64,000 bases of DNA from Amycolatopsis acidiphila (GTDB taxonomy: Bacteria > Actinomycetota > Actinomycetes > Mycobacteriales > Pseudonocardiaceae). Made by a program: the position numbers and the translations under genes. Below, in pieces: positions 1 to 64,000 of this stretch. The notes under the pieces were generated by a model. It was given only the letters and a program-made list of their open reading frames with translations, was not told where the DNA came from and made no database searches. The stretch lies in contig NZ_CP090063.1 of NCBI RefSeq assembly GCF_021391495.1, forward strand, positions 2,542,001 to 2,606,000, written 5' to 3'. The first letter of the stretch is position 1; each line of letters begins with the position of its first letter.

Positions 1-978
1 GCCACCCAGCGGCGCGGCCGGGTCGGCGGTCCGCCGGACGATCCGCCGCGGCGGGCTCGCACCCGCCGGCGGCGGATCCCGGCGAAGCGCTGGTTCCCCT
101 ACGTGCTGCTCGTTCCCGCGCTGCTCGCCGAGCTGGCGGTGCACGTGATCCCGATGCTCGTCGGGGTCTGGATGAGCGTCCAGCAGGTCAACCAGTTCAC
201 GCTGCGGAACTGGACAAGGGCGCCGTTCATCGGGCTGGACAACTTCGCGCTCGCCGCACGGCTGAGCTCCCCGGCCGGGCAGCAGCTGCTGCGCTCGTTC
301 ACGACGACCGTCGTGTTCACGGTGCTGGTCGTGGTGTTGTGCTGGCTGCTCGGCCTGGCCGCCGCGGTCGCGCTGCAGAAGCCGTTCCCCGGCCGCGGGG
401 TGCTGCGGACGCTGTTCCTGGTGCCGTTCGCGCTGCCGGTGTTCACCGCGGTGATCACCTGGCGGTTCATGCTGCAGCGCGACACCGGGCTGGTGAACCG
501 GGTGCTGGTGGACGGGCTGGGCCTGTTCGACGACAAGCCGTTCTGGCTGGTCGGGCCGAACAGCTTCGTCAGCCTGGTGGTCGTGATGGTCTGGCGGGTG
601 TGGCCGTACGCGTTCCTGACCATCACCGCGGGCCTGCAGAGCATCCCGGACGAGCTGTACGAAGTGGCCGAAATGGACGGTGCCGGGCCGTGGCAGCAGC
701 TGCGCCGGGTGACCCTGCCGATGCTGCGGCCGGTGAACCGGGTGCTGTTGCTGGTGCTGTTCCTGTGGAGCTTCAACGACTTCACCGTGCCGTACACGCT
801 GTTCGGTGCGGCGGCGCCGCCGGACGCGGACGTGCTGTCCGTGCACATCTACCAGTCCTCGTTCGTCACCTGGAACTTCGGGCTCGGCTCGGCGATGTCC
901 GTGCTGGTGCTGGCGTTCCTGCTGGTGGCGTCGGCGATCTACATGCTGTTCTCGGGACGGAGGGCCGAGCATGCGTGA
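1..978 (+). CDS. Sugar ABC transporter permease, MalF type (5' end outside window)
   Basis: Inner-membrane subunit of a CUT1-type sugar importer. The frame is open from base 1; a basic Arg-rich stretch leads into the first membrane helix at about base 100, so the GTG at 103 lies inside that helix and the true start is upstream of the window. About six hydrophobic segments are visible. The EAA loop that contacts the ATPase is clear (EVAEMDGAGPWQQLRRV, bases 664-714). It overlaps the next permease by 8 bp (ATGCGTGA). The binding protein would be expected just upstream. The family call is firm; the substrate is unknown, though the downstream glycosidase points to an oligosaccharide. Confidence 0.93.
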   Translation, partial: ATQRRGRVGGPPDDPPRRARTRRRRIPAKRWFPYVLLVPALLAELAVHVIPMLVGVWMSVQQVNQFTLRNWTRAPFIGLDNFALAARLSSPAGQQLLRSFTTTVVFTVLVVVLCWLLGLAAAVALQKPFPGRGVLRTLFLVPFALPVFTAVITWRFMLQRDTGLVNRVLVDGLGLFDDKPFWLVGPNSFVSLVVVMVWRVWPYAFLTITAGLQSIPDELYEVAEMDGAGPWQQLRRVTLPMLRPVNRVLLLVLFLWSFNDFTVPYTLFGAAAPPDADVLSVHIYQSSFVTWNFGLGSAMSVLVLAFLLVASAIYMLFSGRRAEHA

Positions 979-1813
979 CGGGGTCGGCGTGCGGGTAGCC
1001 CGGATCACCGTGATCGTGGTGCTGACGGTGTTCACCGTCGTGCCGCTGTACGTGATGCTGGTGTCGTCGGTGAAGCCGCTGCGGGACGTGCAGGGCGCGT
1101 TCACACTGCTGCCCTCGGCCGTGACGGTCCAGCCGTTCATCGACATGTGGCGGACGGTGCCGCTGGCGCAGTACTTCGTCAACAGCGTGTGGGTCTCCCT
1201 CGGCGCCAGTGTGTGCTCGGTGCTCATCGCGATCCTGGCCGCGTACGCGCTGAGCCGCTACCGGTTCCGTGGCCGGGGCGGCTTCCTGACGATGGTGCTC
1301 TCGACGCAGATGTTCCCGGGCATCCTGTTCCTGCTGCCGCTGTTCCTCATCTACGTCAACCTCGACCGCGCTGCCGGGACCTCGTTGTTCGGCAGCAGGT
1401 TCGGGCTCATCATCACGTACCTGACGTTCGCGCTGCCGTTCTCGATCTGGCTGCTGGTCGGGTACTTCGACTCGATCCCGCGCGAGCTGGACGAGGCCGC
1501 GCTCGTCGACGGCGCGAGCCCGCTGGGCGCGCTGGTGCGGGTCGTGCTCCCGGCGGCGCTGCCCGGGGTGGCGGCGGTGACGATCTACGCGTTCATGACG
1601 GCCTGGACGGAGGTGCTGTTCGCCTCGGTGCTCACCACGACCGAGACCCGCACGCTCGCGGTCGGGCTGCGCAGCTACGCCACCCAGTCCAATGTGTACT
1701 GGAACCAGGTGATGGCCGCGTCGCTGGTGGTCAGTCTACCGGTGGTCGCCGGGTTCCTGCTGTTGCAGAAGGCGCTCGTGCGCGGGCTCACCGCCGGCGC
1801 GGTCAAGGCTTGA
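971..1813 (+). CDS. Sugar ABC transporter permease, MalG type
   Basis: Second inner-membrane subunit of the CUT1 importer, 280 residues, a usual MalG length. The ATG at 971 overlaps the end of the upstream permease and is preferred over an earlier in-frame start that would add an Arg-rich tail. Helix 1 follows a short basic N-terminus, a periplasmic loop carries a MalG-like TVPLAQYFVNS segment, and the EAA loop (DEAALVDGASPLGAL) is present. No ATPase gene follows, so the importer probably uses a shared MsiK-like ATPase encoded elsewhere, as is common for actinobacterial CUT1 systems (inference). Confidence 0.93.
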   Translation: MRDGVGVRVARITVIVVLTVFTVVPLYVMLVSSVKPLRDVQGAFTLLPSAVTVQPFIDMWRTVPLAQYFVNSVWVSLGASVCSVLIAILAAYALSRYRFRGRGGFLTMVLSTQMFPGILFLLPLFLIYVNLDRAAGTSLFGSRFGLIITYLTFALPFSIWLLVGYFDSIPRELDEAALVDGASPLGALVRVVLPAALPGVAAVTIYAFMTAWTEVLFASVLTTTETRTLAVGLRSYATQSNVYWNQVMAASLVVSLPVVAGFLLLQKALVRGLTAGAVKA

Positions 1814-1824
1814 GAGGAGCCGTG

Positions 1825-3765
1825 GTGCACCGCAGCTTTCGTTTCGTGCAGGCCGGGGGAGCACCGGTGAGCTGGCTGGGCGCGAACTTCTGGTCGCGCA
1901 CCGGCGGACCGCGGATGTGGCATCGCTACGACCGCGCGGTCGTGCGGGAGGAGCTGCGCGTCCTCGCCGGGCACGGGCTGAACATGACCCGCTCGTTCTT
2001 CTTCTGGCCGGACTTCATGCCCGAGCCGGACCGCCTGGACGAGGACTGCGTCCAGGCCTACGCCGACTTCCTCGACGCACACGAGGAGCTGGGGCTCGGC
2101 ACCATCCCCACGTTCCTCGTCGGGCACATGTCGGGCGCGAACTTCGACCCGCCGTGGCGGGCGGGGCGCGACCTGTACACCGACGTCTGGCTGGTGGCGC
2201 GGCAGGCGTGGTACATCGAGCGGCTGACCCGCCGCTTCGCCGGGCATCCGGCCGTCGTCGGCTGGCTGATCAGCAACGAGATGCCGATCTACGGCGATCC
2301 GTCCACTCAGGACCCGGTCACCAGCTGGGCGACGCTGATGGTGCAGGCGGTGCGCGCAGGCGGTGGCACGCAACCGGTTTCGGTCGGCGACGGGGCCTGG
2401 GGTGCGGAGGTCACCGGCGTGCACAACGGGTTCTCGGTGCGGGACCTGGCGGCGTTCACCGACTTCGTCGGACCGCACGTCTATCCGATGGGCGACGACC
2501 CGGTCCGCCAGCAGTACACCGCGGCGTTCAACTGCGAGCTGGCGGGCGCGTTCGGCCTGCCCGTGGTGCTCGAGGAGTTCGGGCTGTCCTCGGACTTCGC
2601 CGCACCGGAGCACGCCGCGCGGTACTACCGGCAGGTGCTGCACACGAGCCTGCTGGCCGGCGCCACTGGCTGGATCGCCTGGAACAACACCGACTTCGAC
2701 GACCTCGCAGGCGAGGACCCGTACCGGCACCACCCGTTCGAACTGCACTTCGGCCTCACCACGACCGACGGCACGCCGAAGCCGCAGCTGGGTGAGCTGG
2801 CCGCGTTCGCGAAGACGGTGGCCGACCTCGATCTCCCGAGGTGTCACCGCGAGCCCGCGCAGGCCGCCCTGGTGGTGCCCGAGCACTTCGAAGGCGCGAT
2901 CCCGATCAGCGACCCGGTGGACAACAAGTTCCCGTACGCGGTACTGCGCCAGGCCTACGTGAGCGCGAAGCTGGCCGACATCCCGGTGGGCCTTACGCGC
3001 GAGCGGGACGGCATCGACGAGGACTGCGCACTGTACGTCGTACCGTCCACAAAGGAGCTGACCGCGCCCACCTGGCGTCGGCTGGAGCAGCTGGCCGAGG
3101 CGGGCGCGGTGGTCTACGTGTCGTACTGCCACGGCGAAAGCGCTTTCCAGCGCGGCCCCTGGTACGCCGGGCTCAACACGGTGTTCGGGGTCGAGCACCA
3201 GCTGCGGTACGGGCTCGCCGACCGCATCGAGGACGACGAGGTGCGGCTGACGTTCGCCGAGGGGTTCGGCGAGCTCGCCGCGGGCAGCACGCTCACCTTC
3301 CCCGTGGCGGGGAACGAGCACAGCCGGTCGTACCTGCCGGTCCGGCCGGTGTCGGCGCAGGTGCTGGCGACCGACCGGCAGGGCAGGCCCGCGCTGCTGC
3401 GTAGGCGGACCGGGAGCGGCGCGATCCTGCTGTGCACGTACCCGCTCGAGCACATGACCGACCGCACGGCCGAGGTGAACCCGAACGACCTCCAGGTGCT
3501 CTACGACGCCCTGGCCGACTTCGCCGGTCTGCGGCGGCCGCTCACCGTCGCCGATCCGGCGGTGAGCGCCGAGGTCCTCGCACACGACGACGGCCGCCGG
3601 TTCGTGTTCCTGCTCGGGCACGGCGACGAGCCGGTCACCGTGAAGCCGCGGGCCGCCGGGCGGCTGGTCGAACCGGACGGCCGGGCCGAGGTGCGGGAGG
3701 TCTCCCTGGCGCCCGGCGGGGTCCGGGTCCTGCTGCTGGAGGAGTCTCAGCCGAGCGTCTCGTAG
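1825..3765 (+). CDS. GH5-like cellulase-family glycosidase with C-terminal beta-galactosidase-like domain
   Basis: Cytoplasmic glycoside hydrolase of 646 residues without a signal peptide. The TIM barrel carries a probable acid/base Glu at about 152 (LISNEMP) and nucleophile Glu at about 251 (VLEEFG), the clan GH-A arrangement. After about residue 340 follows a glutamine-amidotransferase-like fold like the trimerisation domain of GH42-type enzymes. AGAGGAG at 1813-1819 favours GTG 1825; the in-frame GTG at 1822 is too close. It lies 11 bp after the permease, so it probably cleaves the imported oligosaccharide inside the cell. A beta-mannosidase or beta-glucosidase role is plausible but cannot be decided. 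Its 3' end overlaps the convergent GNAT gene by 19 bp. Confidence 0.85.
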   Translation: MHRSFRFVQAGGAPVSWLGANFWSRTGGPRMWHRYDRAVVREELRVLAGHGLNMTRSFFFWPDFMPEPDRLDEDCVQAYADFLDAHEELGLGTIPTFLVGHMSGANFDPPWRAGRDLYTDVWLVARQAWYIERLTRRFAGHPAVVGWLISNEMPIYGDPSTQDPVTSWATLMVQAVRAGGGTQPVSVGDGAWGAEVTGVHNGFSVRDLAAFTDFVGPHVYPMGDDPVRQQYTAAFNCELAGAFGLPVVLEEFGLSSDFAAPEHAARYYRQVLHTSLLAGATGWIAWNNTDFDDLAGEDPYRHHPFELHFGLTTTDGTPKPQLGELAAFAKTVADLDLPRCHREPAQAALVVPEHFEGAIPISDPVDNKFPYAVLRQAYVSAKLADIPVGLTRERDGIDEDCALYVVPSTKELTAPTWRRLEQLAEAGAVVYVSYCHGESAFQRGPWYAGLNTVFGVEHQLRYGLADRIEDDEVRLTFAEGFGELAAGSTLTFPVAGNEHSRSYLPVRPVSAQVLATDRQGRPALLRRRTGSGAILLCTYPLEHMTDRTAEVNPNDLQVLYDALADFAGLRRPLTVADPAVSAEVLAHDDGRRFVFLLGHGDEPVTVKPRAAGRLVEPDGRAEVREVSLAPGGVRVLLLEESQPSVS

Positions 3766-4073
3766 AGCCAGTTCCGGGTCTCGGCCGTGGCCGGGTCGGC
3801 GAGGTCGGCCTGGTCAGGGTGCTTGTGCAGGAACGCGGCCACCAGCGGGCACACCGCGACGACCCGCTTCCCGGCGGCACGGATGTCGGCCAGCGCCTCG
3901 GTGACCAGGACGTTGCTCAGGCCCTGTCCGCCGAACGCCTGCTCGATCTCCGTGTGGTAGAGAACCCGCTGGTCCCCGCGGTCGGCGTAGGCGGCGAGGC
4001 CCGCGAACTCGCCGTCGACGCTGATCTCGTACCGGCTCTTCTCGTCGTTGCGGCGGACCGCGGTGTCGCTCAT
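3747..4073 (-). CDS. Small GNAT-fold acetyltransferase (YjdJ-like)
   Basis: 108-residue protein of the short Gcn5-related class. It opens with a YEISVDGEFAG strand pair, followed by the acetyl-CoA loop area (QAFGGQGLSN) and VVAVCPLVAAFLHKHP, typical of the YjdJ/GNAT_like family (DUF4442-unrelated). The substrate is unknown. The ATG at 4073 overlaps the stop of the upstream pirin gene by 4 bp (ATGA), so the two are translationally coupled. A much longer open frame extends upstream through the pirin gene but is its shadow. Confidence 0.85.
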   Translation of the reverse strand: MSDTAVRRNDEKSRYEISVDGEFAGLAAYADRGDQRVLYHTEIEQAFGGQGLSNVLVTEALADIRAAGKRVVAVCPLVAAFLHKHPDQADLADPATAETRNWLYETLG

Positions 4074-5056
4074 CGATGGCCTTCCGTGGGGTTGCGGCGT
4101 GGGGTGAGGCGGGCGCGGGGGAGCGCGGGCGCGGGCAGCCTCCCCGGCGTGCCGGCATAGCCCTCGACGTCCCCGAACTGCTCGGACTCCGCCTCCCATG
4201 CCTCGCGGAACGCGGCGATCTCGTCGTGGCTGCGACCCACGAAGTTCCACCACATGACGATCTCCTCGGTGAACGGCGTACCGCCCAGCACGAGCACCCG
4301 GGTCGGACTGTCCCCGGTGTTGGCCAGCTCGACCCGGCGCGCGCCGGGTGCGAGGTAGGCCAGGTCGCCGGTCGCCAGGGCGGTGCCCGCGACCGTGATG
4401 GCGCCGATGTCCTGCAGGACGCCGTGCTCGAACGCGGGGTCGACGTCGAGCGCGAGGCGCGCGCCCGGGTCCAGCACCAGCTCGGCACCCAGCAGGGGAG
4501 TGAACGTCGGCACCGGGGAGGTCGCCCCGGCGAGGCTGCCGAGGAACACGCGGGCCGACGCGCCGGGCAGCGCGAGCCGCGGCGGGGCGTGGTGGCGGAA
4601 GTCGCGGGCGGTGTGCCGGTGCTCGTCCGGCAGCGCGATCCACAGCTGCACGCCGTGCAGCGTGGTCGTTTCCGGCGTGGAGACCTCGGAGTGCGCGATG
4701 CCGTGCCCGCCGGTCATCAGGTTGAGCTCGCCGGGGCGGACCATGGCGTGCGAGCCGAGGCTGTCGCGGTGCTCGATCTCGCCGCTGAACAACCAGCTCG
4801 CGGTCTGCAGGCCGGTGTGCGGATGCGGGCCCACGTCCATGCCGCCGGTGCCGGCGACGTCCTGCGGCCCGTAGTGGTCGGCGAAGCACCAGGCGCCGAT
4901 GAGGGAGCGCTGCCGCTGGGGCAGCGTGCGGCGCACCCGCATCGCGCGGGGACCGCCCAGCGGCACGTCCCGCGGGGCGAGGACGGTGACGCCGGGCGCC
5001 GTGCCGGGCCGGTCCTGGCAGACCAGTTCCCCAGGTGCCGCTTCCAGGTTGCTCAT
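4070..5056 (-). CDS. Pirin family protein
   Basis: 328-residue bicupin of the pirin family. The N-terminal cupin holds the metal-binding run GPHPHTGLQTASWL and the family signature LMTGGHGIAHSE; the C-terminal half has the usual pirin C-domain followed by a conserved MWWNFVGRSHDEIA segment. Bacterial pirins have been reported as quercetinase-like dioxygenases or redox-sensing partners; no specific role can be read here. Full length, first gene of a two-gene minus-strand operon with the GNAT gene. Confidence 0.95.
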   Translation of the reverse strand: MSNLEAAPGELVCQDRPGTAPGVTVLAPRDVPLGGPRAMRVRRTLPQRQRSLIGAWCFADHYGPQDVAGTGGMDVGPHPHTGLQTASWLFSGEIEHRDSLGSHAMVRPGELNLMTGGHGIAHSEVSTPETTTLHGVQLWIALPDEHRHTARDFRHHAPPRLALPGASARVFLGSLAGATSPVPTFTPLLGAELVLDPGARLALDVDPAFEHGVLQDIGAITVAGTALATGDLAYLAPGARRVELANTGDSPTRVLVLGGTPFTEEIVMWWNFVGRSHDEIAAFREAWEAESEQFGDVEGYAGTPGRLPAPALPRARLTPRRNPTEGHR

Positions 5057-5140
5057 CTCGCCGCCATTCTGCCAGCCCCGGGCTGCGGTGTGCCGGATCC
5101 GCGCGGCAGAGCCACCGGGCTGCCGAGCCTGCGCCGCGGC

Positions 5141-5677
5141 TCAGCCTTCGACGTCGAGGGTGGCTTTGCCGAGCCGGAGCGTCCCGTCGTCGAGGGGAAC
5201 GCAGCGAACCCCGCCGTGCCCTCGCAGCGCGCGGAACGCACCCGGCGCGAGCACGGTGTCCATCCAGGCGCAGGGGTGCGCCGGGCGGCGCGCGCGGAAG
5301 CGGACCGGGCCGTCGCCGGAGTCGAGGCTGAAGACCGCGCCGTCGCGGCCCCGGCGGGCGGCCAGCTCGTCGACCGGGTAGCCGCGCAGCACGATGTTGC
5401 GGCGGACCAGGAGCGGATCGGGAACCGCGTCCAGGCCGAGCGTCGTGGCGACCTCGTCGAGGGACTCGGCGGCGAACAGCGTCACCGCCGCGTTGCGGTG
5501 GGCGGGATGGTTGAAGTACCGGTCCCCGGCCAGGCCGAGGCCGGCACGGACCACGACGTGCTCCCGCGCGACCGGCGCCGGGTCGGGCCGCGGGCCGTCG
5601 GCGGGCCTGCCCTCGAAGGCGTGCACGGACGAGACGAGCAGGGCCACGATCTCGACGGTGCGCACCCCGGGCACCAT
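5141..5677 (-). CDS. MOSC domain protein
   Basis: 178-residue single MOSC domain (molybdenum cofactor sulfurase C-terminal fold). Visible features are the HPAHRNAAVTLF entry strand, RRNIVLRGYPVDEL, and the conserved Cys in HPCAWMD that in this family is thought to carry sulfur or bind the cofactor. ATG 5677 is chosen because the reading frame further upstream overlaps lysE in another frame. Stand-alone MOSC proteins are implicated in N-hydroxylated substrate reduction or metal-sulfur chemistry; the substrate here is unknown. Confidence 0.85.
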   Translation of the reverse strand: MVPGVRTVEIVALLVSSVHAFEGRPADGPRPDPAPVAREHVVVRAGLGLAGDRYFNHPAHRNAAVTLFAAESLDEVATTLGLDAVPDPLLVRRNIVLRGYPVDELAARRGRDGAVFSLDSGDGPVRFRARRPAHPCAWMDTVLAPGAFRALRGHGGVRCVPLDDGTLRLGKATLDVEG

Positions 5678-5688
5678 ACGGCGGCGGG

Positions 5689-6300
5689 TCAGGTTCCGGC
5701 GAGCAGCAGCCCGCCGACCGTGACCATCGTCGCCGCGACCAGTCCGTCGAGGACCCGCCACGAGGCCGGGCGTGCGAAGAACCCCGTGAGCAGGCGTGCG
5801 CCGAAGCCGAGCGCGGCGAACCAGCACACGCTGGCCAGGACGGCGCCGAGCGCGAAGTCCCAGCGCTGCGCGCCGTGCGTCGCGGCCACCGAACCGAGCA
5901 GCAGCACGGTGTCGAGGTAGACGTGCGGGTTGAGCCAGGTGATCGTGAGGCACGTCAGTGCCGCGCTGCGCCGCGATCCCGCCGTGCCGTCTTCGACCGT
6001 GAGCGCGGCGGGCTTGCACAGCCGGCGCGCCGCGAGGACGCCGTAGCCGATCAGGAACACCCCGCCGACCAGCCCGACCACCGTCACGGCCGTCGGCCGC
6101 GCCCGCACCACCGAGCCGACGCCCGCGACGCCGAGGGCGATGAGCACCGCGTCGGAGGCGGCGCAGATCGCCACCACCAGCGGCACCGCCTCGCGCCGGA
6201 TGCCTTGGCGCAGCACGAAAGCGTTCTGGGCGCCGATGGCGACGATGAGCGAGAGACCCGTGCCGAACCCGGCGGCCGCGGCGAGCGGAGCTGTTGTCAC
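5689..6300 (-). CDS. lysE: LysE/ArgO family basic amino acid exporter
   Basis: 203-residue inner-membrane exporter of L-lysine/L-arginine. About six membrane helices are visible. The family signature GAQNAFVLRQG lies at about 24-34 and the TWLNPHVYLDT motif in the middle. GTG start at 6300. It diverges from a LysG/ArgP-type regulator across 69 bp, the classic lysE-lysG arrangement in which lysine-loaded LysG turns on export. Base and residue composition match the neighbours. Confidence 0.93.
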   Translation of the reverse strand: MTTAPLAAAAGFGTGLSLIVAIGAQNAFVLRQGIRREAVPLVVAICAASDAVLIALGVAGVGSVVRARPTAVTVVGLVGGVFLIGYGVLAARRLCKPAALTVEDGTAGSRRSAALTCLTITWLNPHVYLDTVLLLGSVAATHGAQRWDFALGAVLASVCWFAALGFGARLLTGFFARPASWRVLDGLVAATMVTVGGLLLAGT

Positions 6301-6369
6301 ACCCTCGACGCTACGAACTTCGATGTCAACAGTCCAGCTAAGGATTCTTACGTATCATTAGCGCTTGTG
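6301..6369. promoter_or_regulatory. lysE-lysG divergent control region
   Basis: This 69-bp gap between the two divergent starts is notably AT-rich for the window. It contains TTCTTACGTATCATTAGCG near the regulator and a TGTCAACAGTCCAGC stretch near lysE, compatible with overlapping promoters and a LysR-type (T-N11-A) site. No Shine-Dalgarno precedes the regulator start, so its mRNA may be leaderless. The exact binding site is not determined. Confidence 0.5.
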
Positions 6370-7260
6370 ATGTTCCCCCTGGATCAGCTCCGCACCTTGC
6401 TCGCCGTGGTCGACGAGGGCACGTTCGACGCGGCCGCGGCCGTCCTGCACGTGACACCGTCCGCGGTGAGCCAGCGGGTGAAGGCGCTGGAGCAGGGGAC
6501 CGGGCGCGTGCTGCTGCTGCGCACGAAACCGGCGCGGCTCACCGAGTCCGGCCAGGTCGTGGTCCGGCTCGCCCGGCAGCTGGCGCAGCTGGACCGGGAC
6601 GCGCGGGTGGAGCTGGGGATGGCGCACAGCGGCGAACCGGCGACGCTGCCGATCGCGGTGAACGCCGACTCCCTCGCGACGTGGTTCCTGCCCGTGCTCA
6701 CCGGGGTGCCCGCCGAGCTGCGGATCTGCTTCGAGCTGCACCGCGAGGACCAGGACCACACCACCACGCTGCTGCGGGAGGGGCTGGTGATGGCGGCGGT
6801 CACCTCGTCGCCGGACCCGGTGCAGGGCTGCTCGGTCAGCCCGCTCGGCGGGATGCGGTACCTGCCCGTGGCGAGCCCGGGTTTCGTGGCGCGGTGGCTG
6901 GACAGGCCGCTGCGCAAGGCGGTCGGCGAGGTGCCGGTGGTGGTGTTCGACCGGCACGACGATCTGCAGGACCGGTTCGCCAGGGCGCTCACCCGAGGGC
7001 GGGACGCGGGCCCGCTGCGGCATCTCGTGCCGTCGTCGGAGGGGTTCGTCGACGCGGTGGTGGCCGGCCTCGGCTGGGGTCTGGTGCCCGCGGCGCAGGC
7101 CGCGCCGCGGCTGGAGTCGGGGACGCTGGTGCTGCTCGACCCCCGCCGCGCGATCGACGTGCCGCTGTACTGGCAGCAGTGGAAGCTCGACTCGCCCGCC
7201 CTGGCCGCCACGGCGGCGGCCGTCGCCGAGGCGGCGAAGGAGGCGCTGGATCGGCGCTGA
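6370..7260 (+). CDS. lysG: LysR-family regulator of lysine/arginine export (LysG/ArgP)
   Basis: 296-residue LysR-type regulator. The N-terminal winged helix-turn-helix starts DQLRTLLAVVDEGTFDAAAA and continues with TPSAVSQRVKALE, very close to ArgP/LysG. The C-terminal effector domain begins near residue 90. It is transcribed away from lysE, so it is expected to sense basic amino acids and activate lysE. ATG 6370 directly follows an in-frame GTG at 6367; either could start the protein. Confidence 0.93.
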   Translation: MFPLDQLRTLLAVVDEGTFDAAAAVLHVTPSAVSQRVKALEQGTGRVLLLRTKPARLTESGQVVVRLARQLAQLDRDARVELGMAHSGEPATLPIAVNADSLATWFLPVLTGVPAELRICFELHREDQDHTTTLLREGLVMAAVTSSPDPVQGCSVSPLGGMRYLPVASPGFVARWLDRPLRKAVGEVPVVVFDRHDDLQDRFARALTRGRDAGPLRHLVPSSEGFVDAVVAGLGWGLVPAAQAAPRLESGTLVLLDPRRAIDVPLYWQQWKLDSPALAATAAAVAEAAKEALDRR

Positions 7261-7380
7261 CCTGCGTCGGCGAGGTGGATCCGCCGGTCGGCACCTGCGT
7301 CAGCTCGTCGACCTCGGGCTGTGGTGGCCGAGACGGCCGGGCGGAGCTCGGAGCCGGCGAAGTGTGCCGTCCTGACGGAC

Positions 7381-8019
7381 CTACGCGCGGGTCTGCGCGT
7401 ACTCCGCCACGCGGGCCATGACCTCCGCGGAGACCCGGCTCGGATGGCCGGCGTCGAAGGGCGGCTGGGGGTCGTACTCGATCATGACCTGTGCGCTCTT
7501 CGCGGCGGTCTCGTCGGCCAGCAGCTCGACAAAGCGGATCGCCATGTCGATGCCCGAGGACACGCCCGCCGCGGTGATCAGCCGCCGGTCCAGGTGCTCC
7601 ACGACCCGCTGCGTGACCGGCTCCGCGCCCAGTTTCGCCAGCAGGTCCGGCACGGACCAGTGCGTGGTGGCCGTGAGCCCGTCGAGCAGCCCCGCCGCGG
7701 CCAGCACCAACGAACCCGTGCACACCGACGTCGTGAACCGCGTTCCCGGGTAGGTGGCGCGCGCCCAGTCCACGACCGGCCCGCCGTCCAGGAACGCCCG
7801 CGTGCCGGCGCCGCCCGGGACCACGACGACGTCCGGCTGCGGCACCTCCTCGAACGTCGCGTCCACGGTGAGGCCGAGGAACCCGTTCTCGGTGCGGACC
7901 TCTCCGCGCCGCTCGCCCACGAACACGAGGTCCAGGAACGGCACGCGCTGCAACACCTCGTACGGGCCGATGGCGTCGAGCGCGGTCATCCGGGGAAACG
8001 CCGCGATGGCGACCTGCAT
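7381..8019 (-). CDS. DJ-1/PfpI family protein (isonitrile hydratase-like)
   Basis: 212-residue single-domain class I glutamine-amidotransferase-like protein. The nucleophilic-elbow Cys is at about 100 (TSVCTGS), with VVPGGAGTR as the oxyanion loop and THWSVPDLL typical of the ThiJ/isonitrile hydratase branch. It lies 22 bp downstream of a GlxA-type regulator whose sensor domain belongs to the same superfamily, so both probably respond to or act on one reactive metabolite (inference). The 120 bp between its stop and lysG hold nothing recognisable. Confidence 0.88.
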   Translation of the reverse strand: MQVAIAAFPRMTALDAIGPYEVLQRVPFLDLVFVGERRGEVRTENGFLGLTVDATFEEVPQPDVVVVPGGAGTRAFLDGGPVVDWARATYPGTRFTTSVCTGSLVLAAAGLLDGLTATTHWSVPDLLAKLGAEPVTQRVVEHLDRRLITAAGVSSGIDMAIRFVELLADETAAKSAQVMIEYDPQPPFDAGHPSRVSAEVMARVAEYAQTRA

Positions 8020-8041
8020 GGTGGTTCCCTTCGTCGAACGG

Positions 8042-9007
8042 TCAGGACAGGGCGGCGAAATGCCGCCGGTAATGGTCGGGTGGCACGCCGAGCCGGCGCA
8101 GGAAGGCGCGGCGCATCGTCTCGGCGGTACCGAAGCCGCACCGTGTGGCGACGACGGGGACGGGCACCGGCTCGGACTCCAGCAGCCGCCGGGCGGCGTC
8201 GACGCGCACCCGCTCGACGTAGTCGCCCGGCGGGCAGCCGAGCGACCGGGCGAACTCCCGGCTGAAGTGCCGCTCGCTCATGCCGGCGTGCGCGGCGAGT
8301 GCGGGCACCCGAAGGTCGGCCTCCGGGCTGGCGTGGATGAGGTCCTGCGCCACGCGGATCGCGGGTTTGCGCGCCGGGTCCGTCCACACCGGACCGGCGA
8401 ACTGGCTCTGTCCGCCCGGCCTGCGCAGGAACACGACCAGCTCGCGGGCGATGTGCTGGGCGACCTCGACGCCGTGGTCGGCCTCGACCAGCGCGAGGGC
8501 GAGGTCGATCCCCGCTGTGACGCCCGCCGCGGTCCACACGCGACCCTGGCGCAGGTAGATCGGATCGGCCCGCACGTCGACGTTCGGATAGCGCGCGGCG
8601 AGCCGTGGCGCGTGGCGCCAGTGCGTGGTGGCGGACAGCCCGTCGAGCAGCCCGGCCGCGGCGAGCGGGAAGGCGCCCGTGCAGACGGAGACGACGCGTG
8701 CCGACCGTGGCGCGGCCCGCCGCAGCCATTCGACGACCGGGTCGTCCGGTCTCATGTCCCGGGCGCCGAGGCCACCGGGCACGAGCAGGGTGCCGATCGC
8801 GCCGGATGCGGGCAGCGGCCCGTCCGGCACGAGCTTCAGCCCGCTCTCGGCGGTGACGAACTCCGAGCCGGCGGCGACCAGCGACACGGTGTAGGCCCGC
8901 GAGCGGCCGAGCAGCTGCGTCGCACCCATGAGCGCCTCGTACGGCCCCGTGACGTCGAGGGGCTGCACGCCGTGGAAAATCGGGATGAGGACCTGGTGTA
9001 CGGGCAC
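8042..9007 (-). CDS. GlxA-type transcriptional regulator (DJ-1/PfpI sensor plus AraC DNA-binding domain)
   Basis: 321-residue two-domain regulator. Residues about 1-190 form a DJ-1/PfpI domain with the elbow Cys at about 109 (VSVCTGAF). Residues about 220-320 form an AraC double helix-turn-helix (MSERHFSREFARSLG and CGFGTAETMRRAFLRRLG). This architecture is widespread in actinobacteria. It precedes the DJ-1 enzyme gene and probably controls that pair. Confidence 0.92.
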   Translation of the reverse strand: MPVHQVLIPIFHGVQPLDVTGPYEALMGATQLLGRSRAYTVSLVAAGSEFVTAESGLKLVPDGPLPASGAIGTLLVPGGLGARDMRPDDPVVEWLRRAAPRSARVVSVCTGAFPLAAAGLLDGLSATTHWRHAPRLAARYPNVDVRADPIYLRQGRVWTAAGVTAGIDLALALVEADHGVEVAQHIARELVVFLRRPGGQSQFAGPVWTDPARKPAIRVAQDLIHASPEADLRVPALAAHAGMSERHFSREFARSLGCPPGDYVERVRVDAARRLLESEPVPVPVVATRCGFGTAETMRRAFLRRLGVPPDHYRRHFAALS

Positions 9008-9071
9008 TTCCTCAGGCTCGCACCGGGTGGAGGTGGCCGCAATGACAGGTATCCCACCTATTCGGCCATCG

Positions 9072-9632
9072 TCAGGAACGCTTGGCGATCGCCACGAGGT
9101 AGCGGCAGGGCTCCGTCGTCGCGTTGCGGAACACGCAGGGCGCGGGTGAGCCGAGCTGGAGGCAGTCGCCGGTGTCCAGCTCGTGCACCTCGTCGCCCTC
9201 GTGGAAGGTCAGCCTGCCGTCGAGAACCCAGATCTGCTGGTGGATGAAGGCGTAGGTGTCGGCGGCGAGCGGGACGCGGGCACCGGGCGGCAGCTCGACC
9301 TCGATGAGTTCGAGCGGACCCCCGGCAGGCGGGGAGACGGGCCTGCGGCGGTACCCGGTGTCCGGGTCGGCCCAGACCTCCTGGTCGGCGGCGCGGGAAA
9401 GGCGGCGCGGATCGCCTTCCGCGTGGGAGATCAGCTCGGACAGGGTCAGGCCCAGCGTGCCGGAGAGCCGGGCGAGGAGTGCGGCGGTCGGCTGGACCTC
9501 GCCGCGTTCGATCTTGCCGATCATGGCGCGGGAGACGCCCGAGCTCTCGGCGAGCGCGGTCACGGACAGGCCGCGCGCGACGCGCGTGGTCCGCACCGTG
9601 TGGGCCAACCGTTCGGTGAAAAGAGCGGCCAT
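9072..9632 (-). CDS. XRE-family regulator with C-terminal cupin domain
   Basis: Helix-turn-helix regulator with a sensor cupin, about 186 residues from ATG 9632. The HTH reads SVTALAESSGVSRAMIGKIE, followed by a linker and a cupin whose centre reads FIHQQIWVLDGRLTFHEGDE. A longer frame begins at 9665, but that start would lie inside the divergent promoter, so ATG 9632 is preferred. It is divergent from the acetyltransferase gene at 9664, which it probably controls. HTH-cupin proteins usually regulate a neighbouring small-molecule-modifying enzyme. Confidence 0.88.
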   Translation of the reverse strand: MAALFTERLAHTVRTTRVARGLSVTALAESSGVSRAMIGKIERGEVQPTAALLARLSGTLGLTLSELISHAEGDPRRLSRAADQEVWADPDTGYRRRPVSPPAGGPLELIEVELPPGARVPLAADTYAFIHQQIWVLDGRLTFHEGDEVHELDTGDCLQLGSPAPCVFRNATTEPCRYLVAIAKRS

Positions 9633-9663
9633 TATGTGATCCACTCTGGCTACTATAGTGGTC
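9633..9663. promoter_or_regulatory. Divergent promoter/operator between XRE regulator and acetyltransferase
   Basis: The 31 bp hold a palindromic ACTATAGT core (9652-9659) that can serve as a -10 element in both directions (TACTAT on the plus strand at 9651). Half-sites CCACT and AGTGG flank it as an inverted repeat. The plus-strand -10 lies so close to ATG 9664 that the acetyltransferase mRNA would be nearly leaderless. The inverted repeat is a likely operator for the XRE protein. Confidence 0.55.
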
Positions 9664-10190
9664 ATGCGGATTGTTCGTGATGCGACCGACCGGGACGGCG
9701 AAGCCTGCGCCGCGATCTATGCGCCTTACGTGACCGGCACGGCGATCAGCTTCGAGGAGGTACCGCCGACGCCGGCACAGATGTCGGGGCGGATCGCGGC
9801 CACGCGGGCCTACGGATGGCTGGTGCTCGAAGACGGCGGAGCGGTGATCGGCTACGCCTACGGGCACCCGTCCGCCGAACGCGCGGCCTACCGGTGGAGC
9901 TGCGAGACGAGCATCTACCTCGCGCCCGGCGGGTTGCGTGCCGGGGGCGGGCGGCTGCTGTACGAGGCGTTGCTCGCCCGGCTGGCCGCCCGCGGCACCG
10001 CCGGGCGATCGCGGGCATGACCCTGCCGAACGAGGCGAGCGCCGGGCTGCACCGCGCGCTCGGGTTCGAGCCCGTCGGGGTGTACCGCGGGGTGGGCTGG
10101 AAGCACGGCGCCTGGCACGACGTGGCGTGGGTGCAGAAGACGATCACACCGGAGGACGCGCCGCTCGTGGAGCCGCCGGCCGGCGGTTGA
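9664..10190 (+). pseudogene. Phosphinothricin N-acetyltransferase-like GNAT, broken by a 1-base frameshift
   Basis: Reads as a Pat/Bar-type GNAT: MRIVRDATDRDGEACAAIY, then TAISFEEVPPTPAQM and the acetyl-CoA region. After base 9996 the frame is lost and ends at 10020. The frame one base back resumes with AIAGMTLPNEASAGLHRALG and ends VGWKHGAWHDVAWVQ, the usual C-terminus of the family, stopping at 10190. One missing base between 9996 and 9997 (for example a T giving a Tyr codon) would restore the typical ARGYRRAIAGMTLPN. It is either a recent inactivation or a sequencing error. The 3' end overlaps the convergent GNAT gene. Confidence 0.82.
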
Positions 10191-10737
10191 GCCATTCGTG
10201 GTCGAGCAGGGCGTAGACGAACTCGTCGGACCACTCGCCCTTGAAGATCTCGTTGTGCACCAGGTGCGCCTCGCGACGCATGCCCAGCCGCTCCAGTGCC
10301 GCCGCGGACGGCCGGTTGCGCGCGTCGCAGCGGCCGATGATCCGGTGCAGCCCCAGCTCCCGGAAGCCCAGGCGCAGCAGGACTTCGGCGGCCTCGGTCG
10401 CCAGGCCCCGGCCCTGGAACTCCGGGTTGAACACGAACCCGATCTCGCCCTGCCGGTGCGCCCGGCTCAGCCACGCCAGGTTGACCTCGCCCACCACGCG
10501 CCCGTTCTCCCGCCACACCACGGCGAGCACGATGCTCTGCCCCTCGGCGTCGAGCACCTGCTTGCCCGCGCGGTCCGCCAGCGCCTGGCGTGCCTGCGCC
10601 CGGTCGCGAGTCTCCCAGTACAGGTACCGCACCACGTCGGGCCGCGAGTGGTAGGCGTAGAGGTCGTCGAGGTCGTCCGCGGTGAACGGGCGCAGGATCA
10701 GGCGCTCGGTGTGGATCGGGTAGGCCGCGTGCAGCAC
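10144..10737 (-). CDS. RimJ/RimL-type GNAT acetyltransferase
   Basis: 197-residue GNAT of the ribosomal-protein-acetyltransferase branch. It opens with IHTERLILRPFTADD; motif A is FVFNPEFQGRGLATEAAE (acetyl-CoA pyrophosphate loop), and RNRPSAAALERLGMRREAH closes the fold. The biological substrate is unknown; many members modify antibiotics or small amines rather than ribosomal proteins. It overlaps the end of the broken acetyltransferase by 47 bp in convergent orientation. Confidence 0.9.
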   Translation of the reverse strand: MLHAAYPIHTERLILRPFTADDLDDLYAYHSRPDVVRYLYWETRDRAQARQALADRAGKQVLDAEGQSIVLAVVWRENGRVVGEVNLAWLSRAHRQGEIGFVFNPEFQGRGLATEAAEVLLRLGFRELGLHRIIGRCDARNRPSAAALERLGMRREAHLVHNEIFKGEWSDEFVYALLDHEWLNRRPAAPRAARPPV

Positions 10738-10778
10738 CGGCCGACCCTACGGCGGTCGCGGCGCGGGCGTCCACCGGA

Positions 10779-11783
10779 TCAGCGCCCGCGCGTGCTTTCC
10801 CGGACCTCCAGTGCGAACGGGGTCAGCACGTGCTGCGGCGGCGCGGCGGTCTCACCGGTGATGCGCCGGCACACCAGGTCGATCGCGGTCTCGGCCAGCG
10901 CGGTCTTGTCCGGGGCGACGGTGCTCAGCGCGGGCACGCTGAAAGCGCTCTCCTCGTTGTTGTCGAAGCCCACGATCGCCACGTCCTCGGGCACCCGCAG
11001 CCCCAGCTCGGCGACCGACCGCAGCGCGCCGATGGCGAGCAGGTCGTTGAAGCAGAACACCGCGTCCGGCGGCGCGGGCAGGGCCAGCAACGCCTTCATC
11101 GCCGCCGCGCCGTGTGCCCGGTGGTACTTCTCGGCCGGCGCCACCAGCTCCTCCACATAGGACAGTCCGGCCGCGGCGAGCGCCGACCGGTAACCGGCCA
11201 TGCGCAGCTCGCTGGTGCCACGAGCCGGGTTGCGGCCGATCGCGGCGATGCGCCGCCTGCCGAGCCCGGCCAGATGGGTGACCGCAGTGCGCGCGGCCTT
11301 GACGTTGTCGATCGCCACCCGGTCGATCGGCACGTCGATGGCGTGCTCGCCGAGCATCACCATCGGGATTCCGCCTGCCACGCCACGGAAGTCCGACGCT
11401 TCGAGCGCCTCGGGATGCACCAGTGCGCCGTCGACCAGATGGGGCCCGAGCGACGCCAGCGTGGTGCGTTCGCGATCCCGTGTCCCTTGTGTCTGTTCGA
11501 TGAGGACACTCCAGCCGCGCTTCTGCGCCGCCGTGAGCACCAGCCCGGCGAGTTCGCCGAAGTACGGGATGTTCAGCTCCGGCACCATCAGCGCCAGGAA
11601 GCCGGTGCGCCCGCGGCGCAGGTTGCGCGCGCCGACGTTGGGCCGGTAGCCGGTCGCCGCAAGCGCTTCCTCGACCCGGCGGCGGTTCTCCGGCTTGACG
11701 AAGGCGTAGCCGTTGACGACATTCGACACCGTCTTGACCGACACGCCGGCGAGCGCGGCGACGTCCTTGAGTGTCACGGCCAC
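10779..11783 (-). CDS. LacI-family transcriptional repressor of the downstream CUT2 sugar importer
   Basis: 334-residue LacI-type repressor. The HTH (TLKDVAALAGVSVKTVSN) starts at residue 3, then a hinge and a periplasmic-binding-protein-like effector domain ending in VGFDNNEESAFSVPALSTV. GTG 11783 is chosen because GAAGGGA precedes it by 6 bases and the HTH then sits at the very N-terminus; an upstream ATG would add about 28 residues with no role. It is divergent from the sugar importer at 11938, with a strong palindrome between them, so it most likely represses that operon and itself until the sugar binds. Confidence 0.93.
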   Translation of the reverse strand: MAVTLKDVAALAGVSVKTVSNVVNGYAFVKPENRRRVEEALAATGYRPNVGARNLRRGRTGFLALMVPELNIPYFGELAGLVLTAAQKRGWSVLIEQTQGTRDRERTTLASLGPHLVDGALVHPEALEASDFRGVAGGIPMVMLGEHAIDVPIDRVAIDNVKAARTAVTHLAGLGRRRIAAIGRNPARGTSELRMAGYRSALAAAGLSYVEELVAPAEKYHRAHGAAAMKALLALPAPPDAVFCFNDLLAIGALRSVAELGLRVPEDVAIVGFDNNEESAFSVPALSTVAPDKTALAETAIDLVCRRITGETAAPPQHVLTPFALEVRESTRGR

Positions 11784-11835
11784 AGGCGGTCCCTTCACGT
11801 CGGCGCGAACACGCATTGTAGGCAGCTTCAGGCGG

Positions 11836-11862
11836 TTTACATCGTTGTTCCAACGATGTAAA
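11836..11862. promoter_or_regulatory. LacI-type operator between repressor and YtfQ-like importer operon
   Basis: A perfect inverted repeat: arms TTTACATCGTTG (11836-11847) and CAACGATGTAAA (11851-11862) around TTC. It stands out as AT-rich in a GC-rich region and lies midway in the divergent gap 11784-11937. A second, shorter palindrome, GTGACC and GGTCAC around CA, lies at 11882-11895, closer to the importer start, and could bind a different regulator. A Shine-Dalgarno (CGAGGAG, 11926-11932) precedes GTG 11938. Confidence 0.75.
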
Positions 11863-11937
11863 AACACCTCAGGCTTTCGGGGTGACCCAGGTCACTCCGG
11901 TGAGCGGGCCATCGACGACGCTGCCCGAGGAGTCCCC

Positions 11938-13014
11938 GTGTCCCTGTTCCCCCGTCCCCGACTCGTCCTGGTCGCCACGGCCGCCGCCGTGCTCACGCTC
12001 GCCGCGTGCACCAGCCGCGAAGAGACCGCGTCCGCCCCGGCCGGTGGCGGCGGTCCGGCGGCCTCCGCCGCCTCGGCCACGCCCACGAGCGGGGGCTGCA
12101 CCCTCGCGAAGACCGGCTACCCCAAGCTCGACCCGAAGACCGCGGTGATCGGCTTCTCCCAGTCGGAGAAGGAGGCCAACCCGTTCCGCATCGCCGAGAC
12201 GCAGTCGATCCGGGACGAGGCGGCCAAGCTCGGCATCCCGGCCGACCACCTGCTGACCACCAACGCGCAGAGCGATCTCAACAAGCAGATCAGCGACATC
12301 AAGTCCCTGCTCGACCGCGGTGCGCAGCTGCTCGTGGTGGCGCCGCTGAACTCCGACGGCCTGCAGCCCGCGCTCGACGCGGCCAAGGCGAAGCAGGTCC
12401 CGGTCGTCACGATCGACCGCAAGGTGACCTCGCAGCCCTGCGCCGACTACCTGACGTTCATCGGCTCCGACTTCGTCCAGCAGGGCAAGCGGGCGGCGCA
12501 GGAGATGGCGCGGGTCACCGGCGGCTCCGGCAAGGTCGCCATCCTGCTCGGCTCCTCGGGCAACAACGTGACCACCGACCGCACCCAGGGCTTCAAGGAC
12601 GAGCTGGCGAAGACGCCCGGGCTGTCGGTGGTCGCCGAGCAGACCGGCGAGTTCGACCGGTCCAAGGGCCAGGCCGTGATGGAGCAGCTCGTCCAGAGCC
12701 ACCCCGACCTCACCGCGGTCTACGCCGAGAACGACGAGATGGGCATCGGCGCGGTCAACGCGCTGCGCACCGCGGGCAAGGCCCCCGGCGAGGACGTCAA
12801 GATCGTCTCGGTCGATGGCACCCGCAACGCCGTGCAGCTCGTCGCCGACGGCAGCTACAACGCCGTCATCGAGTCCAACCCGCGCTTCGGACAGCTCGCG
12901 TTCCAGACCCTGCAGCAGTTCGCCGACGGGCAGCCGATCCCGGCGAGCATCGTGATCAGCGACGACCAGTACGACGAGACCGACGCCGCGCAGAAGGTCG
13001 GGAACGCGTACTGA
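11938..13014 (+). CDS. Sugar ABC transporter binding lipoprotein, YtfQ-like (CUT2)
   Basis: 358-residue lipoprotein. The signal peptide ends in a lipobox (TLAACTS, Cys near residue 23), followed by a Gly/Ala/Ser linker and a periplasmic-binding-protein fold starting TAVIGFSQSEKEANPFRI. Conserved sugar-binding features include TTNAQSDLNKQISDIK, VVTIDRKV and AVYAENDEMGIGAVNAL. The ATPase and two different RbsC-like permeases that follow mirror the E. coli galactofuranose system YtfQ-YtfR-YtfT-YjfF. GTG 11938 has a good ribosome site. Galactofuranose is therefore the first guess for the ligand; other aldopentoses or hexoses are possible. Confidence 0.88.
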   Translation: MSLFPRPRLVLVATAAAVLTLAACTSREETASAPAGGGGPAASAASATPTSGGCTLAKTGYPKLDPKTAVIGFSQSEKEANPFRIAETQSIRDEAAKLGIPADHLLTTNAQSDLNKQISDIKSLLDRGAQLLVVAPLNSDGLQPALDAAKAKQVPVVTIDRKVTSQPCADYLTFIGSDFVQQGKRAAQEMARVTGGSGKVAILLGSSGNNVTTDRTQGFKDELAKTPGLSVVAEQTGEFDRSKGQAVMEQLVQSHPDLTAVYAENDEMGIGAVNALRTAGKAPGEDVKIVSVDGTRNAVQLVADGSYNAVIESNPRFGQLAFQTLQQFADGQPIPASIVISDDQYDETDAAQKVGNAY

Positions 13015-14567
13015 TGACGGCCGCGACCGATCCCGGGTTCACGATGACGACCGCACCCGTGCTCGCGGTGACCGGGGTGACGAAGCGCTTTCCCGGCACC
13101 GTCGCGCTCGACGACGTGGCCTTCACGGTGCGGCCGGGGGAGGTGCACGCGCTGGTCGGCGAGAACGGCGCCGGGAAGTCCACCCTGATCAAGGTGCTCA
13201 CCGGCGTGTACCAGGCCGACGAGGGCGAGATCCGCTACCTCGGCGAGCCGGTGGCGTTCAAGCGGCCGAGCGAGGCGCAGCGGGCCGGGATCTCCACGAT
13301 CTACCAGGAGGTCAACCTCGTCCCGCTGATGAGCATCGCGGGCAACGTGTTCCTCGGCCGCGAGCCGCGCACCCGCGCGGGGCTGGTCGACTGGTCGCGG
13401 ATGCACGCCGGGGCACGCGAGCTGCTCGCGGGCTACGGCATCACCGACGACGTCCGCCGCCCGCTGCACGCGCTCGGTGTCGGCGCGCAGCAGATGGTGG
13501 CGCTCGCGCGGGCGGTCTCGACCGACGCGAAGGTCGTCGTCATGGACGAGCCGACGTCCTCGCTGGAGCCGCGTGAGGTCGAGAAGCTGTTCGAGGTGCT
13601 CGCCCGGCTGCACACCCAGGGCATCGCGGTGGTGTACGTCAGCCACCGGATGGACGAGCTGTACCGGGTCTGCGACAGCGTGACCGTGCTGCGGGACGGC
13701 CGCGTCGTCCACAGTGGACCATTGGCTGCCCTGCCGCGGATCGAGCTGGTCTCGCTGATGCTGGGCCGGGAGATCCGCCAGATCCGCGAGGAAGGGGTGA
13801 CCGCGTTCGGCGAGGAGCACGACGTCGAACGGGAACCGTTGCTGCGGGCGGAGAACCTGTCCGGGATGCGCAGGCTGCACGACGTCTCGGTGACCATCCG
13901 GCCCGGCGAGGTCGTCGGGCTCGCGGGCCTGCTGGGGTCCGGGCGCAGCGAGACCGCGCGGGCGATCGTGGGTGCGTTCCCCCTCGACGGCGGTACGGTG
14001 CTGGTCGCCGGGAAGCCCGTGAAGCGCGGCCGGATCGCGGCCGCCATGCGGGCGGGGATCGCGCTGCTGGCCGAGGACCGCAAGACCGACGGGATCATCC
14101 CGAACCTGTCGGTGCGGGAGAACATCGTGCTGGCCGCGCTGCCCGGGCTCTCGCCGTTCGGGCTGGTGCGACGGTCCAAACAGGACCGGATCGTGCGGAC
14201 CTTCATGGAGCGGCTGCGGATCAAGGCCTCGGGCCCGGACCAGAAGGTCGCGGAGCTCTCCGGCGGCAACCAGCAGAAGGTGCTGCTCGCGCGCTGGCTC
14301 GCGACCGGCCCCAGGGTCCTCCTGCTCGACGAACCGACCCGCGGCATCGACGTCGGCGCCAAGGCGGAGGTACAGGCGCTGATCGACGAGCTCGCGCGGG
14401 AAGGCCTCGGCGTGCTGCTGATCTCGTCGGAGCTGGAGGAGCTGGTCGACGGCGCGGACCGGGTGGTCGTGCTCCGCGACGGCAGCGTCGTCGGGGAGCT
14501 CGCCGGCGACGCCATCACCGAGGAGAACGTCCTGGCGTCCATCGCCGAGGGAGGTCACGATGGCTAG
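13014..14567 (+). CDS. CUT2 sugar ABC transporter ATPase with two ATP-binding domains (YtfR/RbsA-like)
   Basis: 517-residue tandem ATPase. The first half has a complete Walker A (GENGAGKST, about 49-57) and VVMDEPTSSL as Walker B. The second half has the degenerate P-loop GLLGSGRSE typical of CUT2 ATPases, a signature LSGGNQQK near residue 415 and LLLDEPTRGID. The ATG overlaps the stop of the binding-protein gene (TGATG); an alternative Met is 10 codons in. It energises uptake with the two following permeases. Confidence 0.95.
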   Translation: MTAATDPGFTMTTAPVLAVTGVTKRFPGTVALDDVAFTVRPGEVHALVGENGAGKSTLIKVLTGVYQADEGEIRYLGEPVAFKRPSEAQRAGISTIYQEVNLVPLMSIAGNVFLGREPRTRAGLVDWSRMHAGARELLAGYGITDDVRRPLHALGVGAQQMVALARAVSTDAKVVVMDEPTSSLEPREVEKLFEVLARLHTQGIAVVYVSHRMDELYRVCDSVTVLRDGRVVHSGPLAALPRIELVSLMLGREIRQIREEGVTAFGEEHDVEREPLLRAENLSGMRRLHDVSVTIRPGEVVGLAGLLGSGRSETARAIVGAFPLDGGTVLVAGKPVKRGRIAAAMRAGIALLAEDRKTDGIIPNLSVRENIVLAALPGLSPFGLVRRSKQDRIVRTFMERLRIKASGPDQKVAELSGGNQQKVLLARWLATGPRVLLLDEPTRGIDVGAKAEVQALIDELAREGLGVLLISSELEELVDGADRVVVLRDGSVVGELAGDAITEENVLASIAEGGHDG

Positions 14568-15519
14568 CGCCGGCCTGACCGTGCCGGACCGGACGCGGGT
14601 CACCTCGTGGCTGCAGGACTACGGCGTGTACCTCGCGGTCGTCGTGCTGCTGCTGTTCAACGTGGTGTTCACCGGGAACTTCCTGTCCGCGGCGAACTTT
14701 CGCACGCAGCTGGTGCAGGCGGCCCCGGTGTGCATCGTCGCGCTGGGCATGGCGCTGGTGATCGGCACCGAGGGCATCGACCTGTCGGTCGGGTCCGTGA
14801 TGTCCGTGGCGGCGGCGCTCGTCCCGCTCTACCTGGGCGCGGGACCGCTGACCGCGATCCTCGTCGCGGTCGGCGCGGGCATCGTGTCCGGGCTGTTCAG
14901 CGGCTTCCTGGTGGCGCGGCTCGGGATCCAGCCGATCATCGCCACGCTCGCGCTGCTGGTCGGCGGTCGCGGGCTGGCACTGGTGATCGCACACGGCCGG
15001 CTCGTCCAGCTGCACAACGCGGAGTTCCTCGCGCTCGGCACCGGCGACGTGCTCGGGATCCCCGTGATGGTGCTGGTCGCGGCCGTGCTCGCGGTGCTCG
15101 CCGGGCTGCTGGTGCGGCGCACCACCTTCGGCAGGCAGCTCGTCGCGATCGGCGGCAACCGCGCGGCCGGCACACTCGCCGGACTGCCGGTGAAACGCGT
15201 GCTGGTCGGCGTCTACGTGATCTCCGGGGCGCTGGCCGCGGTCGCGGGCGTGCTGGCGACGGCCCGGCTCGGCGCGAGCGACCCGAACGACCTCGGGCTG
15301 CTGATGGAGCTGTCCGCGATCACCGCCGTCGTGGTGGGCGGCACGCCGCTGACCGGCGGCCGGGTCCGGGTGCTCGGCACCGTGTTCGGGGCGTTGCTGA
15401 TGCAGCTGGTGCACGCCACCCTGATCAAGCACGACCTGCCGGACTCGACCGCGCAGATGGTCCAGGCGGCCATCATCGTCGCCGCGGTCTACGTCGCGCG
15501 CGAGCGGAACAGCCGATGA
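14560..15519 (+). CDS. CUT2 sugar ABC permease 1 (YtfT-like)
   Basis: 319-residue RbsC-family permease with about eight to ten membrane helices. The family run ALGMALVIGTEGIDLSVGS occurs at about 64-82, and VVGGTPLTGG near the C-terminus. It overlaps the ATPase gene by 8 bp and the next permease by 4 bp. Two distinct permeases after one ATPase are characteristic of the YtfQRT-YjfF arrangement, whereas ribose-type systems use one permease as a homodimer. Confidence 0.93.
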   Translation: MASAGLTVPDRTRVTSWLQDYGVYLAVVVLLLFNVVFTGNFLSAANFRTQLVQAAPVCIVALGMALVIGTEGIDLSVGSVMSVAAALVPLYLGAGPLTAILVAVGAGIVSGLFSGFLVARLGIQPIIATLALLVGGRGLALVIAHGRLVQLHNAEFLALGTGDVLGIPVMVLVAAVLAVLAGLLVRRTTFGRQLVAIGGNRAAGTLAGLPVKRVLVGVYVISGALAAVAGVLATARLGASDPNDLGLLMELSAITAVVVGGTPLTGGRVRVLGTVFGALLMQLVHATLIKHDLPDSTAQMVQAAIIVAAVYVARERNSR

Positions 15520-16490
15520 CCGCCACCGTTTCGGCCCGCAACGCCGCGTTCGCCGGAGTGCTGCAGCGCCAGGGCGCGGCGGTCGTCCTGGTGCTGGGTG
15601 TCGTCGTCGCGTGGTTCGCCTTCCCGCGCTTCGGGTCCGCGGACAACCTGCGGGACCTCGCGCTGCAGAGCTCGTTCCTCGCGGTGATCGCGCTCGGCAT
15701 GACGTTCGTGATCATCTCCGGCGGCATCGACCTCTCGGTCGGCTCGGTGTACGCGCTGGGCGGCGTGCTCGCCGCGTACGGCAGCCGGTACGGCCTCGTC
15801 GTCGCGATCCTGCTGCCGCTGACGGTGTGCTCGCTCATCGGGCTGGTCAACGGCCTGCTCATCGCGCGCACCAGGATGGCGCCGTTCATCGTCACGCTCG
15901 CGTCGCTGCTGTTCGCGCGGGGGCTGTTGCTGGCACTCACCAGCGAGGGCGCGACCACGTACAAAGTGGACAGTGACTCGGCGTTGCTGTGGCTGGGGCA
16001 GGGCACGATCCTCGGCGTCGGCGTGCCGGTGTTCCTCGCACTGATCCTGTTCGCGCTCGGCGGCGTCCTGTTGCGGCGGACCCGGTTCGGGCAGTCGGTG
16101 TTCGCCATCGGCGGCGCCGAGCAGTCCGCGCTGCTGATGGGGCTCGCGGTGGCCCGCACGAAGATCACCCTGTACACGCTCAGCGGCGCGCTCGCCGGGC
16201 TCGCCGGCATCCTGACCGCCGCGTACCTGCGGTCCGGGGTGACGGTGATCGGGGTGGGCACCGAGCTGGACGCGATCTCGGTGGTCGTCATCGGCGGCAC
16301 CCTGCTCACCGGCGGCGCCGGGACCATCGTCGGCACGCTCGTCGGCGTGCTGCTGCGCACGCTCATCCAGAACGTCATCAACCAGGTCGGCAGCCTCGAC
16401 TCCAACTACCAGACCGTCGTGAGCGGCGCGTTCCTGCTCGTCGTGGTCGTCATCCAGCGTCTGCTCGCCCGTTCCCGCACGCGCAACTGA
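15516..16490 (+). CDS. CUT2 sugar ABC permease 2 (YjfF-like)
   Basis: 324-residue RbsC-family permease, the presumed heterodimer partner of the preceding gene. It has IALGMTFVIISGGIDLSVGS and VVVIGGTLLTGGAGT in the equivalent positions, and a KVDSDSALLWLGQG loop. The start ATGA overlaps the previous stop. The next gene, a secreted GH2 enzyme, begins 35 bp downstream with its own strong ribosome-binding site but is probably co-transcribed. Confidence 0.93.
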   Translation: MTATVSARNAAFAGVLQRQGAAVVLVLGVVVAWFAFPRFGSADNLRDLALQSSFLAVIALGMTFVIISGGIDLSVGSVYALGGVLAAYGSRYGLVVAILLPLTVCSLIGLVNGLLIARTRMAPFIVTLASLLFARGLLLALTSEGATTYKVDSDSALLWLGQGTILGVGVPVFLALILFALGGVLLRRTRFGQSVFAIGGAEQSALLMGLAVARTKITLYTLSGALAGLAGILTAAYLRSGVTVIGVGTELDAISVVVIGGTLLTGGAGTIVGTLVGVLLRTLIQNVINQVGSLDSNYQTVVSGAFLLVVVVIQRLLARSRTRN

Positions 16491-16524
16491 GCCCGTTCCA
16501 CACGACTGGAGGAGGTCTCGACCG

Positions 16525-19002
16525 ATGTTCCGTCCCCGCTGGGCAGCGACCGCAGCCGCGTTCGCCGCCGCACTGCTGGGGTTCGCGGTGCCCGCCGCGT
16601 CCGCGGCACCCGCACCGCAGTGGCAGCGTCTCACGCCGCCGCTGAGCACCCCCTGGACCGACCAGGTTTCCCCGACCAACGCGCTGCCCGAGTATCCCCG
16701 GCCGCAGCTGACCCGCGACAGGTGGCAGAACCTCAACGGCGTCTGGGAGTTCGCCAAGGCGAGCCCCGGTGAGGCGCCCCCGGTGGGCAAGAGCCTGGCC
16801 GAGCGCATCCTGGTGCCCTACCCGGTCGAGTCCGCGCTGTCCGGGATCATGCGTCACGAGACGCAGATGTGGTACCGCCGCACCTTCACCGTCCCGCGGG
16901 ACTGGCAGGTCGGGCGCGGGCAGCGGCTGCTGCTGCACTTCCAGGCCGTCGACTACGACGCGACGATCATCGTCAACGGGAGGACCGTCGCCCGGCACAC
17001 CGGTGGCTACGACGCGTTCTCCGTCGACGTCACCGATGCGCTCACCACGGCGAAGGACCAGGAGATCGTGGTCGGCGTCAGCGACCCGAACGACCAGGGT
17101 GGCCAGCCGCTGGGCAAGCAGCGCACGCCCGGCGACGGCATCTTCTACACGCCCACCTCGGGCATCTGGCAGACCGTGTGGATGGAGCCGGTGGCCTCGG
17201 CGCACATCGACCGGCTCGACGTCACGCCCGACCTCGCGAGCGGCTCGGTGTCGGTGAACGCGCTCGTCGGCGGGCCGGTGCGGCAACGGGTCGAAGTCGT
17301 GGCCTACGACCACGGCAAGGTCGTCACCCGCGCCAACGGCAATGCCAACGAGCCGGTCAAGCTCACTCTGCGCAACCCGCACCTGTGGTCCCCGGACGAC
17401 CCGTTCCTCTACGACCTGCGCGTCCGGCTCAGCAGTGGCGACGAGGTCGGCTCCTACTTCGGCATGCGCTCGATCAGCGTCGGGCAGACACCGGACGGCA
17501 GACAGCGGATGCTGCTCAACGGCGAGTTCGTCATGCAGCTGGGCCCGCTGGACCAGGGCTTCTGGCCGGACGGCATCTACACCGCGCCCACCGACGCGGC
17601 CCTGAAGTCCGACCTGCAGCAGGAGAAGGCGCTCGGCTTCAACATGGTGCGCAAGCACATCAAGGTGGAACCCGACCGCTGGTACTACTACGCCGACAAG
17701 CTCGGGCTGCTGGTGTGGCAGGACATGCCGGCGATGAAGGACGACGTGGAGCCCACGCCGGCGGCGCAGGTGAACTACGAGTCCGAGCTGCACCGGATGA
17801 TCGACCAGCACCGCAGCTTCCCGTCGATCGTGACCTGGGTGCCGTTCAACGAGGGCTGGGGCGACTACGACGTGGGCCGCATCGCCGACGACATCAAGGC
17901 GTGGGACCCGAGCCGGCTGGTGGACGCGGAGTCCGGCGTCAACTGCTGCCGGTCCGAACCGGACAGCGGCCGCGGGGACATCTACGACGACCACACCTAC
18001 ACCGGCCCCGGCACCCCCGTGCAGACCGGCACCCGCGCCGCGGTCGACGGGGAGTACGGCGGCCTCGGGCTCAAGGTGGACGGGCACCAGTTCGACCCGT
18101 CCGGCAGCTTCGCCTACGAGATGGAGCCGGACAGCGCCACGCTGACCCGCCGCTACGGCGAGCTGCAGCAACGACTCCAGCTGGTGGCCCAGCGCTGCGG
18201 CGTCTCCGCGGGCGTCTACACCCAGACCACGGACGTGGAGAAGGAGGTCAACGGCTTCCTCACCTACGACCGGCAGGTGAAGAAGATGGACTTCGCCGCG
18301 GTGCGCGCGGCCAACCTCGCCGTGATCAAGAACGTCACCGGCGCGCCGGTGGCCGGGCCGCCCGCATCCCGGGGCACGCCCGGGATCGACGGCATCGCGG
18401 CGTACCCGTTCGACGAGAACACCGGGACGCTCGCTCAGGACACCGTGGGCGACCACGACGCCACGCTGGTGGGCGGCGCGTCGTGGACGGCCGGGCACAA
18501 CGGCTCGGCGCTGGCGGTCAACGGCTCCGGGCAGTACGCCGACACCGGTGCGGCGCTGCTCGACACCGAGGGCAGCTACAGCGTCGCGGCCTGGGTGAAG
18601 TTCAACGCGCTCGGCGACGGCTTCCAGACCGTGGTGAGCCAGGACGGCGGCGACCACAGCGCGTTCTACCTGCAGTACTCGGGCGCGGACCACAAGCTGG
18701 CGTTCAGCTTCGTGGGCACGCGGGCGCTGGCGCCGGTCACGCCCGAGGCGAACCGCTGGTACCACCTCGTCGGCGTGCGCGACGCGTCCTCCGGCACGCT
18801 CACGCTCTACGTCGACGGTCAGCCCGCGGCCACGCAGAGCGCGTGCCTCGGTGACGCGGCGTCCGGGCACACTGTGCTCGGACGCGGCCAGTACGGCGGC
18901 GGTCCCGTGGACTTCCTCGACGGCGCGGTCGACCAGGTGCACGTCTACGACCGGGCGCTGACCGCGGCGGAGGTGTCCACTTTGTACGGCAGCGGCAAGT
19001 AG
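16525..19002 (+). CDS. Secreted GH2-family glycosidase with C-terminal LamG-like lectin domain (possible beta-galactofuranosidase)
   Basis: 825-residue exported enzyme. A signal peptide ends near PAASA-AP (about residue 31). Then come a GH2 sugar-binding jelly roll, an immunoglobulin-like domain and a TIM barrel with the acid/base Glu at about 443 (PFNEGWGD) and a candidate nucleophile Glu at about 510 (VDGEYGG). Residues about 625-825 form a LamG/concanavalin-type domain (SYSVAAWVKF, WYHLVGVRD). GGAGGAGGT lies 8 bases before the ATG. It follows a galactofuranose-type importer. GH2 enzymes with exo-beta-galactofuranosidase activity have been described from Streptomyces, so release of Galf from glycans outside the cell followed by uptake is plausible. 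The specificity is inferred. Confidence 0.88.
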   Translation: MFRPRWAATAAAFAAALLGFAVPAASAAPAPQWQRLTPPLSTPWTDQVSPTNALPEYPRPQLTRDRWQNLNGVWEFAKASPGEAPPVGKSLAERILVPYPVESALSGIMRHETQMWYRRTFTVPRDWQVGRGQRLLLHFQAVDYDATIIVNGRTVARHTGGYDAFSVDVTDALTTAKDQEIVVGVSDPNDQGGQPLGKQRTPGDGIFYTPTSGIWQTVWMEPVASAHIDRLDVTPDLASGSVSVNALVGGPVRQRVEVVAYDHGKVVTRANGNANEPVKLTLRNPHLWSPDDPFLYDLRVRLSSGDEVGSYFGMRSISVGQTPDGRQRMLLNGEFVMQLGPLDQGFWPDGIYTAPTDAALKSDLQQEKALGFNMVRKHIKVEPDRWYYYADKLGLLVWQDMPAMKDDVEPTPAAQVNYESELHRMIDQHRSFPSIVTWVPFNEGWGDYDVGRIADDIKAWDPSRLVDAESGVNCCRSEPDSGRGDIYDDHTYTGPGTPVQTGTRAAVDGEYGGLGLKVDGHQFDPSGSFAYEMEPDSATLTRRYGELQQRLQLVAQRCGVSAGVYTQTTDVEKEVNGFLTYDRQVKKMDFAAVRAANLAVIKNVTGAPVAGPPASRGTPGIDGIAAYPFDENTGTLAQDTVGDHDATLVGGASWTAGHNGSALAVNGSGQYADTGAALLDTEGSYSVAAWVKFNALGDGFQTVVSQDGGDHSAFYLQYSGADHKLAFSFVGTRALAPVTPEANRWYHLVGVRDASSGTLTLYVDGQPAATQSACLGDAASGHTVLGRGQYGGGPVDFLDGAVDQVHVYDRALTAAEVSTLYGSGK

Positions 19003-19014
19003 TCCGTCGCCCCC

Positions 19015-19045
19015 GAGGGCCGCATCCCGCTGGGGAGCGGCCCTC
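19015..19045 (+). terminator. Hairpin after the GH2 gene
   Basis: GAGGGCCGC (19015-19023) and GCGGCCCTC (19037-19045) can form a perfect 9-bp stem with a 13-base loop, 12 bases after the stop. No T-run follows, as is usual for actinobacterial terminators. Confidence 0.6.
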
Positions 19046-19051
19046 GAGGGC

Positions 19052-19372
19052 GGCTACCCCTGGCCCCAGTTCTCGGTGCACCGGGACGACCTGCAGACGA
19101 TCCTGGCGGACGCACTGGTGAGCGGGCACCGCTGCACGGGCGTCGAGCAGGACGAAAAGGGTGTCACGGTGCGAAGACTTCATCGGCACCTTCGCCGACT
19201 GGCCCTTCGACTGGCCGGCCGGCGCCTTCGCCGCGTACGAGGCGCAGCACCGTCCGGCCGGGGTGCTGGCGAACCGCACCAACCCGCCGGACGCCATCCT
19301 GCGCGAGGTCTGCGAGCGCACCGGCGACCAGCCGTTCGACGCCATCGGGGACGTCATCAGCGTGGCGGAGCC
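19052..19372 (+). pseudogene. Remnants of an FAD-dependent aromatic monooxygenase
   Basis: Two collapsed pieces of a PHBH-fold flavin monooxygenase. Bases 19052-19165 read YPWPQFSVHRDDLQTILADAL, the substrate-domain entry of the family. After an internal deletion with frame change, 19170-19372 read FIGTFADWPFDWPAGAF, YEAQHRPAG, then NRTNPPDAILREV and ERTGDQPFD, the conserved C-terminal stretch. The N-terminal FAD-binding half and the middle are gone. The fragment ends directly in an unrelated permease tail, so it is debris and not an expressed gene. Confidence 0.75.
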
Positions 19373-19477
19373 CAGGTCTACGGGCTCGTCATCGTGGTGG
19401 GCGTGGTCGCGTTCGCGATCAACACCGTGGTCTCGCTCGCGGAGGGCTTCCTGCTGCGGTACCGGCCGAAGGCCTGA
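19373..19477 (+). pseudogene. C-terminal tail of a NitT/TauT-type ABC permease
   Basis: The last 34 codons and stop of an SsuC/TauC-like permease: LVIVVGVVAFAINTVVSLAE followed by GFLLRYRPKA. Nothing upstream belongs to a permease; the preceding sequence is a monooxygenase fragment. A binding-protein-like gene of the same transporter class survives at 24907-25815, so this may be what is left of its importer (inference). Confidence 0.72.
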
Positions 19478-19484
19478 GCGGGCC

Positions 19485-20033
19485 TCAGCGGTGGTTGTGC
19501 GTGTGCCGGCCCGCGGCGGTGAGCAGGATCGCCAGCCGCGGGTCGGAGTCCAGCCCGAGGTAGAACGAGAACGTCGCGAGCGCGCCGAGCTTGCCCTCGT
19601 CGGACAGCTGGCGCTGGAAGTGGTCCACCCGCACGTGCACCGACGCGTCGATCTTGCGCAGCACCTCGATGCCCGCGTCACTGGCGTGCACCGCGATCAC
19701 CCGCCGGTCGTCCGGGATGCGCGCGCGGTGCACCAGCCCCTTCTCCTCCAGCTGGCGGACCAGCCGGGATGCGAGCGCCGGCGCGATGTCCAGGCGGTCG
19801 GCGACCTTGTTCACCGGGAGCGGGCCCTCCGCGCCGTAGATCTGCAGCAGTGCCTGGTGCTGCAGGGGCTGCAGCCCGCCGGCGATCGCCTGCTCGTCGA
19901 GCAGCCGGAGGATGCGGCGCAGCACGAAGCGGGCGTGCGCGATGGCCTTGACGTGGCTGGCGAAGTCGAGGCCGCTCGCCCTTTCGGCGCCCTTTCCCCA
20001 GAGAGCCAGCAACTGCTCGGTCGCGTCCTCCAC
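19485..20033 (-). CDS. MarR-family transcriptional regulator 1
   Basis: 182-residue winged-helix regulator, paralogous to the next gene upstream. The DNA-binding core reads LQPLQHQALLQIYG, then PALASRLVRQLEEKGLVHR and DDRRVIAVHAS (wing). GTG 20033 is chosen because GGAGGG lies 8 bases before it; the longer frame to 20066 would run through a palindromic operator. It is the second gene of a tandem MarR pair placed divergently from the flavin monooxygenase operon, so it probably senses an aromatic acid or related ligand. Confidence 0.88.
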   Translation of the reverse strand: MEDATEQLLALWGKGAERASGLDFASHVKAIAHARFVLRRILRLLDEQAIAGGLQPLQHQALLQIYGAEGPLPVNKVADRLDIAPALASRLVRQLEEKGLVHRARIPDDRRVIAVHASDAGIEVLRKIDASVHVRVDHFQRQLSDEGKLGALATFSFYLGLDSDPRLAILLTAAGRHTHNHR

Positions 20034-20062
20034 CGGGTGCGCCCTCCTGCCATGTAGCACCA

Positions 20063-20090
20063 TCAAGTCATTGACTTGAGATCACTATAT
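20063..20090 (-). promoter_or_regulatory. Promoter and palindromic operator of MarR regulator 1
   Basis: Arms TCAAGTC (20063-20069) and GACTTGA (20073-20079) around ATT form a 17-bp palindrome. A minus-strand -10-like TATAGT lies at about 20084-20089, which would place the operator at the transcription start. This is typical MarR autoregulation. Confidence 0.6.
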
Positions 20091-20093
20091 CAG

Positions 20094-20630
20094 TCAGGAG
20101 TCCGAGGCGGCGCGGATCGCGGACGCGATCTCGGAGTCGGGGTCGAGTCCCACGTAGAACGCGAAGATCGACAGCGCCGACATGCGCTCGTCCTCGCGCA
20201 GCTGGTGCTGCAGGTAGGCGACGTTGTGGTGGACGTCGTCGTCGATCTCGGCCAGCTTGCGGGCGGCGGCCTCGGTGGCGACGACGATGGTGGCGCGCTT
20301 GTCCTCGGCCGAGGGCTCGCGGCGGACCAGGTCCATCTCCTCGAGGCGGCGCACCATCCGGGAGGCGAACGCGGCCGCGACGTCGAGCCGCGCGGCCAGG
20401 TTGCCCACCGTGATGCCGTTGGCCTTGTTGGCGCCGTAGACCTGCAGAAGTGCTTGGTGCAGCAGGGGTTCCAGGCCGTGCGTCTTCGCCTGCTCGTCGA
20501 CGATCCGCAGCACCCGCCGCGTCACGTACCGGGCGTCGGCGATGTTCTTGACGTAGGCCTGGAACTCGCGGGTGCGCTTGGCGTCGCTGATGTCGGCCCA
20601 CTTCGTGTAGGCGTGCATTGCCTCGTTCAT
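20094..20630 (-). CDS. MarR-family transcriptional regulator 2
   Basis: 178-residue MarR-type regulator, clearly homologous to regulator 1 through its whole length: LEPLLHQALLQVYGANK against LQPLQHQALLQIYGAEG, and a shared C-terminal FYVGLDPDSE/FYLGLDSDP motif unusual for MarR. The wing is EDKRATIVVAT. It lies between regulator 1 and the flavin reductase gene, transcribed away from the latter, and is the likeliest repressor of the monooxygenase operon. Confidence 0.9.
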   Translation of the reverse strand: MNEAMHAYTKWADISDAKRTREFQAYVKNIADARYVTRRVLRIVDEQAKTHGLEPLLHQALLQVYGANKANGITVGNLAARLDVAAAFASRMVRRLEEMDLVRREPSAEDKRATIVVATEAAARKLAEIDDDVHHNVAYLQHQLREDERMSALSIFAFYVGLDPDSEIASAIRAASDS

Positions 20631-20688
20631 GGCGGGCGGATTCCTCTCGGCGGGCCGGATCCGGCGATCATACGGCAGCGAGATTTTG

Positions 20689-20732
20689 TTGACTAAAGTA
20701 CATGATTATTGTTAGTTTTCTGGTCGAGGAGG
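20689..20732 (+). promoter_or_regulatory. Promoter/operator of the flavin monooxygenase operon
   Basis: TTGACT (20689-20694) is a good -35 element, with TTAGTT 17 bases downstream as a weak -10. Overlapping the -35 on the minus strand is TGTACTTTAGT (20692-20702), which matches the palindrome in front of the MFS gene (27252-27262) in ten of eleven positions, so it is a likely MarR site. GAGGAGG before ATG 20738 is the ribosome site. Confidence 0.6.
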
Positions 20733-20737
20733 TTCGC

Positions 20738-21301
20738 ATGGGACTGGAACCGGTGGACGCCGGACCCGGCGGGTTCAAGGCGGCGCTGGGCTCGCTGGCC
20801 GCGAGCGTCACGGTGGTGACCCTGCGGGACGGCGAAGGCAGGCCGCTGGGCATGACCGCCACCGCGTTCTCGTCGGTGTCGGTGGATCCGCTGCTGATCC
20901 TGGTGTGCGTCAACAGGTCCACCCGGACCTACGAGCACATCGCCGGCTCGGGCCGGTTCGGGGTCAACGTCCTGGGCGCGGTGGCGCGGGAGATCTCGGA
21001 CCACTGCGCACGCCCGGGCGCCGACAAGGTGCTGCGGCCGGACTGGCTCGCGCGGTGGGACGACTGGCGCAGCCCCGCACTCGCGGGCGCGCTCGCGTTC
21101 CTCGACTGCGAGGTCGACCGGGACGTCCACGCGGGGACGCACGCGGTGCTCATCGGGCGGGTGCACGGCATCGGGCTGAGCTCCGCCGGCGCCCACCACG
21201 AACCACTGCTGCACTTCCGCGGCGCCTACCGGCAGCTGCGGGCCAGGCACCACCATCCGCGGCCGCGGCCGCTACCGATCACACTGGAGGAATCGGCGTG
21301 A
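20738..21301 (+). CDS. NAD(P)H:flavin oxidoreductase, reductase component of a two-component monooxygenase (HpaC-like)
   Basis: 187-residue split-barrel flavin reductase. Core features are FKAALGSLAASVTVVTLRDG, then GMTATAFSSVSVDPLLILVC (flavin phosphate region) and GRFGVNVLG. It supplies reduced flavin to the oxygenase encoded next, which overlaps it by 4 bp (GTGA). ATG 20738 has GAGGAGG upstream; the in-frame start at 20702 lies in the promoter. The C-terminal His/Arg/Pro-rich tail is unconserved. Confidence 0.93.
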   Translation: MGLEPVDAGPGGFKAALGSLAASVTVVTLRDGEGRPLGMTATAFSSVSVDPLLILVCVNRSTRTYEHIAGSGRFGVNVLGAVAREISDHCARPGADKVLRPDWLARWDDWRSPALAGALAFLDCEVDRDVHAGTHAVLIGRVHGIGLSSAGAHHEPLLHFRGAYRQLRARHHHPRPRPLPITLEESA

Positions 21302-22752
21302 CGCGTTCAGGCAAGGAGTACGTCGAAGGGCTGCGGGACGAGCGCCGCGTGTTCATCGACGGCGAGTACGTCTCGGATGTGGCGAACCACCCGGCGTTCA
21401 AGGGTGCCGTCGAGTCGATCGCCAGGGTGTACGACATGGCGAACGACCCCGAGAACGCCGTGGTGCTGACCTATCCGTCGCCCACGACCGGTGCGCCGGT
21501 CAACCTTTCGTACCTGATCCCGCGTGACGAGGACGACCTGCGCCGCCGCCGGGTCGCCCTGCGCCGCACGGCCGAGATGACACTGGGCCTGATGGGCCGC
21601 GGGCCGGAGCACGTGGCCGGGTTCCTGGCCGGCTGGGCCGGGCGGCCGGACGTCTTCGCCGCCGGGGGCCGGCGGTTCGCCGACAACGTCACGCGCTTCT
21701 ACGAGCACGTCCGCGACAACGACCTGTACTGCTCGTACGCGATCATCCCGCCACAGATCGACCGGAGCAAACCCGCGCACCAGCAGGCGGATCCGCATCT
21801 GTACGCGGGGGTGAAGGAGGAACGCGAGGACGGGATCGTCATCGCGGGCGCGCAGATGCTCGGCACCGGCGCGGCGATCTCCGACTACCTGATCCTCAGC
21901 TGCATCGTGCCGCTCCAGCCCGGCGACGAGGACCAGGCGATCTCGGTCGCGGTACCGTTGGGCGCGCGGGGGCTGAAGATCTACTCCCGCCGTGGTTACG
22001 CCGAGGCGGCGCCCAGTGTCTTCGACTACCCGCTCACCAGCCGCTTCGACGAGACCGACTCGCTGATCGTGTTCGACGACGTGTTCGTGCCGTGGGAACG
22101 GGTTTTCGTGTTCCGGGACCGGCAGATCACCAGTGACCAGTGGAACCGGACGCCGGCGCACCTGCTCGGCAACAACCAGGCGCAGATCCGGTTCTCGGTG
22201 AAGCTCGACCTGCTGGCCGGGCTCGCGATGCGGGTCGCGCAGATGAACGGCTCGGACAAGTTCCCGCCGGTGCGCGGCACGCTGGGCGAGCTGGCCGCGC
22301 ACGCGTCGATGGTGCTCGGGCTGGTGTACGCGCAGGAGCAGAACTGCGAGATCGACGAGCACGGCGTCGCCTGGCCCGGGCGCGCCGAGTGCTTCGCGGC
22401 GATGACCCTGCAGTCGGACTTCTACCCCAAGCTGCTGCACCTGGTGCGTGACCTGTGCGGCGGCGGGGTGATCCAGCTGCCGTCCTCGGCGGCGGACTTC
22501 GGGAACGCGGAGGCGCGGGCGGACTTCGAGCGGTACGTGCAGTCGCCGGGCTACCCGAGCGCGGAGCGGGTCAAGCTGCTGAAGCTGGTGTGGGACATGG
22601 TCGGCTCGGAGTTCGCGAGCAGGCACCAGCAGTACGAGATGTTCTACGCGGGTGCGCCCTTCCTGGTGCGTTCGCGGATGAGCCAGGTGTACGACTTCGA
22701 CCGGGCGGGGAAGCTGGTGGACCGAGCACTGGCGGGGTACGGGTTGGAGTAG
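21298..22752 (+). CDS. FADH2-dependent monooxygenase, HpaB/4-hydroxyphenylacetate 3-hydroxylase family
   Basis: 484-residue oxygenase component. It starts with GKEYVEGLRDERRVFIDGEY, the family entry. The middle contains KEEREDGIVIAGAQMLGTGA, SRFDETDSLIVFDDVFVPWE and HLLGNNQAQ, typical acyl-CoA-dehydrogenase-fold signatures of HpaB. The C-terminus has GGGVIQLPSS. It hydroxylates an aromatic or heteroaromatic ring using reduced flavin from the upstream reductase. With the UbiD decarboxylase and amidase-like enzyme nearby, an N-heteroaromatic acid or phenolic acid is a reasonable substrate class; the actual compound is unknown. Confidence 0.92.
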   Translation: MTRSGKEYVEGLRDERRVFIDGEYVSDVANHPAFKGAVESIARVYDMANDPENAVVLTYPSPTTGAPVNLSYLIPRDEDDLRRRRVALRRTAEMTLGLMGRGPEHVAGFLAGWAGRPDVFAAGGRRFADNVTRFYEHVRDNDLYCSYAIIPPQIDRSKPAHQQADPHLYAGVKEEREDGIVIAGAQMLGTGAAISDYLILSCIVPLQPGDEDQAISVAVPLGARGLKIYSRRGYAEAAPSVFDYPLTSRFDETDSLIVFDDVFVPWERVFVFRDRQITSDQWNRTPAHLLGNNQAQIRFSVKLDLLAGLAMRVAQMNGSDKFPPVRGTLGELAAHASMVLGLVYAQEQNCEIDEHGVAWPGRAECFAAMTLQSDFYPKLLHLVRDLCGGGVIQLPSSAADFGNAEARADFERYVQSPGYPSAERVKLLKLVWDMVGSEFASRHQQYEMFYAGAPFLVRSRMSQVYDFDRAGKLVDRALAGYGLE

Positions 22753-22967
22753 ACCCCCGGAGTTGGCGCGCTGTGCGCGGGTGGCGTGAGCCAGCCCTGC
22801 CAACCCAGAGTTGGGTGGTCATCCCGTCGCCTGGCACGGGACGGTCACTTTGACCCAGGCCCGTCCGGCGAGGACTCCCTTGATCTTTCCCCTGCGCGAA
22901 GCGCGGGGGGCGCGCGAAGCGCAAGGGTGCGCGCTGCGCGCGGGGTGGCTGGGGAACGCCCGTCCCA

Positions 22968-22998
22968 CCCCGATCGCTGAAGGACGCGGCGATCGGGG
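22968..22998 (+). terminator. Hairpin terminator downstream of the HpaB-like gene
   Basis: CCCCGATCGC (22968-22977) pairs perfectly with GCGATCGGGG (22989-22998) around an 11-base loop, with a flanking A/T pair extending the stem. It lies between convergent operons and would work in both directions. Confidence 0.7.
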
Positions 22999-23075
22999 TA
23001 AGGGAGCGGGCTGGGCGCGGGCATTCTTGGCTGCCGTTGCCGGGTTCGCCATGGTGGGTGGTTGGGACAAGAAAA

Positions 23076-23105
23076 GCGGGGGGCGACCACCCGGGCCGCC
23101 CCCGC
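23076..23105 (-). terminator. Rho-independent-like terminator of the minus-strand cupin/DUF2848 operon
   Basis: On the minus strand GCGGGGGCG (23105-23097) pairs with CGCCCCCCGC (23085-23076), with one bulged base, and is followed by TTTTCTTG. It begins 3 bases past the cupin stop codon. Confidence 0.7.
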
Positions 23106-23108
23106 ATC

Positions 23109-23453
23109 TCAACTCGCTCGGTACCGGACCTCGAAGGTGGTACAGCCTTCCTCGCTCGTCCACGGGCCGTGTTCCATGCCCGGCGGGCGGCAGGCGTAGT
23201 CACCCGCCTTGAAGGTCTTGCCCAGCCTCGAATCGGTGAACGAACCGTCCAGGATGTAGACCTCCTCCCAGAAGTCGTGCACCTGAACGCCGTTCGGGGC
23301 GGTGTCCGTGCCCGGCTCGAACCGCAGGATGCGGGTCGCGACGCCGGGGCTGTCCGACGCCAGGATGCGCTCCGTGAGACTCGCGACCTTGCCCTCGCAG
23401 GGCGTGAACGGGACGGTACTGGCCGGGAAGAACTCGTGTTCCGGCTTGGCCAT
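23109..23453 (-). CDS. Small cupin protein (ChrR/ring-cleavage-like)
   Basis: 114-residue single cupin. Metal-ligand motifs are visible: VQVHDFWEEVYILDG (HX...E) and PPGMEHGPW for the second His. Last gene of the minus-strand run with DUF2848, CN-hydrolase and binding-protein-like genes. Small cupins of this type act as dioxygenases, isomerases or lyases in aromatic catabolism; the reaction cannot be told from sequence. Confidence 0.8.
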   Translation of the reverse strand: MAKPEHEFFPASTVPFTPCEGKVASLTERILASDSPGVATRILRFEPGTDTAPNGVQVHDFWEEVYILDGSFTDSRLGKTFKAGDYACRPPGMEHGPWTSEEGCTTFEVRYRAS

Positions 23454-23474
23454 GCTGCTTCCTTTCGTACTGGG

Positions 23475-24110
23475 TCAGGACACCGTGTAGGCGTGCGTCA
23501 GCTCCACCCCGTCGGGCAGGGCGAGCGAGAGGGTCCAGCGGGCACCGGCGACGAACTCGCCGTCGAGCAGCGGCAGGGTGCCGCAGAAGATCACCAGGTC
23601 GCGCTCCGCAGGCCCCTGGTACCGGCCCAGCACGTCGGTCGGGACGCGCAGGGCGCTCAGGAAGCCGCGCTGGTAGGCGGCTCCGTCCACAGTGGATGCT
23701 GCCGCGACCGCGTCCCAGTCGATGCCGTCCGCGGGGACGACCGTCGTGCCCAGGGGTTTGACGCAGGCGGCCTTGGACTTGGCCACGCTTTCGCGCTCGA
23801 CGTCGCGGTCGGTGTGGTCGGAGCCGACCGTCAGGTACAGCTTGCCCCCGGCCCGGATGAGCACCGGCTCGACCTCGCCGGAGGTGTTGGTGCCCTCGAC
23901 CTCGACAGCCGCCGCCTGGGTGGCCAGCGCGGAATCCACCGGATAGAACGCCGGCACCGACTCCGGTGGCGCCACGCCGATCGCGGCCAGCTCGTCGATG
24001 TGCTTCTTCACCGACGCCTCGTCGCGTCCGGTGTAGCCGGCGATGACGAGGTCGAAGTCGGCGAGCGTGAGCTGCTCGCCCGTCCCGGCCACGGTGAACG
24101 TCAGGGTCAT
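23475..24110 (-). CDS. DUF2848 family protein
   Basis: 211-residue protein matching the DUF2848 family, which resembles fumarylacetoacetate hydrolase in fold. It starts LTLADFDLVIAGYTGRDEAS, then the conserved HIDELAAIGVAPPESVPAFY, SGEVEPVLI, VGSDHTDRDVE and KPLGTTVVPADGIDWD. Members sit in catabolic clusters, but I know of no demonstrated reaction; a hydrolase or decarboxylase acting on a ring-opened acid is a fair guess. Its start overlaps the CN-hydrolase stop by 4 bp (ATGA). Confidence 0.85.
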   Translation of the reverse strand: MTLTFTVAGTGEQLTLADFDLVIAGYTGRDEASVKKHIDELAAIGVAPPESVPAFYPVDSALATQAAAVEVEGTNTSGEVEPVLIRAGGKLYLTVGSDHTDRDVERESVAKSKAACVKPLGTTVVPADGIDWDAVAAASTVDGAAYQRGFLSALRVPTDVLGRYQGPAERDLVIFCGTLPLLDGEFVAGARWTLSLALPDGVELTHAYTVS

Positions 24111-24910
24111 GCGTCTGCTCCTTGGAGATCGGTGTAGGTCGGCAACCGGTCGGCGAGGACCGGGAACTGCTTCCGCACGGTAGGCACCACGGCCGGATCC
24201 GCCTCGCACCAGGTGATGCCCTCGGTGGTGCCCGCCTCGGCGAGCACGGTGCCCCACGGGTCCACCACCCGGCTGTGCCCGGCCAGCTCCACCCCGGCCT
24301 GCGTGCCGGTGGCGTTGCACGCGATGAGCAGGACCTGTTCCTCCACGGCACGCACGGACGTGAACAGGCGCCAGTGCTCGAGCCGGGCGGCGGGCCACGC
24401 CGCGGGCACGATCACGACCTGCGCGCCGACATCGACCAGGCAGCGCCACAGCTCCGGGAACCGCAGGTCGTAGCACGTGGTCCCGGCGACGGTGCCGAAC
24501 GGCGTATCGGTCGTGGCGACCCTGTTGCCGGCCTGCAGCAGCTGTGCCTCCTTCGACTCGTAGCCGAAGACGTGGATCTTGCTGTAGCTGTGCACCACCG
24601 AGCCCGACGGGTCCAGCAGCGCCGCGGTGTTGCGCAACGCGCCGTCCGGCCTTCGCTCGACGAAGCTGCCCACATGCAGGTAGGCCCCGGTCTCCCGGGC
24701 CAGTTCGGACAGTCCCGACACGGTGGCGCCGTCGGCGGGTTCGGCTTCGCGGTCGTAGTCGTCGAACGCGAAATAGCCCGCCGCCCACAGCTCGGGCAGG
24801 ACGATGAGGTCGGCGCTCGCGGCCGAGCGGACCAGCCCGGCCACCCGCTCGCGCCGGTCCGCGACACTTTCGTCGCCGGGGCTGGCGACCTGGACGAGCG
24901 CGATCCTCAC
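24107..24910 (-). CDS. Carbon-nitrogen hydrolase (nitrilase superfamily amidase)
   Basis: 267-residue amidase-type nitrilase-superfamily enzyme with the catalytic triad in place: Glu40 (VLPELW), Lys110 (SYSKIHVFG) and Cys145 (TTCYDLRFPE). It hydrolyses an amide or carbamoyl group; the closest relatives by motif are omega-amidase/NIT-like and deaminated-glutathione amidases. GTG start, GTGA overlap with the upstream gene. In a cluster with a flavin monooxygenase and UbiD decarboxylase it may release ammonia from an amide formed when an N-heterocycle is opened (inference). Confidence 0.92.
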   Translation of the reverse strand: MRIALVQVASPGDESVADRRERVAGLVRSAASADLIVLPELWAAGYFAFDDYDREAEPADGATVSGLSELARETGAYLHVGSFVERRPDGALRNTAALLDPSGSVVHSYSKIHVFGYESKEAQLLQAGNRVATTDTPFGTVAGTTCYDLRFPELWRCLVDVGAQVVIVPAAWPAARLEHWRLFTSVRAVEEQVLLIACNATGTQAGVELAGHSRVVDPWGTVLAEAGTTEGITWCEADPAVVPTVRKQFPVLADRLPTYTDLQGADA

Positions 24911-25815
24911 CAGAGGCTCCGGACGCTTCCGGCCACGACGTCGTCGTAGCCGAGGCCGAGCTCGGTCAGGCCGCTCGCGCGGGCGAACCCGGTCAGCCCG
25001 GCGACGGCTTCGCGGGTGACCGCCGGCTGGTAGAAGTCCAGGTCGCGCTCGATCAGGGCGGCGATCAGCTCGGCCTCCATCGCCGGGAACAGGGCCCGGC
25101 CGACCTGGGTCGCCAGCGCGGTGTCCGCGCGCAGTTCGCGCTGCGCGCGCATGATGCCCCGGACGGCGGCCGCGGTGGCGTCGGGCTGGTCGCGGATGGT
25201 CCGCCCCGACGCCATGAGCGCGGGGAAGGTGAACAGCGCCGCGTCACCACCGTCACGGCGGGCGTCGACGACGACCCGACCGACGCCGTTCCGCACGGCG
25301 ACCTCGGTGCCCATCCCGTTGGCCCAGAAGGCGTCGATCTTCCCCTCCTGCAGGGCCTGCGCGGCCGTGACGCCGAACGAGACGTTGCCCGCGGTGCCGG
25401 GCACGGGGGCGATCGTGACGCCCGCGGTGTCGAGGTCGACGCCTTCGACGTCCAGGAGCCGCCGCAGGCCGAGGTCGGGCCCCGGGGCCGCGCCGATCCG
25501 CACGTCGTGCAGCTTCGCGAGGGTTTCCCTCGTCACATCCAGGTCCGGGCGCACGACCAGGAACCAGTACATGTTGCGCGAAAGCGACGCGAGCAGCTTC
25601 ATGTCGCCCCAGTCCGGGTCGGCGTAGAGCGGCGCGTGCGCCGTGCCGGCCAGGAAGTCGATTTCGCCCTCTCGCAGGGCGACGGCGGCGTCGGTGACCG
25701 GGAACAGCAGGTCGAGTTCCACGTCGAGGCCCTCGTCCCGCAGATATCCCAGCTCGACCGCGGCGATCGCGGGGAAGTAGGAGTTGGAGACGAGATCGGG
25801 CACGGCAAGGCGCAT
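24907..25815 (-). CDS. SsuA/THI5-like periplasmic-binding-fold protein lacking a signal peptide
   Basis: 302-residue protein of the NMT1/SsuA/THI5 fold: VELGYLRDEGLDVELDLL, then FLAGTAHAPLYADPDWGD and IGAAPGPDLGLRRLLD. Unlike a normal binding protein it begins directly with the mature fold (MRLAVPDLVSNSYFPAI); no hydrophobic leader or lipobox is present and no better start lies upstream. No permease or ATPase is nearby except the permease tail remnant at 19373. It may be a cytoplasmic enzyme or ligand-binding protein, or a binding protein that lost its leader. Confidence 0.8.
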   Translation of the reverse strand: MRLAVPDLVSNSYFPAIAAVELGYLRDEGLDVELDLLFPVTDAAVALREGEIDFLAGTAHAPLYADPDWGDMKLLASLSRNMYWFLVVRPDLDVTRETLAKLHDVRIGAAPGPDLGLRRLLDVEGVDLDTAGVTIAPVPGTAGNVSFGVTAAQALQEGKIDAFWANGMGTEVAVRNGVGRVVVDARRDGGDAALFTFPALMASGRTIRDQPDATAAAVRGIMRAQRELRADTALATQVGRALFPAMEAELIAALIERDLDFYQPAVTREAVAGLTGFARASGLTELGLGYDDVVAGSVRSLW

Positions 25816-25843
25816 GGTCAGCTCTCTGGTCGAGACAACAAGA

Positions 25844-25865
25844 CGTACTCAGATAACGTACTTAG
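25844..25865. promoter_or_regulatory. Direct repeat upstream of the binding-protein/amidase operon
   Basis: CGTACTCAG (25844-25852) and CGTACTTAG (25857-25865) repeat with a 13-bp spacing in the AT-rich gap before the gene at 25815. They resemble half of the GTACTTCAGTAC palindrome in front of the MFS gene, with one base less in the centre, and may be sites for the same regulator. Confidence 0.45.
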
Positions 25866-25866
25866 G

Positions 25867-27222
25867 TTAGTATTTGGGGTCAAGTTCGCGCACCTGCTCG
25901 GCGGAGCGCGCCCGGACGGCCCGCAGCACGAGCACGGTGATCGCGCACAGCACCGCCGGGAACGCGAAGACGAGGAAGTACGCCGGGAAGGGCAGCGCCA
26001 GCTTGAGCAGGTAGCCGCCGATGAGCGGGCCGAGCAGGCCGCCGAGCCTGCCGATGCCCAACGCCCAGCCGAGTCCGGTCGCCCGCGCCTCGGGGCCGTA
26101 GGTCGCCATCACGAGCGTGTGCACGACGTTCTGGCCGCCGATGATCAGCGCCCCCGCGAGCGCGTTCAGCGTGTAGAGCGCGACCAGCGAGGTGGCGAAG
26201 CCGAAGAAGACCAGGCACACGCCGCCCGCGGCGAACGCCACGGCGAGCGCGAAGTACGGGTTCACGCGGTCGAGGACCCAGCCGAGGACGAACCCGCCGA
26301 CCGTCGCGGCCGCGGCCTGCTCGATCGCGTACGAGTAGCTGCTGACCAGCGACAGCCCGTGCGACACCAGCAGCGAGACCATCCAGAAGTCCAGTGCGTA
26401 GACGACGAACTGCAGGAACAGGTACAGCAGCGACAGCGAGATCGTGGAGCGCCGGTAGCGGTCTGTCCACAGTGTACGGAACTGGATCTTGCCGTCCTGG
26501 CGCTTCGGGCCGGCGAAGAAGGTCTCCGGATCGGCGGTCCGCGCGGTCGGCCAGATCGTCGGGTACAGCTTTTCGACGGTCGCGAGCGCGCGGTCGAACA
26601 GCCGCCGGGTGGCCAGGTACTGCGGGGTTTCCGGGACCAGCCAGGCGATCAGCCCGGCGACCAGTAGTGCCAGGTACGACAGGTGGAACAGCGGGCGCCA
26701 GCCGAAGCGGGGGACCAGCAGGGTGGCGGCGATCGCGGCGACCATGAAGCCGAAGGTGAAGCAGCCCGCGGACACCGCGATCATCCGCGCGCGCCGCCGG
26801 ACGGGTACGTACTCGCTGAGCATGGCGATGGTGCCGGGCAGGACGCCGCCCATGCCGACGCTCGCGCAGAAGCGCAGGACCGCGAACTGCGTGTAGTTCT
26901 GCGCGAACCCGGCGGTGCCCATGAACAGGGCGAACACGATGACCCCGGCGACGAGGACGCGTTTGCGGCCCCAGCGGTCGCCGAGTGCGCCGAGGCCGAC
27001 CGCGCCCAGGAACAGGCCGACGAAGGTGTAGGAGGCGAGCAGTCCCGCCTGCACGGACGAGAAGTGCCAGGTCGCGACGAGCTTCGGGAGTGCGTAGGAC
27101 AGTGCCTGGAGGTCGTAGCCGTCGAAGATCACGGCCGTGCTCGCGATGGCGGCGATGCCCAGTACCCGCCGGGGAAGGGGGTTCTCGGCGAGGCATTGGT
27201 CGTAGGTGACTGCGGATTGCAT
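25867..27222 (-). CDS. MFS transporter, aromatic acid:H+ symporter type
   Basis: 451-residue major facilitator with 12 predicted helices. AAHS-type motifs are FDGYDLQALSYALP in helix 1 and GALGDRWGRKRVLV as the loop 2-3 signature. ATG 27222 follows GAGGAG by 5 bases; the longer frame runs into the operator region. It probably imports the aromatic or heteroaromatic acid processed by the surrounding enzymes. A Glu/Asp-rich central loop (about 220-260) separates the two halves. Confidence 0.92.
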   Translation of the reverse strand: MQSAVTYDQCLAENPLPRRVLGIAAIASTAVIFDGYDLQALSYALPKLVATWHFSSVQAGLLASYTFVGLFLGAVGLGALGDRWGRKRVLVAGVIVFALFMGTAGFAQNYTQFAVLRFCASVGMGGVLPGTIAMLSEYVPVRRRARMIAVSAGCFTFGFMVAAIAATLLVPRFGWRPLFHLSYLALLVAGLIAWLVPETPQYLATRRLFDRALATVEKLYPTIWPTARTADPETFFAGPKRQDGKIQFRTLWTDRYRRSTISLSLLYLFLQFVVYALDFWMVSLLVSHGLSLVSSYSYAIEQAAAATVGGFVLGWVLDRVNPYFALAVAFAAGGVCLVFFGFATSLVALYTLNALAGALIIGGQNVVHTLVMATYGPEARATGLGWALGIGRLGGLLGPLIGGYLLKLALPFPAYFLVFAFPAVLCAITVLVLRAVRARSAEQVRELDPKY

Positions 27223-27252
27223 CCGCGCTCCTCGGGTCCGGGAGAAATTACT

Positions 27253-27264
27253 GTACTTCAGTAC
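27253..27264. promoter_or_regulatory. GTACT-TC-AGTAC palindrome upstream of the MFS gene
   Basis: A perfect 5+5 palindrome around TC, 31 bases upstream of ATG 27222 in an AT-rich 190-bp divergent gap. TTGACTTGA, half of the palindrome in front of MarR regulator 1, follows directly at 27265-27273. Both halves point to the MarR pair controlling the carrier. Confidence 0.6.
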
Positions 27265-27371
27265 TTGACTTGACAGCAGTAAATATTGAGGAGATGCTAG
27301 GTCGCGCCCCACCCGGTGTCAACGCGGAATTTGGCTCTACCGCAACGAAAACGGGCTGCCCCGGCGGGCGT

Positions 27372-27393
27372 TTGTTAACGAGCTCCGTAACAA
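27372..27393. promoter_or_regulatory. Inverted repeat upstream of the UbiD gene
   Basis: TTGTTA (27372-27377) and TAACAA (27388-27393) flank an imperfectly symmetric ACGAGCTCCG centre, ending 22 bases before GTG 27416. It differs from the GTACT motif, so the decarboxylase may have an additional regulator. Confidence 0.5.
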
Positions 27394-27415
27394 TCGAGAC
27401 GGCGAGGGAGAGGGC

Positions 27416-28960
27416 GTGACGAGTCCTGACGAGTATCCCTACGGTGACCTGCGCGAGTACCTGGCGGAGCTGGAGAAGAAGGACCTGCTGGTCCGGGTGA
27501 GCAGGCCGGTGAACAAGGACACCGAGCTGGTTCCCCTGGTGCGGCTGCAGTTCCGCGGGCTGCCCGAGCACGAGCGGCTGGCCTTTCTGTTCGAGCACGT
27601 CGTCGACTCCAGTGGCCACCGGTACGACGGCTCGGTCGTGCTGGGCGCGTTCGCCGCGTCACCGGCCGTGTACGCCACGGCACTGGCCGCCGAACCGGAC
27701 GAGGTGCCCGCCCGCTGGGCCGCCGCGCTGTCCGGGCCGGTGGCGCCGGTGGTGGTGGCGACGGGGCCGTGCAAGGAGATCGTCCTCGAAGGACAGTCGC
27801 TGCTGGACGCGGGCGGGGTCGACGGGTTCCCGCATCCCATCTCCACGCCGGGCTTCGACCCGGCGCCGTTCCTGACCGCGCCGTACTGGGTGACGAAGGA
27901 CCCGGAGACCGGCGAGTACAACGTCGGGATCTACCGGGGCATGATCAAGGGGCCGGACCGGATCGGCCTGCAGATGGACACCCCCACCCAGCACATCGCG
28001 ATCCACCTGGAGAAGGCGCGCCGCCTGGGCCGCAAGCTGGAGGCGGCGATCGTGCTGGGCGCGGTGCCCGCCGTCGGGTTCGCCAGTGCGCAGAAGATCC
28101 CGTTCGGGGTGAGCGAGTACGCCGTCGCGGGCGGGCTGATGGGGCGGCCGCTGGAGGTCGTGCGCTGCGAGACGGTCGACCTGGAGGTGCCGGCGCACGC
28201 CGAGATCGTCATCGAGGGCGAGATCGACCCGGAGCACCTGGAGTCCGAGGGGCCCTTCGGCGAGGCGAGCGGGTACATGGGCCCGCGCACGAGTTCGCCG
28301 GTGCTGCGGGTCCGCGCGATCACGCACCGGCGCTCGCCGGTGGTGCAGGCGTTCATCAGCGAGTTCCCGCCGAGCGAGTCGACGCTGATGCGCAAGATCG
28401 CGTTCGAGAACGTGTACCTGAGGTTCCTGCGGCAGGCGTGCAACATCGACGCGGTGCGCCGGGTGGTGACCTATGAGAGCGGCACCTGCAACATGTTCTT
28501 CGTGATCCAGCTGAAGGATCCGCGGCCGGGGCAGGCGCGGCAGGCGCTGTACGCCGCGTCCGGCTACGAGGCGTCGATGGGCAAGACGATCGTCGCCGTC
28601 GACTCCGACGTCGACCCGGAGGACCTGGACTCGGTGGTGTGGGCGATGAGCTTCCGGATGCAGCCGGCGCGGGACGTGACCGTCCTGCCCGGAAAACTGC
28701 CGCGGCTCGACCCGTCGGCGGTGCCGGGGGAGCAGTCCTCGGCGCTGCTCGTCGACGCCACCCGCAAGCGCCCGTACCCGCCGACCTCCCTGCCGGCGCA
28801 GGAGTTCATGGAGAACGCGCTCGGCATCTGGCAGGAGCTGGGGCTGCCGGAGCTGTCGCTGGCGAACCCCTGGCACGGCTACGAACTGGGCGAGTGGTCC
28901 GATGAGGACCGCCGCAACGCCGCGGCCGCGGTGGAGGGCAGGTACGCGGCGGAGAGCTGA
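27416..28960 (+). CDS. UbiD-family prenylated-FMN-dependent decarboxylase
   Basis: 514-residue UbiD-type reversible decarboxylase. It begins DLREYLAELEKKDLLVRVSR as in the family. Conserved stretches are the YNVGIYRGMIKGPDRIGLQM metal/prFMN region, KIPFGVSEY and ESEGPFGEASGYMG, which supplies the catalytic Glu/Arg-type residues. Such enzymes need prFMN made by a UbiX; none is seen in this window. It is divergent from the MFS carrier and probably removes or adds a carboxyl group on the aromatic or heteroaromatic substrate. Confidence 0.93.
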   Translation: MTSPDEYPYGDLREYLAELEKKDLLVRVSRPVNKDTELVPLVRLQFRGLPEHERLAFLFEHVVDSSGHRYDGSVVLGAFAASPAVYATALAAEPDEVPARWAAALSGPVAPVVVATGPCKEIVLEGQSLLDAGGVDGFPHPISTPGFDPAPFLTAPYWVTKDPETGEYNVGIYRGMIKGPDRIGLQMDTPTQHIAIHLEKARRLGRKLEAAIVLGAVPAVGFASAQKIPFGVSEYAVAGGLMGRPLEVVRCETVDLEVPAHAEIVIEGEIDPEHLESEGPFGEASGYMGPRTSSPVLRVRAITHRRSPVVQAFISEFPPSESTLMRKIAFENVYLRFLRQACNIDAVRRVVTYESGTCNMFFVIQLKDPRPGQARQALYAASGYEASMGKTIVAVDSDVDPEDLDSVVWAMSFRMQPARDVTVLPGKLPRLDPSAVPGEQSSALLVDATRKRPYPPTSLPAQEFMENALGIWQELGLPELSLANPWHGYELGEWSDEDRRNAAAAVEGRYAAES

Positions 28961-28967
28961 GCTCGGG

Positions 28968-29531
28968 TCAGTCGGCCACGGGCTGGTAGGTGACCGTCAG
29001 CAGGGTCAGCCGCCGGGCGCTGACGGCCGCGGCGCCGACGTCGGGCAGGACGGCGGCGTCGGTGTCGCCGGGGCCGCGGTAAGAGATCGGGCCGGTGAGG
29101 GTCAGGTCGCGGTCCTGGCCGTCCTCGGACGCGCGGCTGTACGTGCGCAGCCGCCCTGTCGCATAGCTGCCGTCGTCGAGCAGGCAGCCGACGTGGATCC
29201 GCGCGCCGGGGTGCTCGGAGAACAGCAGCGTCCACGCCGACGCGTACGCCTCGTGCTCCCGTTTGCGCCGCCGCAACCGGGGGCCCGCCGCGAACGCGGC
29301 CAGCGCGGCGGCGACGACGAGCAGCCCGGCGCCCCACGCCGTCACCGAGCTCAGGTGGTCGATCCCGTAGCGCCCCGGGTCGCGCAGGAGCAGCCGCACG
29401 GTCGGGGCCCACGACGGCACGATCGCGCGCACGACGGCGAACAGCAGCAGCACGACGGCGTCGACGATGACGCTCACGAACGCCAGCTCGATCGTCTCCC
29501 GGAACACCGACACGTCCCGGCTCGACGCCAC
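28968..29531 (-). pseudogene. DUF6338-like membrane protein, 5' end missing
   Basis: The surviving 188 codons start at about VSVFRETIELAFVSVIVDAV, followed by two membrane segments and a basic cytoplasmic tail ending in LTLLTVTYQPVAD. From memory this resembles the actinobacterial DUF6338 family, whose members carry about 35 more residues with an N-terminal helix. Here the frame upstream of about 29531 is low-complexity Arg-rich nonsense and no ribosome site is visible. It abuts a separate truncated gene on the other strand. Probably a broken gene. Confidence 0.6.
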
Positions 29532-29552
29532 AGGAGCGCGCCGCCGACGGCT

Positions 29553-29915
29553 TCGAGCTATCTGGTCGAACCCACTCCGTCGCCGTTCGGTGGCCAGTTC
29601 GTGCACGATGCGGCGCCACCGCCCATCGCACCGGAAGGTGGTCCGTTCACGCCGCCGGGGGTACCGCGTGGTCCGCAGGCGTCGGCGTTGCCGCCGGTGC
29701 AGCAGCCGGGCGGTGGTCAGTTCGTGCTGGACGACGACGCACCGCCGACGGCGAGCAGCTCCAGTCACCTCTGCTCGCCGTCCGCGCTGCCCTCCGCGCT
29801 GCCGCCGGTGGCACCGCCGTTCCCGCCGGGGGCGGCACCGGAAGCGCCCCCGCCGGAGGAGAAACCCCGCCGGTTCTTCAGGCGAAAAGATCGCTCCGCG
29901 AAGCCGCCAGCTTGA
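29553..29915 (+). pseudogene. Proline-rich C-terminal remnant of an unknown gene
   Basis: Bases 29553-29915 encode a tail with a repeated GGQFV-(H/L)DDA-type unit (PFGGQFVHDAAPPP and GGGQFVLDDDAPP), rich in Pro/Ala and ending in a basic KPRRFFRRKDRSAKPPA. The frame upstream is the antisense of the DUF6338-like gene, so the N-terminal part is gone. It overlaps the end of the convergent LeuD-like gene by 38 bp. Function unknown. Confidence 0.5.
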
Positions 29916-30375
29916 TCAGGCCGCCCGCCTCGAGCATCTGCAGCAGGAACGGGTCCGCGGGCTCGGCGCTGCGCGTCGCGCCCGTCGTTTCGTTGCGGAA
30001 CTCGCCCGTGGCGATGTCCACCGTGATCTCGTCTCCGTCGGAGACGAGGGCCGTGGCGCCGTCCAGTGCGAGCGCGGGCAGACCGATCTCGAAGCAGTTG
30101 CGGTAGAACGTCCGCGCGAACGTGTCGGCCACGACGCAGCCGATTCCCGTCGCCCGCAACGCCTTCGTCGCGATCGCCCGGCCCGAGGACTGGCCGAAGT
30201 GCCGCCCCGCAACCACGATGTCACCCGAGCGAACCTGCCGCGGGAACTCCGGGTTGAGGTCCTCCAGCACATGCCTGACGATCTCCTCCATCGGCTCGAA
30301 CACGTACTTGGACTTCACGAGCCGGTCGGTCGGGATGTTGTCGCCGAACTTCCAGCAGCGGCCGGTGAACCTCAT
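29878..30375 (-). CDS. Aconitase/LeuD-type small subunit 1
   Basis: 165-residue swivel-domain subunit of an aconitase-family hydro-lyase. It begins MRFTGRCWKFGDNIPTDRL and has the substrate-loop sequence VAGRHFGQSSGRAIATKAL, where isopropylmalate isomerase small subunits have GSSRE. The Glu is replaced by Ala (GQSSGRAIA). ATG 30375 overlaps the stop of the large-subunit gene by 4 bp. It probably pairs with that unusual cysteine-free large subunit. Last gene of an eight-gene operon. Confidence 0.85.
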   Translation of the reverse strand: MRFTGRCWKFGDNIPTDRLVKSKYVFEPMEEIVRHVLEDLNPEFPRQVRSGDIVVAGRHFGQSSGRAIATKALRATGIGCVVADTFARTFYRNCFEIGLPALALDGATALVSDGDEITVDIATGEFRNETTGATRSAEPADPFLLQMLEAGGLIKLAASRSDLFA

Positions 30376-31628
30376 GCCCGCACCTCCGTGGGATCGGTGA
30401 TGACGCCGGTCAGCGCCGCCGCCGCGACCGAAGCCGCCGACGCCAGGTACATCCGCGCCTCCGGGCTTCCGTTGCGGCCGGGGAAGTTGCGCGAATGCGT
30501 CGAGATCATCGCCTCGCCCGCCGCCATCGCGCCCATGTTGTAGGCCTGGTTCGACCCCGTGCTCGGCGGGAACCAGGTGGCGCCCGCCTCGTGCAGCGGC
30601 AGCACCAGGCCCTCCCGCATCGCCTCGGTGAACACCTCGCGGCTCGAGGGCACGATGTTGAACCGCACCGAGGGGTGCACCGCCCGCCCCGCAAGAAGCG
30701 CGGCCGCGATCCGGATGTCCTCCAGCCGCCCGCCGCCGTGCCCGCCCAGCTCCGCCCAGCCGACCGCGTTGCCCGCCACGTCGGCGACCGGCTTCACGTT
30801 GCCCACAGTGGGCGGACAGGCCACCTGCGGGCCCACCTCGCCGACATCGAAGCGCAGCACCTGCGCGGCCTCGCCGCCGTCGCTGCGCGGGAACTCCGCG
30901 GGCAGCTCGCCGGGCAGGCCGCGCAGGAAGGCTTCGGTCGCGTCGTCCGGCTCCACGAAGCTGCACTTCGCGCCGAGATCCACGCACAGCAACGGGAACA
31001 GCCACCGGTCCCAGAACTCGAGCTGCTTGACGTACGGCCCGGCGAACTCGACCGCCGCGTAGTTCAGCTCGCCCTCGCCGATCCGCGCCACCAGCCACAG
31101 CGCGATGTCCCGCGCCGAGGTGCCCGGCTGCGGGGTGCCCGACAGTTCGATCCGTACCGTGTGCGGCACCTTGAACCACGCCTTGCCGTAGGGCAGCACG
31201 GTTCCGGCGTGGGAGTCGTTGCCCAGCGCCACGGCGAGCGCGCCGACGGTGCCGTGCACGGGCGTATGGCTGTCCGAGCCGACCACGATCATGCCCGGCT
31301 TGACCAGCCCGCGCCGCACGAGCACGTGGTGCAGGTTGCCGTTGCCGCAGTCGAACAGCCGGATGCCGTGGCGCGCCGCCCAGTCGCGGTTGGCCTGCAG
31401 CACCGTCGCCTGCTGCTCGGTCGGCGGGGAGAAGTGGTGGTCGAACACCATCACCACGCGGTCGGGATGACGCACCTTCCCGCCGACCTGCTTGTCGAAC
31501 ACGCCCGCGGTCAGGTAACCGGACAGGTCGTGCATGATCAGCCGGTCCACGTTCGCGATGACGATCTCCCCGGGCTCGACCGACGACCGTCCACTGGCGC
31601 GGGCGAGGATCTTCTCGACGACATTCAT
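30372..31628 (-). CDS. Aconitase/LeuC-type large subunit 1, lacking all three Fe-S cysteines
   Basis: 418-residue protein that aligns end to end with its neighbour large subunit 2 and keeps the substrate-binding landmarks (VMVFDHHFSPPTEQQA, VGSDSHTPVHGTVGAL, RNFPGRNGSPEARMYLASA). At the first cluster Cys (IGSCAN in the paralog) it reads LGGHGGG; at the CxxC pair (PGCGAC) it reads PPSTGSN. The cysteines are thus replaced by His, Thr and Asn. The reading frame is intact and overlaps both neighbours by 4 bp, so it is not a decayed gene. It may use another metal, be cluster-free, or act as a structural partner. Confidence 0.88.
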   Translation of the reverse strand: MNVVEKILARASGRSSVEPGEIVIANVDRLIMHDLSGYLTAGVFDKQVGGKVRHPDRVVMVFDHHFSPPTEQQATVLQANRDWAARHGIRLFDCGNGNLHHVLVRRGLVKPGMIVVGSDSHTPVHGTVGALAVALGNDSHAGTVLPYGKAWFKVPHTVRIELSGTPQPGTSARDIALWLVARIGEGELNYAAVEFAGPYVKQLEFWDRWLFPLLCVDLGAKCSFVEPDDATEAFLRGLPGELPAEFPRSDGGEAAQVLRFDVGEVGPQVACPPTVGNVKPVADVAGNAVGWAELGGHGGGRLEDIRIAAALLAGRAVHPSVRFNIVPSSREVFTEAMREGLVLPLHEAGATWFPPSTGSNQAYNMGAMAAGEAMISTHSRNFPGRNGSPEARMYLASAASVAAAALTGVITDPTEVRA

Positions 31629-32893
31629 CCCGCCACCGCCATGATCTCCGCCGGGTGGGCGATGCTGCCGCGGATCGCGGTCGCCGCCGCGGTGGCCGGG
31701 CTGCCCAGGTAGATCTTCGAGTCGTAGCTGCCCATCCGGCCCTGGAAGTTCCGGTTGGCGGTGGAGAAGGTGGCCTCGCCGTCGGCCATCGCGCCGCCGT
31801 TGCCCGCGCACGCCCCGCAGCCGGGGTTGGTGATCATCGCGCCGGCTTCGATGAGCGTGCTGACGATTCCGTCCGCGGCCGCCTTCGCCATGACCGTGGC
31901 CGAGGCGGGCGTGACGATGAGCCGCACCCCGTCGGCCACCCGGTGCCCGGCCAGTACCCGAGCCGCGATCGCGAGGTCGTCGTACTTCGCGTTGGCGCAC
32001 GAGCCGATGAACACCTGGTTCACCTTCGTGCCCGCGACCTCGTCCACCCCGACCACGTTGTCGACGGTGTGCGGCACCGCGACCTGGGGTGTCAGCGACG
32101 AGCCGTCGACGGTGAGCCGTCGCTGGTACTGCGCGCCCGGGTCGGGCAGCAGCACCTCGTAGTCCCGCGCGCCGGCCTCGTCGAGGTAGCCGACGGTGGT
32201 CTCGTCCGGGGCGACGAAGGCGTTCTTCGCGCCCATCTCCATGGCCAGGTTGCAGAACGTCATCCGCTCCGACACCGACATCGCCTCGGTGAACGAGCCG
32301 CCGAACTCGACCGAGCAGTAGGTGGCCCCGTCCGCGCCGAGGTCGCCGATGAGCCGCAGCATCACGTCCTTGGGGTAGGTGCCGGCCGGCAGCTCGCCCT
32401 CGACCTCGACCCGGATGCTCTGCGGCACCTTCATCCACAGCTTCCCGGTGACCCAGGCCGCGGTGATCTCGCTGAAGCCGACGCCGGTGCCGAACGCGCC
32501 CAGCGCGCCGTAGATCGTCGAGTGCGAGTCGGTGCCGATCACCAGCTGTCCCGGCTTGATCAGCCCGTGCTCCATCAGCACGATGTGCGCGATGCCGGCG
32601 TTGACGTCGAAGAAGTGCCGCACGCCCATCCGCTGCGCGAACTCCCGGCACAGCTGGTGGTCCGCCGCCGTCTTCGCCGTCTGCGCCGGGGAGATGTGGT
32701 CCATCACCATCGCGATGCGGCCCACGTCGTAGAGCTGCTCGACGCCCATCCGCTCCAGCGTCCGGATGCACCGCCAGCTCGCCGTGTGGCTCATGTACAG
32801 GTCGGGATAGGCGTCCACGATCTGCCCCGGGGCGAGGTCCTGCTCGCCCGAGGCGCGCTCGAGTGCCTTCTGCGCGAAGGTCTTGGGGGTCAT
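31625..32893 (-). CDS. Aconitase/LeuC-type large subunit 2 (complete Fe-S cysteines)
   Basis: 422-residue large subunit of a 3-isopropylmalate/methylmalate dehydratase-like enzyme. The [4Fe-4S] ligands are present: FIGSCANAKYDDL and ITNPGCGACAGN. Other landmarks are MVMDHISPAQTAKTA and GTDSHSTIYGALGAFGTGV. It catalyses hydration, dehydration or isomerisation of a branched C4-C7 dicarboxylate or hydroxyacid. Placement in a catabolic operon with two M24 proteins, and not with leucine genes, argues against a role in leucine synthesis. It overlaps both neighbours by 4 bp. Confidence 0.92.
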   Translation of the reverse strand: MTPKTFAQKALERASGEQDLAPGQIVDAYPDLYMSHTASWRCIRTLERMGVEQLYDVGRIAMVMDHISPAQTAKTAADHQLCREFAQRMGVRHFFDVNAGIAHIVLMEHGLIKPGQLVIGTDSHSTIYGALGAFGTGVGFSEITAAWVTGKLWMKVPQSIRVEVEGELPAGTYPKDVMLRLIGDLGADGATYCSVEFGGSFTEAMSVSERMTFCNLAMEMGAKNAFVAPDETTVGYLDEAGARDYEVLLPDPGAQYQRRLTVDGSSLTPQVAVPHTVDNVVGVDEVAGTKVNQVFIGSCANAKYDDLAIAARVLAGHRVADGVRLIVTPASATVMAKAAADGIVSTLIEAGAMITNPGCGACAGNGGAMADGEATFSTANRNFQGRMGSYDSKIYLGSPATAAATAIRGSIAHPAEIMAVAG

Positions 32894-33384
32894 GCGTTCC
32901 TCCGCATCAGGTAGGGGATGAGACCCCCACTGGCCAGGATGTCCTTGATGCCCTGCGGGTAGGGCGCGAAACCGAAGCGCTGCTCGCCCACCTCGACCAC
33001 ACCCGCGTCGTGGTCGACCCAGACCGGGGTGTCCTCGCCGACCGCCGCGACCGCCTCGGGGCACTCCACCGCGATCAGCCCGGTGTTGATGGCGTTGCGG
33101 AAGAACACCCGCGAGAACGAGACGGCCAGCACCGCCTTGATGCCCGCGCCGATCAGGCAGCTCGCCGCCTGTTCCCGGGCGCTGCCACAGCCGAAGTTGC
33201 GCCCGGCGACCAGCACGTCGCTGCGCCGCAGGTGCTCCTGGACCTCCCGCCCGAGCGGTTCGAACGCGTGCTCGCCCAGCTCCTGCGGGTCGATGCTGAC
33301 CAGGTAGCGGCCGGGGATGATCACGTCGGTGTTCACGTCGTCGCCGAACAGGATCGGTGCGCCACCGGTTCTCGTGTCCGTCAC
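32890..33384 (-). CDS. Aconitase/LeuD-type small subunit 2
   Basis: 164-residue small subunit with canonical motifs FGDDVNTDVIIPGRYL, GRNFGCGSAREQA (substrate loop) and FFRNAINTGL. GTG 33384 follows GGAGGAG by 8 bases; the longer upstream frame is antisense noise. It pairs with large subunit 2. The sequence differs much more from small subunit 1 than expected for a recent duplication, so the two pairs probably have different substrates or successive steps. Confidence 0.92.
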   Translation of the reverse strand: MTDTRTGGAPILFGDDVNTDVIIPGRYLVSIDPQELGEHAFEPLGREVQEHLRRSDVLVAGRNFGCGSAREQAASCLIGAGIKAVLAVSFSRVFFRNAINTGLIAVECPEAVAAVGEDTPVWVDHDAGVVEVGEQRFGFAPYPQGIKDILASGGLIPYLMRRNA

Positions 33385-34460
33385 GGGCTCGTCTCCTCCA
33401 GGAACCAGTCGGTGGGCACGACATGACCCAGCTCGCGCTCCTCGGCGAGCTTCAGCGCGCGGGCGCACACCGCCGCGAACTGGATGCCCATGCCCGTGTT
33501 GTTGGCGAAGACCGTCACGTCGTCATGGCCGGCGCGCGCGGGCCCGTCTTCGAGCAGGACATCGCCCAGCTCCTTGATGTCCTCCCACTTCATCCGGCCG
33601 CGCTCGACCGGGCCGAGGATGTCGAACTGCTTGTCGTGGTGGACCTGCTCGCGCGAGAGCACCACGATCCGGTCCGCCCGGTCGAACGTCGCGTCGTCCA
33701 GCTCGCGCCGGGTCGCCGTGCCGTCCGGTGAGGTGATGGCGGTGACGTGGGCGCCGGCCTCGAGCCACGCACCCTCGAAGCAGGGGTCCATCGCCGCGGT
33801 CGCGCAGGTGACGATCCCGCAGCCTTCGACGGCTTCGCGCGGGCTTTCGGCCGCGACGATCCGGCGTCCGGTGCGCTCGCTCCACGTCTTGGCGAAGGTC
33901 TTCCGGTGCTCCGGCGTCGGGCTGTGGACCCGGACCTCCTCGATCTCCGGGCGCACCATGAGCAGGCACTCCAGATGGGCCTCGGCCTGCCAGCCGGAGC
34001 CGAACATGCCCGCAACCCGGACGTCCGCATTGGACAGTTCGCGGATGCCGAGCGCGGAGGTCGCGCCCACGCGCATCTTCTGGATGAAGCTGTCGTGCAG
34101 GATCGCCAGCGGCTCCAGGGTTTCCATGCTGTAGAGCGTGACCAGCCCGACGTAGCGGCCACCCGGCGCGGCGGGGATCAGGCGCCGCCGCTTGACGCCG
34201 CTGGGCAGTGTCTCGACACCCGCGATGTCCGACGTGATGCGCAGCGCCCACACCCCGCTGGAGACGTTGCCGCCCTCCTGTGACTTGAAGCGGAACCGGA
34301 AGCCGGGATGCCGCGGGTCCTCCACCGGGAAGTAGGTGTGGTTGCGGGGGCGGTTCGCGCCCAGCCCCGAGGAGAGCTCGCGGTAGGCGGTCTCCAGCGC
34401 GTCGATGGTCTCACCGGGGGTGAGCACCTTCTCGACGTCCGCATTGGACAGGATCCTCAT
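33381..34460 (-). CDS. Ornithine cyclodeaminase/mu-crystallin family protein
   Basis: 359-residue NAD(P)-dependent protein of the OCD/mu-crystallin family. Visible are MRVGATSALGIRELS, the dinucleotide-binding loop MFGSGWQAEAHLECLLMVR and a C-terminal GDVLLEDGPARAG. Family activities include ornithine cyclodeaminase, ketimine/pyrroline-2-carboxylate reductase and alanine dehydrogenase. Next to two creatinase-like hydrolases, an imine reductase or amino-acid deaminating role on a ring-opened product is plausible; a similar M24 plus OCD pairing occurs in ectoine utilisation (EutD/DoeA and EutC). Coupled by 4-bp overlaps. Confidence 0.9.
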   Translation of the reverse strand: MRILSNADVEKVLTPGETIDALETAYRELSSGLGANRPRNHTYFPVEDPRHPGFRFRFKSQEGGNVSSGVWALRITSDIAGVETLPSGVKRRRLIPAAPGGRYVGLVTLYSMETLEPLAILHDSFIQKMRVGATSALGIRELSNADVRVAGMFGSGWQAEAHLECLLMVRPEIEEVRVHSPTPEHRKTFAKTWSERTGRRIVAAESPREAVEGCGIVTCATAAMDPCFEGAWLEAGAHVTAITSPDGTATRRELDDATFDRADRIVVLSREQVHHDKQFDILGPVERGRMKWEDIKELGDVLLEDGPARAGHDDVTVFANNTGMGIQFAAVCARALKLAEERELGHVVPTDWFLEETSP

Positions 34461-35386
34461 GCGGTCAGCACCTCCGTTCCGGAGTTCGTGACGAGTACGG
34501 TGTCGGCGGCGACCGCGCCGCCGTCCTCCACGGCGACCACGACGACCTCTCCGGCGTTGAGCACGCGGTCGCCGGACTGGCCGGCGTACTCGCCGTCGGT
34601 GGACAGGTCGGCGTGGTGCACCACGCGGGCACCGCGCACCGCGCCGGTCCGCACCCCGTCGCCGACGGTGCTCACGGCTTCGCGCAGCCGTTCGGCCAGC
34701 GAGGCGTCGCGGGCCACGCGCAGCCAGCTGTTGCGGTACTGCCCGGTGATCTCCACGGAGGTCGGCGTCGCGCGCACGAGCACATCCGTGAACCCGCCAG
34801 AGCGGACCACCCGCTCGGCGGCGGAGATCTTCTCCTGACCGGGCAGGCCGTCGGCCGCGGTCGCGGCCTCGGCGAGCACCGCGCCTGCCTGCCGCAGCAG
34901 GGACTTCTCCGGCTCGGAAGGCTGGAGGCGGAACTGCCGCACCAGTCCTTCCAGCGGGCGCACCACCCAGCCCGGGGCGGCGGCGCCCACCTCGTCGATC
35001 AGCGCGGTCGGCCACAGGCTCGCGTCGACGATGCCGAGCGTGCCCGGCCGGCGCTCGTCCAGCAGCGCGGCGACCAGCGCGCCGAACGCCTTGCCGCTGC
35101 GCAGATCCGTGAGCGTGGAGGTCCGGCGCATCCAGGTGTGCACCCGCGGCGACAGCTTCGTCAGCAGCGCGGGCTCGCCGTCGACGGGGATCGCCAGCAT
35201 GCCCTCGTTCCAGTAGATGCACAGGTTGCTCAGGTAGGCGATGTCGTCGGAGCGGTACACGTCGCCGTAGACGAGCGCGACCTCGACACCCTCCGCGCCG
35301 AGCTGCTCGCGGACCCGGTCGATGCGTTGCCGCCACTCGGCTTCCGGGATCTCGGCGGGGTCGAGGACGACCAGGCCTCGCTTCAT
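34457..35386 (-). CDS. Degenerate M24 (creatinase/aminopeptidase P-like) protein, short form
   Basis: 309 residues, about 70 shorter than its neighbour. Residues about 1-150 match the N-terminal creatinase domain (VALVYGDVYRSDDIAYLSNL), and the rest is a shrunken pita-bread fold ending VAADTVLVTNSGTEVLTA. None of the usual Asp-Asp-His-Glu-Glu metal ligands can be recognised, so a metallopeptidase activity is unlikely. It starts exactly at the stop of the longer M24 gene (1-bp overlap). Probably a partner subunit of the following M24 protein, or a non-metal hydrolase. Confidence 0.8.
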   Translation of the reverse strand: MKRGLVVLDPAEIPEAEWRQRIDRVREQLGAEGVEVALVYGDVYRSDDIAYLSNLCIYWNEGMLAIPVDGEPALLTKLSPRVHTWMRRTSTLTDLRSGKAFGALVAALLDERRPGTLGIVDASLWPTALIDEVGAAAPGWVVRPLEGLVRQFRLQPSEPEKSLLRQAGAVLAEAATAADGLPGQEKISAAERVVRSGGFTDVLVRATPTSVEITGQYRNSWLRVARDASLAERLREAVSTVGDGVRTGAVRGARVVHHADLSTDGEYAGQSGDRVLNAGEVVVVAVEDGGAVAADTVLVTNSGTEVLTA

Positions 35387-36519
35387 CAGGCGTTCACCTC
35401 GTTCGTTTCGAAGAGCTTGCGCTCGGTTTCGAGCAGGACCTCGCAGCCGTCGGCGGTGACCCGGACCGGGTCGCCGAGCACGTGGTAGCCCGCGATGGGG
35501 GTGTAGGTGTTGGGGTGGATGATGAACACCGCGTTCTCCGGCAGCACCGTGTGGTTGCCCTCGATGATCGGCGTCTCGTCCAGGTGCAGCCCGTGGCCGT
35601 GGCCGCGGACCCGGGTGTACTGGCTGGTGCAGTACTCGCCGTAGCCGTGGTGGCGGAAGACGTCGTTCTGCGCCACCGCCACCTCGTGCGCGGTGATGCC
35701 CGGCTTCACCACCGCCATCCCGGCCTCGACCGCCTCGTTGAACAGGTCGAAGGAGCGCTTCTGCGCGTCGCTGGCGCGCCCGACCACCGCCGAGCGGCAG
35801 ATCTGCAGCCAGTACCCGTCCATCTGGGGGGTGAGCTCGGTGCGCACCATGTCGCCGGTCTCGAGCAGCCGGGCCGAGGGCGGGGTCATCCCGCGCACCT
35901 CGTCCTTGCCGGACGCGATCAGCATGAAGTTGTCCTCCGCGCCGAGCCGCTTGATCTCGGCCTCGACCGCGGCGACGATCCGGTACTCGGGCAGGCCGGG
36001 TTCGAGCACGTCGACGAACGCGCGCCAGCCCGCCGCGCACACCTTGGCGCTGCGCCGCATCCTGGCCAGCTCCCACTCGCTCTTGACCAGGCGGGCGTTG
36101 TCCAGCATCGCGGTGGCGGACACGATCTCCGCGCCCGGCAAGGCTTCCCGCACCAGGTTCAGCAACATCGACGGCAGCAGCTCGTAGTGCGCGATGCCGA
36201 CCCGGCGGGCACCGCTGTCGCGCAGCCCGGTGACGAACCCGGCGGGCTCGGCGGGGTCCAGGAACCGCGCGTCGGTGACCCAGCCGCGGGCGGTGATCTC
36301 CGGGATGTCCTGGCGCCGGGTGGAGTAGGCGACCGGGTCGCCGGTCGCGGGCAGCGCGACGAACGCCGCGCTGCCGCCCACCCGCGCGTCGGCCAGGTAG
36401 CGCACGTTCTCGCGGCGCCAGCCCGGTCCGAACGCGAGCAGCAGGTCCAGTCCCGCCTCGGCCATACCCTCGCGGACCCGGCGGTGGCGCAGGTCCCGCT
36501 CTTGCAGGTCGTTCGTCAT
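35386..36519 (-). CDS. M24-family creatinase-like hydrolase
   Basis: 377 residues with an N-terminal creatinase domain (GPGWRRENVRYLADAR) and a pita-bread domain. The two metal Asp positions read Glu and Gln-like (TELTPQMDGYWLQICR) and the usual Glu of the EPG-Y motif is His (NAVFIIHPNTY), while the His loop is kept (GHGHGLHLDETPII). This pattern resembles non-peptidase members such as creatinase or ectoine hydrolase, which cleave C-N bonds of small cyclic or amidino compounds. Its start overlaps the MFS stop by 4 bp. Confidence 0.87.
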   Translation of the reverse strand: MTNDLQERDLRHRRVREGMAEAGLDLLLAFGPGWRRENVRYLADARVGGSAAFVALPATGDPVAYSTRRQDIPEITARGWVTDARFLDPAEPAGFVTGLRDSGARRVGIAHYELLPSMLLNLVREALPGAEIVSATAMLDNARLVKSEWELARMRRSAKVCAAGWRAFVDVLEPGLPEYRIVAAVEAEIKRLGAEDNFMLIASGKDEVRGMTPPSARLLETGDMVRTELTPQMDGYWLQICRSAVVGRASDAQKRSFDLFNEAVEAGMAVVKPGITAHEVAVAQNDVFRHHGYGEYCTSQYTRVRGHGHGLHLDETPIIEGNHTVLPENAVFIIHPNTYTPIAGYHVLGDPVRVTADGCEVLLETERKLFETNEVNA

Positions 36520-37928
36520 TCGTTCCCCAATTCCACAGTGGTGCGTACCAGGTTCTCGGCGTTGCTGTCCGGAGTGGACATCTCGGTGGCGATCTCCTCG
36601 ACGCTCTTGCCGCGCGTCTCCAGGGTCGCGATCAGCCCGGCGGTCGCCGCGATGGCCGAGATGACGGCGAAGAGCAGGAAGAAGACGTAGGAGGAGGCGT
36701 GCCAGGACAGCACGAACCCCACCGTGACCGGCATCAGCAGCCCGCCCACCTTCTGCCAGGCCGCCGCCCAGCCCAGGCCCGTCGCGCGGTTGGCGGTCGG
36801 GTACAGCTCGCTGGCGTAGACGAACAGCGTGCTGCCCGCGACCCCGCTGCCGAAGAACGTCGCCAGCGCCCCGGTCAGCACCACGGCGGAGGTGCCGGAG
36901 ACCGCGCCCCACAGCAGGCACAGCAGCCCGCTGAGCAGGAACGCCGGCGCCAGCGCCCAGCGGCGGCCCAACCGGTTGACCAGCTGGCCCGCGACCACCG
37001 CGCCGGCGACGCCCGCGGCGGTGATGATGCCGGTGTAGGCGAAGCTCGACAGCAGCCCGATGCCATGTGACTTCAGCACCGTGGGCAGCCAGGTGGACAG
37101 TCCGTAGAGGAACGCCCCGGCGCAGACCTCCATCACCCAGATCGCGATGGTGTAGCGGGAGTACCTGCCGCGCAACAGGTCCCGTACCGAGCCGGCGGCG
37201 TTGCCGTGTGCCGCCGGCGGGTCCGCCTGCCCGGAACCCGGCGCCACCGAGCCCCGGGTGAGCAGCTCGACGATCTCGGTGGCCTGCTCGCGCTTGCCGC
37301 GCCGCAACAGGTAGCGCACGGATTCGGGCAGGGTCAGCGCGACCAGCAGCGCGATCAGCACCGGGATCGTGCCGACGAAGAACATCGAGCGCCAGCCCAG
37401 TGCGGGCACGATCCCGATCGCCACGGCCGACGCGACCGGCAGCCCGATCAGCCAGGCCGCGGTCGCGAGCGTGACCAGCGGCCCGCGCCTGCGGGTCGGC
37501 ACGAACTCCGCGATGTAGGGCAGCACGATCGCGATCTCCGCGCCCAGCCCGATGCCCTGCACGGTGCGCGCGGCGACGAGCACCGGGTAGTTCCACGCGG
37601 CCGCCGCCAGCAGCGAGAACCCGCCGAAGATCAGGATCGACAGCGCCAGCGGGTACCGGCGACCCAGCCGGTCGGAGACGATGCCGGCCATGGCCGCCCC
37701 GACGAGCATGCCCGCGAACAGCGCTGAGCTGAGCACCCCGGCCTCGCCGCTGGTGAGCGCGAAGGCCGCGATCACCCCGGGCAGCACGAAGCCGGTGAGG
37801 TTGATGGTGAAGCCGTCGAAAAAGTGTCCCGCCAGCGCGGTCAGGTAGAACCGCGTGTGCGTCCGCGTGAAGGGGGAGTGGTCCAGACGGTGCAGCAGCT
37901 GCCCGTCCGTGCCGCTTGTTCTGGCCAT
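36516..37928 (-). CDS. MFS transporter heading the M24/aconitase-like operon
   Basis: 470-residue 12-helix major facilitator of the metabolite:H+ symporter type (HFFDGFTINLTGFVLP in helix 1, GIVSDRLGRRYPLAL loop motif). ATG 37928 is preceded by GAGGTG; the frame to 37958 would add ten residues over the intergenic gap. First gene of an eight-gene operon in which every junction overlaps, so its substrate is probably what the M24, OCD and aconitase-like enzymes degrade. Confidence 0.92.
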   Translation of the reverse strand: MARTSGTDGQLLHRLDHSPFTRTHTRFYLTALAGHFFDGFTINLTGFVLPGVIAAFALTSGEAGVLSSALFAGMLVGAAMAGIVSDRLGRRYPLALSILIFGGFSLLAAAAWNYPVLVAARTVQGIGLGAEIAIVLPYIAEFVPTRRRGPLVTLATAAWLIGLPVASAVAIGIVPALGWRSMFFVGTIPVLIALLVALTLPESVRYLLRRGKREQATEIVELLTRGSVAPGSGQADPPAAHGNAAGSVRDLLRGRYSRYTIAIWVMEVCAGAFLYGLSTWLPTVLKSHGIGLLSSFAYTGIITAAGVAGAVVAGQLVNRLGRRWALAPAFLLSGLLCLLWGAVSGTSAVVLTGALATFFGSGVAGSTLFVYASELYPTANRATGLGWAAAWQKVGGLLMPVTVGFVLSWHASSYVFFLLFAVISAIAATAGLIATLETRGKSVEEIATEMSTPDSNAENLVRTTVELGNE

Positions 37929-37968
37929 GGGTGGTGACACCTCTCTGTGCACGACCACCCCTCGACCG

Positions 37969-38445
37969 TCAGCGATCGTCGAGAAGGCTCTCGGTCTCGG
38001 AGTAGAGCCGGTGCATGACGGTGAGGAGATCTGCTCTGATGTGCTCGTCCAGCCCGGCGGTGAGCTCCGCGCTGAACTTCTCCAGTGCCAGGCGGCCCGC
38101 CTCTTGGGCCTCGCGCCCGGCCGCGGTCAGCGCCAGTGCCATGGTGCGCCGGTCCGCCGCTTCCGTCTCACGGGTCAGCAGTCCCTGCTTGACCAGCTTG
38201 TTGACGCTTTCGGACATGGTGGGCGGGTTGCGGTGCGCGAGGCGGCACAGCGCCATCAGCGATGTGTGCCCCGCGTCGACCCTGGAGAGGATCCGGTACT
38301 GACGGATCGTCAGCGGCACGTCGAGCCCGGCGAGGATCTCCGTCTGCAGCCGGGTCAGCCGGCCGGCGAACGACAACAGTGTCTCCCCGAAGGGCTGTGC
38401 GGCCGGGCTGCCCGGTGCCGCGGGACGTGCTTGGTCCTTGCTCAC
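37969..38445 (-). CDS. MarR-family regulator of the M24/aconitase-like operon
   Basis: About 158 residues from GTG 38445. The winged helix reads LTIRQYRILSRVDAGHTSLM, NPPTMSESVNKLVKQGLL and AADRRTMALALT. Upstream in-frame starts at 38478 and 38553 would include the palindrome at 38461-38475, so the later start is preferred. It is 40 bp upstream of, and co-oriented with, the MFS-led operon and is likely to repress both the operon and itself. Confidence 0.88.
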   Translation of the reverse strand: MSKDQARPAAPGSPAAQPFGETLLSFAGRLTRLQTEILAGLDVPLTIRQYRILSRVDAGHTSLMALCRLAHRNPPTMSESVNKLVKQGLLTRETEAADRRTMALALTAAGREAQEAGRLALEKFSAELTAGLDEHIRADLLTVMHRLYSETESLLDDR

Positions 38446-38460
38446 TTCGCCCACCAGAAC

Positions 38461-38475
38461 TTTCGGTGCCCGAAA
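38461..38475 (-). promoter_or_regulatory. TTTCGG-TGC-CCGAAA palindrome, probable MarR operator
   Basis: A 6+6 perfect inverted repeat 16 bases upstream of GTG 38445. Its position in the 5' region of the MarR gene suggests autoregulation of this gene and the operon behind it. Confidence 0.55.
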
Positions 38476-38629
38476 CATTGACGAGCTGACCGTACCTCCG
38501 CCCCCGTATCGCTGGCAAGGGCCTTTTCGCGAGGTGGTTCGCTTGCTGTTCAACGGCTTCCGGGCGAGCGGGCGGAACCGGGCGGGGCCGCCGGAGCCCG
38601 TTGCACATCCAGGGACTCGTGTCGTACGG

Positions 38630-38650
38630 TTCGGGAAAGCGGTTTCCGAA
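38630..38650 (+). promoter_or_regulatory. LacI-type operator of the ABC importer operon
   Basis: GGAAAGCGGTTTCC (38634-38647) lies inside a longer near-perfect palindrome with outer arms TTCGG and CCGAA, 45 bases before GTG 38695. It matches operators at 44740 and 49865 and has the central CG typical of LacI-family sites. The ribosome site AGGAAGG is at 38681-38687. Confidence 0.75.
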
Positions 38651-38694
38651 ACGACAGCGAAGTCGTCGTCGCGGGCTCACAGGAAGGTCGGCCA

Positions 38695-39900
38695 GTGGCT
38701 CGTCGAGGTCGTGCCCTGATCCTCGCCGTGGCGGTCGTGCTCGCGGCGGCGGTGACGGCGGCGTGCAGCCCGCCCAGCCTCAGCGCCGCGCCGGAGCACA
38801 TCACCCCGCGAAAACCCGGGCACCCGATCACGCTCACGCTGCTCGACGGGTCCGGCGACCTGCAGGTCTACCAGAAGATCTACAACGACTTCGCCAAGGC
38901 GCACCCGGAGCTGGTCAGCGGGATCCGGTACGAGACGGCGTCCTCGCCGGACGTGCTGGGCAAGCTGCGCGCGCAGGAGCTGAGCAACCACGTCGACACC
39001 TCGCTCATCCTGGGCGGCACGGACATCGTCGGCGCGCTGCAGCAGCAGAAGCTGCTCACCCCGCTGCTGCCCGACCACCAGGACCTGCTGCCGGATCTGA
39101 GCAAGATCCAGGACCCGCCGCGCGCGAAGCTGCAGGCGCTCGTCGGCGGCGCCGGGATCATGAACCTGTGGAGCCCGAGCGGGCCCGCCTGGGAGTACGA
39201 CACCAAGCACGTCCCCGCGCTGCCGGGAAACCCGCAGGAGCTGCTGGCCTGGGCCAAGGCGAACCCGGGGAAGTTCACCTACGCGCAGCCGCCGAACTCC
39301 GGACCCGGACGGCAGTTCATGATGTCGCTGCCCTACGAGCTGGGCGATGCCAACCCCGCGGACCCGGTCAACGGCTGGACCAGGACCTGGGACTACCTGC
39401 GCGAGCTGGGCCGCTACGTCGCCGCCTACCCGGCCAGCTCGACGATCATGAACAAGCAGCTCGCCGACGGCAGCGTCTGGATCGTGCCCACGTCCACCGC
39501 CTCGGACTTCAACAACCACCGGCAGAACGTGTGGGGCCCGGACGCGGACATGGGCATCCTCGCCGACCAGGCGTGGATCATGGACGGGCACTTCATGCTC
39601 GTGCCCCGCGGGGTCTCGCCCGAGACGCTGTACGTCGACCTCGCCTTCATCAGCTGGGTCCTGCAGCCGCAGCAGCAGGTCCGCACGTACGAGTCGGGCA
39701 CGATCAGCCCCGCCGTCACCGACGCCCCGCTCACGCAGGCCGGCGACGCGGGCAAGGCCGCCGTCGCGAAGTTCGGGCGGCCCGACTTCCTCGCGCAGGC
39801 CTTCAGGACCGGCACCGTCAACGCCCCGCTCGATCCGCTCGTCCTCCGCACCGCGTTCGACCTGTGGCAGCGCAAGATCGGCAGCCACGTCGGCGAATGA
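38695..39900 (+). CDS. ABC transporter binding lipoprotein (PotD/AfuA-like class)
   Basis: 401-residue lipoprotein: signal peptide with lipobox VTAACS (Cys near residue 24), then a type II binding-protein fold ([37 protein letters not shown]). The fold and the two CysT-like permeases that follow place it in the polyamine/iron/2-aminoethylphosphonate-type ABC class. The surrounding glycosidase and sugar dehydrogenase genes suggest a carbohydrate derivative instead. GTG start with AGGAAGG 7 bases upstream, under a LacI-type operator. Confidence 0.87.
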
Positions 39901-39929
39901 CGCCCGGTCCCCGGACAGGAAGGCACCCC

Positions 39930-41051
39930 ATGACCAGCGTTTCCCCCCAGCCGTTCACGTCACTGCGGCTGGACCGCATCTCCCGCCGGTTCGGCCGGAT
40001 CGCCGCGCTGAGCGAGCTGTCCCTCGAGGTCGCGCGAGGCGAGTTCCTGGCGCTGCTCGGCCCGTCGGGCTGCGGGAAGTCGACCACGCTCAGCTGCCTG
40101 GCCGGCCTGCAGCCGCTGTCCTCGGGCAGCATCTGGCGCGACGAGGAGCGGATCGACACCCTGCCCGCCGAGAAGCGCGGCTTCGGCATGGTGTTCCAGA
40201 ACTACGCGCTCTTCCCGCACCTGTCGGTGCAGCGCAACGTCGAGTTCGGCCTCGCGATGCGCAAGGCCGGCCGCGACGAGCGCCGGGAGAAGGCGCGCGC
40301 GGCGCTGCGCACGGTGCAGCTGACCGGGCACGAGCACAAGCGGCCCGGCCAGCTCTCGGGCGGCCAGCAGCAGCGGGTCGCGATCGCGCGGGCGCTGGCG
40401 TTCCAGCCGCAGATCGTGCTGATGGACGAGCCACTGTCCAATCTCGACGCCGGGCTGCGGGTCGAGCTGCGCGCGCAGATCAAGCGGCTGCACGAGTCGC
40501 TCGGCCTGACGACGGTCTACGTGACGCACGACCAGAGCGAGGCGCTCTCGCTGGCGACCACCGTCGTGGTGATGCGCGAGGGGCGCGTCGAGCAGATCGG
40601 GCCGCCCGAACAGCTCTACAGCGCCCCGGAATCAGCGTACGTCGCGCGGTTCATGGGCTACCGCAACACGTTCACGGCCACCGTCGAGCAGGCCGACGCC
40701 TCGCACGCGCGGGTCGCCGTCGGCGGCGACACTCTGCAGGGCTCGCTGATGTCCGCCGCGCCGGTGGCCCGCGGGGACGAGGTCACCCTCGCGATCCACC
40801 CGGACGACCTGGTGCTCGCCACCCCCGGCGAGGCCGGCACGATCGGGGCCACCGTCGAGGTCGTCGAGTATCACGGCCGGGCCGTCGAGGCCGAGGTCTC
40901 CACCGCGAGCGGCGAGGTGCTGCGGCTGAGCACCGACCAGCGGGTGCGCCGCGGCGACACGCTCGCCCTGCGCGTGCGCCCCGAGCGGGTGCTGGTCTAC
41001 CCGGGCGCGGAGACCTCGCAGCTGCGGGAGCTCGCGGAGCAGGTCGCGTGA
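39930..41051 (+). CDS. ABC transporter ATPase (PotA/FbpC class, with TOBE domain)
   Basis: 373-residue ATPase: Walker [10 protein letters not shown] near residue 50, Q-loop [12 protein letters not shown], signature [15 protein letters not shown], Walker [14 protein letters not shown]-loop [10 protein letters not shown], and a C-terminal TOBE-like domain from about 285. ATG 39930 has AGGAAGG upstream; an in-frame ATG 12 codons earlier lacks one. It drives the two permeases that follow, and its stop overlaps the next start (TGATG). Confidence 0.94.
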
Positions 41052-41968
41052 TGGCCACGGCCGCACCCGCCCGCCCGGCGATGGCGCCAGAGCAGGCCAC
41101 CCAGTCGCTCGGCGCGCGGCTGGCGGACCGCGGCATCGACCGGGCCCTGCTGCTGCTCATCCCGGCCGTCGCGATCGTCGGCCTGCTGTTCGTCTACCCG
41201 TTCGTCTACGGCGTGCTGATCTCGTTCAGCCCGGAAAACGGGGGAGCGTGGGCGAACTACCGCGACTTCTTCACCGACCCCTACCAGAGCCAGACCATCT
41301 GGTACACCGTGCGGCTCGCGCTGCCGGTGGCGGCGGCGAGCCTGCTGATCGCGCTGCCGCTGGCCTACCGGCTGCGCCGGGACTTCCGCGGCAAACGCGT
41401 CATCACGCTGCTGTTCCTGCTGCCGGTGACGCTGGGCAGCGTGGTGCTCTCGGAGGGGCTGACCACGATCTTCTCGCCGTCGGGCTGGGTCAACCTGGTG
41501 CTGGGCGGGATCGGCCTCGGCCCGGTCTCGGTGCTCTACAGCTACTGGGGCACGTTCGTCGCCGGGGTGCTGGGCATCGTGCCGCTGATGTTGCTGCTGC
41601 TCATCGGGTTCTTCGGCGGGATCGACCCCGCGCTGGAGGACGCGGCGGCGACCCTGGGCGCCGGGCGCACCGTGCGGTTCTGGCGGGTGACCTTCCCGCT
41701 GGTGCTGCCCGGGCTGGTCACCACGCTGAGCCTCGCGCTCGTCGAGGCGTTCGCGATCTTCCCCTCGGCGGTGCTGGTCGGCGAGCCCAACGCCTCGACC
41801 CACGTGCTGTCGATCCCCATCTACGAAGCCGCCCAGCAGCGGTTCGACTACTCGGCCGCCTCGGCCGACGCCACCATCATGGTGCTCGTCGAACTGCTCG
41901 TGCTGGGCCTGCTGACCGCACTCCGGACGCGCCTGTACCGGGGCGCCGCCAGCGGTGGAAAGGGCTGA
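41051..41968 (+). CDS. ABC transporter permease (CysT/PotB-like) 1
   Basis: 305-residue permease with six helices and the EAA loop DAAATLGAGRTVRFWRVTFP at about 200. ATG 41051 overlaps the ATPase stop; GTG 41048 is possible. It has the N-terminal LFVYPFVYGVLISF first helix typical of PotB/ThiP-like halves. Pairs with the next gene. Confidence 0.92.
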   Translation: MATAAPARPAMAPEQATQSLGARLADRGIDRALLLLIPAVAIVGLLFVYPFVYGVLISFSPENGGAWANYRDFFTDPYQSQTIWYTVRLALPVAAASLLIALPLAYRLRRDFRGKRVITLLFLLPVTLGSVVLSEGLTTIFSPSGWVNLVLGGIGLGPVSVLYSYWGTFVAGVLGIVPLMLLLLIGFFGGIDPALEDAAATLGAGRTVRFWRVTFPLVLPGLVTTLSLALVEAFAIFPSAVLVGEPNASTHVLSIPIYEAAQQRFDYSAASADATIMVLVELLVLGLLTALRTRLYRGAASGGKG

Positions 41969-41972
41969 GACC

Positions 41973-42860
41973 ATGACAACCACGCTCACCGCCCCGCCGG
42001 TCGTCGCCGGCCCGGCCGGAACCCGCCGCCGGGATCCCCGCAGGTTCACCCTCACCGGCGTGCTCACCTACACCGCCGCCGGCTGCTTCGTGCTCGTCCT
42101 GCTGGGCCTGTTCGCCGCCCTGATCCTGGAGTCGTTCGCCACGGCGTGGCGCGGCGGCTGGCTGCCTGCCGGGTTCACCGGCTCGTGGTTCGCGCAGGCC
42201 TGGAACGACCCCGCGTACGGGGTCTCGAGCCACCTGCTCACCACGTTCGAGATCGGCGTGAGCGTCATCGTGATCTCGGTGCTGGCCGGCGTGCCCGCCG
42301 CGTACGTGCTGGCCCGGCGCAGCTTCCCCGGCAAGTCGCTGGTCATGGTGCTGCTGGCGCTGCCGATCCTGCTGCCGCCGCTGACGTACGCCACCCAGCT
42401 GTCCTCGCTGATCTACACGATCGGGCTGGGCAGCACGCTGCCCGGCGTGATCCTGTCGAACCTGGTGCCCGCGCTGCCGTTCGTGATCCTGGTGATGACC
42501 CCGTTCGTCGAGCAGGTGCGGCCCGACGTCGAACAGGCCGCGCGGATGTGCGGGGCGAACACCTGGCACCTGTTCGGCCGGATCATCGGCCCGTTGCTGT
42601 TGCCCGGGGTGCTCGCCGCGAGCATCCTGACGCTGGTCCGGGTCTTCGGTGCGTTCGAGCTGACGTTCTTCGTGGCGGGCCCGCAGAGCCAGTCGCTGAT
42701 CGTCGCCGTGTTCGGCGCGGCGGCCAACCCGGCGGGCTCGGCGCCACCGCTCGTGGCGGCGATGGCCGTGTGCTACATGGCCACGTCACTGGTGGTGTTC
42801 GCGCTCGCACTGTCCTTTGTGAACCCGACGCAGATCGTCTCGCGCGAGAGGAAGTCATGA
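41973..42860 (+). CDS. ABC transporter permease (PotC-like) 2
   Basis: 295-residue permease with six helices; the EAA-type loop is EQAARMCGANTWHLFGRI. ATG 41973 follows GGAAAGGG with about 10 bases spacing; the upstream in-frame start at 41955 would overlap the previous gene. Its stop overlaps the cupin gene by 4 bp (ATGA), coupling the importer to the enzyme genes. Confidence 0.92.
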   Translation: MTTTLTAPPVVAGPAGTRRRDPRRFTLTGVLTYTAAGCFVLVLLGLFAALILESFATAWRGGWLPAGFTGSWFAQAWNDPAYGVSSHLLTTFEIGVSVIVISVLAGVPAAYVLARRSFPGKSLVMVLLALPILLPPLTYATQLSSLIYTIGLGSTLPGVILSNLVPALPFVILVMTPFVEQVRPDVEQAARMCGANTWHLFGRIIGPLLLPGVLAASILTLVRVFGAFELTFFVAGPQSQSLIVAVFGAAANPAGSAPPLVAAMAVCYMATSLVVFALALSFVNPTQIVSRERKS

Positions 42861-43588
42861 CCGAGCAACCGCTGCTGCCCGGGGGAGTGGGCCTGTCCCG
42901 GCTGCGGGTGTACCCGTGGGACACCGCCGACGGCCTGCACGGCGGCTCGCCGCACCTGCACCTGACCTGCACCGAGTGCTACTGCGTGCTCGGCGGCACC
43001 GGCGAGCTGCACACCCTGACGGCCGAAGGCCTGCGGAAGGTCTCGCTCGCCGCGGGGGACGCGGTGTGGTTCACCCCGGGCACCATCCACCGCGCGGTGA
43101 ACACCGGCGATCTGCGGGTGCAGGTCGTGATGCAGAACGACGGGCTGCCCGAGGCCGGGGACGCGGTGCTGACCTTCCCGCCGGAGTACCTGGCGAGTCC
43201 GCAAACGTATGCGTCGGTCGCGTCGCTGGGCAACGGCGGGGCCGCGGAGCGGGAGGAGCGTGCCCGCCGCAGGCGGGACCTCGCGATCGCCGGGTTCGGC
43301 GAACTCGTCGCCGGCGGCCCGCGAGCACTGGAGGAGTTCCACGCCGCCGCCGTCGCCCTCGTGCGGGACAGGCTCGACGAGTGGGAGAAGGCCTGGCGGG
43401 AGAAGGCGCTGGCGGCGGCGAAACGGACCGGCGCGCAGATCGAAGCGTTGCGCCGCGGCGACGGCAGCCATCTGCGGGAGGCCACCGTCGCCCGGCTCGC
43501 CGCCCCGCCGGAAAGCGCCTTCGGCATGTGCGGCTACCTCGCGCCCTATCCCCGCGAAGGCGCGACCACCCCGCCTGCCGGGACCTGA
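42857..43588 (+). CDS. Cupin protein with helical C-terminal extension
   Basis: 243 residues. The N-terminal cupin (about 20-100) has GSPHLHLTCTECYCVLGGTG and FTPGTIHRAVN, providing the His/Glu metal site. The C-terminal 130 residues are mostly charged helix (EREERARRRRDLAIAGFGEL, then RDRLDEWEKAWREKALAAAK). Similar cupins sit in sugar-acid and inositol-like clusters and may isomerise a sugar; the actual role is unknown. Translationally coupled to the permease. Confidence 0.78.
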   Translation: MTEQPLLPGGVGLSRLRVYPWDTADGLHGGSPHLHLTCTECYCVLGGTGELHTLTAEGLRKVSLAAGDAVWFTPGTIHRAVNTGDLRVQVVMQNDGLPEAGDAVLTFPPEYLASPQTYASVASLGNGGAAEREERARRRRDLAIAGFGELVAGGPRALEEFHAAAVALVRDRLDEWEKAWREKALAAAKRTGAQIEALRRGDGSHLREATVARLAAPPESAFGMCGYLAPYPREGATTPPAGT

Positions 43589-43608
43589 TGCCTGGCAGGA
43601 TCGGGCCC

Positions 43609-44691
43609 ATGGACACCGGCTCCGGGCAGACCGGCCGCCGGGCCCGCCCCGCGCGGCCCCGGTCGTCGGTGACGCTGCTCGACGTCGCCCGCGCCGCCGG
43701 GGTGTCCCTCGCGACGGCCTCGCGCGTGGTCAACGGCAGCGTGAGCCGCCGTCCCGCGCCCGAGCTGATCAAGAAGGTCACCGAGGCGGCCGAACGGCTC
43801 GGCTACAGCGCGAACGCGTCCGCGCAGGCGATCGCGCGCGGCGTGAACTCCGTGGTGGGGCTGATCGTCTCCGACATCGCCGACCCGTACTTCTCCTCGA
43901 TCGCGGCCGGGGTGACCGCCGAGGCCGAGGAGCAGGGCCTGCTGGTGACCCTGGCCAGCACCAAGGGCCGGCCGATGCGCGAGGTCGAGTACCTCGGCGC
44001 GCTGCGCCGCCAGCGGCCGATGGCGATCCTGCTGGTCGGCAGCCGCCGGGCCGACCCCGCGGCGGAGCAGCGGCTGATCCAGGAGCTGCGGGCGTTCCGC
44101 GAGGACGGCGGGCGGGCCGCGGCGGTCAGCCAGCCGACGCTGCAGATCGACACCGTCGCGGTGCGCAACGCCGAGGGCGCCGCCGACCTGGCCCGCGCAC
44201 TGGTCGCGCAGGGCCACACCCGGTTCGGCGTGCTCAGCGGGCCCGCGGACCTGCAGACGGCGGCGGAGCGGGTGACCGGTTTCCGCGGCGGCCTGCGCGG
44301 CACCGGGGCGCGGCTGGCGGCGCGCAACCTGCAGCACGGCGAGTTCACCAGGGACGGCGGCCAGCAGGCCGCGCGGGAGCTGCTGGAGCGGTCCCCGGAC
44401 ATCGGCTGCCTGTTCGCGGTCAACGACGTCATGGCCATCGGCGCGATGGCCGGCGCCAGGGAGTTGGGCTACCGCGTGCCCGAGGACCTGGCGATCGCCG
44501 GGTTCGACGACATCCCGTCCGCGGCGGACACGTTTCCCCCGCTCAGCACGGTGCGGATCGACCTGGAGGCGGTCGGGCGGGACGCCATGCGGTTCGTGCT
44601 GGAGCAGTCCGGTGCCGCCGCGCCGCGGGTGAAGTACGTGACCGGCGACGTCATCCTCCGCGCCAGCACCGATCCGTCGCCCCCGGGCTGA
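43609..44691 (+). CDS. LacI-family transcriptional repressor of the Gfo/DUF993/PmoA regulon
   Basis: 360-residue LacI protein. The HTH reads SVTLLDVARAAGVSLATASR at about 22-41, and the effector domain contains GLIVSDIADPYFSSIAAGV and IAGFDDIPSAADTFPPLSTV. ATG 43609 has a CAGGA ribosome site; ATG 43588, which overlaps the cupin stop (TGATG), is an equally arguable start. It is embedded between the importer and enzyme operons, both preceded by matching GGGAAAGCG-type palindromes, so it is the likely repressor of the whole regulon. Confidence 0.92.
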   Translation: MDTGSGQTGRRARPARPRSSVTLLDVARAAGVSLATASRVVNGSVSRRPAPELIKKVTEAAERLGYSANASAQAIARGVNSVVGLIVSDIADPYFSSIAAGVTAEAEEQGLLVTLASTKGRPMREVEYLGALRRQRPMAILLVGSRRADPAAEQRLIQELRAFREDGGRAAAVSQPTLQIDTVAVRNAEGAADLARALVAQGHTRFGVLSGPADLQTAAERVTGFRGGLRGTGARLAARNLQHGEFTRDGGQQAARELLERSPDIGCLFAVNDVMAIGAMAGARELGYRVPEDLAIAGFDDIPSAADTFPPLSTVRIDLEAVGRDAMRFVLEQSGAAAPRVKYVTGDVILRASTDPSPPG

Positions 44692-44739
44692 CACCCGGTT
44701 TTGCCCCTTGCTCCGGGCGGGGCCCGGACTCTATGTTGG

Positions 44740-44753
44740 GGAAAGCGCTTTCC
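44740..44753 (+). promoter_or_regulatory. LacI-type operator before the Gfo/DUF993 operon
   Basis: The perfect 14-bp palindrome GGAAAGCGCTTTCC, in the 84-bp gap after the LacI gene, 22 bases before ATG 44776. GGAGG (44761-44765) is the ribosome site. Confidence 0.8.
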
Positions 44754-44775
44754 ACGATTTGGAGGCTGGAAGTTC

Positions 44776-45921
44776 ATGGACACCATCACCGTCGCGCTCA
44801 ACGGGGTCACCGGGCGGATGGGCTACCGTCAGCACCTGGTGCGTTCGATCCTCGCGATCCGCGACCAGGGCGGGCTCGACCTCGGCGAGGGCCGGAAGGT
44901 GCAGGTCGAGCCGGTGCTGGTCGGCCGCAACGAGGCGAAGTTGCGCGACATCGCCCAGCGGCACGACGTCAAGCGCTGGAGCACCGACCTGGCCGCCGTG
45001 CTCGCCGACGACGAGGTGCAGGTGTACTTCGACGCCCAGCTGACCTCGGCCCGCGGCGGCGCGCTCGCCGCCGCCATCGCCGCGGGCAAGCACATCTACA
45101 CCGAGAAGCCCGTCTCGACGACCGTCGAGGAGGCGGTCGCCCTGGCCCGCCAGGCCGCCGAGGCCGGGGTCACCGCGGGCGTCGTGCACGACAAGCTGTT
45201 CCTGCCCGGCCTGCTCAAACTCCGGCGCCTGGTCGAGGGCGGCTTCTTCGGCCGCATCCTGTCCGTGCGCGGCGAGTTCGGCTACTGGGTGTTCGAGGGC
45301 GACTGGCAGGAGGCGCAGCGACCCAGCTGGAACTACCGCATCGAGGACGGCGGCGGGATCGCCGTCGACATGCTCTGCCACTGGAACTACGTGCTGGAGA
45401 ACCTGTTCGGCCGGGTTCGCAGTGTCTCCGCGGCCGCGGTGACGCACGTGCCGACGCGCTGGGACGAGAGCGGGAACGCCTACGACGCGACGGCGGACGA
45501 CGCCGCGTACGCCATCTTCCAGCTCGACGGCGGTGTCATCGCCCAGATCAACTCCTCCTGGTGCGTCCGCGTGCACCGCGACGAGCTGGTCGAGTTCCAG
45601 GTGGACGGGACCGAGGGCAGCGCCGTCGCCGGCCTGCGCGACTGCGTGGTCCAACACCGGGCGCAAACCCCGAAGCCGGTCTGGAACCCCGACCTGCCCG
45701 CGGCCTTCGACTTCCGCGCCGGCTGGTCCCAGGTGCCCGACAACGACGAGTTCGACAACGGGTTCAAGGCGCAGTGGGAGCTGTTCCTGCGCGACGCGCT
45801 CGCCGGGCGGCCACACGTCTACGACCTGATGTCCGGCGCGCGCGGGATCAACCTGGCCCAGGCCGGGCTCGCCGCCTCGGAGCAACGGCGGTGGGTCGAC
45901 CTGCCGGAGCTGTCGCTGTGA
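44776..45921 (+). CDS. Gfo/Idh/MocA-family oxidoreductase 1
   Basis: 381-residue NAD(P)-dependent dehydrogenase. The N-terminal Rossmann segment reads TVALNGVTGRMGYRQHLVRS, an atypical GxxGRMG form; HIYTEKPVSTTVEEAV contains the conserved EKP; EDGGGIAVDMLCHWNYVLEN supplies the catalytic D/H region. It probably oxidises a hydroxyl of a sugar or cyclitol to a keto group. ATG 44776 lies under the LacI operator; GTGA overlap with the DUF993 gene. Confidence 0.92.
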   Translation: MDTITVALNGVTGRMGYRQHLVRSILAIRDQGGLDLGEGRKVQVEPVLVGRNEAKLRDIAQRHDVKRWSTDLAAVLADDEVQVYFDAQLTSARGGALAAAIAAGKHIYTEKPVSTTVEEAVALARQAAEAGVTAGVVHDKLFLPGLLKLRRLVEGGFFGRILSVRGEFGYWVFEGDWQEAQRPSWNYRIEDGGGIAVDMLCHWNYVLENLFGRVRSVSAAAVTHVPTRWDESGNAYDATADDAAYAIFQLDGGVIAQINSSWCVRVHRDELVEFQVDGTEGSAVAGLRDCVVQHRAQTPKPVWNPDLPAAFDFRAGWSQVPDNDEFDNGFKAQWELFLRDALAGRPHVYDLMSGARGINLAQAGLAASEQRRWVDLPELSL

Positions 45922-47075
45922 GCGCCGTGACGATCCCGGTGGACGGCGGCGTCCGCCGGATCACCCTGGGCGAACCGGGGGACTGGCCGAAACCGGCCGC
46001 CCCCGCGCAGAGCCGGGTGGCCTACGCGGCGGCGCACGTCGTCGCGGATCCCCGTGGCGACAACGGGTTCGGCGCCCCGGCGGTGCTCGACTGGGAGTCC
46101 ACACTCGCGTTCCGGCGGCACCTGTTCTCCTACGGCCTCGGCGTCGCCGAGGCGATGGACACCGCGCAGCGCAACATGGGCCTGGACTGGGCGGTGACGC
46201 AGGAGCTGATCCGCCGCAGCGCGCGGCAGGCCCTCGACAGCGGTGCGCGGATCTGCGCGGGGGCCGGGACCGACCACCTGCCCGCCGATGTGCGGTCCCT
46301 CGGCGACGTGGCCGCCGGGTACGAGGAGCAGCTGGCGGTCGTCGAGGGTGCGGGCGCGCGGCCGGTGCTGATGGCGAGCCGGCAGCTCGCCCGCCTCGCG
46401 CGCACGCCGGAGGACTACCTGACGGTGTACGACCGGGTGCTGCGGCAGGTGCGCGGGCCGGTGATCCTGCACTGGCTGGGGGAGATGTTCGACCCACAGC
46501 TGGCCGGTTACTGGGGCTCGAGCGATCTGGCGAAGGCGACCCAGACCGTGCTGGGGCTGGTGCGCGAGCACGCCGACGTGATCGACGGGATCAAGACCTC
46601 GCTGCTGGACATCGAGCACGAGGTCGGCCTGCGGCGCGCGCTGCCGCCGGAAGTCCGGCTCTACACCGGCGACGACTTCCACTACGACGAGCTCATCGAA
46701 GGCGACGAACACGGGCACAGCGACGCGTTGCTCGGCGCGTTCGCGGCGATCACCCCCGCCGCCTCCGCCGCGCTGGCGGCGCTCGACCGGGACGACCACC
46801 AGGCCTACGCGGCCGCGCTGAAGCCGACGGTCGCCTTGTCCCGGCACGTGTTCGGCGCGCCGACCCAGTACTACAAGACGGGCATCGCCTTCCTGGCCTG
46901 GCTTTCCGGGCACCAGCCGGGGTTCGTCATGGTCGGCGGGCTGCAGAGCGCGCGTGGCCTGGTGCACCTGGGCGAGGTGTTCCGGCTGGCCGACGAGGCC
47001 GGGTTGTTCCCCGACCCGGAGCTGGCGGCGCGCCGGATGCGCGGGCTGCTCGAGGTGAGCGGGGTGGCGCAATGA
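45918..47075 (+). CDS. DUF993 family protein (aldolase-like TIM barrel)
   Basis: 385-residue protein of the DUF993 family, related to dihydrodipicolinate synthase-type aldolases. Landmarks are VAYAAAHVVADPRGDN, DWESTLAFRRHLFSYGLGV, QRNMGLDW and ILHWLGEMFDPQLAGYWGS; a Lys in DGIKTSLLD is a candidate Schiff base. It regularly neighbours Gfo/Idh/MocA dehydrogenases and sugar-isomerase-like TIM barrels, as here, so it probably cleaves or rearranges the keto-sugar they make. No experimentally defined reaction is known to me. Confidence 0.87.
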   Translation: MSAVTIPVDGGVRRITLGEPGDWPKPAAPAQSRVAYAAAHVVADPRGDNGFGAPAVLDWESTLAFRRHLFSYGLGVAEAMDTAQRNMGLDWAVTQELIRRSARQALDSGARICAGAGTDHLPADVRSLGDVAAGYEEQLAVVEGAGARPVLMASRQLARLARTPEDYLTVYDRVLRQVRGPVILHWLGEMFDPQLAGYWGSSDLAKATQTVLGLVREHADVIDGIKTSLLDIEHEVGLRRALPPEVRLYTGDDFHYDELIEGDEHGHSDALLGAFAAITPAASAALAALDRDDHQAYAAALKPTVALSRHVFGAPTQYYKTGIAFLAWLSGHQPGFVMVGGLQSARGLVHLGEVFRLADEAGLFPDPELAARRMRGLLEVSGVAQ

Positions 47076-47893
47076 GGTTGTCGGTCAACCAGATCACCGT
47101 GGCCGGTCGCGACACCCGCGAGCTGGTCGAAGGCTGTGTGCGGCATGGCATCCCGGCGGTCGGGCTGTGGCGGGAGCCGGTGGCCGAGGCCGGGATCGAG
47201 GAGGTCGCGAAGCTCGTCGCGGACGCCGGGATCCGGGTGTCCTCCTTGTGCCGTGGCGGTTTCTTCACCGGCGGGGACCGGGCGGCGCTGGAGGACAACC
47301 TGCGTGCCCTCGACGAGGCGGCCGCTCTCGGCGCCCCGTGCCTGGTGCTCGTCGCCGGCGGCTTGCCCGCCGGATCCAAGGACCTGCCGGGCGCGCGCGC
47401 CAAGGTGATGGCGGCGCTGGAGTTCCTCGCGCCCGAGGCCGGGGCGCGCGGGGTCCGGCTCGCGGTGGAGGCGCTGCACCCGATGTTCTGCGCCGACCGC
47501 GCCGTCGTCTCCACCCTCGGCCAGGCGCTCGCGCTGGCCGAGCCGTTTCCCGCGGAGCAGGTCGGCGTCGTCGTCGACACCTACCACCTGTGGTGGGACC
47601 CGCGGCTGGCCGAGGACCTGCCGCGCACGGCCGGGCGCATCGCGAGCTACCAGGTGTCCGACTGGTGCCTGCCGCTCGCCGCCGACACCCTGCGCTCGCG
47701 TGGGCTGCCTGGCGACGGTCACATCGACCTGCCGGCCTTCACCCGCGACGTGAGCCGGCTCGGCTACACCGGCGACGTCGAGGTCGAGGTCATGAACGCC
47801 GAGGTCGCCGCAAGGCCGCTCGACGATGTGCTCGCCGACCTCGTCCGCCGGCACCGCGAGCTGATCGCCCCGCACCTCCAGGAGCAGCGATGA
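47072..47893 (+). CDS. Sugar phosphate isomerase/epimerase-like TIM-barrel protein
   Basis: 273-residue AP-endonuclease-2/xylose-isomerase-like barrel: LSVNQITVAGRDTRELVEGC at the start, metal-site Glu in LAVEALHPMF, VVDTYHLWWDP (Asp/His), and VEVEVMNAEV at the C-terminus. It catalyses isomerisation, epimerisation or dehydration of a keto-sugar or inosose. 4-bp overlaps on both sides tie it to the DUF993 and second dehydrogenase genes. Confidence 0.9.
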   Translation: MRLSVNQITVAGRDTRELVEGCVRHGIPAVGLWREPVAEAGIEEVAKLVADAGIRVSSLCRGGFFTGGDRAALEDNLRALDEAAALGAPCLVLVAGGLPAGSKDLPGARAKVMAALEFLAPEAGARGVRLAVEALHPMFCADRAVVSTLGQALALAEPFPAEQVGVVVDTYHLWWDPRLAEDLPRTAGRIASYQVSDWCLPLAADTLRSRGLPGDGHIDLPAFTRDVSRLGYTGDVEVEVMNAEVAARPLDDVLADLVRRHRELIAPHLQEQR

Positions 47894-48978
47894 AGCCCTT
47901 CCGCGCCGCCATCGTCGGCACCGGCAACATCGCCCGCCGGCACGCCGAGTCGCTGCGCCGGATCGCCGAGGAGACCGGCGAGGTCGCGCTCGTCGCCGCT
48001 GCCGACACCGACCCGGACCGGCTGGCCGCCTTCACCGCCGAGTTCGGCATCGAGGCCGGCTACGCCGACGCCGAAGCCCTGTTCGCCGGCACCGAGGCCG
48101 ACCTGGTGCACATCTGCACCCCGCCGGGCGCGCACGTGCCGGTGGCGCTGGCCGCGCTGGAGGCGGGCAGCCACGTCGTCGTCGAGAAGCCGGCCACGCT
48201 CACCCTCGCCGAGTTCGACCGGCTCATCGAGGCCGAGAAGCAGACCGGCAGGTACGTCGCGACCGTGTCGCAGCACCGCTTCGGCTCCGGCGCGCTGCGC
48301 ATCCGCGAGCTGCTCCGCTCGGGCATCGCGGGCAGGCCGCTGCTCGCGCTGTGCAACACCACCTGGTTCCGCGACCAGGCCTACTTCGACGTCGAGTGGC
48401 GTGGCCGCTGGGACACCGAGGGCGGCGGCCCGACGATGGGCCACGGCATCCACCAGATCGACCTGATGCTCTCGATCCTGGGGGAGTGGACGTCGGTGAG
48501 CGCGCTGGCCCGGCAGCAGGCCAGGGTGATGGAGACCGAGGACCTGTCGCTGGCCCACGTCGAGTTCGCCGGTGGCGCCGTCGCCTCGGTGGTCAACAGC
48601 ATCCTGTCCCCGCGCGAGGAGAGCTACCTGCGCTTCGACTTCGAGCACGCGACCGTCGAGCTGACCCACCTCTACGGCTACACCGACGCGGACTGGCGGG
48701 TGACCCCGGCGCCCGGGCACGAGGAGGAGGTGACCGCGGCCTGGGCAGCGGGACCGTCCCAGGTGCGCAGCGAGCACCTGGCGCAGTTCCGCGAGGTCGT
48801 CCGGGCGCTGCGGGACGGCACCGCCCCTCCGGTGTCCACTTCGGACGCCCGCCCGACTCTGCAGCTGATCGCCGGGATCTACGCCTCGGCGTTCACCAGG
48901 TCCGCCGTGCGGCCCGGCGACCTCGGCCCCGAGTCGCCGTTCTACCGGTTCATGCAGGGCGCCGGGCCGGTGTGGTGA
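47890..48978 (+). CDS. Gfo/Idh/MocA-family oxidoreductase 2
   Basis: 362-residue dehydrogenase with a classic Rossmann start (RAAIVGTGNIARRHAESL), HVVVEKPATLTLAEFDRLI with the EKP motif, and GGPTMGHGIHQIDLMLSILG in place of the usual GGGALLDxGxH. It is only distantly related to oxidoreductase 1, suggesting a second oxidation step or a redox cycle (3-keto intermediate formed and later reduced). Overlaps both neighbours by 4 bp. Confidence 0.93.
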   Translation: MKPFRAAIVGTGNIARRHAESLRRIAEETGEVALVAAADTDPDRLAAFTAEFGIEAGYADAEALFAGTEADLVHICTPPGAHVPVALAALEAGSHVVVEKPATLTLAEFDRLIEAEKQTGRYVATVSQHRFGSGALRIRELLRSGIAGRPLLALCNTTWFRDQAYFDVEWRGRWDTEGGGPTMGHGIHQIDLMLSILGEWTSVSALARQQARVMETEDLSLAHVEFAGGAVASVVNSILSPREESYLRFDFEHATVELTHLYGYTDADWRVTPAPGHEEEVTAAWAAGPSQVRSEHLAQFREVVRALRDGTAPPVSTSDARPTLQLIAGIYASAFTRSAVRPGDLGPESPFYRFMQGAGPVW

Positions 48979-49543
48979 GCGGGCTCGCCCTGCACCACGA
49001 CGAGGACGCCGCGGTCTCGGTCGCCTGGCGCGGCACGGAGCTGTTCCGCTACGTGCACGTGCCGGGCGAGCCCGCGCTGGAGTCGCCGAAGCCGTTCCTG
49101 CACCCGATGCGCAGCCTCGCCGGGGACGTGGTGAGCCTCTACCGGCCGCACGACCACATCTGGCACAAGGGCCTGTACCTGGGCGTGGCGAACTACGGCG
49201 AGCACAACGTGTGGGGCGGGCACACGTGGGTCCCCGGCGAGGGCTACCGGACCTGGGACGACCACGGCCGGATCCGGCACGAGTCCTTCGACCGGCTCCA
49301 GCTGTCCGGCGGCGTGGTCCGGATCGTCGAACGGCTGTGCTGGGAAGGCGCGGACTCACCCGACTTCCCTCCCGCGCAGGAGGTCCGCTCGTTGTCGGTG
49401 CACGTCGACGGGGACGCGTGGGTGCTCGACTTCGCCGGCGAGCTGACCAACGTCGCGGACCGTCCCGTCGTGCTGGGCAGCCCGACCACGAAGGGGCGCC
49501 CGCAGGCCGGCTACGGCGGCCTGTTCTGGCGCGGGCAGCCGCG

Positions 49544-49695
49544 GGTCGGCGCCCAGATCCGCGAAGACCAGCGTGCTGCGGCGGTCGCTCTCGTCGTGCC
49601 GGCCGCGCATCGCCATCCACCGCCCGTCCGCGCCCATCAGCTCGTCGCCGCCGACGCCACCGGGCACCACGACCTCGGCGCTGCCGGCGAACGAG
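49544..49695 (-). other. Inverted DNA segment within the PmoA-like gene 1
   Basis: On the minus strand this 152-bp piece reads as the central part of the PmoA-like protein, collinear with residues about 194-242 of paralog 2 (GDELMG, GRHD, STVVFTD there). It is flanked by the inverted pentamers CCGCG (49539-49543) and CGCGG (49696-49700). Turning it around restores WRGQPRSFAGSAEVVV across the left junction; the right junction would still need two extra bases to keep frame. Confidence 0.82.
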
Positions 49696-49864
49696 CGCGG
49701 ATCGCGCCGCTGGTTCGTGCGCGTGAACCCGTACGCGTGCCTGGGCTCGGCGCCGTTCTTCGACACCGAGTACACGTTCGAGCCGGGGGACACCCTCCGG
49801 CTGCACTACCGGGTGGCCGTCGCGAACGGCCTGCTCGACCCCGCCACGTGCGCCGCACTGGCTG

Positions 49865-49878
49865 GGAAAGCGCTTTCC
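49865..49878 (+). promoter_or_regulatory. LacI-type operator inside the end of PmoA-like gene 1
   Basis: A second perfect GGAAAGCGCTTTCC palindrome, 26 bases before the GTG of PmoA-like gene 2 and within the last codons of gene 1. It suggests an internal, separately repressed promoter for gene 2 and the GH5 gene. Confidence 0.65.
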
Positions 49879-49904
49879 GGAACCGCCGAGGAGAAGGGAC
49901 AGCC

Positions 49905-50882
49905 GTGACTGCTGGGTTGGAACTGGGCCGGGTCGCCGGCCCCGGTGGCGAGGAGCCCGCCGAGCCGGGCCTGAGCCTGGTGCACGAGCAGAACAAGGCG
50001 CTGACCGCCCGCTGGCGCGGAGCGGAGCTGTTCCGCTACGTCTACCAGCCGTGGGAGCCGCAGCTGGAGGCGCCGAAGCCGTACTTCCATCCCCTGCGCA
50101 CCCTGGGCGGGGACCTGGTGAGCCTCTACCGGCCGCACGACCACGTGTGGCACAAGGGGATCTCCTGGTCGCTGTGCAACGTGGGGGCGGAGAACTTCTG
50201 GGGCGGCCCGACCTACCTGCGCGGGGAGGGCTACCGCCAGCTGGACAACGACGGGACCCAGAAGCACGTGGGCTTCTCGCGGCTGGACGCGCGCCCGGAG
50301 CAGATCGACGTCGCCCAGGACCTGGAGTGGGTCACCCAAGCCGGGAAGCTGATGTTCACCGAGGTCCGGCGGTTCTCCGTGCGGGCGCATCCCGACCTCG
50401 GCGCCTGGCAGCTGTGCTACGCCTCGCAGATGCGCAACACCAGCGGCGAGACGGTGTCCTTCGGCAGCCCGACGACCAAGGGCCGGGAGGCGGCCGGGTA
50501 CAGCGGGCTGTTCTGGCGCGGCCCGCGCTCGTTCTCCGGTGGCGTCGTCGTCACGCCCGAGGGAACCGGTGGGGACGAGCTGATGGGCTGCACCGCGCCC
50601 TGGCTCGGCTTCGTCGGCAGGCACGACGGCGCGGGAGTCGGGTCCACAGTGGTCTTCACCGACCACCCGTCGAACTACTGCCACCCGACGAAGTGGTTCG
50701 TGCGCGCCGGGATGTACGCCGTGGTGTGCCCGGCGCCGTTCTACGACACCGAGCACGACGTGGCCGCCGGCGACACCCTGACCCTGCGCTACGACGTGCT
50801 GATCGCCGACGACGTGCGCGATGTCGAAGGCTGCGGCCTGCTGGCCGAACGGGCGTCGGCCACCGACCTGTTCGGTTCGTGA
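49905..50882 (+). CDS. PmoA-like (DUF6807) protein 2
   Basis: 325-residue intact member of the PmoA/DUF6807 family: EAPKPYFHPLRTLGGDLVSL, YRPHDHVWHKGISW, SPTTKGREAAGYSGLFWRG, GTGGDELMGCTAPWLGFVGR and HPTKWFVRAGMY. The domain was named for a neighbour of methane monooxygenase genes but is common in sugar-degradation clusters, where it has a galactose-mutarotase-like fold; its function is not settled. GTG 49905 follows GAGAAGGGA and overlaps the stop of the broken gene 1. It probably backs up the lost paralog. Confidence 0.87.
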   Translation: MTAGLELGRVAGPGGEEPAEPGLSLVHEQNKALTARWRGAELFRYVYQPWEPQLEAPKPYFHPLRTLGGDLVSLYRPHDHVWHKGISWSLCNVGAENFWGGPTYLRGEGYRQLDNDGTQKHVGFSRLDARPEQIDVAQDLEWVTQAGKLMFTEVRRFSVRAHPDLGAWQLCYASQMRNTSGETVSFGSPTTKGREAAGYSGLFWRGPRSFSGGVVVTPEGTGGDELMGCTAPWLGFVGRHDGAGVGSTVVFTDHPSNYCHPTKWFVRAGMYAVVCPAPFYDTEHDVAAGDTLTLRYDVLIADDVRDVEGCGLLAERASATDLFGS

Positions 50883-51720
50883 CCGGGTTCCTGCGCACGG
50901 ACGGCGTCCGGCTCGTCGACGAGGCCGGGACGCCGGTCCGGCTGCTGGGCGTGGGTCTCGGTGGCTGGCTGAACATGGAGAACTTCATCACCGGCTATCC
51001 CGCGAACGAGTCCATGATGCGCGCCGCGGTCGGCGCGGTGCTCGGGCCGGAGCGGGCGGAGCTGTTCTTCGACCGGCTGCTGGAGGTGTTCTTCACCGAG
51101 GCGGACGCCCGGTTCCTCGCCGGGGCGGGGGTGAACTCCGTGCGCATTCCCGTCAACTACCGGCACTTCGAGGACGACGCCGCGCCCTTCACCTTGCTGG
51201 ACAAGGGTTTCCAGCGGCTCGACCGCGTCGACGAGCTGTGTGCGGCGCAGGGGTTCTACAGCATCATCGACCTGCACGCGCTGCCCGGATCCCAGAACCA
51301 CCACTGGCATTCGGACAACCCCACGCACATTCCCCTGCTGTGGCGGCATCCGCACTTCCAGGACCGCGCGGTGCACCTGTGGGAGGCGCTGGCCGACCGC
51401 TACCGTGACAACCCGTGGGTCGCGGGCTACAACCCGGTGAACGAGCCGGCCGACGAGTCCCGGCAGGTGCTGGGCCCGTTCTACCGGCGGCTGCTCGGCG
51501 CGATCCGCGCGGTCGACCCCCGGCACGTGCTGTTCCTCGACGGCAACACCTACGCCACCGAGTTCGACGTGTTCGCCGAGCCGTGGGACAACGTGGTGTA
51601 CACCTGCCACGACTACGCCGCGGCCGGGCTCGGCAAGGACGCGCCGTCCGACCCGGCGTTCCTCGAGGAGAAGTTCCGGCAGCGCACCGAGTACAGCCGC
51701 CGCACCGGAACGCCGATCTC
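50879..51720 (+). pseudogene. GH5-like glycoside hydrolase, 3' end lost
   Basis: A GH5/cellulase-type barrel without signal peptide: LLGVGLGGWLNMENFITGYP, then VNSVRIPVNYRHFED, YSIIDLHALPGSQNHHW and the acid/base Glu in YNPVNEPADES. The protein should continue past RTGTPI to a nucleophile Glu in a WVGEFG-like strand, but at about 51720 the family match ends. The open frame runs on to 51964 as low-complexity Thr/Pro sequence. The catalytic nucleophile and last barrel strands are therefore missing. Coupled to PmoA-like gene 2 by a GTGA overlap. Confidence 0.8.
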
Positions 51721-51876
51721 GAGCAACGCCGCCAGCACTGGACCCCTCCCGAGAACCCCTACACCAGCGGCTACACCTGGCTCTACACCCAGCACGTCCA
51801 ACAAGCCGACACCGGCGCCGACTTCGACTTCCTCCACGGCACCCGCGGCCACACCATCCCCCGCGACTCCCACTAG
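51721..51876 (+). other. Unidentified C-terminal coding fragment
   Basis: In a different frame from the GH5 gene these bases read HWTPPENPYTSGYTWLYTQH, then VQQADTGADFDFLHG, ending at TAG 51876. The composition looks like genuine protein but I do not recognise the family. It appears to be the tail of another gene joined to the broken GH5 by a deletion. Confidence 0.45.
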
Positions 51877-51903
51877 CGCCCGGCCGTGCGTCGGACTTCA
51901 GCC

Positions 51904-52255
51904 CCGGAGCGCCGCCTGCACGTGCCGGTCGACGACGACACCGAGGTGTGGGCCGCCGGGGTGACCTACGAGGTCTCCCGCGAGGCGCGGATGCAGGAGA
52001 GCACCGACGCGGAGATCTACGCGCGGGTCTACCAGGCGAAACGCCCCGAGCTGTTCTTCAAGAGCATCGGCTCGCGCGCTACCTGCCGCAGGCGAAGATC
52101 TTCCGCGGCGCCTGCGCCGCCGGGCCCTGGATCGTGCCCGCGACCGAGGTGGCCGCCGACCCGTACTCCCTGGGGATCGCGGTGCGCATCCGCCGCGACG
52201 GCGCGCCGCTGTGGCCGGGCGAGACCAGCACGGGCCTGCACGGGGTGAGCTCCTT
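51904..52255 (+). pseudogene. Fumarylacetoacetate hydrolase family remnant
   Basis: Two pieces of an FAH-family enzyme of the sugar-acid type. 51904-52077 reads TEVWAAGVTYEVSREARMQE and YARVYQAKRPELFFK. After a deletion with frame change at about 52077, the next piece reads YLPQAKIFRGACAAGPWIVP and IRRDGAPLWPGETSTG. The middle segment normally carrying the metal Asp/Glu and the NDVSSR loop, as well as both ends, are gone. In the intact ancestor it probably cleaved or dehydrated the keto-acid made by the regulon upstream (inference). Confidence 0.75.
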
Positions 52256-52299
52256 CCAGCGGCCTGTCGATTCCGTCGCCGCTCGTTCGACGCCGAGGT

Positions 52300-52929
52300 A
52301 TGCGGAAACTGACGATCACCACCTTCCTGTCCCTCGACGGCGTCATGCAGGCTCCGGGCGGGCCCGACGAGGACCGCGACGGCGGCTTCGTGCACGGCGG
52401 CTGGGTCGTGCCGTACGTGGACGAGCGGCTCATCCAGCTGATGACCGACGTGACGGCGCGGGCGGGAGCTCTCCTGCTAGGCCGCCGCACCTACGACATC
52501 TTCGCCGCGACCTGGCCGCTGGCCGACGCCGACGACCCCATCGGGGCGCGGATGAACGGCCTGCCCAAGTACGTCGCCTCGACCACGCTCGGGGCCGTGA
52601 CCTGGCGGAACTCCACGCTGCTCACCGGCGACGTCGCGGAGGCGGTGGCGAAGCTGAAGAAGGAGGACGGCGGCGAGATCCAGGTCCACGGTAGCGGCCG
52701 GCTGGCCCAGACCCTGCTGCGTCACGACCTGGTAGACGAGTTCCACCTGCTCGTGTTCCCCGTGCTCCTCGGGTCCGGCACCCGCCTGTTCGCCGCGGGC
52801 ACCGTCCCGTCCGCCCTGCTGCCCGTCGCCGTCACCACGATGCCCAGCGGGGTCGTGATCTGCACCTACACCCGCGCGGGCGGGGTCGAGCACGGCGCCA
52901 TGGGGCCGGAGACCGGCAACTGGCGGTGA
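52300..52929 (+). CDS. Dihydrofolate reductase/RibD C-domain-like protein
   Basis: 209-residue stand-alone RibD_C domain: KLTITTFLSLDGVMQAPGG at the N-terminus, LLLGRRTYDIFAATWP, and EIQVHGSGRLAQTLLRHDLV with the NADPH-binding loop. Such proteins are common in actinobacteria and are presumed NADPH-dependent reductases with unknown substrates. It seems to be an independent gene behind the remnant region. Confidence 0.9.
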   Translation: MRKLTITTFLSLDGVMQAPGGPDEDRDGGFVHGGWVVPYVDERLIQLMTDVTARAGALLLGRRTYDIFAATWPLADADDPIGARMNGLPKYVASTTLGAVTWRNSTLLTGDVAEAVAKLKKEDGGEIQVHGSGRLAQTLLRHDLVDEFHLLVFPVLLGSGTRLFAAGTVPSALLPVAVTTMPSGVVICTYTRAGGVEHGAMGPETGNWR

Positions 52930-53004
52930 CCGCGTTCGGAGTCCTTTGTGGACCCGCACTGATCCGTCAGGCGGAAAGTTGTCTTCCAACCCTGGACACC
53001 GCCG

Positions 53005-53018
53005 GTCACCGATGTGAC
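53005..53018. promoter_or_regulatory. GTCAC-CGAT-GTGAC palindrome upstream of the MFS/LldD operon
   Basis: A 5+5 inverted repeat in the 127-bp gap, 39 bases before GTG 53057, with a weaker GGAAAG/CTTCC pair at 52972-52986. A GntR or other regulator site is possible; no regulator gene is adjacent. Confidence 0.4.
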
Positions 53019-53056
53019 ACTTTCGGCTGTCGCGATTCCCGGCAAAGGAGCCGAGT

Positions 53057-54460
53057 GTGGACCAGGCGCAACTTCGTGCCCTCAGCGACCATGCGGCCAG
53101 GCATGTGCTGAACAAGGAGGGCACCGGCGGCGGCCGCCGCGCGGGCTGGCTGATGATCTCCACGATCCTCATCGAGGCCTGGGACCTGTACGCCATCTCG
53201 TTCCTGCTGCTGTTCATCAAGGACGAGCTGCACCCCAGTCCCGCGATGCTGGGGCTGGCCTCCGGTGCGGTGCAGGCCGGTGCGCTGTTCGGCGCCGTGT
53301 TCGGCGGGTGGATCGCCGACCGGCTCGGCCGGCGGCGGGTGTTCCTGGGCACGATGATCCTGTTCATCGTGCTGGCGCTGGCGCAGGCGTTCGCGGTGAA
53401 CATGTGGCAGCTGGTGATCATCCGGCTGCTGCTCGGCTTCCCGCTGGGCAGCGACATCTCCACCGGCTACGCCTACATCATGGAGAGCATGCCCAAGGGC
53501 AAGCGGGAGGTCATGGGCAACCGCTGGCAGTTCATGTTCGGGCTCGGCGAGATCGTCGCGATCGTCGTCATCACGATCATGTACCTCAGCGGCGTCGACC
53601 ACGAGCTGCTCTGGCGGATCGGCCTCGGGCTCGGCGCGGTGCCCGCGCTGGCGTTGCTGGTGTTCCGGCTCGACGTGCCCGACACCGCGCTGGCGCTCGT
53701 CCAGCGCGGGAAGTTCGCGCAGGCCAAGAAGGTCGCCCGGCAGATGTTCGACGACAACCTGGACATGCTGCCCGACGAGGACCACCACATCGAACGGCCA
53801 CGGACCCGGGACTTCCTGGCGAGCATCTGGGCCGACCGGACCCGCAGGCGGGCGAGCATCTTCGCGTGGATCTCCAACGCCATGCAGGGCGCCGAGTTCG
53901 CCGCCTTCGGCTTCTACCTGCCGACGATCCTCGTGCTCACCGGCGTCTCCGGGATCGCCGCGACCAACTTCCTCACCGCGGGCGTGTACGTCATCGCGAC
54001 CATCGGCGGGTTCACCGCGCCACTGGTCACCCCGAGGATCGGGCACCGGGGAGTGGCGCGCGTCGGCTACGGGATGGCGTTCGTCTCGTTGCTGCTGGCG
54101 GCGCTGTTCCTGCAGATCGACTGGAAGCCGCTGGTGCCGCTCGCCGCCGCGGGGCTGATGTTCGGCCACTACTGGGACGCGTCCAACGGCATGACGATCG
54201 CGTCGATGGTCGCGCCCTCGCGATATCGCGCCACCGCGTCGGGCTTCGGCTACATCTTCGTGAAGCTGGCGTCCTTCGTGTCGATCTTCTTCTTCCCCAT
54301 CCTGTTCTCCGGCCTCGGCGTGCCGGCGGCGACGGTCCTGGTCTCGGTGCTGTCGCTGACGGGTTACCTCGCGGCGACCTACATCCTGCCGGAGGTCTAC
54401 GGCTACGTCGAGCAGGAGACCGCGACCGCCGAGGAGAAGGCCGCCCGTGACGCTCCCTGA
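53057..54460 (+). CDS. MFS transporter linked to hydroxy-acid oxidation
   Basis: 467-residue major facilitator of the sugar/metabolite:H+ symporter type, 12 helices, with GGWIADRLGRRRVFLG as loop motif and LLGFPLGSDISTGYAYIMES in helix 4-5. GTG 53057 follows AAAGGAG by 6 bases. Its end overlaps the FMN-dependent dehydrogenase gene by 14 bp, so the substrate may be lactate, mandelate or another 2-hydroxy acid. Confidence 0.92.
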   Translation: MDQAQLRALSDHAARHVLNKEGTGGGRRAGWLMISTILIEAWDLYAISFLLLFIKDELHPSPAMLGLASGAVQAGALFGAVFGGWIADRLGRRRVFLGTMILFIVLALAQAFAVNMWQLVIIRLLLGFPLGSDISTGYAYIMESMPKGKREVMGNRWQFMFGLGEIVAIVVITIMYLSGVDHELLWRIGLGLGAVPALALLVFRLDVPDTALALVQRGKFAQAKKVARQMFDDNLDMLPDEDHHIERPRTRDFLASIWADRTRRRASIFAWISNAMQGAEFAAFGFYLPTILVLTGVSGIAATNFLTAGVYVIATIGGFTAPLVTPRIGHRGVARVGYGMAFVSLLLAALFLQIDWKPLVPLAAAGLMFGHYWDASNGMTIASMVAPSRYRATASGFGYIFVKLASFVSIFFFPILFSGLGVPAATVLVSVLSLTGYLAATYILPEVYGYVEQETATAEEKAARDAP

Positions 54461-55703
54461 CACCGCTCCCGACGCCCCGCCGGCCGTCGCCCGGCGGCTG
54501 CCGCGCCTCTCGGAGGTCCGCGAGCTGGTCCGGTTCCGGGCGTTCACGCTGAACCCGGTGGACAGGCGTCTCGCGCGCGCGTTGACGATCGAGGACCTGC
54601 GCCGGATCGGCAGGCGCACCACCCCGCGCGCGGTCTTCGACTACGTGGACGGCGCGGCGGACGCGGAGGTGACCGTGCGGCGCAACGCTGCGGCGTTCGA
54701 GAACACGGTCTTCCTGCCCGAGGCGCTGCACCCGGTGCGGGATCCCGACCTGTCGACCACGTTGCTGGGCAGGCGGATCTCGTTGCCGCTGGTGTTCGCC
54801 CCGACCGGTTACACCCGGATGATGCACCACGAGGGCGAAGCCGCCGTCGCCCGAGTGGCGGCGCGCAACGGCATTCCGTACGCCCTGTCGACGGTCGGCA
54901 CCGCGACGGCGGAGGACGTGCGGGATGCCGCGCCGGCGGGCGACAACTGGTTCCAGCTCTACGTGACGAACAACGAGCGGCTCAACCGCGAGCTGGTGGA
55001 CCGCGCGCGGGACGCTGGGTTCAGCACGCTCGTGCTCACCATCGACACGGCGGTGGCCGGGCGCAGGCTCAAGGATGTCCGAAATGGACTGACAATCCCG
55101 CCGGAGCTCACCCTGCGGACGTTCCTGGGCATGGCACGCTTTCCGTACTGGTGGTTCAACAAGCTGACCACGCCGCCGGTCGGGTTCGCCTCGATCCGGG
55201 ACTTCCCCGGCTCCTCGGCCGACGTGGCGCGGTTGCTGTTCGACCCCGGGCTCAGTCACGAGGACCTGGTCTGGCTGCGGCAGGCGTGGCCGGGGAAGCT
55301 GCTGGTGAAGGGCGTGCTGTGGCCCGCCGACGCGAAACGCGCGATGGACCTCGGTGCGGACGGCGTCGTGGTCTCCAACCACGGCGGGCGTCAGCTCGAC
55401 CGCACCCCGGCGACGCTGGACATGCTGCCGGCCGTGCGGGAGGCGGTGGGGGAGCGGGCGACGGTGCTGCTGGACGGCGGAGTCCGGTACGGGCAGGACA
55501 TCGCGGCCGCGGTCGCACTCGGCGCGGATGCCGTGATGGCCGGCCGGGCCTACCTGTACGGCCTGATGGCCGGCGGCGAGCGCGGAGTGACGCGGGCACT
55601 GGAAATCCTGCGCACCGAGTACCAGCGGACCCTGCAACTGCTGGGCCTCGACGCGACGGGAAAGCTTTCCGGGCGGCATGTGTGCTCCCGGTCCGATGAG
55701 TGA
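54447..55703 (+). CDS. lldD: FMN-dependent L-2-hydroxy acid dehydrogenase/oxidase (LldD/lactate monooxygenase family)
   Basis: 418-residue TIM-barrel flavoenzyme. Family signatures are DYVDGAADAEVTVRRN, the FAPTGYTRMMHHEGE substrate loop, STVGTATAEDV, and VVSNHGGRQLDRT with catalytic His at about 312; DGGVRYGQDIAAAVALGADA binds FMN phosphate. It oxidises lactate or a related 2-hydroxy acid to the keto acid, passing electrons to quinone or oxygen. GTG 54447 lies inside the MFS gene. The long active-site loop and size are closest to LldD and MftD-like enzymes. Confidence 0.9.
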   Translation: MTLPDTAPDAPPAVARRLPRLSEVRELVRFRAFTLNPVDRRLARALTIEDLRRIGRRTTPRAVFDYVDGAADAEVTVRRNAAAFENTVFLPEALHPVRDPDLSTTLLGRRISLPLVFAPTGYTRMMHHEGEAAVARVAARNGIPYALSTVGTATAEDVRDAAPAGDNWFQLYVTNNERLNRELVDRARDAGFSTLVLTIDTAVAGRRLKDVRNGLTIPPELTLRTFLGMARFPYWWFNKLTTPPVGFASIRDFPGSSADVARLLFDPGLSHEDLVWLRQAWPGKLLVKGVLWPADAKRAMDLGADGVVVSNHGGRQLDRTPATLDMLPAVREAVGERATVLLDGGVRYGQDIAAAVALGADAVMAGRAYLYGLMAGGERGVTRALEILRTEYQRTLQLLGLDATGKLSGRHVCSRSDE

Positions 55704-55959
55704 ACCGGTCCCTTTTGTGTGGCGCCCTCCGGCCGGAGACTGAGGCGGACGGACCGCCGTTCCGTGCGGGTCCGACCGGTATCGGAGCGGGATCCGACAA
55801 TGAGTGGCTGGCCGCAGGGTGTTCCGAGCGAGGGCGCTGTTCCGGTGGCGCCGGGGACGTCGCCGACGTCGTGGTACACGACGCCGGAGAATGTGCAGCA
55901 CGTCGGCTAAGAGCGTGTCTCGTATGGATCTTGCGGCTGGTGGTGCATGATCATGTGTT

Positions 55960-56319
55960 GTGGTTGATGCGTTGTCCCGGCGGCTGGTGCCGGATGAGTT
56001 GTGGGCTCTGGTGGAGCCTTTGCTTCCGTCGTTTTCCGTACGCCCGCAGGGTGGTGGCCGTGCGCCGGTTGATGACCGGATGGTGTTCACGGCGGTGGTG
56101 TACGTGCTGACCAGCGGATGTGCGTGGCGGTATCTGCCGCCTTCGTTCGGTGTCACCGTGCCGACCGCGCATCGGCGGTTCACCGAGTGGACCAAGGCTG
56201 GTTTGTGGCCACGGCTGCACCGCGCGGTCCTGGATGAACTGGGCAGTAAGGGCGAGATCGACTGGTCGCGCGCGGTCCTCGATGGAGCATCCGTCAGGGC
56301 CAAAAAAGGGGATCCATGA
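55960..56319 (+). CDS. IS transposase, upstream frame (OrfA)
   Basis: 119 residues: VPDELWALVEPLLPSF entry, VYVLTSGCAWRYLPPSFG, then IDWSRAVLDGASVRAKKG with the first catalytic Asp. The frame ends at TGA 56319. An A6G4 run (56302-56311) just before the end allows a -1 slip into the second frame, as is usual for this IS group. Confidence 0.88.
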   Translation: MVDALSRRLVPDELWALVEPLLPSFSVRPQGGGRAPVDDRMVFTAVVYVLTSGCAWRYLPPSFGVTVPTAHRRFTEWTKAGLWPRLHRAVLDELGSKGEIDWSRAVLDGASVRAKKGDP

Positions 56320-56768
56320 CTGGCCCAAATCCGGTCGACCGGGGCAAGGCCGGTTCGAAGATCCATGTTTTGTCCGACCGCGCCGGCCTGCCGTTGTCGG
56401 TGGCAGTGTCCGCGGCCAACACCAACGACTCTTATGCCCTCAAGCCTCTGGTCATGGCCATTCCCGCGGTCACGTCCCGGCGCGGACCGCGCCGCCGTAA
56501 GCCCGGCAAGTTGCACGCCGACAAAGCCTACGATCAGGCCGAATTGCGCGACTGGGTCCGCGACCGCGGCATCGTCGTCCGCATCGCCCGCAAAGGCATC
56601 GAGTCGAGCAAGAAACTCGGCAAACACCGCTGGGTCATTGAGCGATCCATCGCCTGGTTCTTCGGCTACCACCGGCTGAGCCTCCGTTACGACCGCTACG
56701 CCAACCACTTCTGCGCCTTCCTCACCCTCGCCGCCACCCTCACCTGCTATAAGAAACTCACCAAATGA
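56316..56768 (+). CDS. IS transposase, downstream frame (OrfB)
   Basis: 150 residues carrying the rest of the DDE domain: TGPNPVDRGKAGSKIHVLSD, the second Asp in LHADKAYDQAELRDWV, and the Glu in HRWVIERSIAWFFGYHRL. It has an ATG of its own at 56316 but is probably made as a fusion with OrfA by -1 frameshifting at the A6G4 run. The catalytic triad is intact, so the element may be active. Confidence 0.88.
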   Translation: MTGPNPVDRGKAGSKIHVLSDRAGLPLSVAVSAANTNDSYALKPLVMAIPAVTSRRGPRRRKPGKLHADKAYDQAELRDWVRDRGIVVRIARKGIESSKKLGKHRWVIERSIAWFFGYHRLSLRYDRYANHFCAFLTLAATLTCYKKLTK

Positions 56769-57142
56769 GACACACTCTAAGTGGGTACGGATCAGAAGGT
56801 GCACGAGTGTTTCTACCGGATTGGTGGGGACAACCGGTGGTTCTTCAACACGCCGAGTGAGGGCGCGGTTCCGGTCGCGCCGGGAGCCTCATTGACGTCG
56901 TGGTACACCACGCCGGAAAACGTGCAGCACATCGCTTACGTGGGTACGGATCAGAAGGTGCACGAGTGCTTTTACCGGATCGGCGGGGAGAACTGCTGGT
57001 TCTTCAACACGCCGAGTGAGGGCGGTGTTCCGGTGGCGCCGGGGACGTCGCCGACGTCCTGGTACACCACCCCGGAGAACGTGGAGCACGTCGCCTACGC
57101 CGGGACGGACCAGAAGGTCCACGAATGCTTCTTCTTCATCCG

Positions 57143-57832
57143 GCGCCCCTTCCCGCACGGCTCCAGTTCCGGCTCCTCTACTTCTACGAGCACGAGTCCA
57201 CCGACTCGGGCCTGCAGGGGGCGAGCGACGAGGTGTGGGTCAGTGGCACCGGGATGGATTCGGCCGCCGTCACCGTCGGGCCGGACCGGCGGCCGGTGGC
57301 GGAGACGATCACGTCGCAGATCGTCGGGGACGTGTCCGACGACCGCGTGCGCGACGGCTGGCGCGAGAACCCGCACGTCCTGCTCGAGTTCGACCTGCGC
57401 CGGCAGAGCGACTGGCCGCGGACCTTCACAACGACGCTCATGCTGATCGAAGAGGACAGCGGGGACGTCAAGGAGTCCTTCGACAAGCTCGAGGCCGCGG
57501 TGGGCAAGGAGGTCAAGCTGGCCGCGGTGACGGCGGCGGGAGTCGCCGGGGGCGCGCTCGCGGGTGCCGCGCTGGGCAGCGTGGTCCCAGGCATCGGCAC
57601 CGCGGTGGGAGCGGCCGTCGGCGCGATCGCGGTCGGCGTGTACGACGACGTGGTCAAGGCGATCAAGGAAGGGCTCGACAACGAGGCGTTCACGCCCGTG
57701 CCCCTGACACTGACCGTCGCAGACCCGGCCGCCATCACGCGCCAGCCCGGTATCGGTACGCCGCAGAAGGTGCAGATCCAGGAGCACGGCGCCCGCTACG
57801 AGGTCGAGTACGACTGGCACCTGGTCGGCTAG
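57143..57832 (+). CDS. Glycine-zipper domain protein fused (out of frame) to the lectin repeats
   Basis: About 230 codons of real-looking protein. A beta-rich N-terminal part begins RLQFRLLYFYEHESTDSGL and SDEVWVSGTGMD; then comes an amphipathic stretch and a long glycine zipper (AAGVAGGALAGAALGSVVPG, GIGTAVGAAVGAIAVGVYDD), and a beta-rich end. No ribosome site or credible start precedes it: the only ATG (57125) is inside the lectin codons. It was probably the C-terminal half of the lectin protein, now off by one frame. A lectin plus membrane-active zipper suggests a secreted or surface toxin-like protein, but no family is recognised. Confidence 0.55.
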   Translation, partial: APLPARLQFRLLYFYEHESTDSGLQGASDEVWVSGTGMDSAAVTVGPDRRPVAETITSQIVGDVSDDRVRDGWRENPHVLLEFDLRRQSDWPRTFTTTLMLIEEDSGDVKESFDKLEAAVGKEVKLAAVTAAGVAGGALAGAALGSVVPGIGTAVGAAVGAIAVGVYDDVVKAIKEGLDNEAFTPVPLTLTVADPAAITRQPGIGTPQKVQIQEHGARYEVEYDWHLVG

Positions 57833-57901
57833 CGACGATAGTGCCCTGCTGAGCGCAGGGGAAGTCTGGTTTGGACGGTGCGCGGGACGGAGAAGGCGCT
57901 T

Positions 57902-57929
57902 CCACGCCCCTGCTGCGGCAGGGGCGTGG
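57902..57929. terminator. Perfect 12-bp hairpin (first repeat copy)
   Basis: CCACGCCCCTGC pairs with GCAGGGGCGTGG around TGCG; a flanking T/A extends the stem to 13 bp. It follows the glycine-zipper gene by about 70 bases and can end transcription from either side. Confidence 0.7.
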
Positions 57930-58162
57930 ACGTTCGGGGTTCGCCTCAGACCTTCGGGAACAGCCCGGCGAGGAAGATGACGAGCGGCGCCCTCGGGAGC
58001 CCTGCCGCTACGTCGTGGCCGGGCAGTCGAGAAGGCGCTTTCACGCCTTCGCCGCGCACGGGCGTGGGGGTTCGCCCCAGTCCTTCAGGGTCAGATCCGG
58101 GGAGGAAGAGGACGAGTGGCGCCCTCGGGAGCCTGCCGCTACGTCCGTGGCCAGGCAAGGGA

Positions 58163-58205
58163 GAAAGCGCTTTCACACCCCCCGCCGCGCCCACGGCGGG
58201 GGGTG
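58163..58205 (-). terminator. Hairpin terminator of the SAM-fold gene (third repeat copy)
   Basis: CACCCCCCGCCG (58176-58187) pairs perfectly with CGGCGGGGGGTG (58194-58205) just past the stop of the minus-strand gene. It is followed on that strand by the palindrome GAAAGCGCTTTC (58163-58174). Confidence 0.7.
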
Positions 58206-58211
58206 GGCGCC

Positions 58212-59105
58212 TCAGTCCTTCAGGGACAGGTCGGGGAGGTCGGCCATCTGCTCCGCCGCGTTGTAGTTCGGGTGGTTGAAGGTGTGGAGGATGAACATGT
58301 GGCGGGGCCAGGGGGCGATGCGGGCGCTGCCGCCGAGGGTTTTTTCGAGGTTTTCGAGTTGGCCGATGCGGCGGGTGTCGTGTTTGGTGTTGAAGGCGGT
58401 GATGGCGGCGCGTTCGCCGGTTTCGGTGGTGTAGGGGTAGCCGGTGAGGTCGTCGAAGTACATGGGGACGCGGGGGAGTGCGCGGTCGGGGGCGAGTGCG
58501 GTGATGGCGTCGAGGGCGGCGTGGGTGCCGGTGTAGACGTCGAGGTCGTGGGAGATGAACCCGAGTGGTGGTAGGTCGCCGGAGTCGATGCGGGCCATGA
58601 GGGGTGCGGTGGTTTCGGTGACGTCGCCGAGGATGAGTTGCGCGGTGCGCAGTTTCGGGGCCAGCGCTTGCTGGTTCATGGGGAAGGCGCCGGCGTGCAG
58701 GGCGTGGCCGCAGTCGCGGGGGTCGGTGGGCGGCAGGAGTCCGGTGCCGGAGTCGAGGCCGACGACGGCGACGCGGATGTCGTACCAGCGGGAGATCAAC
58801 TCGGCGTAGTCCTCGAGTGCGCGTAGTCCGTTGCCGCCGGCGACGCCGAATTCCAGGGCGGTGAACGCGTCGGCGCCGATCGCGCGGGCGGTGCGGGCGG
58901 CGGTGATCAGCCCGTAGATGTACGGCGGGTAGGGCAGTGGTCCGCGGCCGCGTTTTTCCAGCTGGTGCAGGCGGACGGCGGCTTCGTCCCAGGGCCAGGG
59001 CTGCGGCGCCACGACCTCCCGTACCCGGATCGCCAGCTGCACCAGACCGGCCGGAGCCAGCCCCGCGGCACGACGAGAAGCACGATCAAGGAACGAACCA
59101 GCCAT
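58212..59105 (-). CDS. Uncharacterised protein with SAM-methyltransferase-like fold
   Basis: 297 residues, not assigned to a known family. Residues about 80-105 read ALEFGVAGGNGLRALEDYAE, like the glycine loop of class I methyltransferases. Later LGFISHDLDVYTGTHAALDA and VPMYFDDLTGYPY recall the TylF-type Asp-rich metal region. It ends HTFNHPNYNAAEQMADLPDL. It may methylate a sugar or nucleotide-linked substrate, but the key residues are not certain. No operon partner; its terminator lies in the triplicated repeat. Confidence 0.65.
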   Translation of the reverse strand: MAGSFLDRASRRAAGLAPAGLVQLAIRVREVVAPQPWPWDEAAVRLHQLEKRGRGPLPYPPYIYGLITAARTARAIGADAFTALEFGVAGGNGLRALEDYAELISRWYDIRVAVVGLDSGTGLLPPTDPRDCGHALHAGAFPMNQQALAPKLRTAQLILGDVTETTAPLMARIDSGDLPPLGFISHDLDVYTGTHAALDAITALAPDRALPRVPMYFDDLTGYPYTTETGERAAITAFNTKHDTRRIGQLENLEKTLGGSARIAPWPRHMFILHTFNHPNYNAAEQMADLPDLSLKD

Positions 59106-59184
59106 AACGGACTCCCACGATCAGGTGACGATGCCCGTGTATCGCGGCTCACGTCCTCGCGTTACGGCGTGGGCGATCCCGGCG

Positions 59185-59517
59185 TCAGTCGGCTTCGCCG
59201 AGCACGAGCGCCAGCAGCCCCGGGAAACACACGTCGAACTCCTCGCGCCGGAGCCTGTTGTACCGCCGGGTGCCGCGGTCGACCTGCTCGAGCAGCCCGG
59301 CCGCGCGAAGCACGGCGAAGTGGTGGCTCGCGGTCGCCTTCGAAACCGGGAGGTCGAAGGTGCCGCAGGCGCGGGTGAAGTCCGGTTCGGCCGCCACCTC
59401 CCGCAGGATCGAGCGGCGCACCGGATCGGCCACCGCGCTGAGCGCGTCCTGCAACGTCACGTCGGCCGGGTCGGTGTGCGTCAGGCTCCTGCCGCGCTGG
59501 GTGGCCGGCTCGGGCAC
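59185..59517 (-). CDS. ArsR-family transcriptional regulator 1
   Basis: 110-residue winged-helix regulator: DALSAVADPVRRSILREVAA, then DLPVSKATASHHFAVLRAAG as the recognition helix and QVDRGTRRYNRLRREEFD as the wing. No metal-binding CxC motif is seen. GTG 59517 follows GAGGAGG by 5 bases; the longer upstream frame is spurious. It is divergent from the SRPBCC/ArsR operon across 348 bp. Confidence 0.88.
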   Translation of the reverse strand: MPEPATQRGRSLTHTDPADVTLQDALSAVADPVRRSILREVAAEPDFTRACGTFDLPVSKATASHHFAVLRAAGLLEQVDRGTRRYNRLRREEFDVCFPGLLALVLGEAD

Positions 59518-59865
59518 GAGAACCTCCTCGACTCGTGTTCGACCAACATCGTACGGCCGACAGCAGTGATCGCCGCACTGCACGCACGGGCAGACCTGAT
59601 GTCCTTCCCGGGCCGGTGCGTATCTCGGCGTCACCGATATCGACCGCAGCGCACCGCTTTCCCGCCGGTACGAGCTGGGCGGCCCACCGCCACATCACAC
59701 GCTCTGCTGATCGGCACTCCGGCCCGCGCGTCTGGACGTCCCGCGAGCGCCCTGGTGTCCACGGCAGCCATCCGGTCGCCGATCCCCTCGCGTCCGCCCA
59801 TTGACGCAACTCGTCAGTTGCCATACTGTGGCAACCGAAGGGTTGCTACTCGAAGGAGGAGGGTC
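59518..59865. promoter_or_regulatory. Divergent control region with strong promoter and GTTGCCA/TGGCAAC operator
   Basis: Near the plus-strand operon, TTGACG (59801-59806) and TACTGT (59824-59829) are spaced 17 bases, a near-ideal vegetative promoter. The -10 lies inside a palindrome with arms GTTGCCA (59817-59823) and TGGCAAC (59829-59835), a likely ArsR-family operator. GGAGGAGG precedes ATG 59866. The rest of the 348 bp shows no gene; a partly symmetrical TATCTCGGCGTCACCGATA lies near 59620-59642. Confidence 0.7.
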
Positions 59866-60297
59866 ATGGGATTCCCCGATCGGATCGAGCGGGTGGTCGA
59901 GCTCGCGCACCCGCCCACGAAGGTGTGGGCCGCGCTCACCACGGCCGAGGGGCTCGGCACGTGGTTCGGCAACGAGGCGACGATCGACCTGCGCCCGGGC
60001 GGCTCGGCCCGGATGACCTGGACCGACGGCCACGAGCAGGACATGCGCGTCGAACGGGTGGAGGAGCCCTCGGTGTTCGGCTTCACGTGGCGGATCTACG
60101 GCCTGCCCGACGACGACCCGCGCCGCACGTACGTGGAGTTCACCCTCGAACCGGCAGGCGAGGGCACCCGGCTGACGGTCGTCGAGACCGGGTTCGCCCA
60201 GTTGCCGGGCGACGAGCACAACGCGGCGTTCAAGGGCAACGTCGGCGGCTGGGCGCGCGAACTGGGCGAGCTCGCCGAATACCTCGATGCGGCCTGA
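59866..60297 (+). CDS. SRPBCC/AHSA1-family protein 1
   Basis: 143-residue START-like (SRPBCC) domain: IERVVELAHPPTKVWAALTT, LGTWFGNEATIDLRPGG and GWARELGELAEYL are standard AHSA1 motifs. It binds a small hydrophobic ligand. It is commonly paired with an ArsR regulator, as here: the regulator gene starts 11 bp before its end. Exact function unknown. Confidence 0.9.
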   Translation: MGFPDRIERVVELAHPPTKVWAALTTAEGLGTWFGNEATIDLRPGGSARMTWTDGHEQDMRVERVEEPSVFGFTWRIYGLPDDDPRRTYVEFTLEPAGEGTRLTVVETGFAQLPGDEHNAAFKGNVGGWARELGELAEYLDAA

Positions 60298-60616
60298 CGT
60301 CGAGGCGATCGCCGAGCAGGTCTTCGTCGCCCTCGCCGACCCGAGCCGGCGCACGATCCTGGCCGCGCTCGCGTCGGGCGGCCCCGCCACGGCCACCGAC
60401 CTGGCCGCGCGCCTGCCCATCACCCGCCAGGCGATCGCCAAGCACCTGGCCCTGCTCGCCGAAGCAGGACTCGTGACAGCCGAGCCGGGGGAGCGCCGGC
60501 GCGTGCGCTACCGGCTCCGTTCGGCCCCCATGCAAGTCGCACAACAGTTCCTGGCCGCGCTGGCCCGGGACTGGGACAGCCCGCTCGACGCGCTGCGGGA
60601 CCACCTCGACCGATGA
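60287..60616 (+). CDS. ArsR-family transcriptional regulator 2
   Basis: 109-residue winged helix: VFVALADPSRRTILAALASG, ARLPITRQAIAKHLALLAEA (recognition helix) and PGERRRVRYRLRS (wing). Of the SRPBCC-associated ArsR type. It overlaps the SRPBCC gene by 11 bp and probably binds the palindrome at 59817-59835. Confidence 0.9.
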   Translation: MRPDVEAIAEQVFVALADPSRRTILAALASGGPATATDLAARLPITRQAIAKHLALLAEAGLVTAEPGERRRVRYRLRSAPMQVAQQFLAALARDWDSPLDALRDHLDR

Positions 60617-60631
60617 ACCGGAGGAGAGATC

Positions 60632-61123
60632 ATGACCGAGCACAGCTTCAGCACGACCATCCTGGTGGACCGCACCACGCGGGAAGCCTTCGACGCCATC
60701 GGGAAGGTCCGCGCGTGGTGGTCCGAGTGCATCGACGGGCCCACCGCCGAGCCCGGCGACGAGTTCGTCTACGACTTCGCGGGCAAGCACCGCTGCACGA
60801 TCCGGGTGACCGAGGCCGTTCCCGGCCGCAAGGTTGCCTGGCTCGTGCTGGACAACGAATTCGACTTCACCCGCGACGAGACGGAGTGGGTCGGCAACAC
60901 GATGATCTTCGACATCGGCGGGCGGGACGGCCGGACGGAGGTCCGCTTCACCCAGCAGGGCCTGGTGCCCGCGTACGAATGCTTCGACGTCTGTGCCACG
61001 GCGTGGAGCTTCTTCGTCGGCACCAGCCTGAAGAACCTGATCACCACCGGGCAGGGACTCCCGAGCGGCCGCGACATCGCGCGCGTGCCCGCCGAGGAGC
61101 ACGCCCTCGCGCAGAGGAGCTGA
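60632..61123 (+). CDS. SRPBCC/AHSA1-family protein 2
   Basis: 163-residue SRPBCC protein: TTILVDRTTREAFDAIGKVR, RAWWSECIDGPTAEPGDEFV, and a C-terminal CATAWSFFVGTSLKNLITTG helix. Distinct from protein 1 and of the glyoxalase/bleomycin-neighbour type seen beside ArsR genes. ATG 60632 follows GGAGGAG. It is the third gene of a four-gene operon. Confidence 0.88.
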   Translation: MTEHSFSTTILVDRTTREAFDAIGKVRAWWSECIDGPTAEPGDEFVYDFAGKHRCTIRVTEAVPGRKVAWLVLDNEFDFTRDETEWVGNTMIFDIGGRDGRTEVRFTQQGLVPAYECFDVCATAWSFFVGTSLKNLITTGQGLPSGRDIARVPAEEHALAQRS

Positions 61124-61125
61124 CC

Positions 61126-61815
61126 ATGCAAACACCACCGATCGTCTCGGCCGAGGACTGGGAGGCTGCGCGTCAGCGGCTGCTGGTCGAGGAGAAGGAG
61201 CTGACCCGGGCCCGGGACGCGCTGGCCGCCCGGCGCCGGCGGATGCCGTGGCTGCCGGTCGACAAGCCGTACCGGTTCGAAGGCCCGCGCGGCGAGGCGA
61301 GCCTGCTCGACCTGTTCGACGGCCGCCGCCAGCTGATCGTCTACCGCGCGTTCTTCGATCCCGGCCTGTCCAGCTGGCCCGGCAACGCCTGCCACGGCTG
61401 TTCGATGATCGCCGACCAGGTCGCCCACGTCGCGCACCTGAACGCCCGGGACACCACGCTGGTGTTCGCCTCGCGTGCGCCGCAGCCCGACATCGAGCGG
61501 CTGAAGGCGCGGATGGGCTGGGCGATGCCCTGGTACACCATGCTCGACGGGTTCGACACCGACTTCGGGGTGGACGAATGGCACGGCACCAACGCCTTCA
61601 TCCGCGACGGCGACCGGGTGTTCCGCACCTACTTCCTCAACAACCGCGGCGACGAAGCGCTCGGCGGCACGTGGAGCTACCTCGACCTCACCGCGCTCGG
61701 ACGGCAGGAGGACTGGGAGGACTCGCCCGAGGGCTACCCGCAGACGCCGCCGTACGAGTGGTGGAACTGGCACGACGAGTACGGCGACACCGCCGCGCCG
61801 CGCCCGTCGGCCTGA
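61126..61815 (+). CDS. DUF899 thioredoxin-like protein
   Basis: 229 residues of the DUF899 family, thioredoxin-like fold. Landmarks are SAEDWEAARQRLLVEEKELT, RRRMPWLPVDKPYRFEGP, ACHGCSMIADQVAHVAHLNA with a conserved CxxC, and YEWWNWHDEY at the C-terminus. Regularly encoded next to SRPBCC/ArsR pairs. The CxxC suggests a redox role; no activity is established. ATG 61126 is 2 bp past the previous stop. Confidence 0.9.
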   Translation: MQTPPIVSAEDWEAARQRLLVEEKELTRARDALAARRRRMPWLPVDKPYRFEGPRGEASLLDLFDGRRQLIVYRAFFDPGLSSWPGNACHGCSMIADQVAHVAHLNARDTTLVFASRAPQPDIERLKARMGWAMPWYTMLDGFDTDFGVDEWHGTNAFIRDGDRVFRTYFLNNRGDEALGGTWSYLDLTALGRQEDWEDSPEGYPQTPPYEWWNWHDEYGDTAAPRPSA

Positions 61816-61848
61816 TCGGCCTGACAGTCCACATCGGACGGAGACGGG

Positions 61849-62316
61849 CTACTTGCCGGTCTTCTGCTTCTCGATCTGGTCCCGTCGTTGCCAGGCCGGT
61901 CAGCTCCTTGTTGTAGGCGTCGGCGACTTGGTGAGGTTCTTGTCGATCGCCTCGGCGCCCGGCCGGTCCTGCGCGGAGGTGAGCGCGACCTTCAGCACGC
62001 CGGGGTGTTCCTCGAAGATCTTGCCGACGTGGGTCGAGCCCGGCGGGACGACGATGACGTTCTGGCCCCAGAAGATCGGCTCGGTGAAGGCCACGCTCTT
62101 CTTGCGCTCGTCACTCGCCACGAGGCCGACGGCCATCATGTCGTACTGCCCGCAGTCGAGCCCGGGAAGTCCGGCCGCGACGGTGGTCGTCTTGTGGACG
62201 ATCTGTGGCGGGTCGCCGGACAAGGGCTCCCGCGGCGGGCCGTTGTGCTCGATGCCGATCCGAGGATCGTCGTGCCGGGAGTCGTCGCGCAGCGCCGTCC
62301 ATCGAGGGGCACTCAC
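61849..62316 (-). pseudogene. Decayed amino-acid ABC transporter binding protein
   Basis: Fragments of a GlnH/HisJ-like binding protein. The central part reads GLDCGQYDMMAVGLVASDER, KKSVAFTEPIFWGQNVIVVP and LKVALTSAQDRPGAEAIDKN. The frame is then broken twice, with DAYNKELTGL in one frame and the terminal DQIEKQKTGK, ending at 61849, in another. The N-terminal lobe and signal peptide are missing. No permease or ATPase gene is adjacent. Confidence 0.75.
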
Positions 62317-62381
62317 CGCCCATGAGAGCTACCTGAACAAGCCCTGACTTCGCGGCGCCGGTCGGGCCCGACGGCCGCCGG

Positions 62382-63362
62382 TCATTTCGCCGGTCGGTGC
62401 TGCTGCCCGTTCTCCCCGCCGTGCAAGCGGTTCAGCATGGCGTTGTACGCGCGCAGCGCTTCCTCGTCCTCGTCGAGATCCACGCCGGGATCGAGCGTGT
62501 CGGTCCGGCCCGTCACCGCCGAGCGCCGCGCCGACTCCAGCCACGCCCCGAGATCCCCGGCGCCGGAGGACGAGCCGACCCATACGGTGATGACGATCAC
62601 CGCCACGCCCGCCATCAGCAGGTCTCCGCCGACCCACATCATGGCGCCGCCCCAGTGCAGATCGTCGACCGGGCCCGGGCCCCACCCGCGGCCGGGCGAG
62701 ACGTAGGCCGGGAACGGCGGCTGCGAGGTCATCAGCAGCGTGAGGCCCACGACGGTGTCGACCACCATCCCGACGAGCAGTACCACCAGGCGAAGCAGCT
62801 GCGGCAGCCGCCGCCCGAACGGCTCCGTGCCGAGGATCGGCAGCAGGAAGAGGTAACCGCTGCTGAGGTAGAGCAACTCCTCGACGCCGTGCACCACCGG
62901 ATGTGTCGCGGCGGTCTGCTGGAACGGCGTGAGGTGGGTGCCGACCACCACGGCCGCGTAGTAGACGAAGGCGAACACCGGATGCGTCAGCAGTCCGGCA
63001 GCGCGGCTACGGCGGGCCCGCGCGGCCGTGCGGCGGAACCGGTCCCCGCTCGCCCGGCGCAGCAGTTCCAGCGGGCGGCCCAGGAGCAGCAGGGCCGGTA
63101 CCACCATGATGAGGAGCAGGTGTTGTGCCATGTGGACGGTGAACAGCACGGTGCTGTAGGCGTTCACGCTGCCACCGGCCGCGACCGTGCCCAGCAACAG
63201 TCCCAAGTAGAACCACACGGCCTCCCGCAGCCGCCAGTCCCGCACCCGCAGGATGCCGGCCAGGTACCCGGCGGCCGCGACCGCGATCACGACGGCGGCG
63301 GCGACCGGCATGTCCCACACCGTCAGGGCGGTGTGCCAGGACAGGGCTGGTGGGACGGTCAA
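62382..63362 (-). CDS. Cytochrome c oxidase assembly-like membrane protein (CtaG/caa3 family)
   Basis: 326 residues with about eight membrane helices. Family motifs are VNAYSTVLFTVHMAQHLLLI, MVVPALLLLGRPLELL, THPVFAFVYYAAVVVGTH and VHGVEELLYLSSGYLFLLP; the histidines in HMAQH and VHGVEE are probable copper or heme ligands. The start appears to be TTG 63362 with GAGGA upstream, since no ATG or GTG fits. The cytoplasmic tail is acidic, then Gln/His-rich. It is divergent from a copper-type P-ATPase, consistent with copper delivery. Confidence 0.87.
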   Translation of the reverse strand: MTVPPALSWHTALTVWDMPVAAAVVIAVAAAGYLAGILRVRDWRLREAVWFYLGLLLGTVAAGGSVNAYSTVLFTVHMAQHLLLIMVVPALLLLGRPLELLRRASGDRFRRTAARARRSRAAGLLTHPVFAFVYYAAVVVGTHLTPFQQTAATHPVVHGVEELLYLSSGYLFLLPILGTEPFGRRLPQLLRLVVLLVGMVVDTVVGLTLLMTSQPPFPAYVSPGRGWGPGPVDDLHWGGAMMWVGGDLLMAGVAVIVITVWVGSSSGAGDLGAWLESARRSAVTGRTDTLDPGVDLDEDEEALRAYNAMLNRLHGGENGQQHRPAK

Positions 63363-63400
63363 CGGTCCTCGCTCGAATTCGCCGGGGTGCTCAGGATTCC

Positions 63401-63413
63401 CAGTGTGGCACTG
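63401..63413. promoter_or_regulatory. CAGTG-TGG-CACTG palindrome in the CtaG/P-ATPase gap
   Basis: A 5+5 inverted repeat in the 135-bp divergent gap, followed closely by GATAAT (63417-63422), a possible -10 for the P-ATPase. A copper-responsive regulator site is possible, but no consensus is assigned. Confidence 0.4.
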
Positions 63414-63497
63414 CGGGATAATGGAGTCCGAGGCACCGTCCCCGGAAAATCCGCGACGCCGTCCCGAAATGGGTGCCGGAGAGAAGTTGGTTCATCA

Positions 63498-64000
63498 ATG
63501 CCCGATACGTTCCCGCCCGGTTCGACGGGTTCGCTCGAACTGGCGATCGGCGGAATGACGTGCGCGGCGTGCGCCGCACGGGTCGAGCGCAAGCTGAACA
63601 AGCTCGACGGCGTCGTCGCCACCGTGAACTACGCCACCGAGCGGGCCACCGTGTCCGGGCCGGTCGCGGTGGAGCGGCTGATCTCCCAGGTCGAGGGCGC
63701 GGGCTACACGGCGAAGCTGGTCGAGGACGGCGAGTACGACGACGGGCAGGGCCGCGTCCGCGTACTGTGGCGCCGCCTCGTGGTCGCGTTGCTGGCCGGC
63801 GTTCCGCTGGCGGACCTGTCGATCACGCTCGCCCTCGTCCCGTCGCTGCGCTTTCCCGGCTGGCAGTGGGTGCTGCTCGCGCTGATCGTGCCGGTTGTCA
63901 CCTGGTGCGCGTGGCCGTTCCACCGCAAGGCCGCCGAGGCCGCCCGGCACGGGGCCAGTTCGATGGACACGCTGGTGTCGCTGAGCATCATCGCCGCCAC
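63498..64000 (+). CDS. Heavy-metal P1B-type ATPase, probably copper (3' end outside window)
   Basis: Only the N-terminal 167 codons are in the window. A heavy-metal-associated domain comes first (IGGMTCAACAARVERKLNKL; CxxC metal site), then a linker and the first membrane helices (WRRLVVALLAGVPLADLSIT; WQWVLLALIVPVVTWCAWPF) and HGASSMDTLVSLSIIAA. These match CopA/CtpA-like copper pumps; the ion-selective CPC motif lies beyond the end. ATG 63498 is preceded by GGAGAGAAG. Divergent from the CtaG-like gene. Confidence 0.9.
   Translation, partial: MPDTFPPGSTGSLELAIGGMTCAACAARVERKLNKLDGVVATVNYATERATVSGPVAVERLISQVEGAGYTAKLVEDGEYDDGQGRVRVLWRRLVVALLAGVPLADLSITLALVPSLRFPGWQWVLLALIVPVVTWCAWPFHRKAAEAARHGASSMDTLVSLSIIAA

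Follow-up and report, generated by a model that had tools for sequence, protein, structure and literature searches.

A conserved LeuC/aconitase-type branch lacking the cluster cysteines, encoded beside a normal LeuC–LeuD pair in a putative catabolic module

In a 64,000-nucleotide stretch of the Amycolatopsis acidiphila genome (hereafter the window), we examined a gene, leuCx, whose product is a LeuC/aconitase-type large subunit with all three cluster cysteines replaced. Since many distant bacteria have the same replacement, next to a normal copy and within one putative breakdown pathway, LeuCx probably works as an enzyme of different chemistry and is not a broken duplicate. Judged from its sequence, LeuCx with its small subunit LeuDx may represent a branch of the aconitase/isopropylmalate isomerase superfamily that functions without a [4Fe-4S] cluster, which would act as a second such enzyme, a lyase or isomerase, in a catabolic module; this is our leading reading, and we give it slightly less than an even chance.

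The leuCx gene (30372-31628) lies on the minus strand and encodes 418 aa from an ATG start. It is one of eight head-to-tail genes that run on this strand from 37928 to 29878, with neighbours overlapping by 1 to 4 bp. The order begins with an MFS transporter gene (36516-37928), for which the best NCBIfam model is the aromatic acid/H+ symport family (267.7 bits, under the cut-off of 418.55). It continues with M24a (35386-36519), encoding an M24-family protein of 377 aa in which four of the five usual metal-ligand positions are changed; M24b (34457-35386), encoding a degenerate pita-bread protein of 309 aa that has a conserved N-domain, no M24 Pfam match and an M24-type fold in the predicted model; and a gene for an OCD/mu-crystallin family NAD(P)-type oxidoreductase of 359 aa (33381-34460). 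Then follow leuD (32890-33384, GTG start), encoding a normal small subunit of 164 aa with the loop GCGSAREQA; leuC (31625-32893), encoding a normal large subunit of 422 aa with its cysteines, which passes the cut-off of three NCBIfam IPMI/homoaconitase models; leuCx itself; and leuDx (29878-30375), encoding its small-subunit partner of 165 aa. A MarR-type regulator gene, whose start codon is uncertain, lies upstream at the head of the cluster (37969-38553, minus strand). A scan for promoters and terminators gave no signal exceeding that of shuffled sequences.

Several other genes lie near the module. A DUF6338 gene (28968-29768, minus strand) stands between it and a gene for a UbiD-family decarboxylase (27416-28960, plus strand), and a gene for an HpaB-type flavin monooxygenase is also found on the plus strand (20905-22752); close relatives of both the HpaB-type and the UbiD-family genes occur at one related locus (L040), and an HpaB at another (L027). 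A possible second catabolic operon downstream, all on the minus strand (23475-24158, 24107-24910, 24907-25815 and 25867-27312), contains DUF2848, carbon-nitrogen hydrolase, NMT1-like binding protein and aromatic-acid-type MFS transporter genes. Elsewhere in the genome (8.18 Mb, one contig) there are two more PF00330 genes, presumably LeuC and AcnA judging by their length; the LeuC and LeuCx pairs described here are thus not the genome's only ones, and leucine biosynthesis was rejected as their role.

BLASTP aligned LeuCx with the adjacent LeuC at 37% identity over 416 columns, placing IGSCAN of LeuC against LGGHGG of LeuCx and NPGCGAC against the PPSTGSN stretch. In mitochondrial aconitase (mAcn), PMC8184944 gives Cys358, Cys421 and Cys424 as the cluster ligands and Ser642 as the catalytic base. 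In this numbering, the replacements in LeuCx are Cys358 to His297, Cys421 to Thr357 and Cys424 to Asn360, although the counterpart of Cys424 moves by one column to Gln361 depending on gap placement. The first-pass annotation had read the same two motif changes, with His, Thr and Asn as the new residues, and had described an intact frame with 4-bp overlaps at both ends; the alignment confirms the former, apart from the possible Gln361, and the frame is indeed intact and shares 4 bp each with leuC and leuDx, to which we add the strand that had not been given. LeuCx has four cysteines (94, 215, 222 and 271), none within the cluster motifs. In its predicted model, which has the three-domain aconitase fold, the pLDDT falls to 71-78 in the loop of residues 351-370, which stands in place of the second cluster motif. 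Judged from its ligand residues, LeuCx would be without a metal.

To follow these positions across the family, we used two collections. First, one genome of each species (84,980 species, as the tool describes its set) was scanned for the words MHDLSGYL and SDSHTPVH, and the resulting 49 related loci make 50 sequences together with the window. Neither word covers a changed site, which means that the scan did not select for the cysteine replacement, and members without both words are missed. From these, 49 distinct LeuCx rows (the window once and 48 of the loci; the frameshifted L051 was left out) were aligned with 46 distinct rows of partner LeuC. In addition, a protein search scored 7998 candidates, and the best 120 of its 1862 matches (73-100% identity, query included) were examined. 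All 46 partner LeuC rows have Cys at all three ligand positions, and all 49 LeuCx rows have it at none. In 48 of the 49 LeuCx rows position 297 is His (Thr in L049), and Asn occupies position 360 in 48, the exception being a Gln in the frameshifted L025; position 357 is Thr in 41, Ala in 4, Ser in 3 and His in 1 (L025). Among the best 120 of the 1862 matches, His297, Thr357 and Asn360 are present in every one, and no homolog that keeps the cluster cysteines was found.

Two of the LeuCx cysteines are new and nearly invariant, being missing or rare in partner LeuC. Cys94 is present in 48/49 LeuCx rows and in 118 of the best 120 of the 1862 matches; Cys222 is present in 47/49 rows and in 112 of the same 120, compared with 1/46 in partner LeuC. 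Where Cys222 is replaced by Ser (L035 and 7 of these 120) or by Asn (1 of them), His297 stays. In L049, whose LeuCx is the deepest in the tree, His297 is replaced by Thr, Cys94 by Ser and Cys222 by Ala. His297 is thus not universal, and L049 is possibly an intermediate or a second variant. Its locus (L049:3037-4797) comes from a Deltaproteobacterium MAG, and the small subunit there reads ACSSGRA.

The rest of the active site was then compared with that of mAcn, the residue roles being taken partly from PMC8184944 and otherwise as generally understood. The mapping was made by alignment from mAcn residue 131 onward. Asp100 and His101 precede the aligned stretch, and were assigned, presumptively, from the shared DH motif. 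The equivalents of Asp100, His101, His147, Asp165, Ser166 and His167 are kept in 50/50 LeuCx rows (window counted twice, L051 left out), and those of Arg447 and Arg452 in all 47 rows that reach them, with L025 matching via an out-of-frame tail. In the surroundings of the cluster, a column comparison (L025, L046, L048 and L051 left out) showed Asn258 to Leu213 and Glu262 to Asp217 as fixed changes in 46/46 LeuCx rows, and Asn446 is replaced in 47/47 rows reaching there (Ala in 33, Ser in 11, otherwise Val, Thr or, out of frame, Gln). Asn258 and Asn446 of mAcn contact the cluster. Overall, 50 columns split LeuCx from the aerobe-type partner LeuC at no less than 93% on each side, and the newly fixed residues include Asn98, Gly296, Phe353, Pro354, Asn360 and Gln361. 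In these alignments LeuCx keeps the residues assigned to substrate binding and proton transfer, and those surrounding the cluster have changed.

LeuDx (PF00694, 36.9 bits) shows a corresponding mixture. It keeps Ser64 and Arg66 (mAcn Ser642 and Arg644) within the loop GQSSGRAIA, and lacks the GSSRE or GSxRE motif, the Glu being lost; GSSRE is described in PMC7308503 as a substrate-binding motif conserved across small IPMI subunits and aconitases. Among 53 leuDx rows (>150 bits, >120 aa, tandem copies counted apart), SSGRA is found in all and GQSSGRA in 52. The first-pass annotation had pointed to this altered loop and to retained substrate-binding stretches in LeuCx, both of which are seen here. 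Both LeuD and LeuDx score best with TIGR02087 ('LeuD/DmdB family'), whose cut-off of 108.95 LeuDx exceeds at 151.7 bits. At five anaerobe loci (L021, L033, L042, L043 and L046), two tandem leuDx copies follow leuCx, so that a single large subunit may work with two small ones.

PF00330 is the only Pfam family found in LeuCx, with a score over the gathering threshold (211.4 bits). The protein falls under the cut-off of all 19 NCBIfam models listed, including NF001614 (368.8 bits, cut-off 385), TIGR02086 (367.2, cut-off 410.15) and TIGR01343 (344.4, cut-off 385.7), whereas the partner LeuC passes these three. Unlike the Fe-S enzymes LeuC/HacA (PDB 4kp1, 4nqy and 4kp2), LeuCx has no cluster cysteines and has lost the Asn258 and Asn446 equivalents. 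It also differs from aconitase X (cis-3-hydroxyproline dehydratase, phosphomevalonate dehydratase), in which a cluster is kept and Cys takes the place of mAcn His147; LeuCx keeps His (His100) there, has no cysteine at the cluster positions and is LeuC-like in sequence. According to PMC8184944, AtAcnX holds its [2Fe-2S] cluster via Cys273, Cys508 and Cys510. Membership of aconitase X was rejected on the residues His100, Thr357/Asn360 and His297 and on PF00330 being the sole Pfam family. The iron regulatory proteins IRP1 and IRP2 are single-chain animal proteins; the cluster cysteines are still present in IRP1, and IRP2 has no enzyme activity, whereas LeuCx has lost the ligands and kept the catalytic residues. 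Another comparable system is 2,3-dimethylmalate dehydratase DmdA/DmdB, also a LeuCD-type pair, an ordinary Fe-S enzyme of nicotinate fermentation (N-heteroaromatic acid catabolism), and we know of no M24, OCD or second LeuCD pair in that pathway.

The LeuCx family is widespread but thinly distributed. Its loci span Actinomycetes, Alicyclobacillus and other Firmicutes, Proteobacteria, Deltaproteobacteria, Spirochaetes and a Flexilinea, which we take to belong to the Chloroflexi. LeuCx was found in 4/19 genomes of the genus, in 9 of a family sample of 297 genomes (E <= 1e-100) and, in a phylum sample of 296, in its own genome only (795 bits; next best 379), and a plasmid search gave 12 records, each of <60% identity. 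Overall the module is rare and patchy, as expected of an accessory catabolic set. A 93-protein tree groups 45 LeuCx rows into a single clade (support 100/100), apart from an aerobe-type partner LeuC clade of 37 rows (95/99) and an anaerobe-type clade of 7 rows (100/100). The frameshifted or cut LeuCx of L025, L046, L047, L048 and L051 and the LeuC of L039 and L051 were left out. Long branches drew a warning from the tree program, and the outgroup (L001), a 35% fragment, itself has a long branch; both the rooting and the branching order among the main clades are therefore uncertain. Broken or split leuCx copies occur in L025, L046, L048, L051 and the genus mate G312, some perhaps being sequencing errors. 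In the complete Naasia aerilata chromosome (L048:10001-11236), leuCx and M24a are both split between frames, through decay or sequencing error.

The association of leuCx with a normal leuC and with the other module genes is close. Thirty of the 50 places have at least 6.5 kb before and at least 4.5 kb after leuCx, and counting neighbours within 8 kb gave leuC, leuDx and M24a in 30/30, M24b in 29, OCD in 25 and leuD also in 25, the last because the second small subunit of five anaerobe loci scored nearer to leuDx. All 4 LeuCx genomes of the genus have a 37-38% paralog adjoining, and in the family sample a close LeuC (E <= 1e-110) occurs in the same 9 genomes and directly adjoins LeuCx in 9/9 (two of these nine matches read through one stop). 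The LeuCx and LeuC distance matrices correlate at r = 0.947 over 34 loci, a value reached by 0/1000 permutations, after sixteen anaerobe, edge or frameshifted loci were dropped; however, the remaining module-gene pairs correlate also (0.70-0.93), as they would if the operon were inherited in one piece, and LeuC is therefore not singled out by this value. The first-pass annotation had asked whether the cysteine-free members form a clade next to a normal pair; the single clade and the presence of leuC at every full-flank place support this, and the close cysteine-keeping homologs that would speak for a lone decaying copy did not appear in the best 120 of the 1862 matches or in the phylum sample. 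The new chemistry, different metal or heteromeric complex that it suggested are candidate readings here. What it had missed is the surrounding module, above all M24a and M24b.

M24a itself is altered in a fixed manner. The usual M24 metal ligands are Asp, Asp, His, Glu and Glu; these positions read Glu, Gln, His, His and Gly in 40/40 M24a rows (>250 bits, >330 aa, window counted twice), the replacement of the first Asp by Glu being a conservative one. M24b has none of the usual metal-site sequence. By sequence, the nearest solved relatives of M24a are prolidases. Creatinase is a metal-independent enzyme; compared with creatinase and ectoine hydrolase DoeA, M24a lies far under the DoeA model cut-offs (86.1 against 575 and 57.9 against 613).

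Neighbour types were scored over the 50 places, window included (phmmer, >60 bits). OCD occurs in 40 and a PreA-like redox enzyme in 7, never together. The other counts were NMT1-type 10, DctM 6, HyuA, HyuB, DctP and an AbrB-like membrane protein 5 each, PrpD and SsuA-type 4 each, TctC, HpaB and UbiD 3 each, and cupin 2. An SBP-like protein is common to L036 and L049, and presumably resembles dihydroxyphthalate decarboxylase; that of L049 has only a weak phosphonate-binding Pfam match and none in NCBIfam. Since 11 of the 14 types (OCD excluded) recur in only 2-5 of the 50 places, the context does not fix the substrate. HyuA/HyuB-type hydantoinase and MmgE/PrpD genes flank the module at L008, L010, L023 and L031, in several phyla, and the HyuA/B part is also present at L026. 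At a single locus, of an Emcibacter MAG (L032:1394-6088), protocatechuate 4,5-cleavage-type genes lie upstream of the module (LigB-type dioxygenase, oxalomesaconate tautomerase, CHA aldolase, PIG-L-type protein and amidohydrolase).

Taken as a pathway, the module would comprise about eight genes, for a transporter, M24a-M24b, a redox enzyme (OCD or PreA-like), LeuD-LeuC and LeuCx-LeuDx. With no iron to pull off a hydroxyl, LeuCx-LeuDx would carry out a reaction needing no Lewis acid, such as a double-bond (1,3-proton) isomerisation on a vicinal dicarboxylate or, alternatively, the loss of a self-activated or protonatable leaving group, for example an amine, from such a substrate. The carboxylate-binding Arg residues appear to be in place, LeuDx Ser64 may still take the proton beside the carboxylate, the His/Asp pairs may still relay protons, and His297, standing where Cys358 stood, is the likely acid (Thr in L049). 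The neighbouring Fe-S LeuCD would hydrate or dehydrate before or after this step, the exchange of OCD and PreA points to a redox step at a C=N or C=C bond, and for the altered M24 pair a hydrolysis of the creatine/ectoine type is suggested. The aromatic-acid-type MFS, NMT1/SsuA, TctC, TRAP, HyuAB with PrpD, HpaB and UbiD genes hint at the breakdown of a small cyclic, perhaps N-containing, (hetero)aromatic carboxylate; dipicolinate, quinolinate, nicotinate-like compounds and a haem-derived imide are candidates that we presume to be worth considering. A more specific version, which we consider rather unlikely, is that LeuCx-LeuDx and M24a-M24b have both lost their metal centres and that LeuCx-LeuDx, by acid-base chemistry alone, would isomerise a dicarboxylate derived from an opened nitrogen ring or cleave a C-N bond in it. 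If so, it would to our knowledge be the first metal-free enzyme with the aconitase fold.

Other readings start from the same residues. The new side chains might hold a different metal as the Lewis acid, with mononuclear Fe, Zn or Mn bound via His297 and Cys94/Cys222, or via Asn360 or retained His/Asp residues. The near-invariance of His297 (48/49), Cys94 (48/49) and Cys222 (47/49) would suit such a site, as would the presence of His121, Asp119 and His100, and the joint change of His297, Cys94 and Cys222 in L049 fits one shared site. However, L049 then lacks all three, Cys222 varies (Ser in L035; 7 Ser and 1 Asn among the best 120 of the 1862 matches) while His297 stays, and Asn258 and Glu262 are now Leu and Asp, so that we regard a metal swap as unlikely. 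The particular site formed by all three new side chains, His, Thr and Asn, was set aside as improbable, because Thr357 gives way to Ala (4) and Ser (3) among the 49 rows and L049 has Thr at 297. Less probable again is an Fe-S cluster held by unusual ligands, such as Cys94/Cys222/His297 or a cysteine of another chain. The two nearly invariant new cysteines would be compatible with it, and aconitase X, as described in PMC8184944, shows that ligands can move within the fold; yet Cys94 and Cys222 lie elsewhere than the canonical and AcnX positions, where LeuCx has no cysteine, and we hold this reading to be very improbable.

LeuCx-LeuDx could also be a pseudoenzyme that stabilises or regulates the normal LeuCD, or channels substrate to it, in a hetero-complex. 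The constant company of LeuC (30/30 full-flank places, 9/9 family genomes), the co-inheritance (r = 0.947) and the presence in the module of a second pair with one degenerate member, M24a/M24b, are in line with this. Against it, pseudoenzymes usually lose catalytic residues freely, whereas LeuCx keeps the mapped ones except around the cluster and has its own small subunit with Ser64 and Arg66; moreover, LeuCx stays with LeuC even when that LeuC comes from another clade (the 7 anaerobe rows). We consider a pseudoenzyme quite unlikely. A lone decaying duplicate of the neighbouring leuC, which the broken or split copies (L046, L048, L025, L051 and G312, sequencing errors perhaps among them) might suggest, is ruled out: the gene is intact in the window, conserved across phyla and set in its own well-supported clade, and its dN/dS is low, at 0.037-0.239 over 9 pairs compared with 0.027-0.186 over 7 pairs for LeuC.

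The cluster-free LeuCx-LeuDx branch, if it holds, has consequences for annotation and for the understanding of the family. In the open-licence literature, judged by title and the start of the abstract, we found no report of a cysteine-free LeuC or of this module. The database name '3-isopropylmalate dehydratase large subunit', which many LeuCx proteins carry while others are called 'aconitase family protein', is probably wrong, and an oxygen-insensitive aconitase-type enzyme would serve biocatalysis. For Lewis-acid catalysis by an iron-sulfur cluster, the aconitase superfamily is the textbook example. According to PMC8184944, a [4Fe-4S] cluster is found in the members of the superfamily, with other clusters in aconitase X, and their common ancestor is proposed to have had none. 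LeuCx bears on this proposal, the tree being silent on whether the cluster was lost or never present. A conserved and selected branch without the cluster ligands, in which the rest of the active site is kept, would be a natural experiment on a cluster-free form of the fold.
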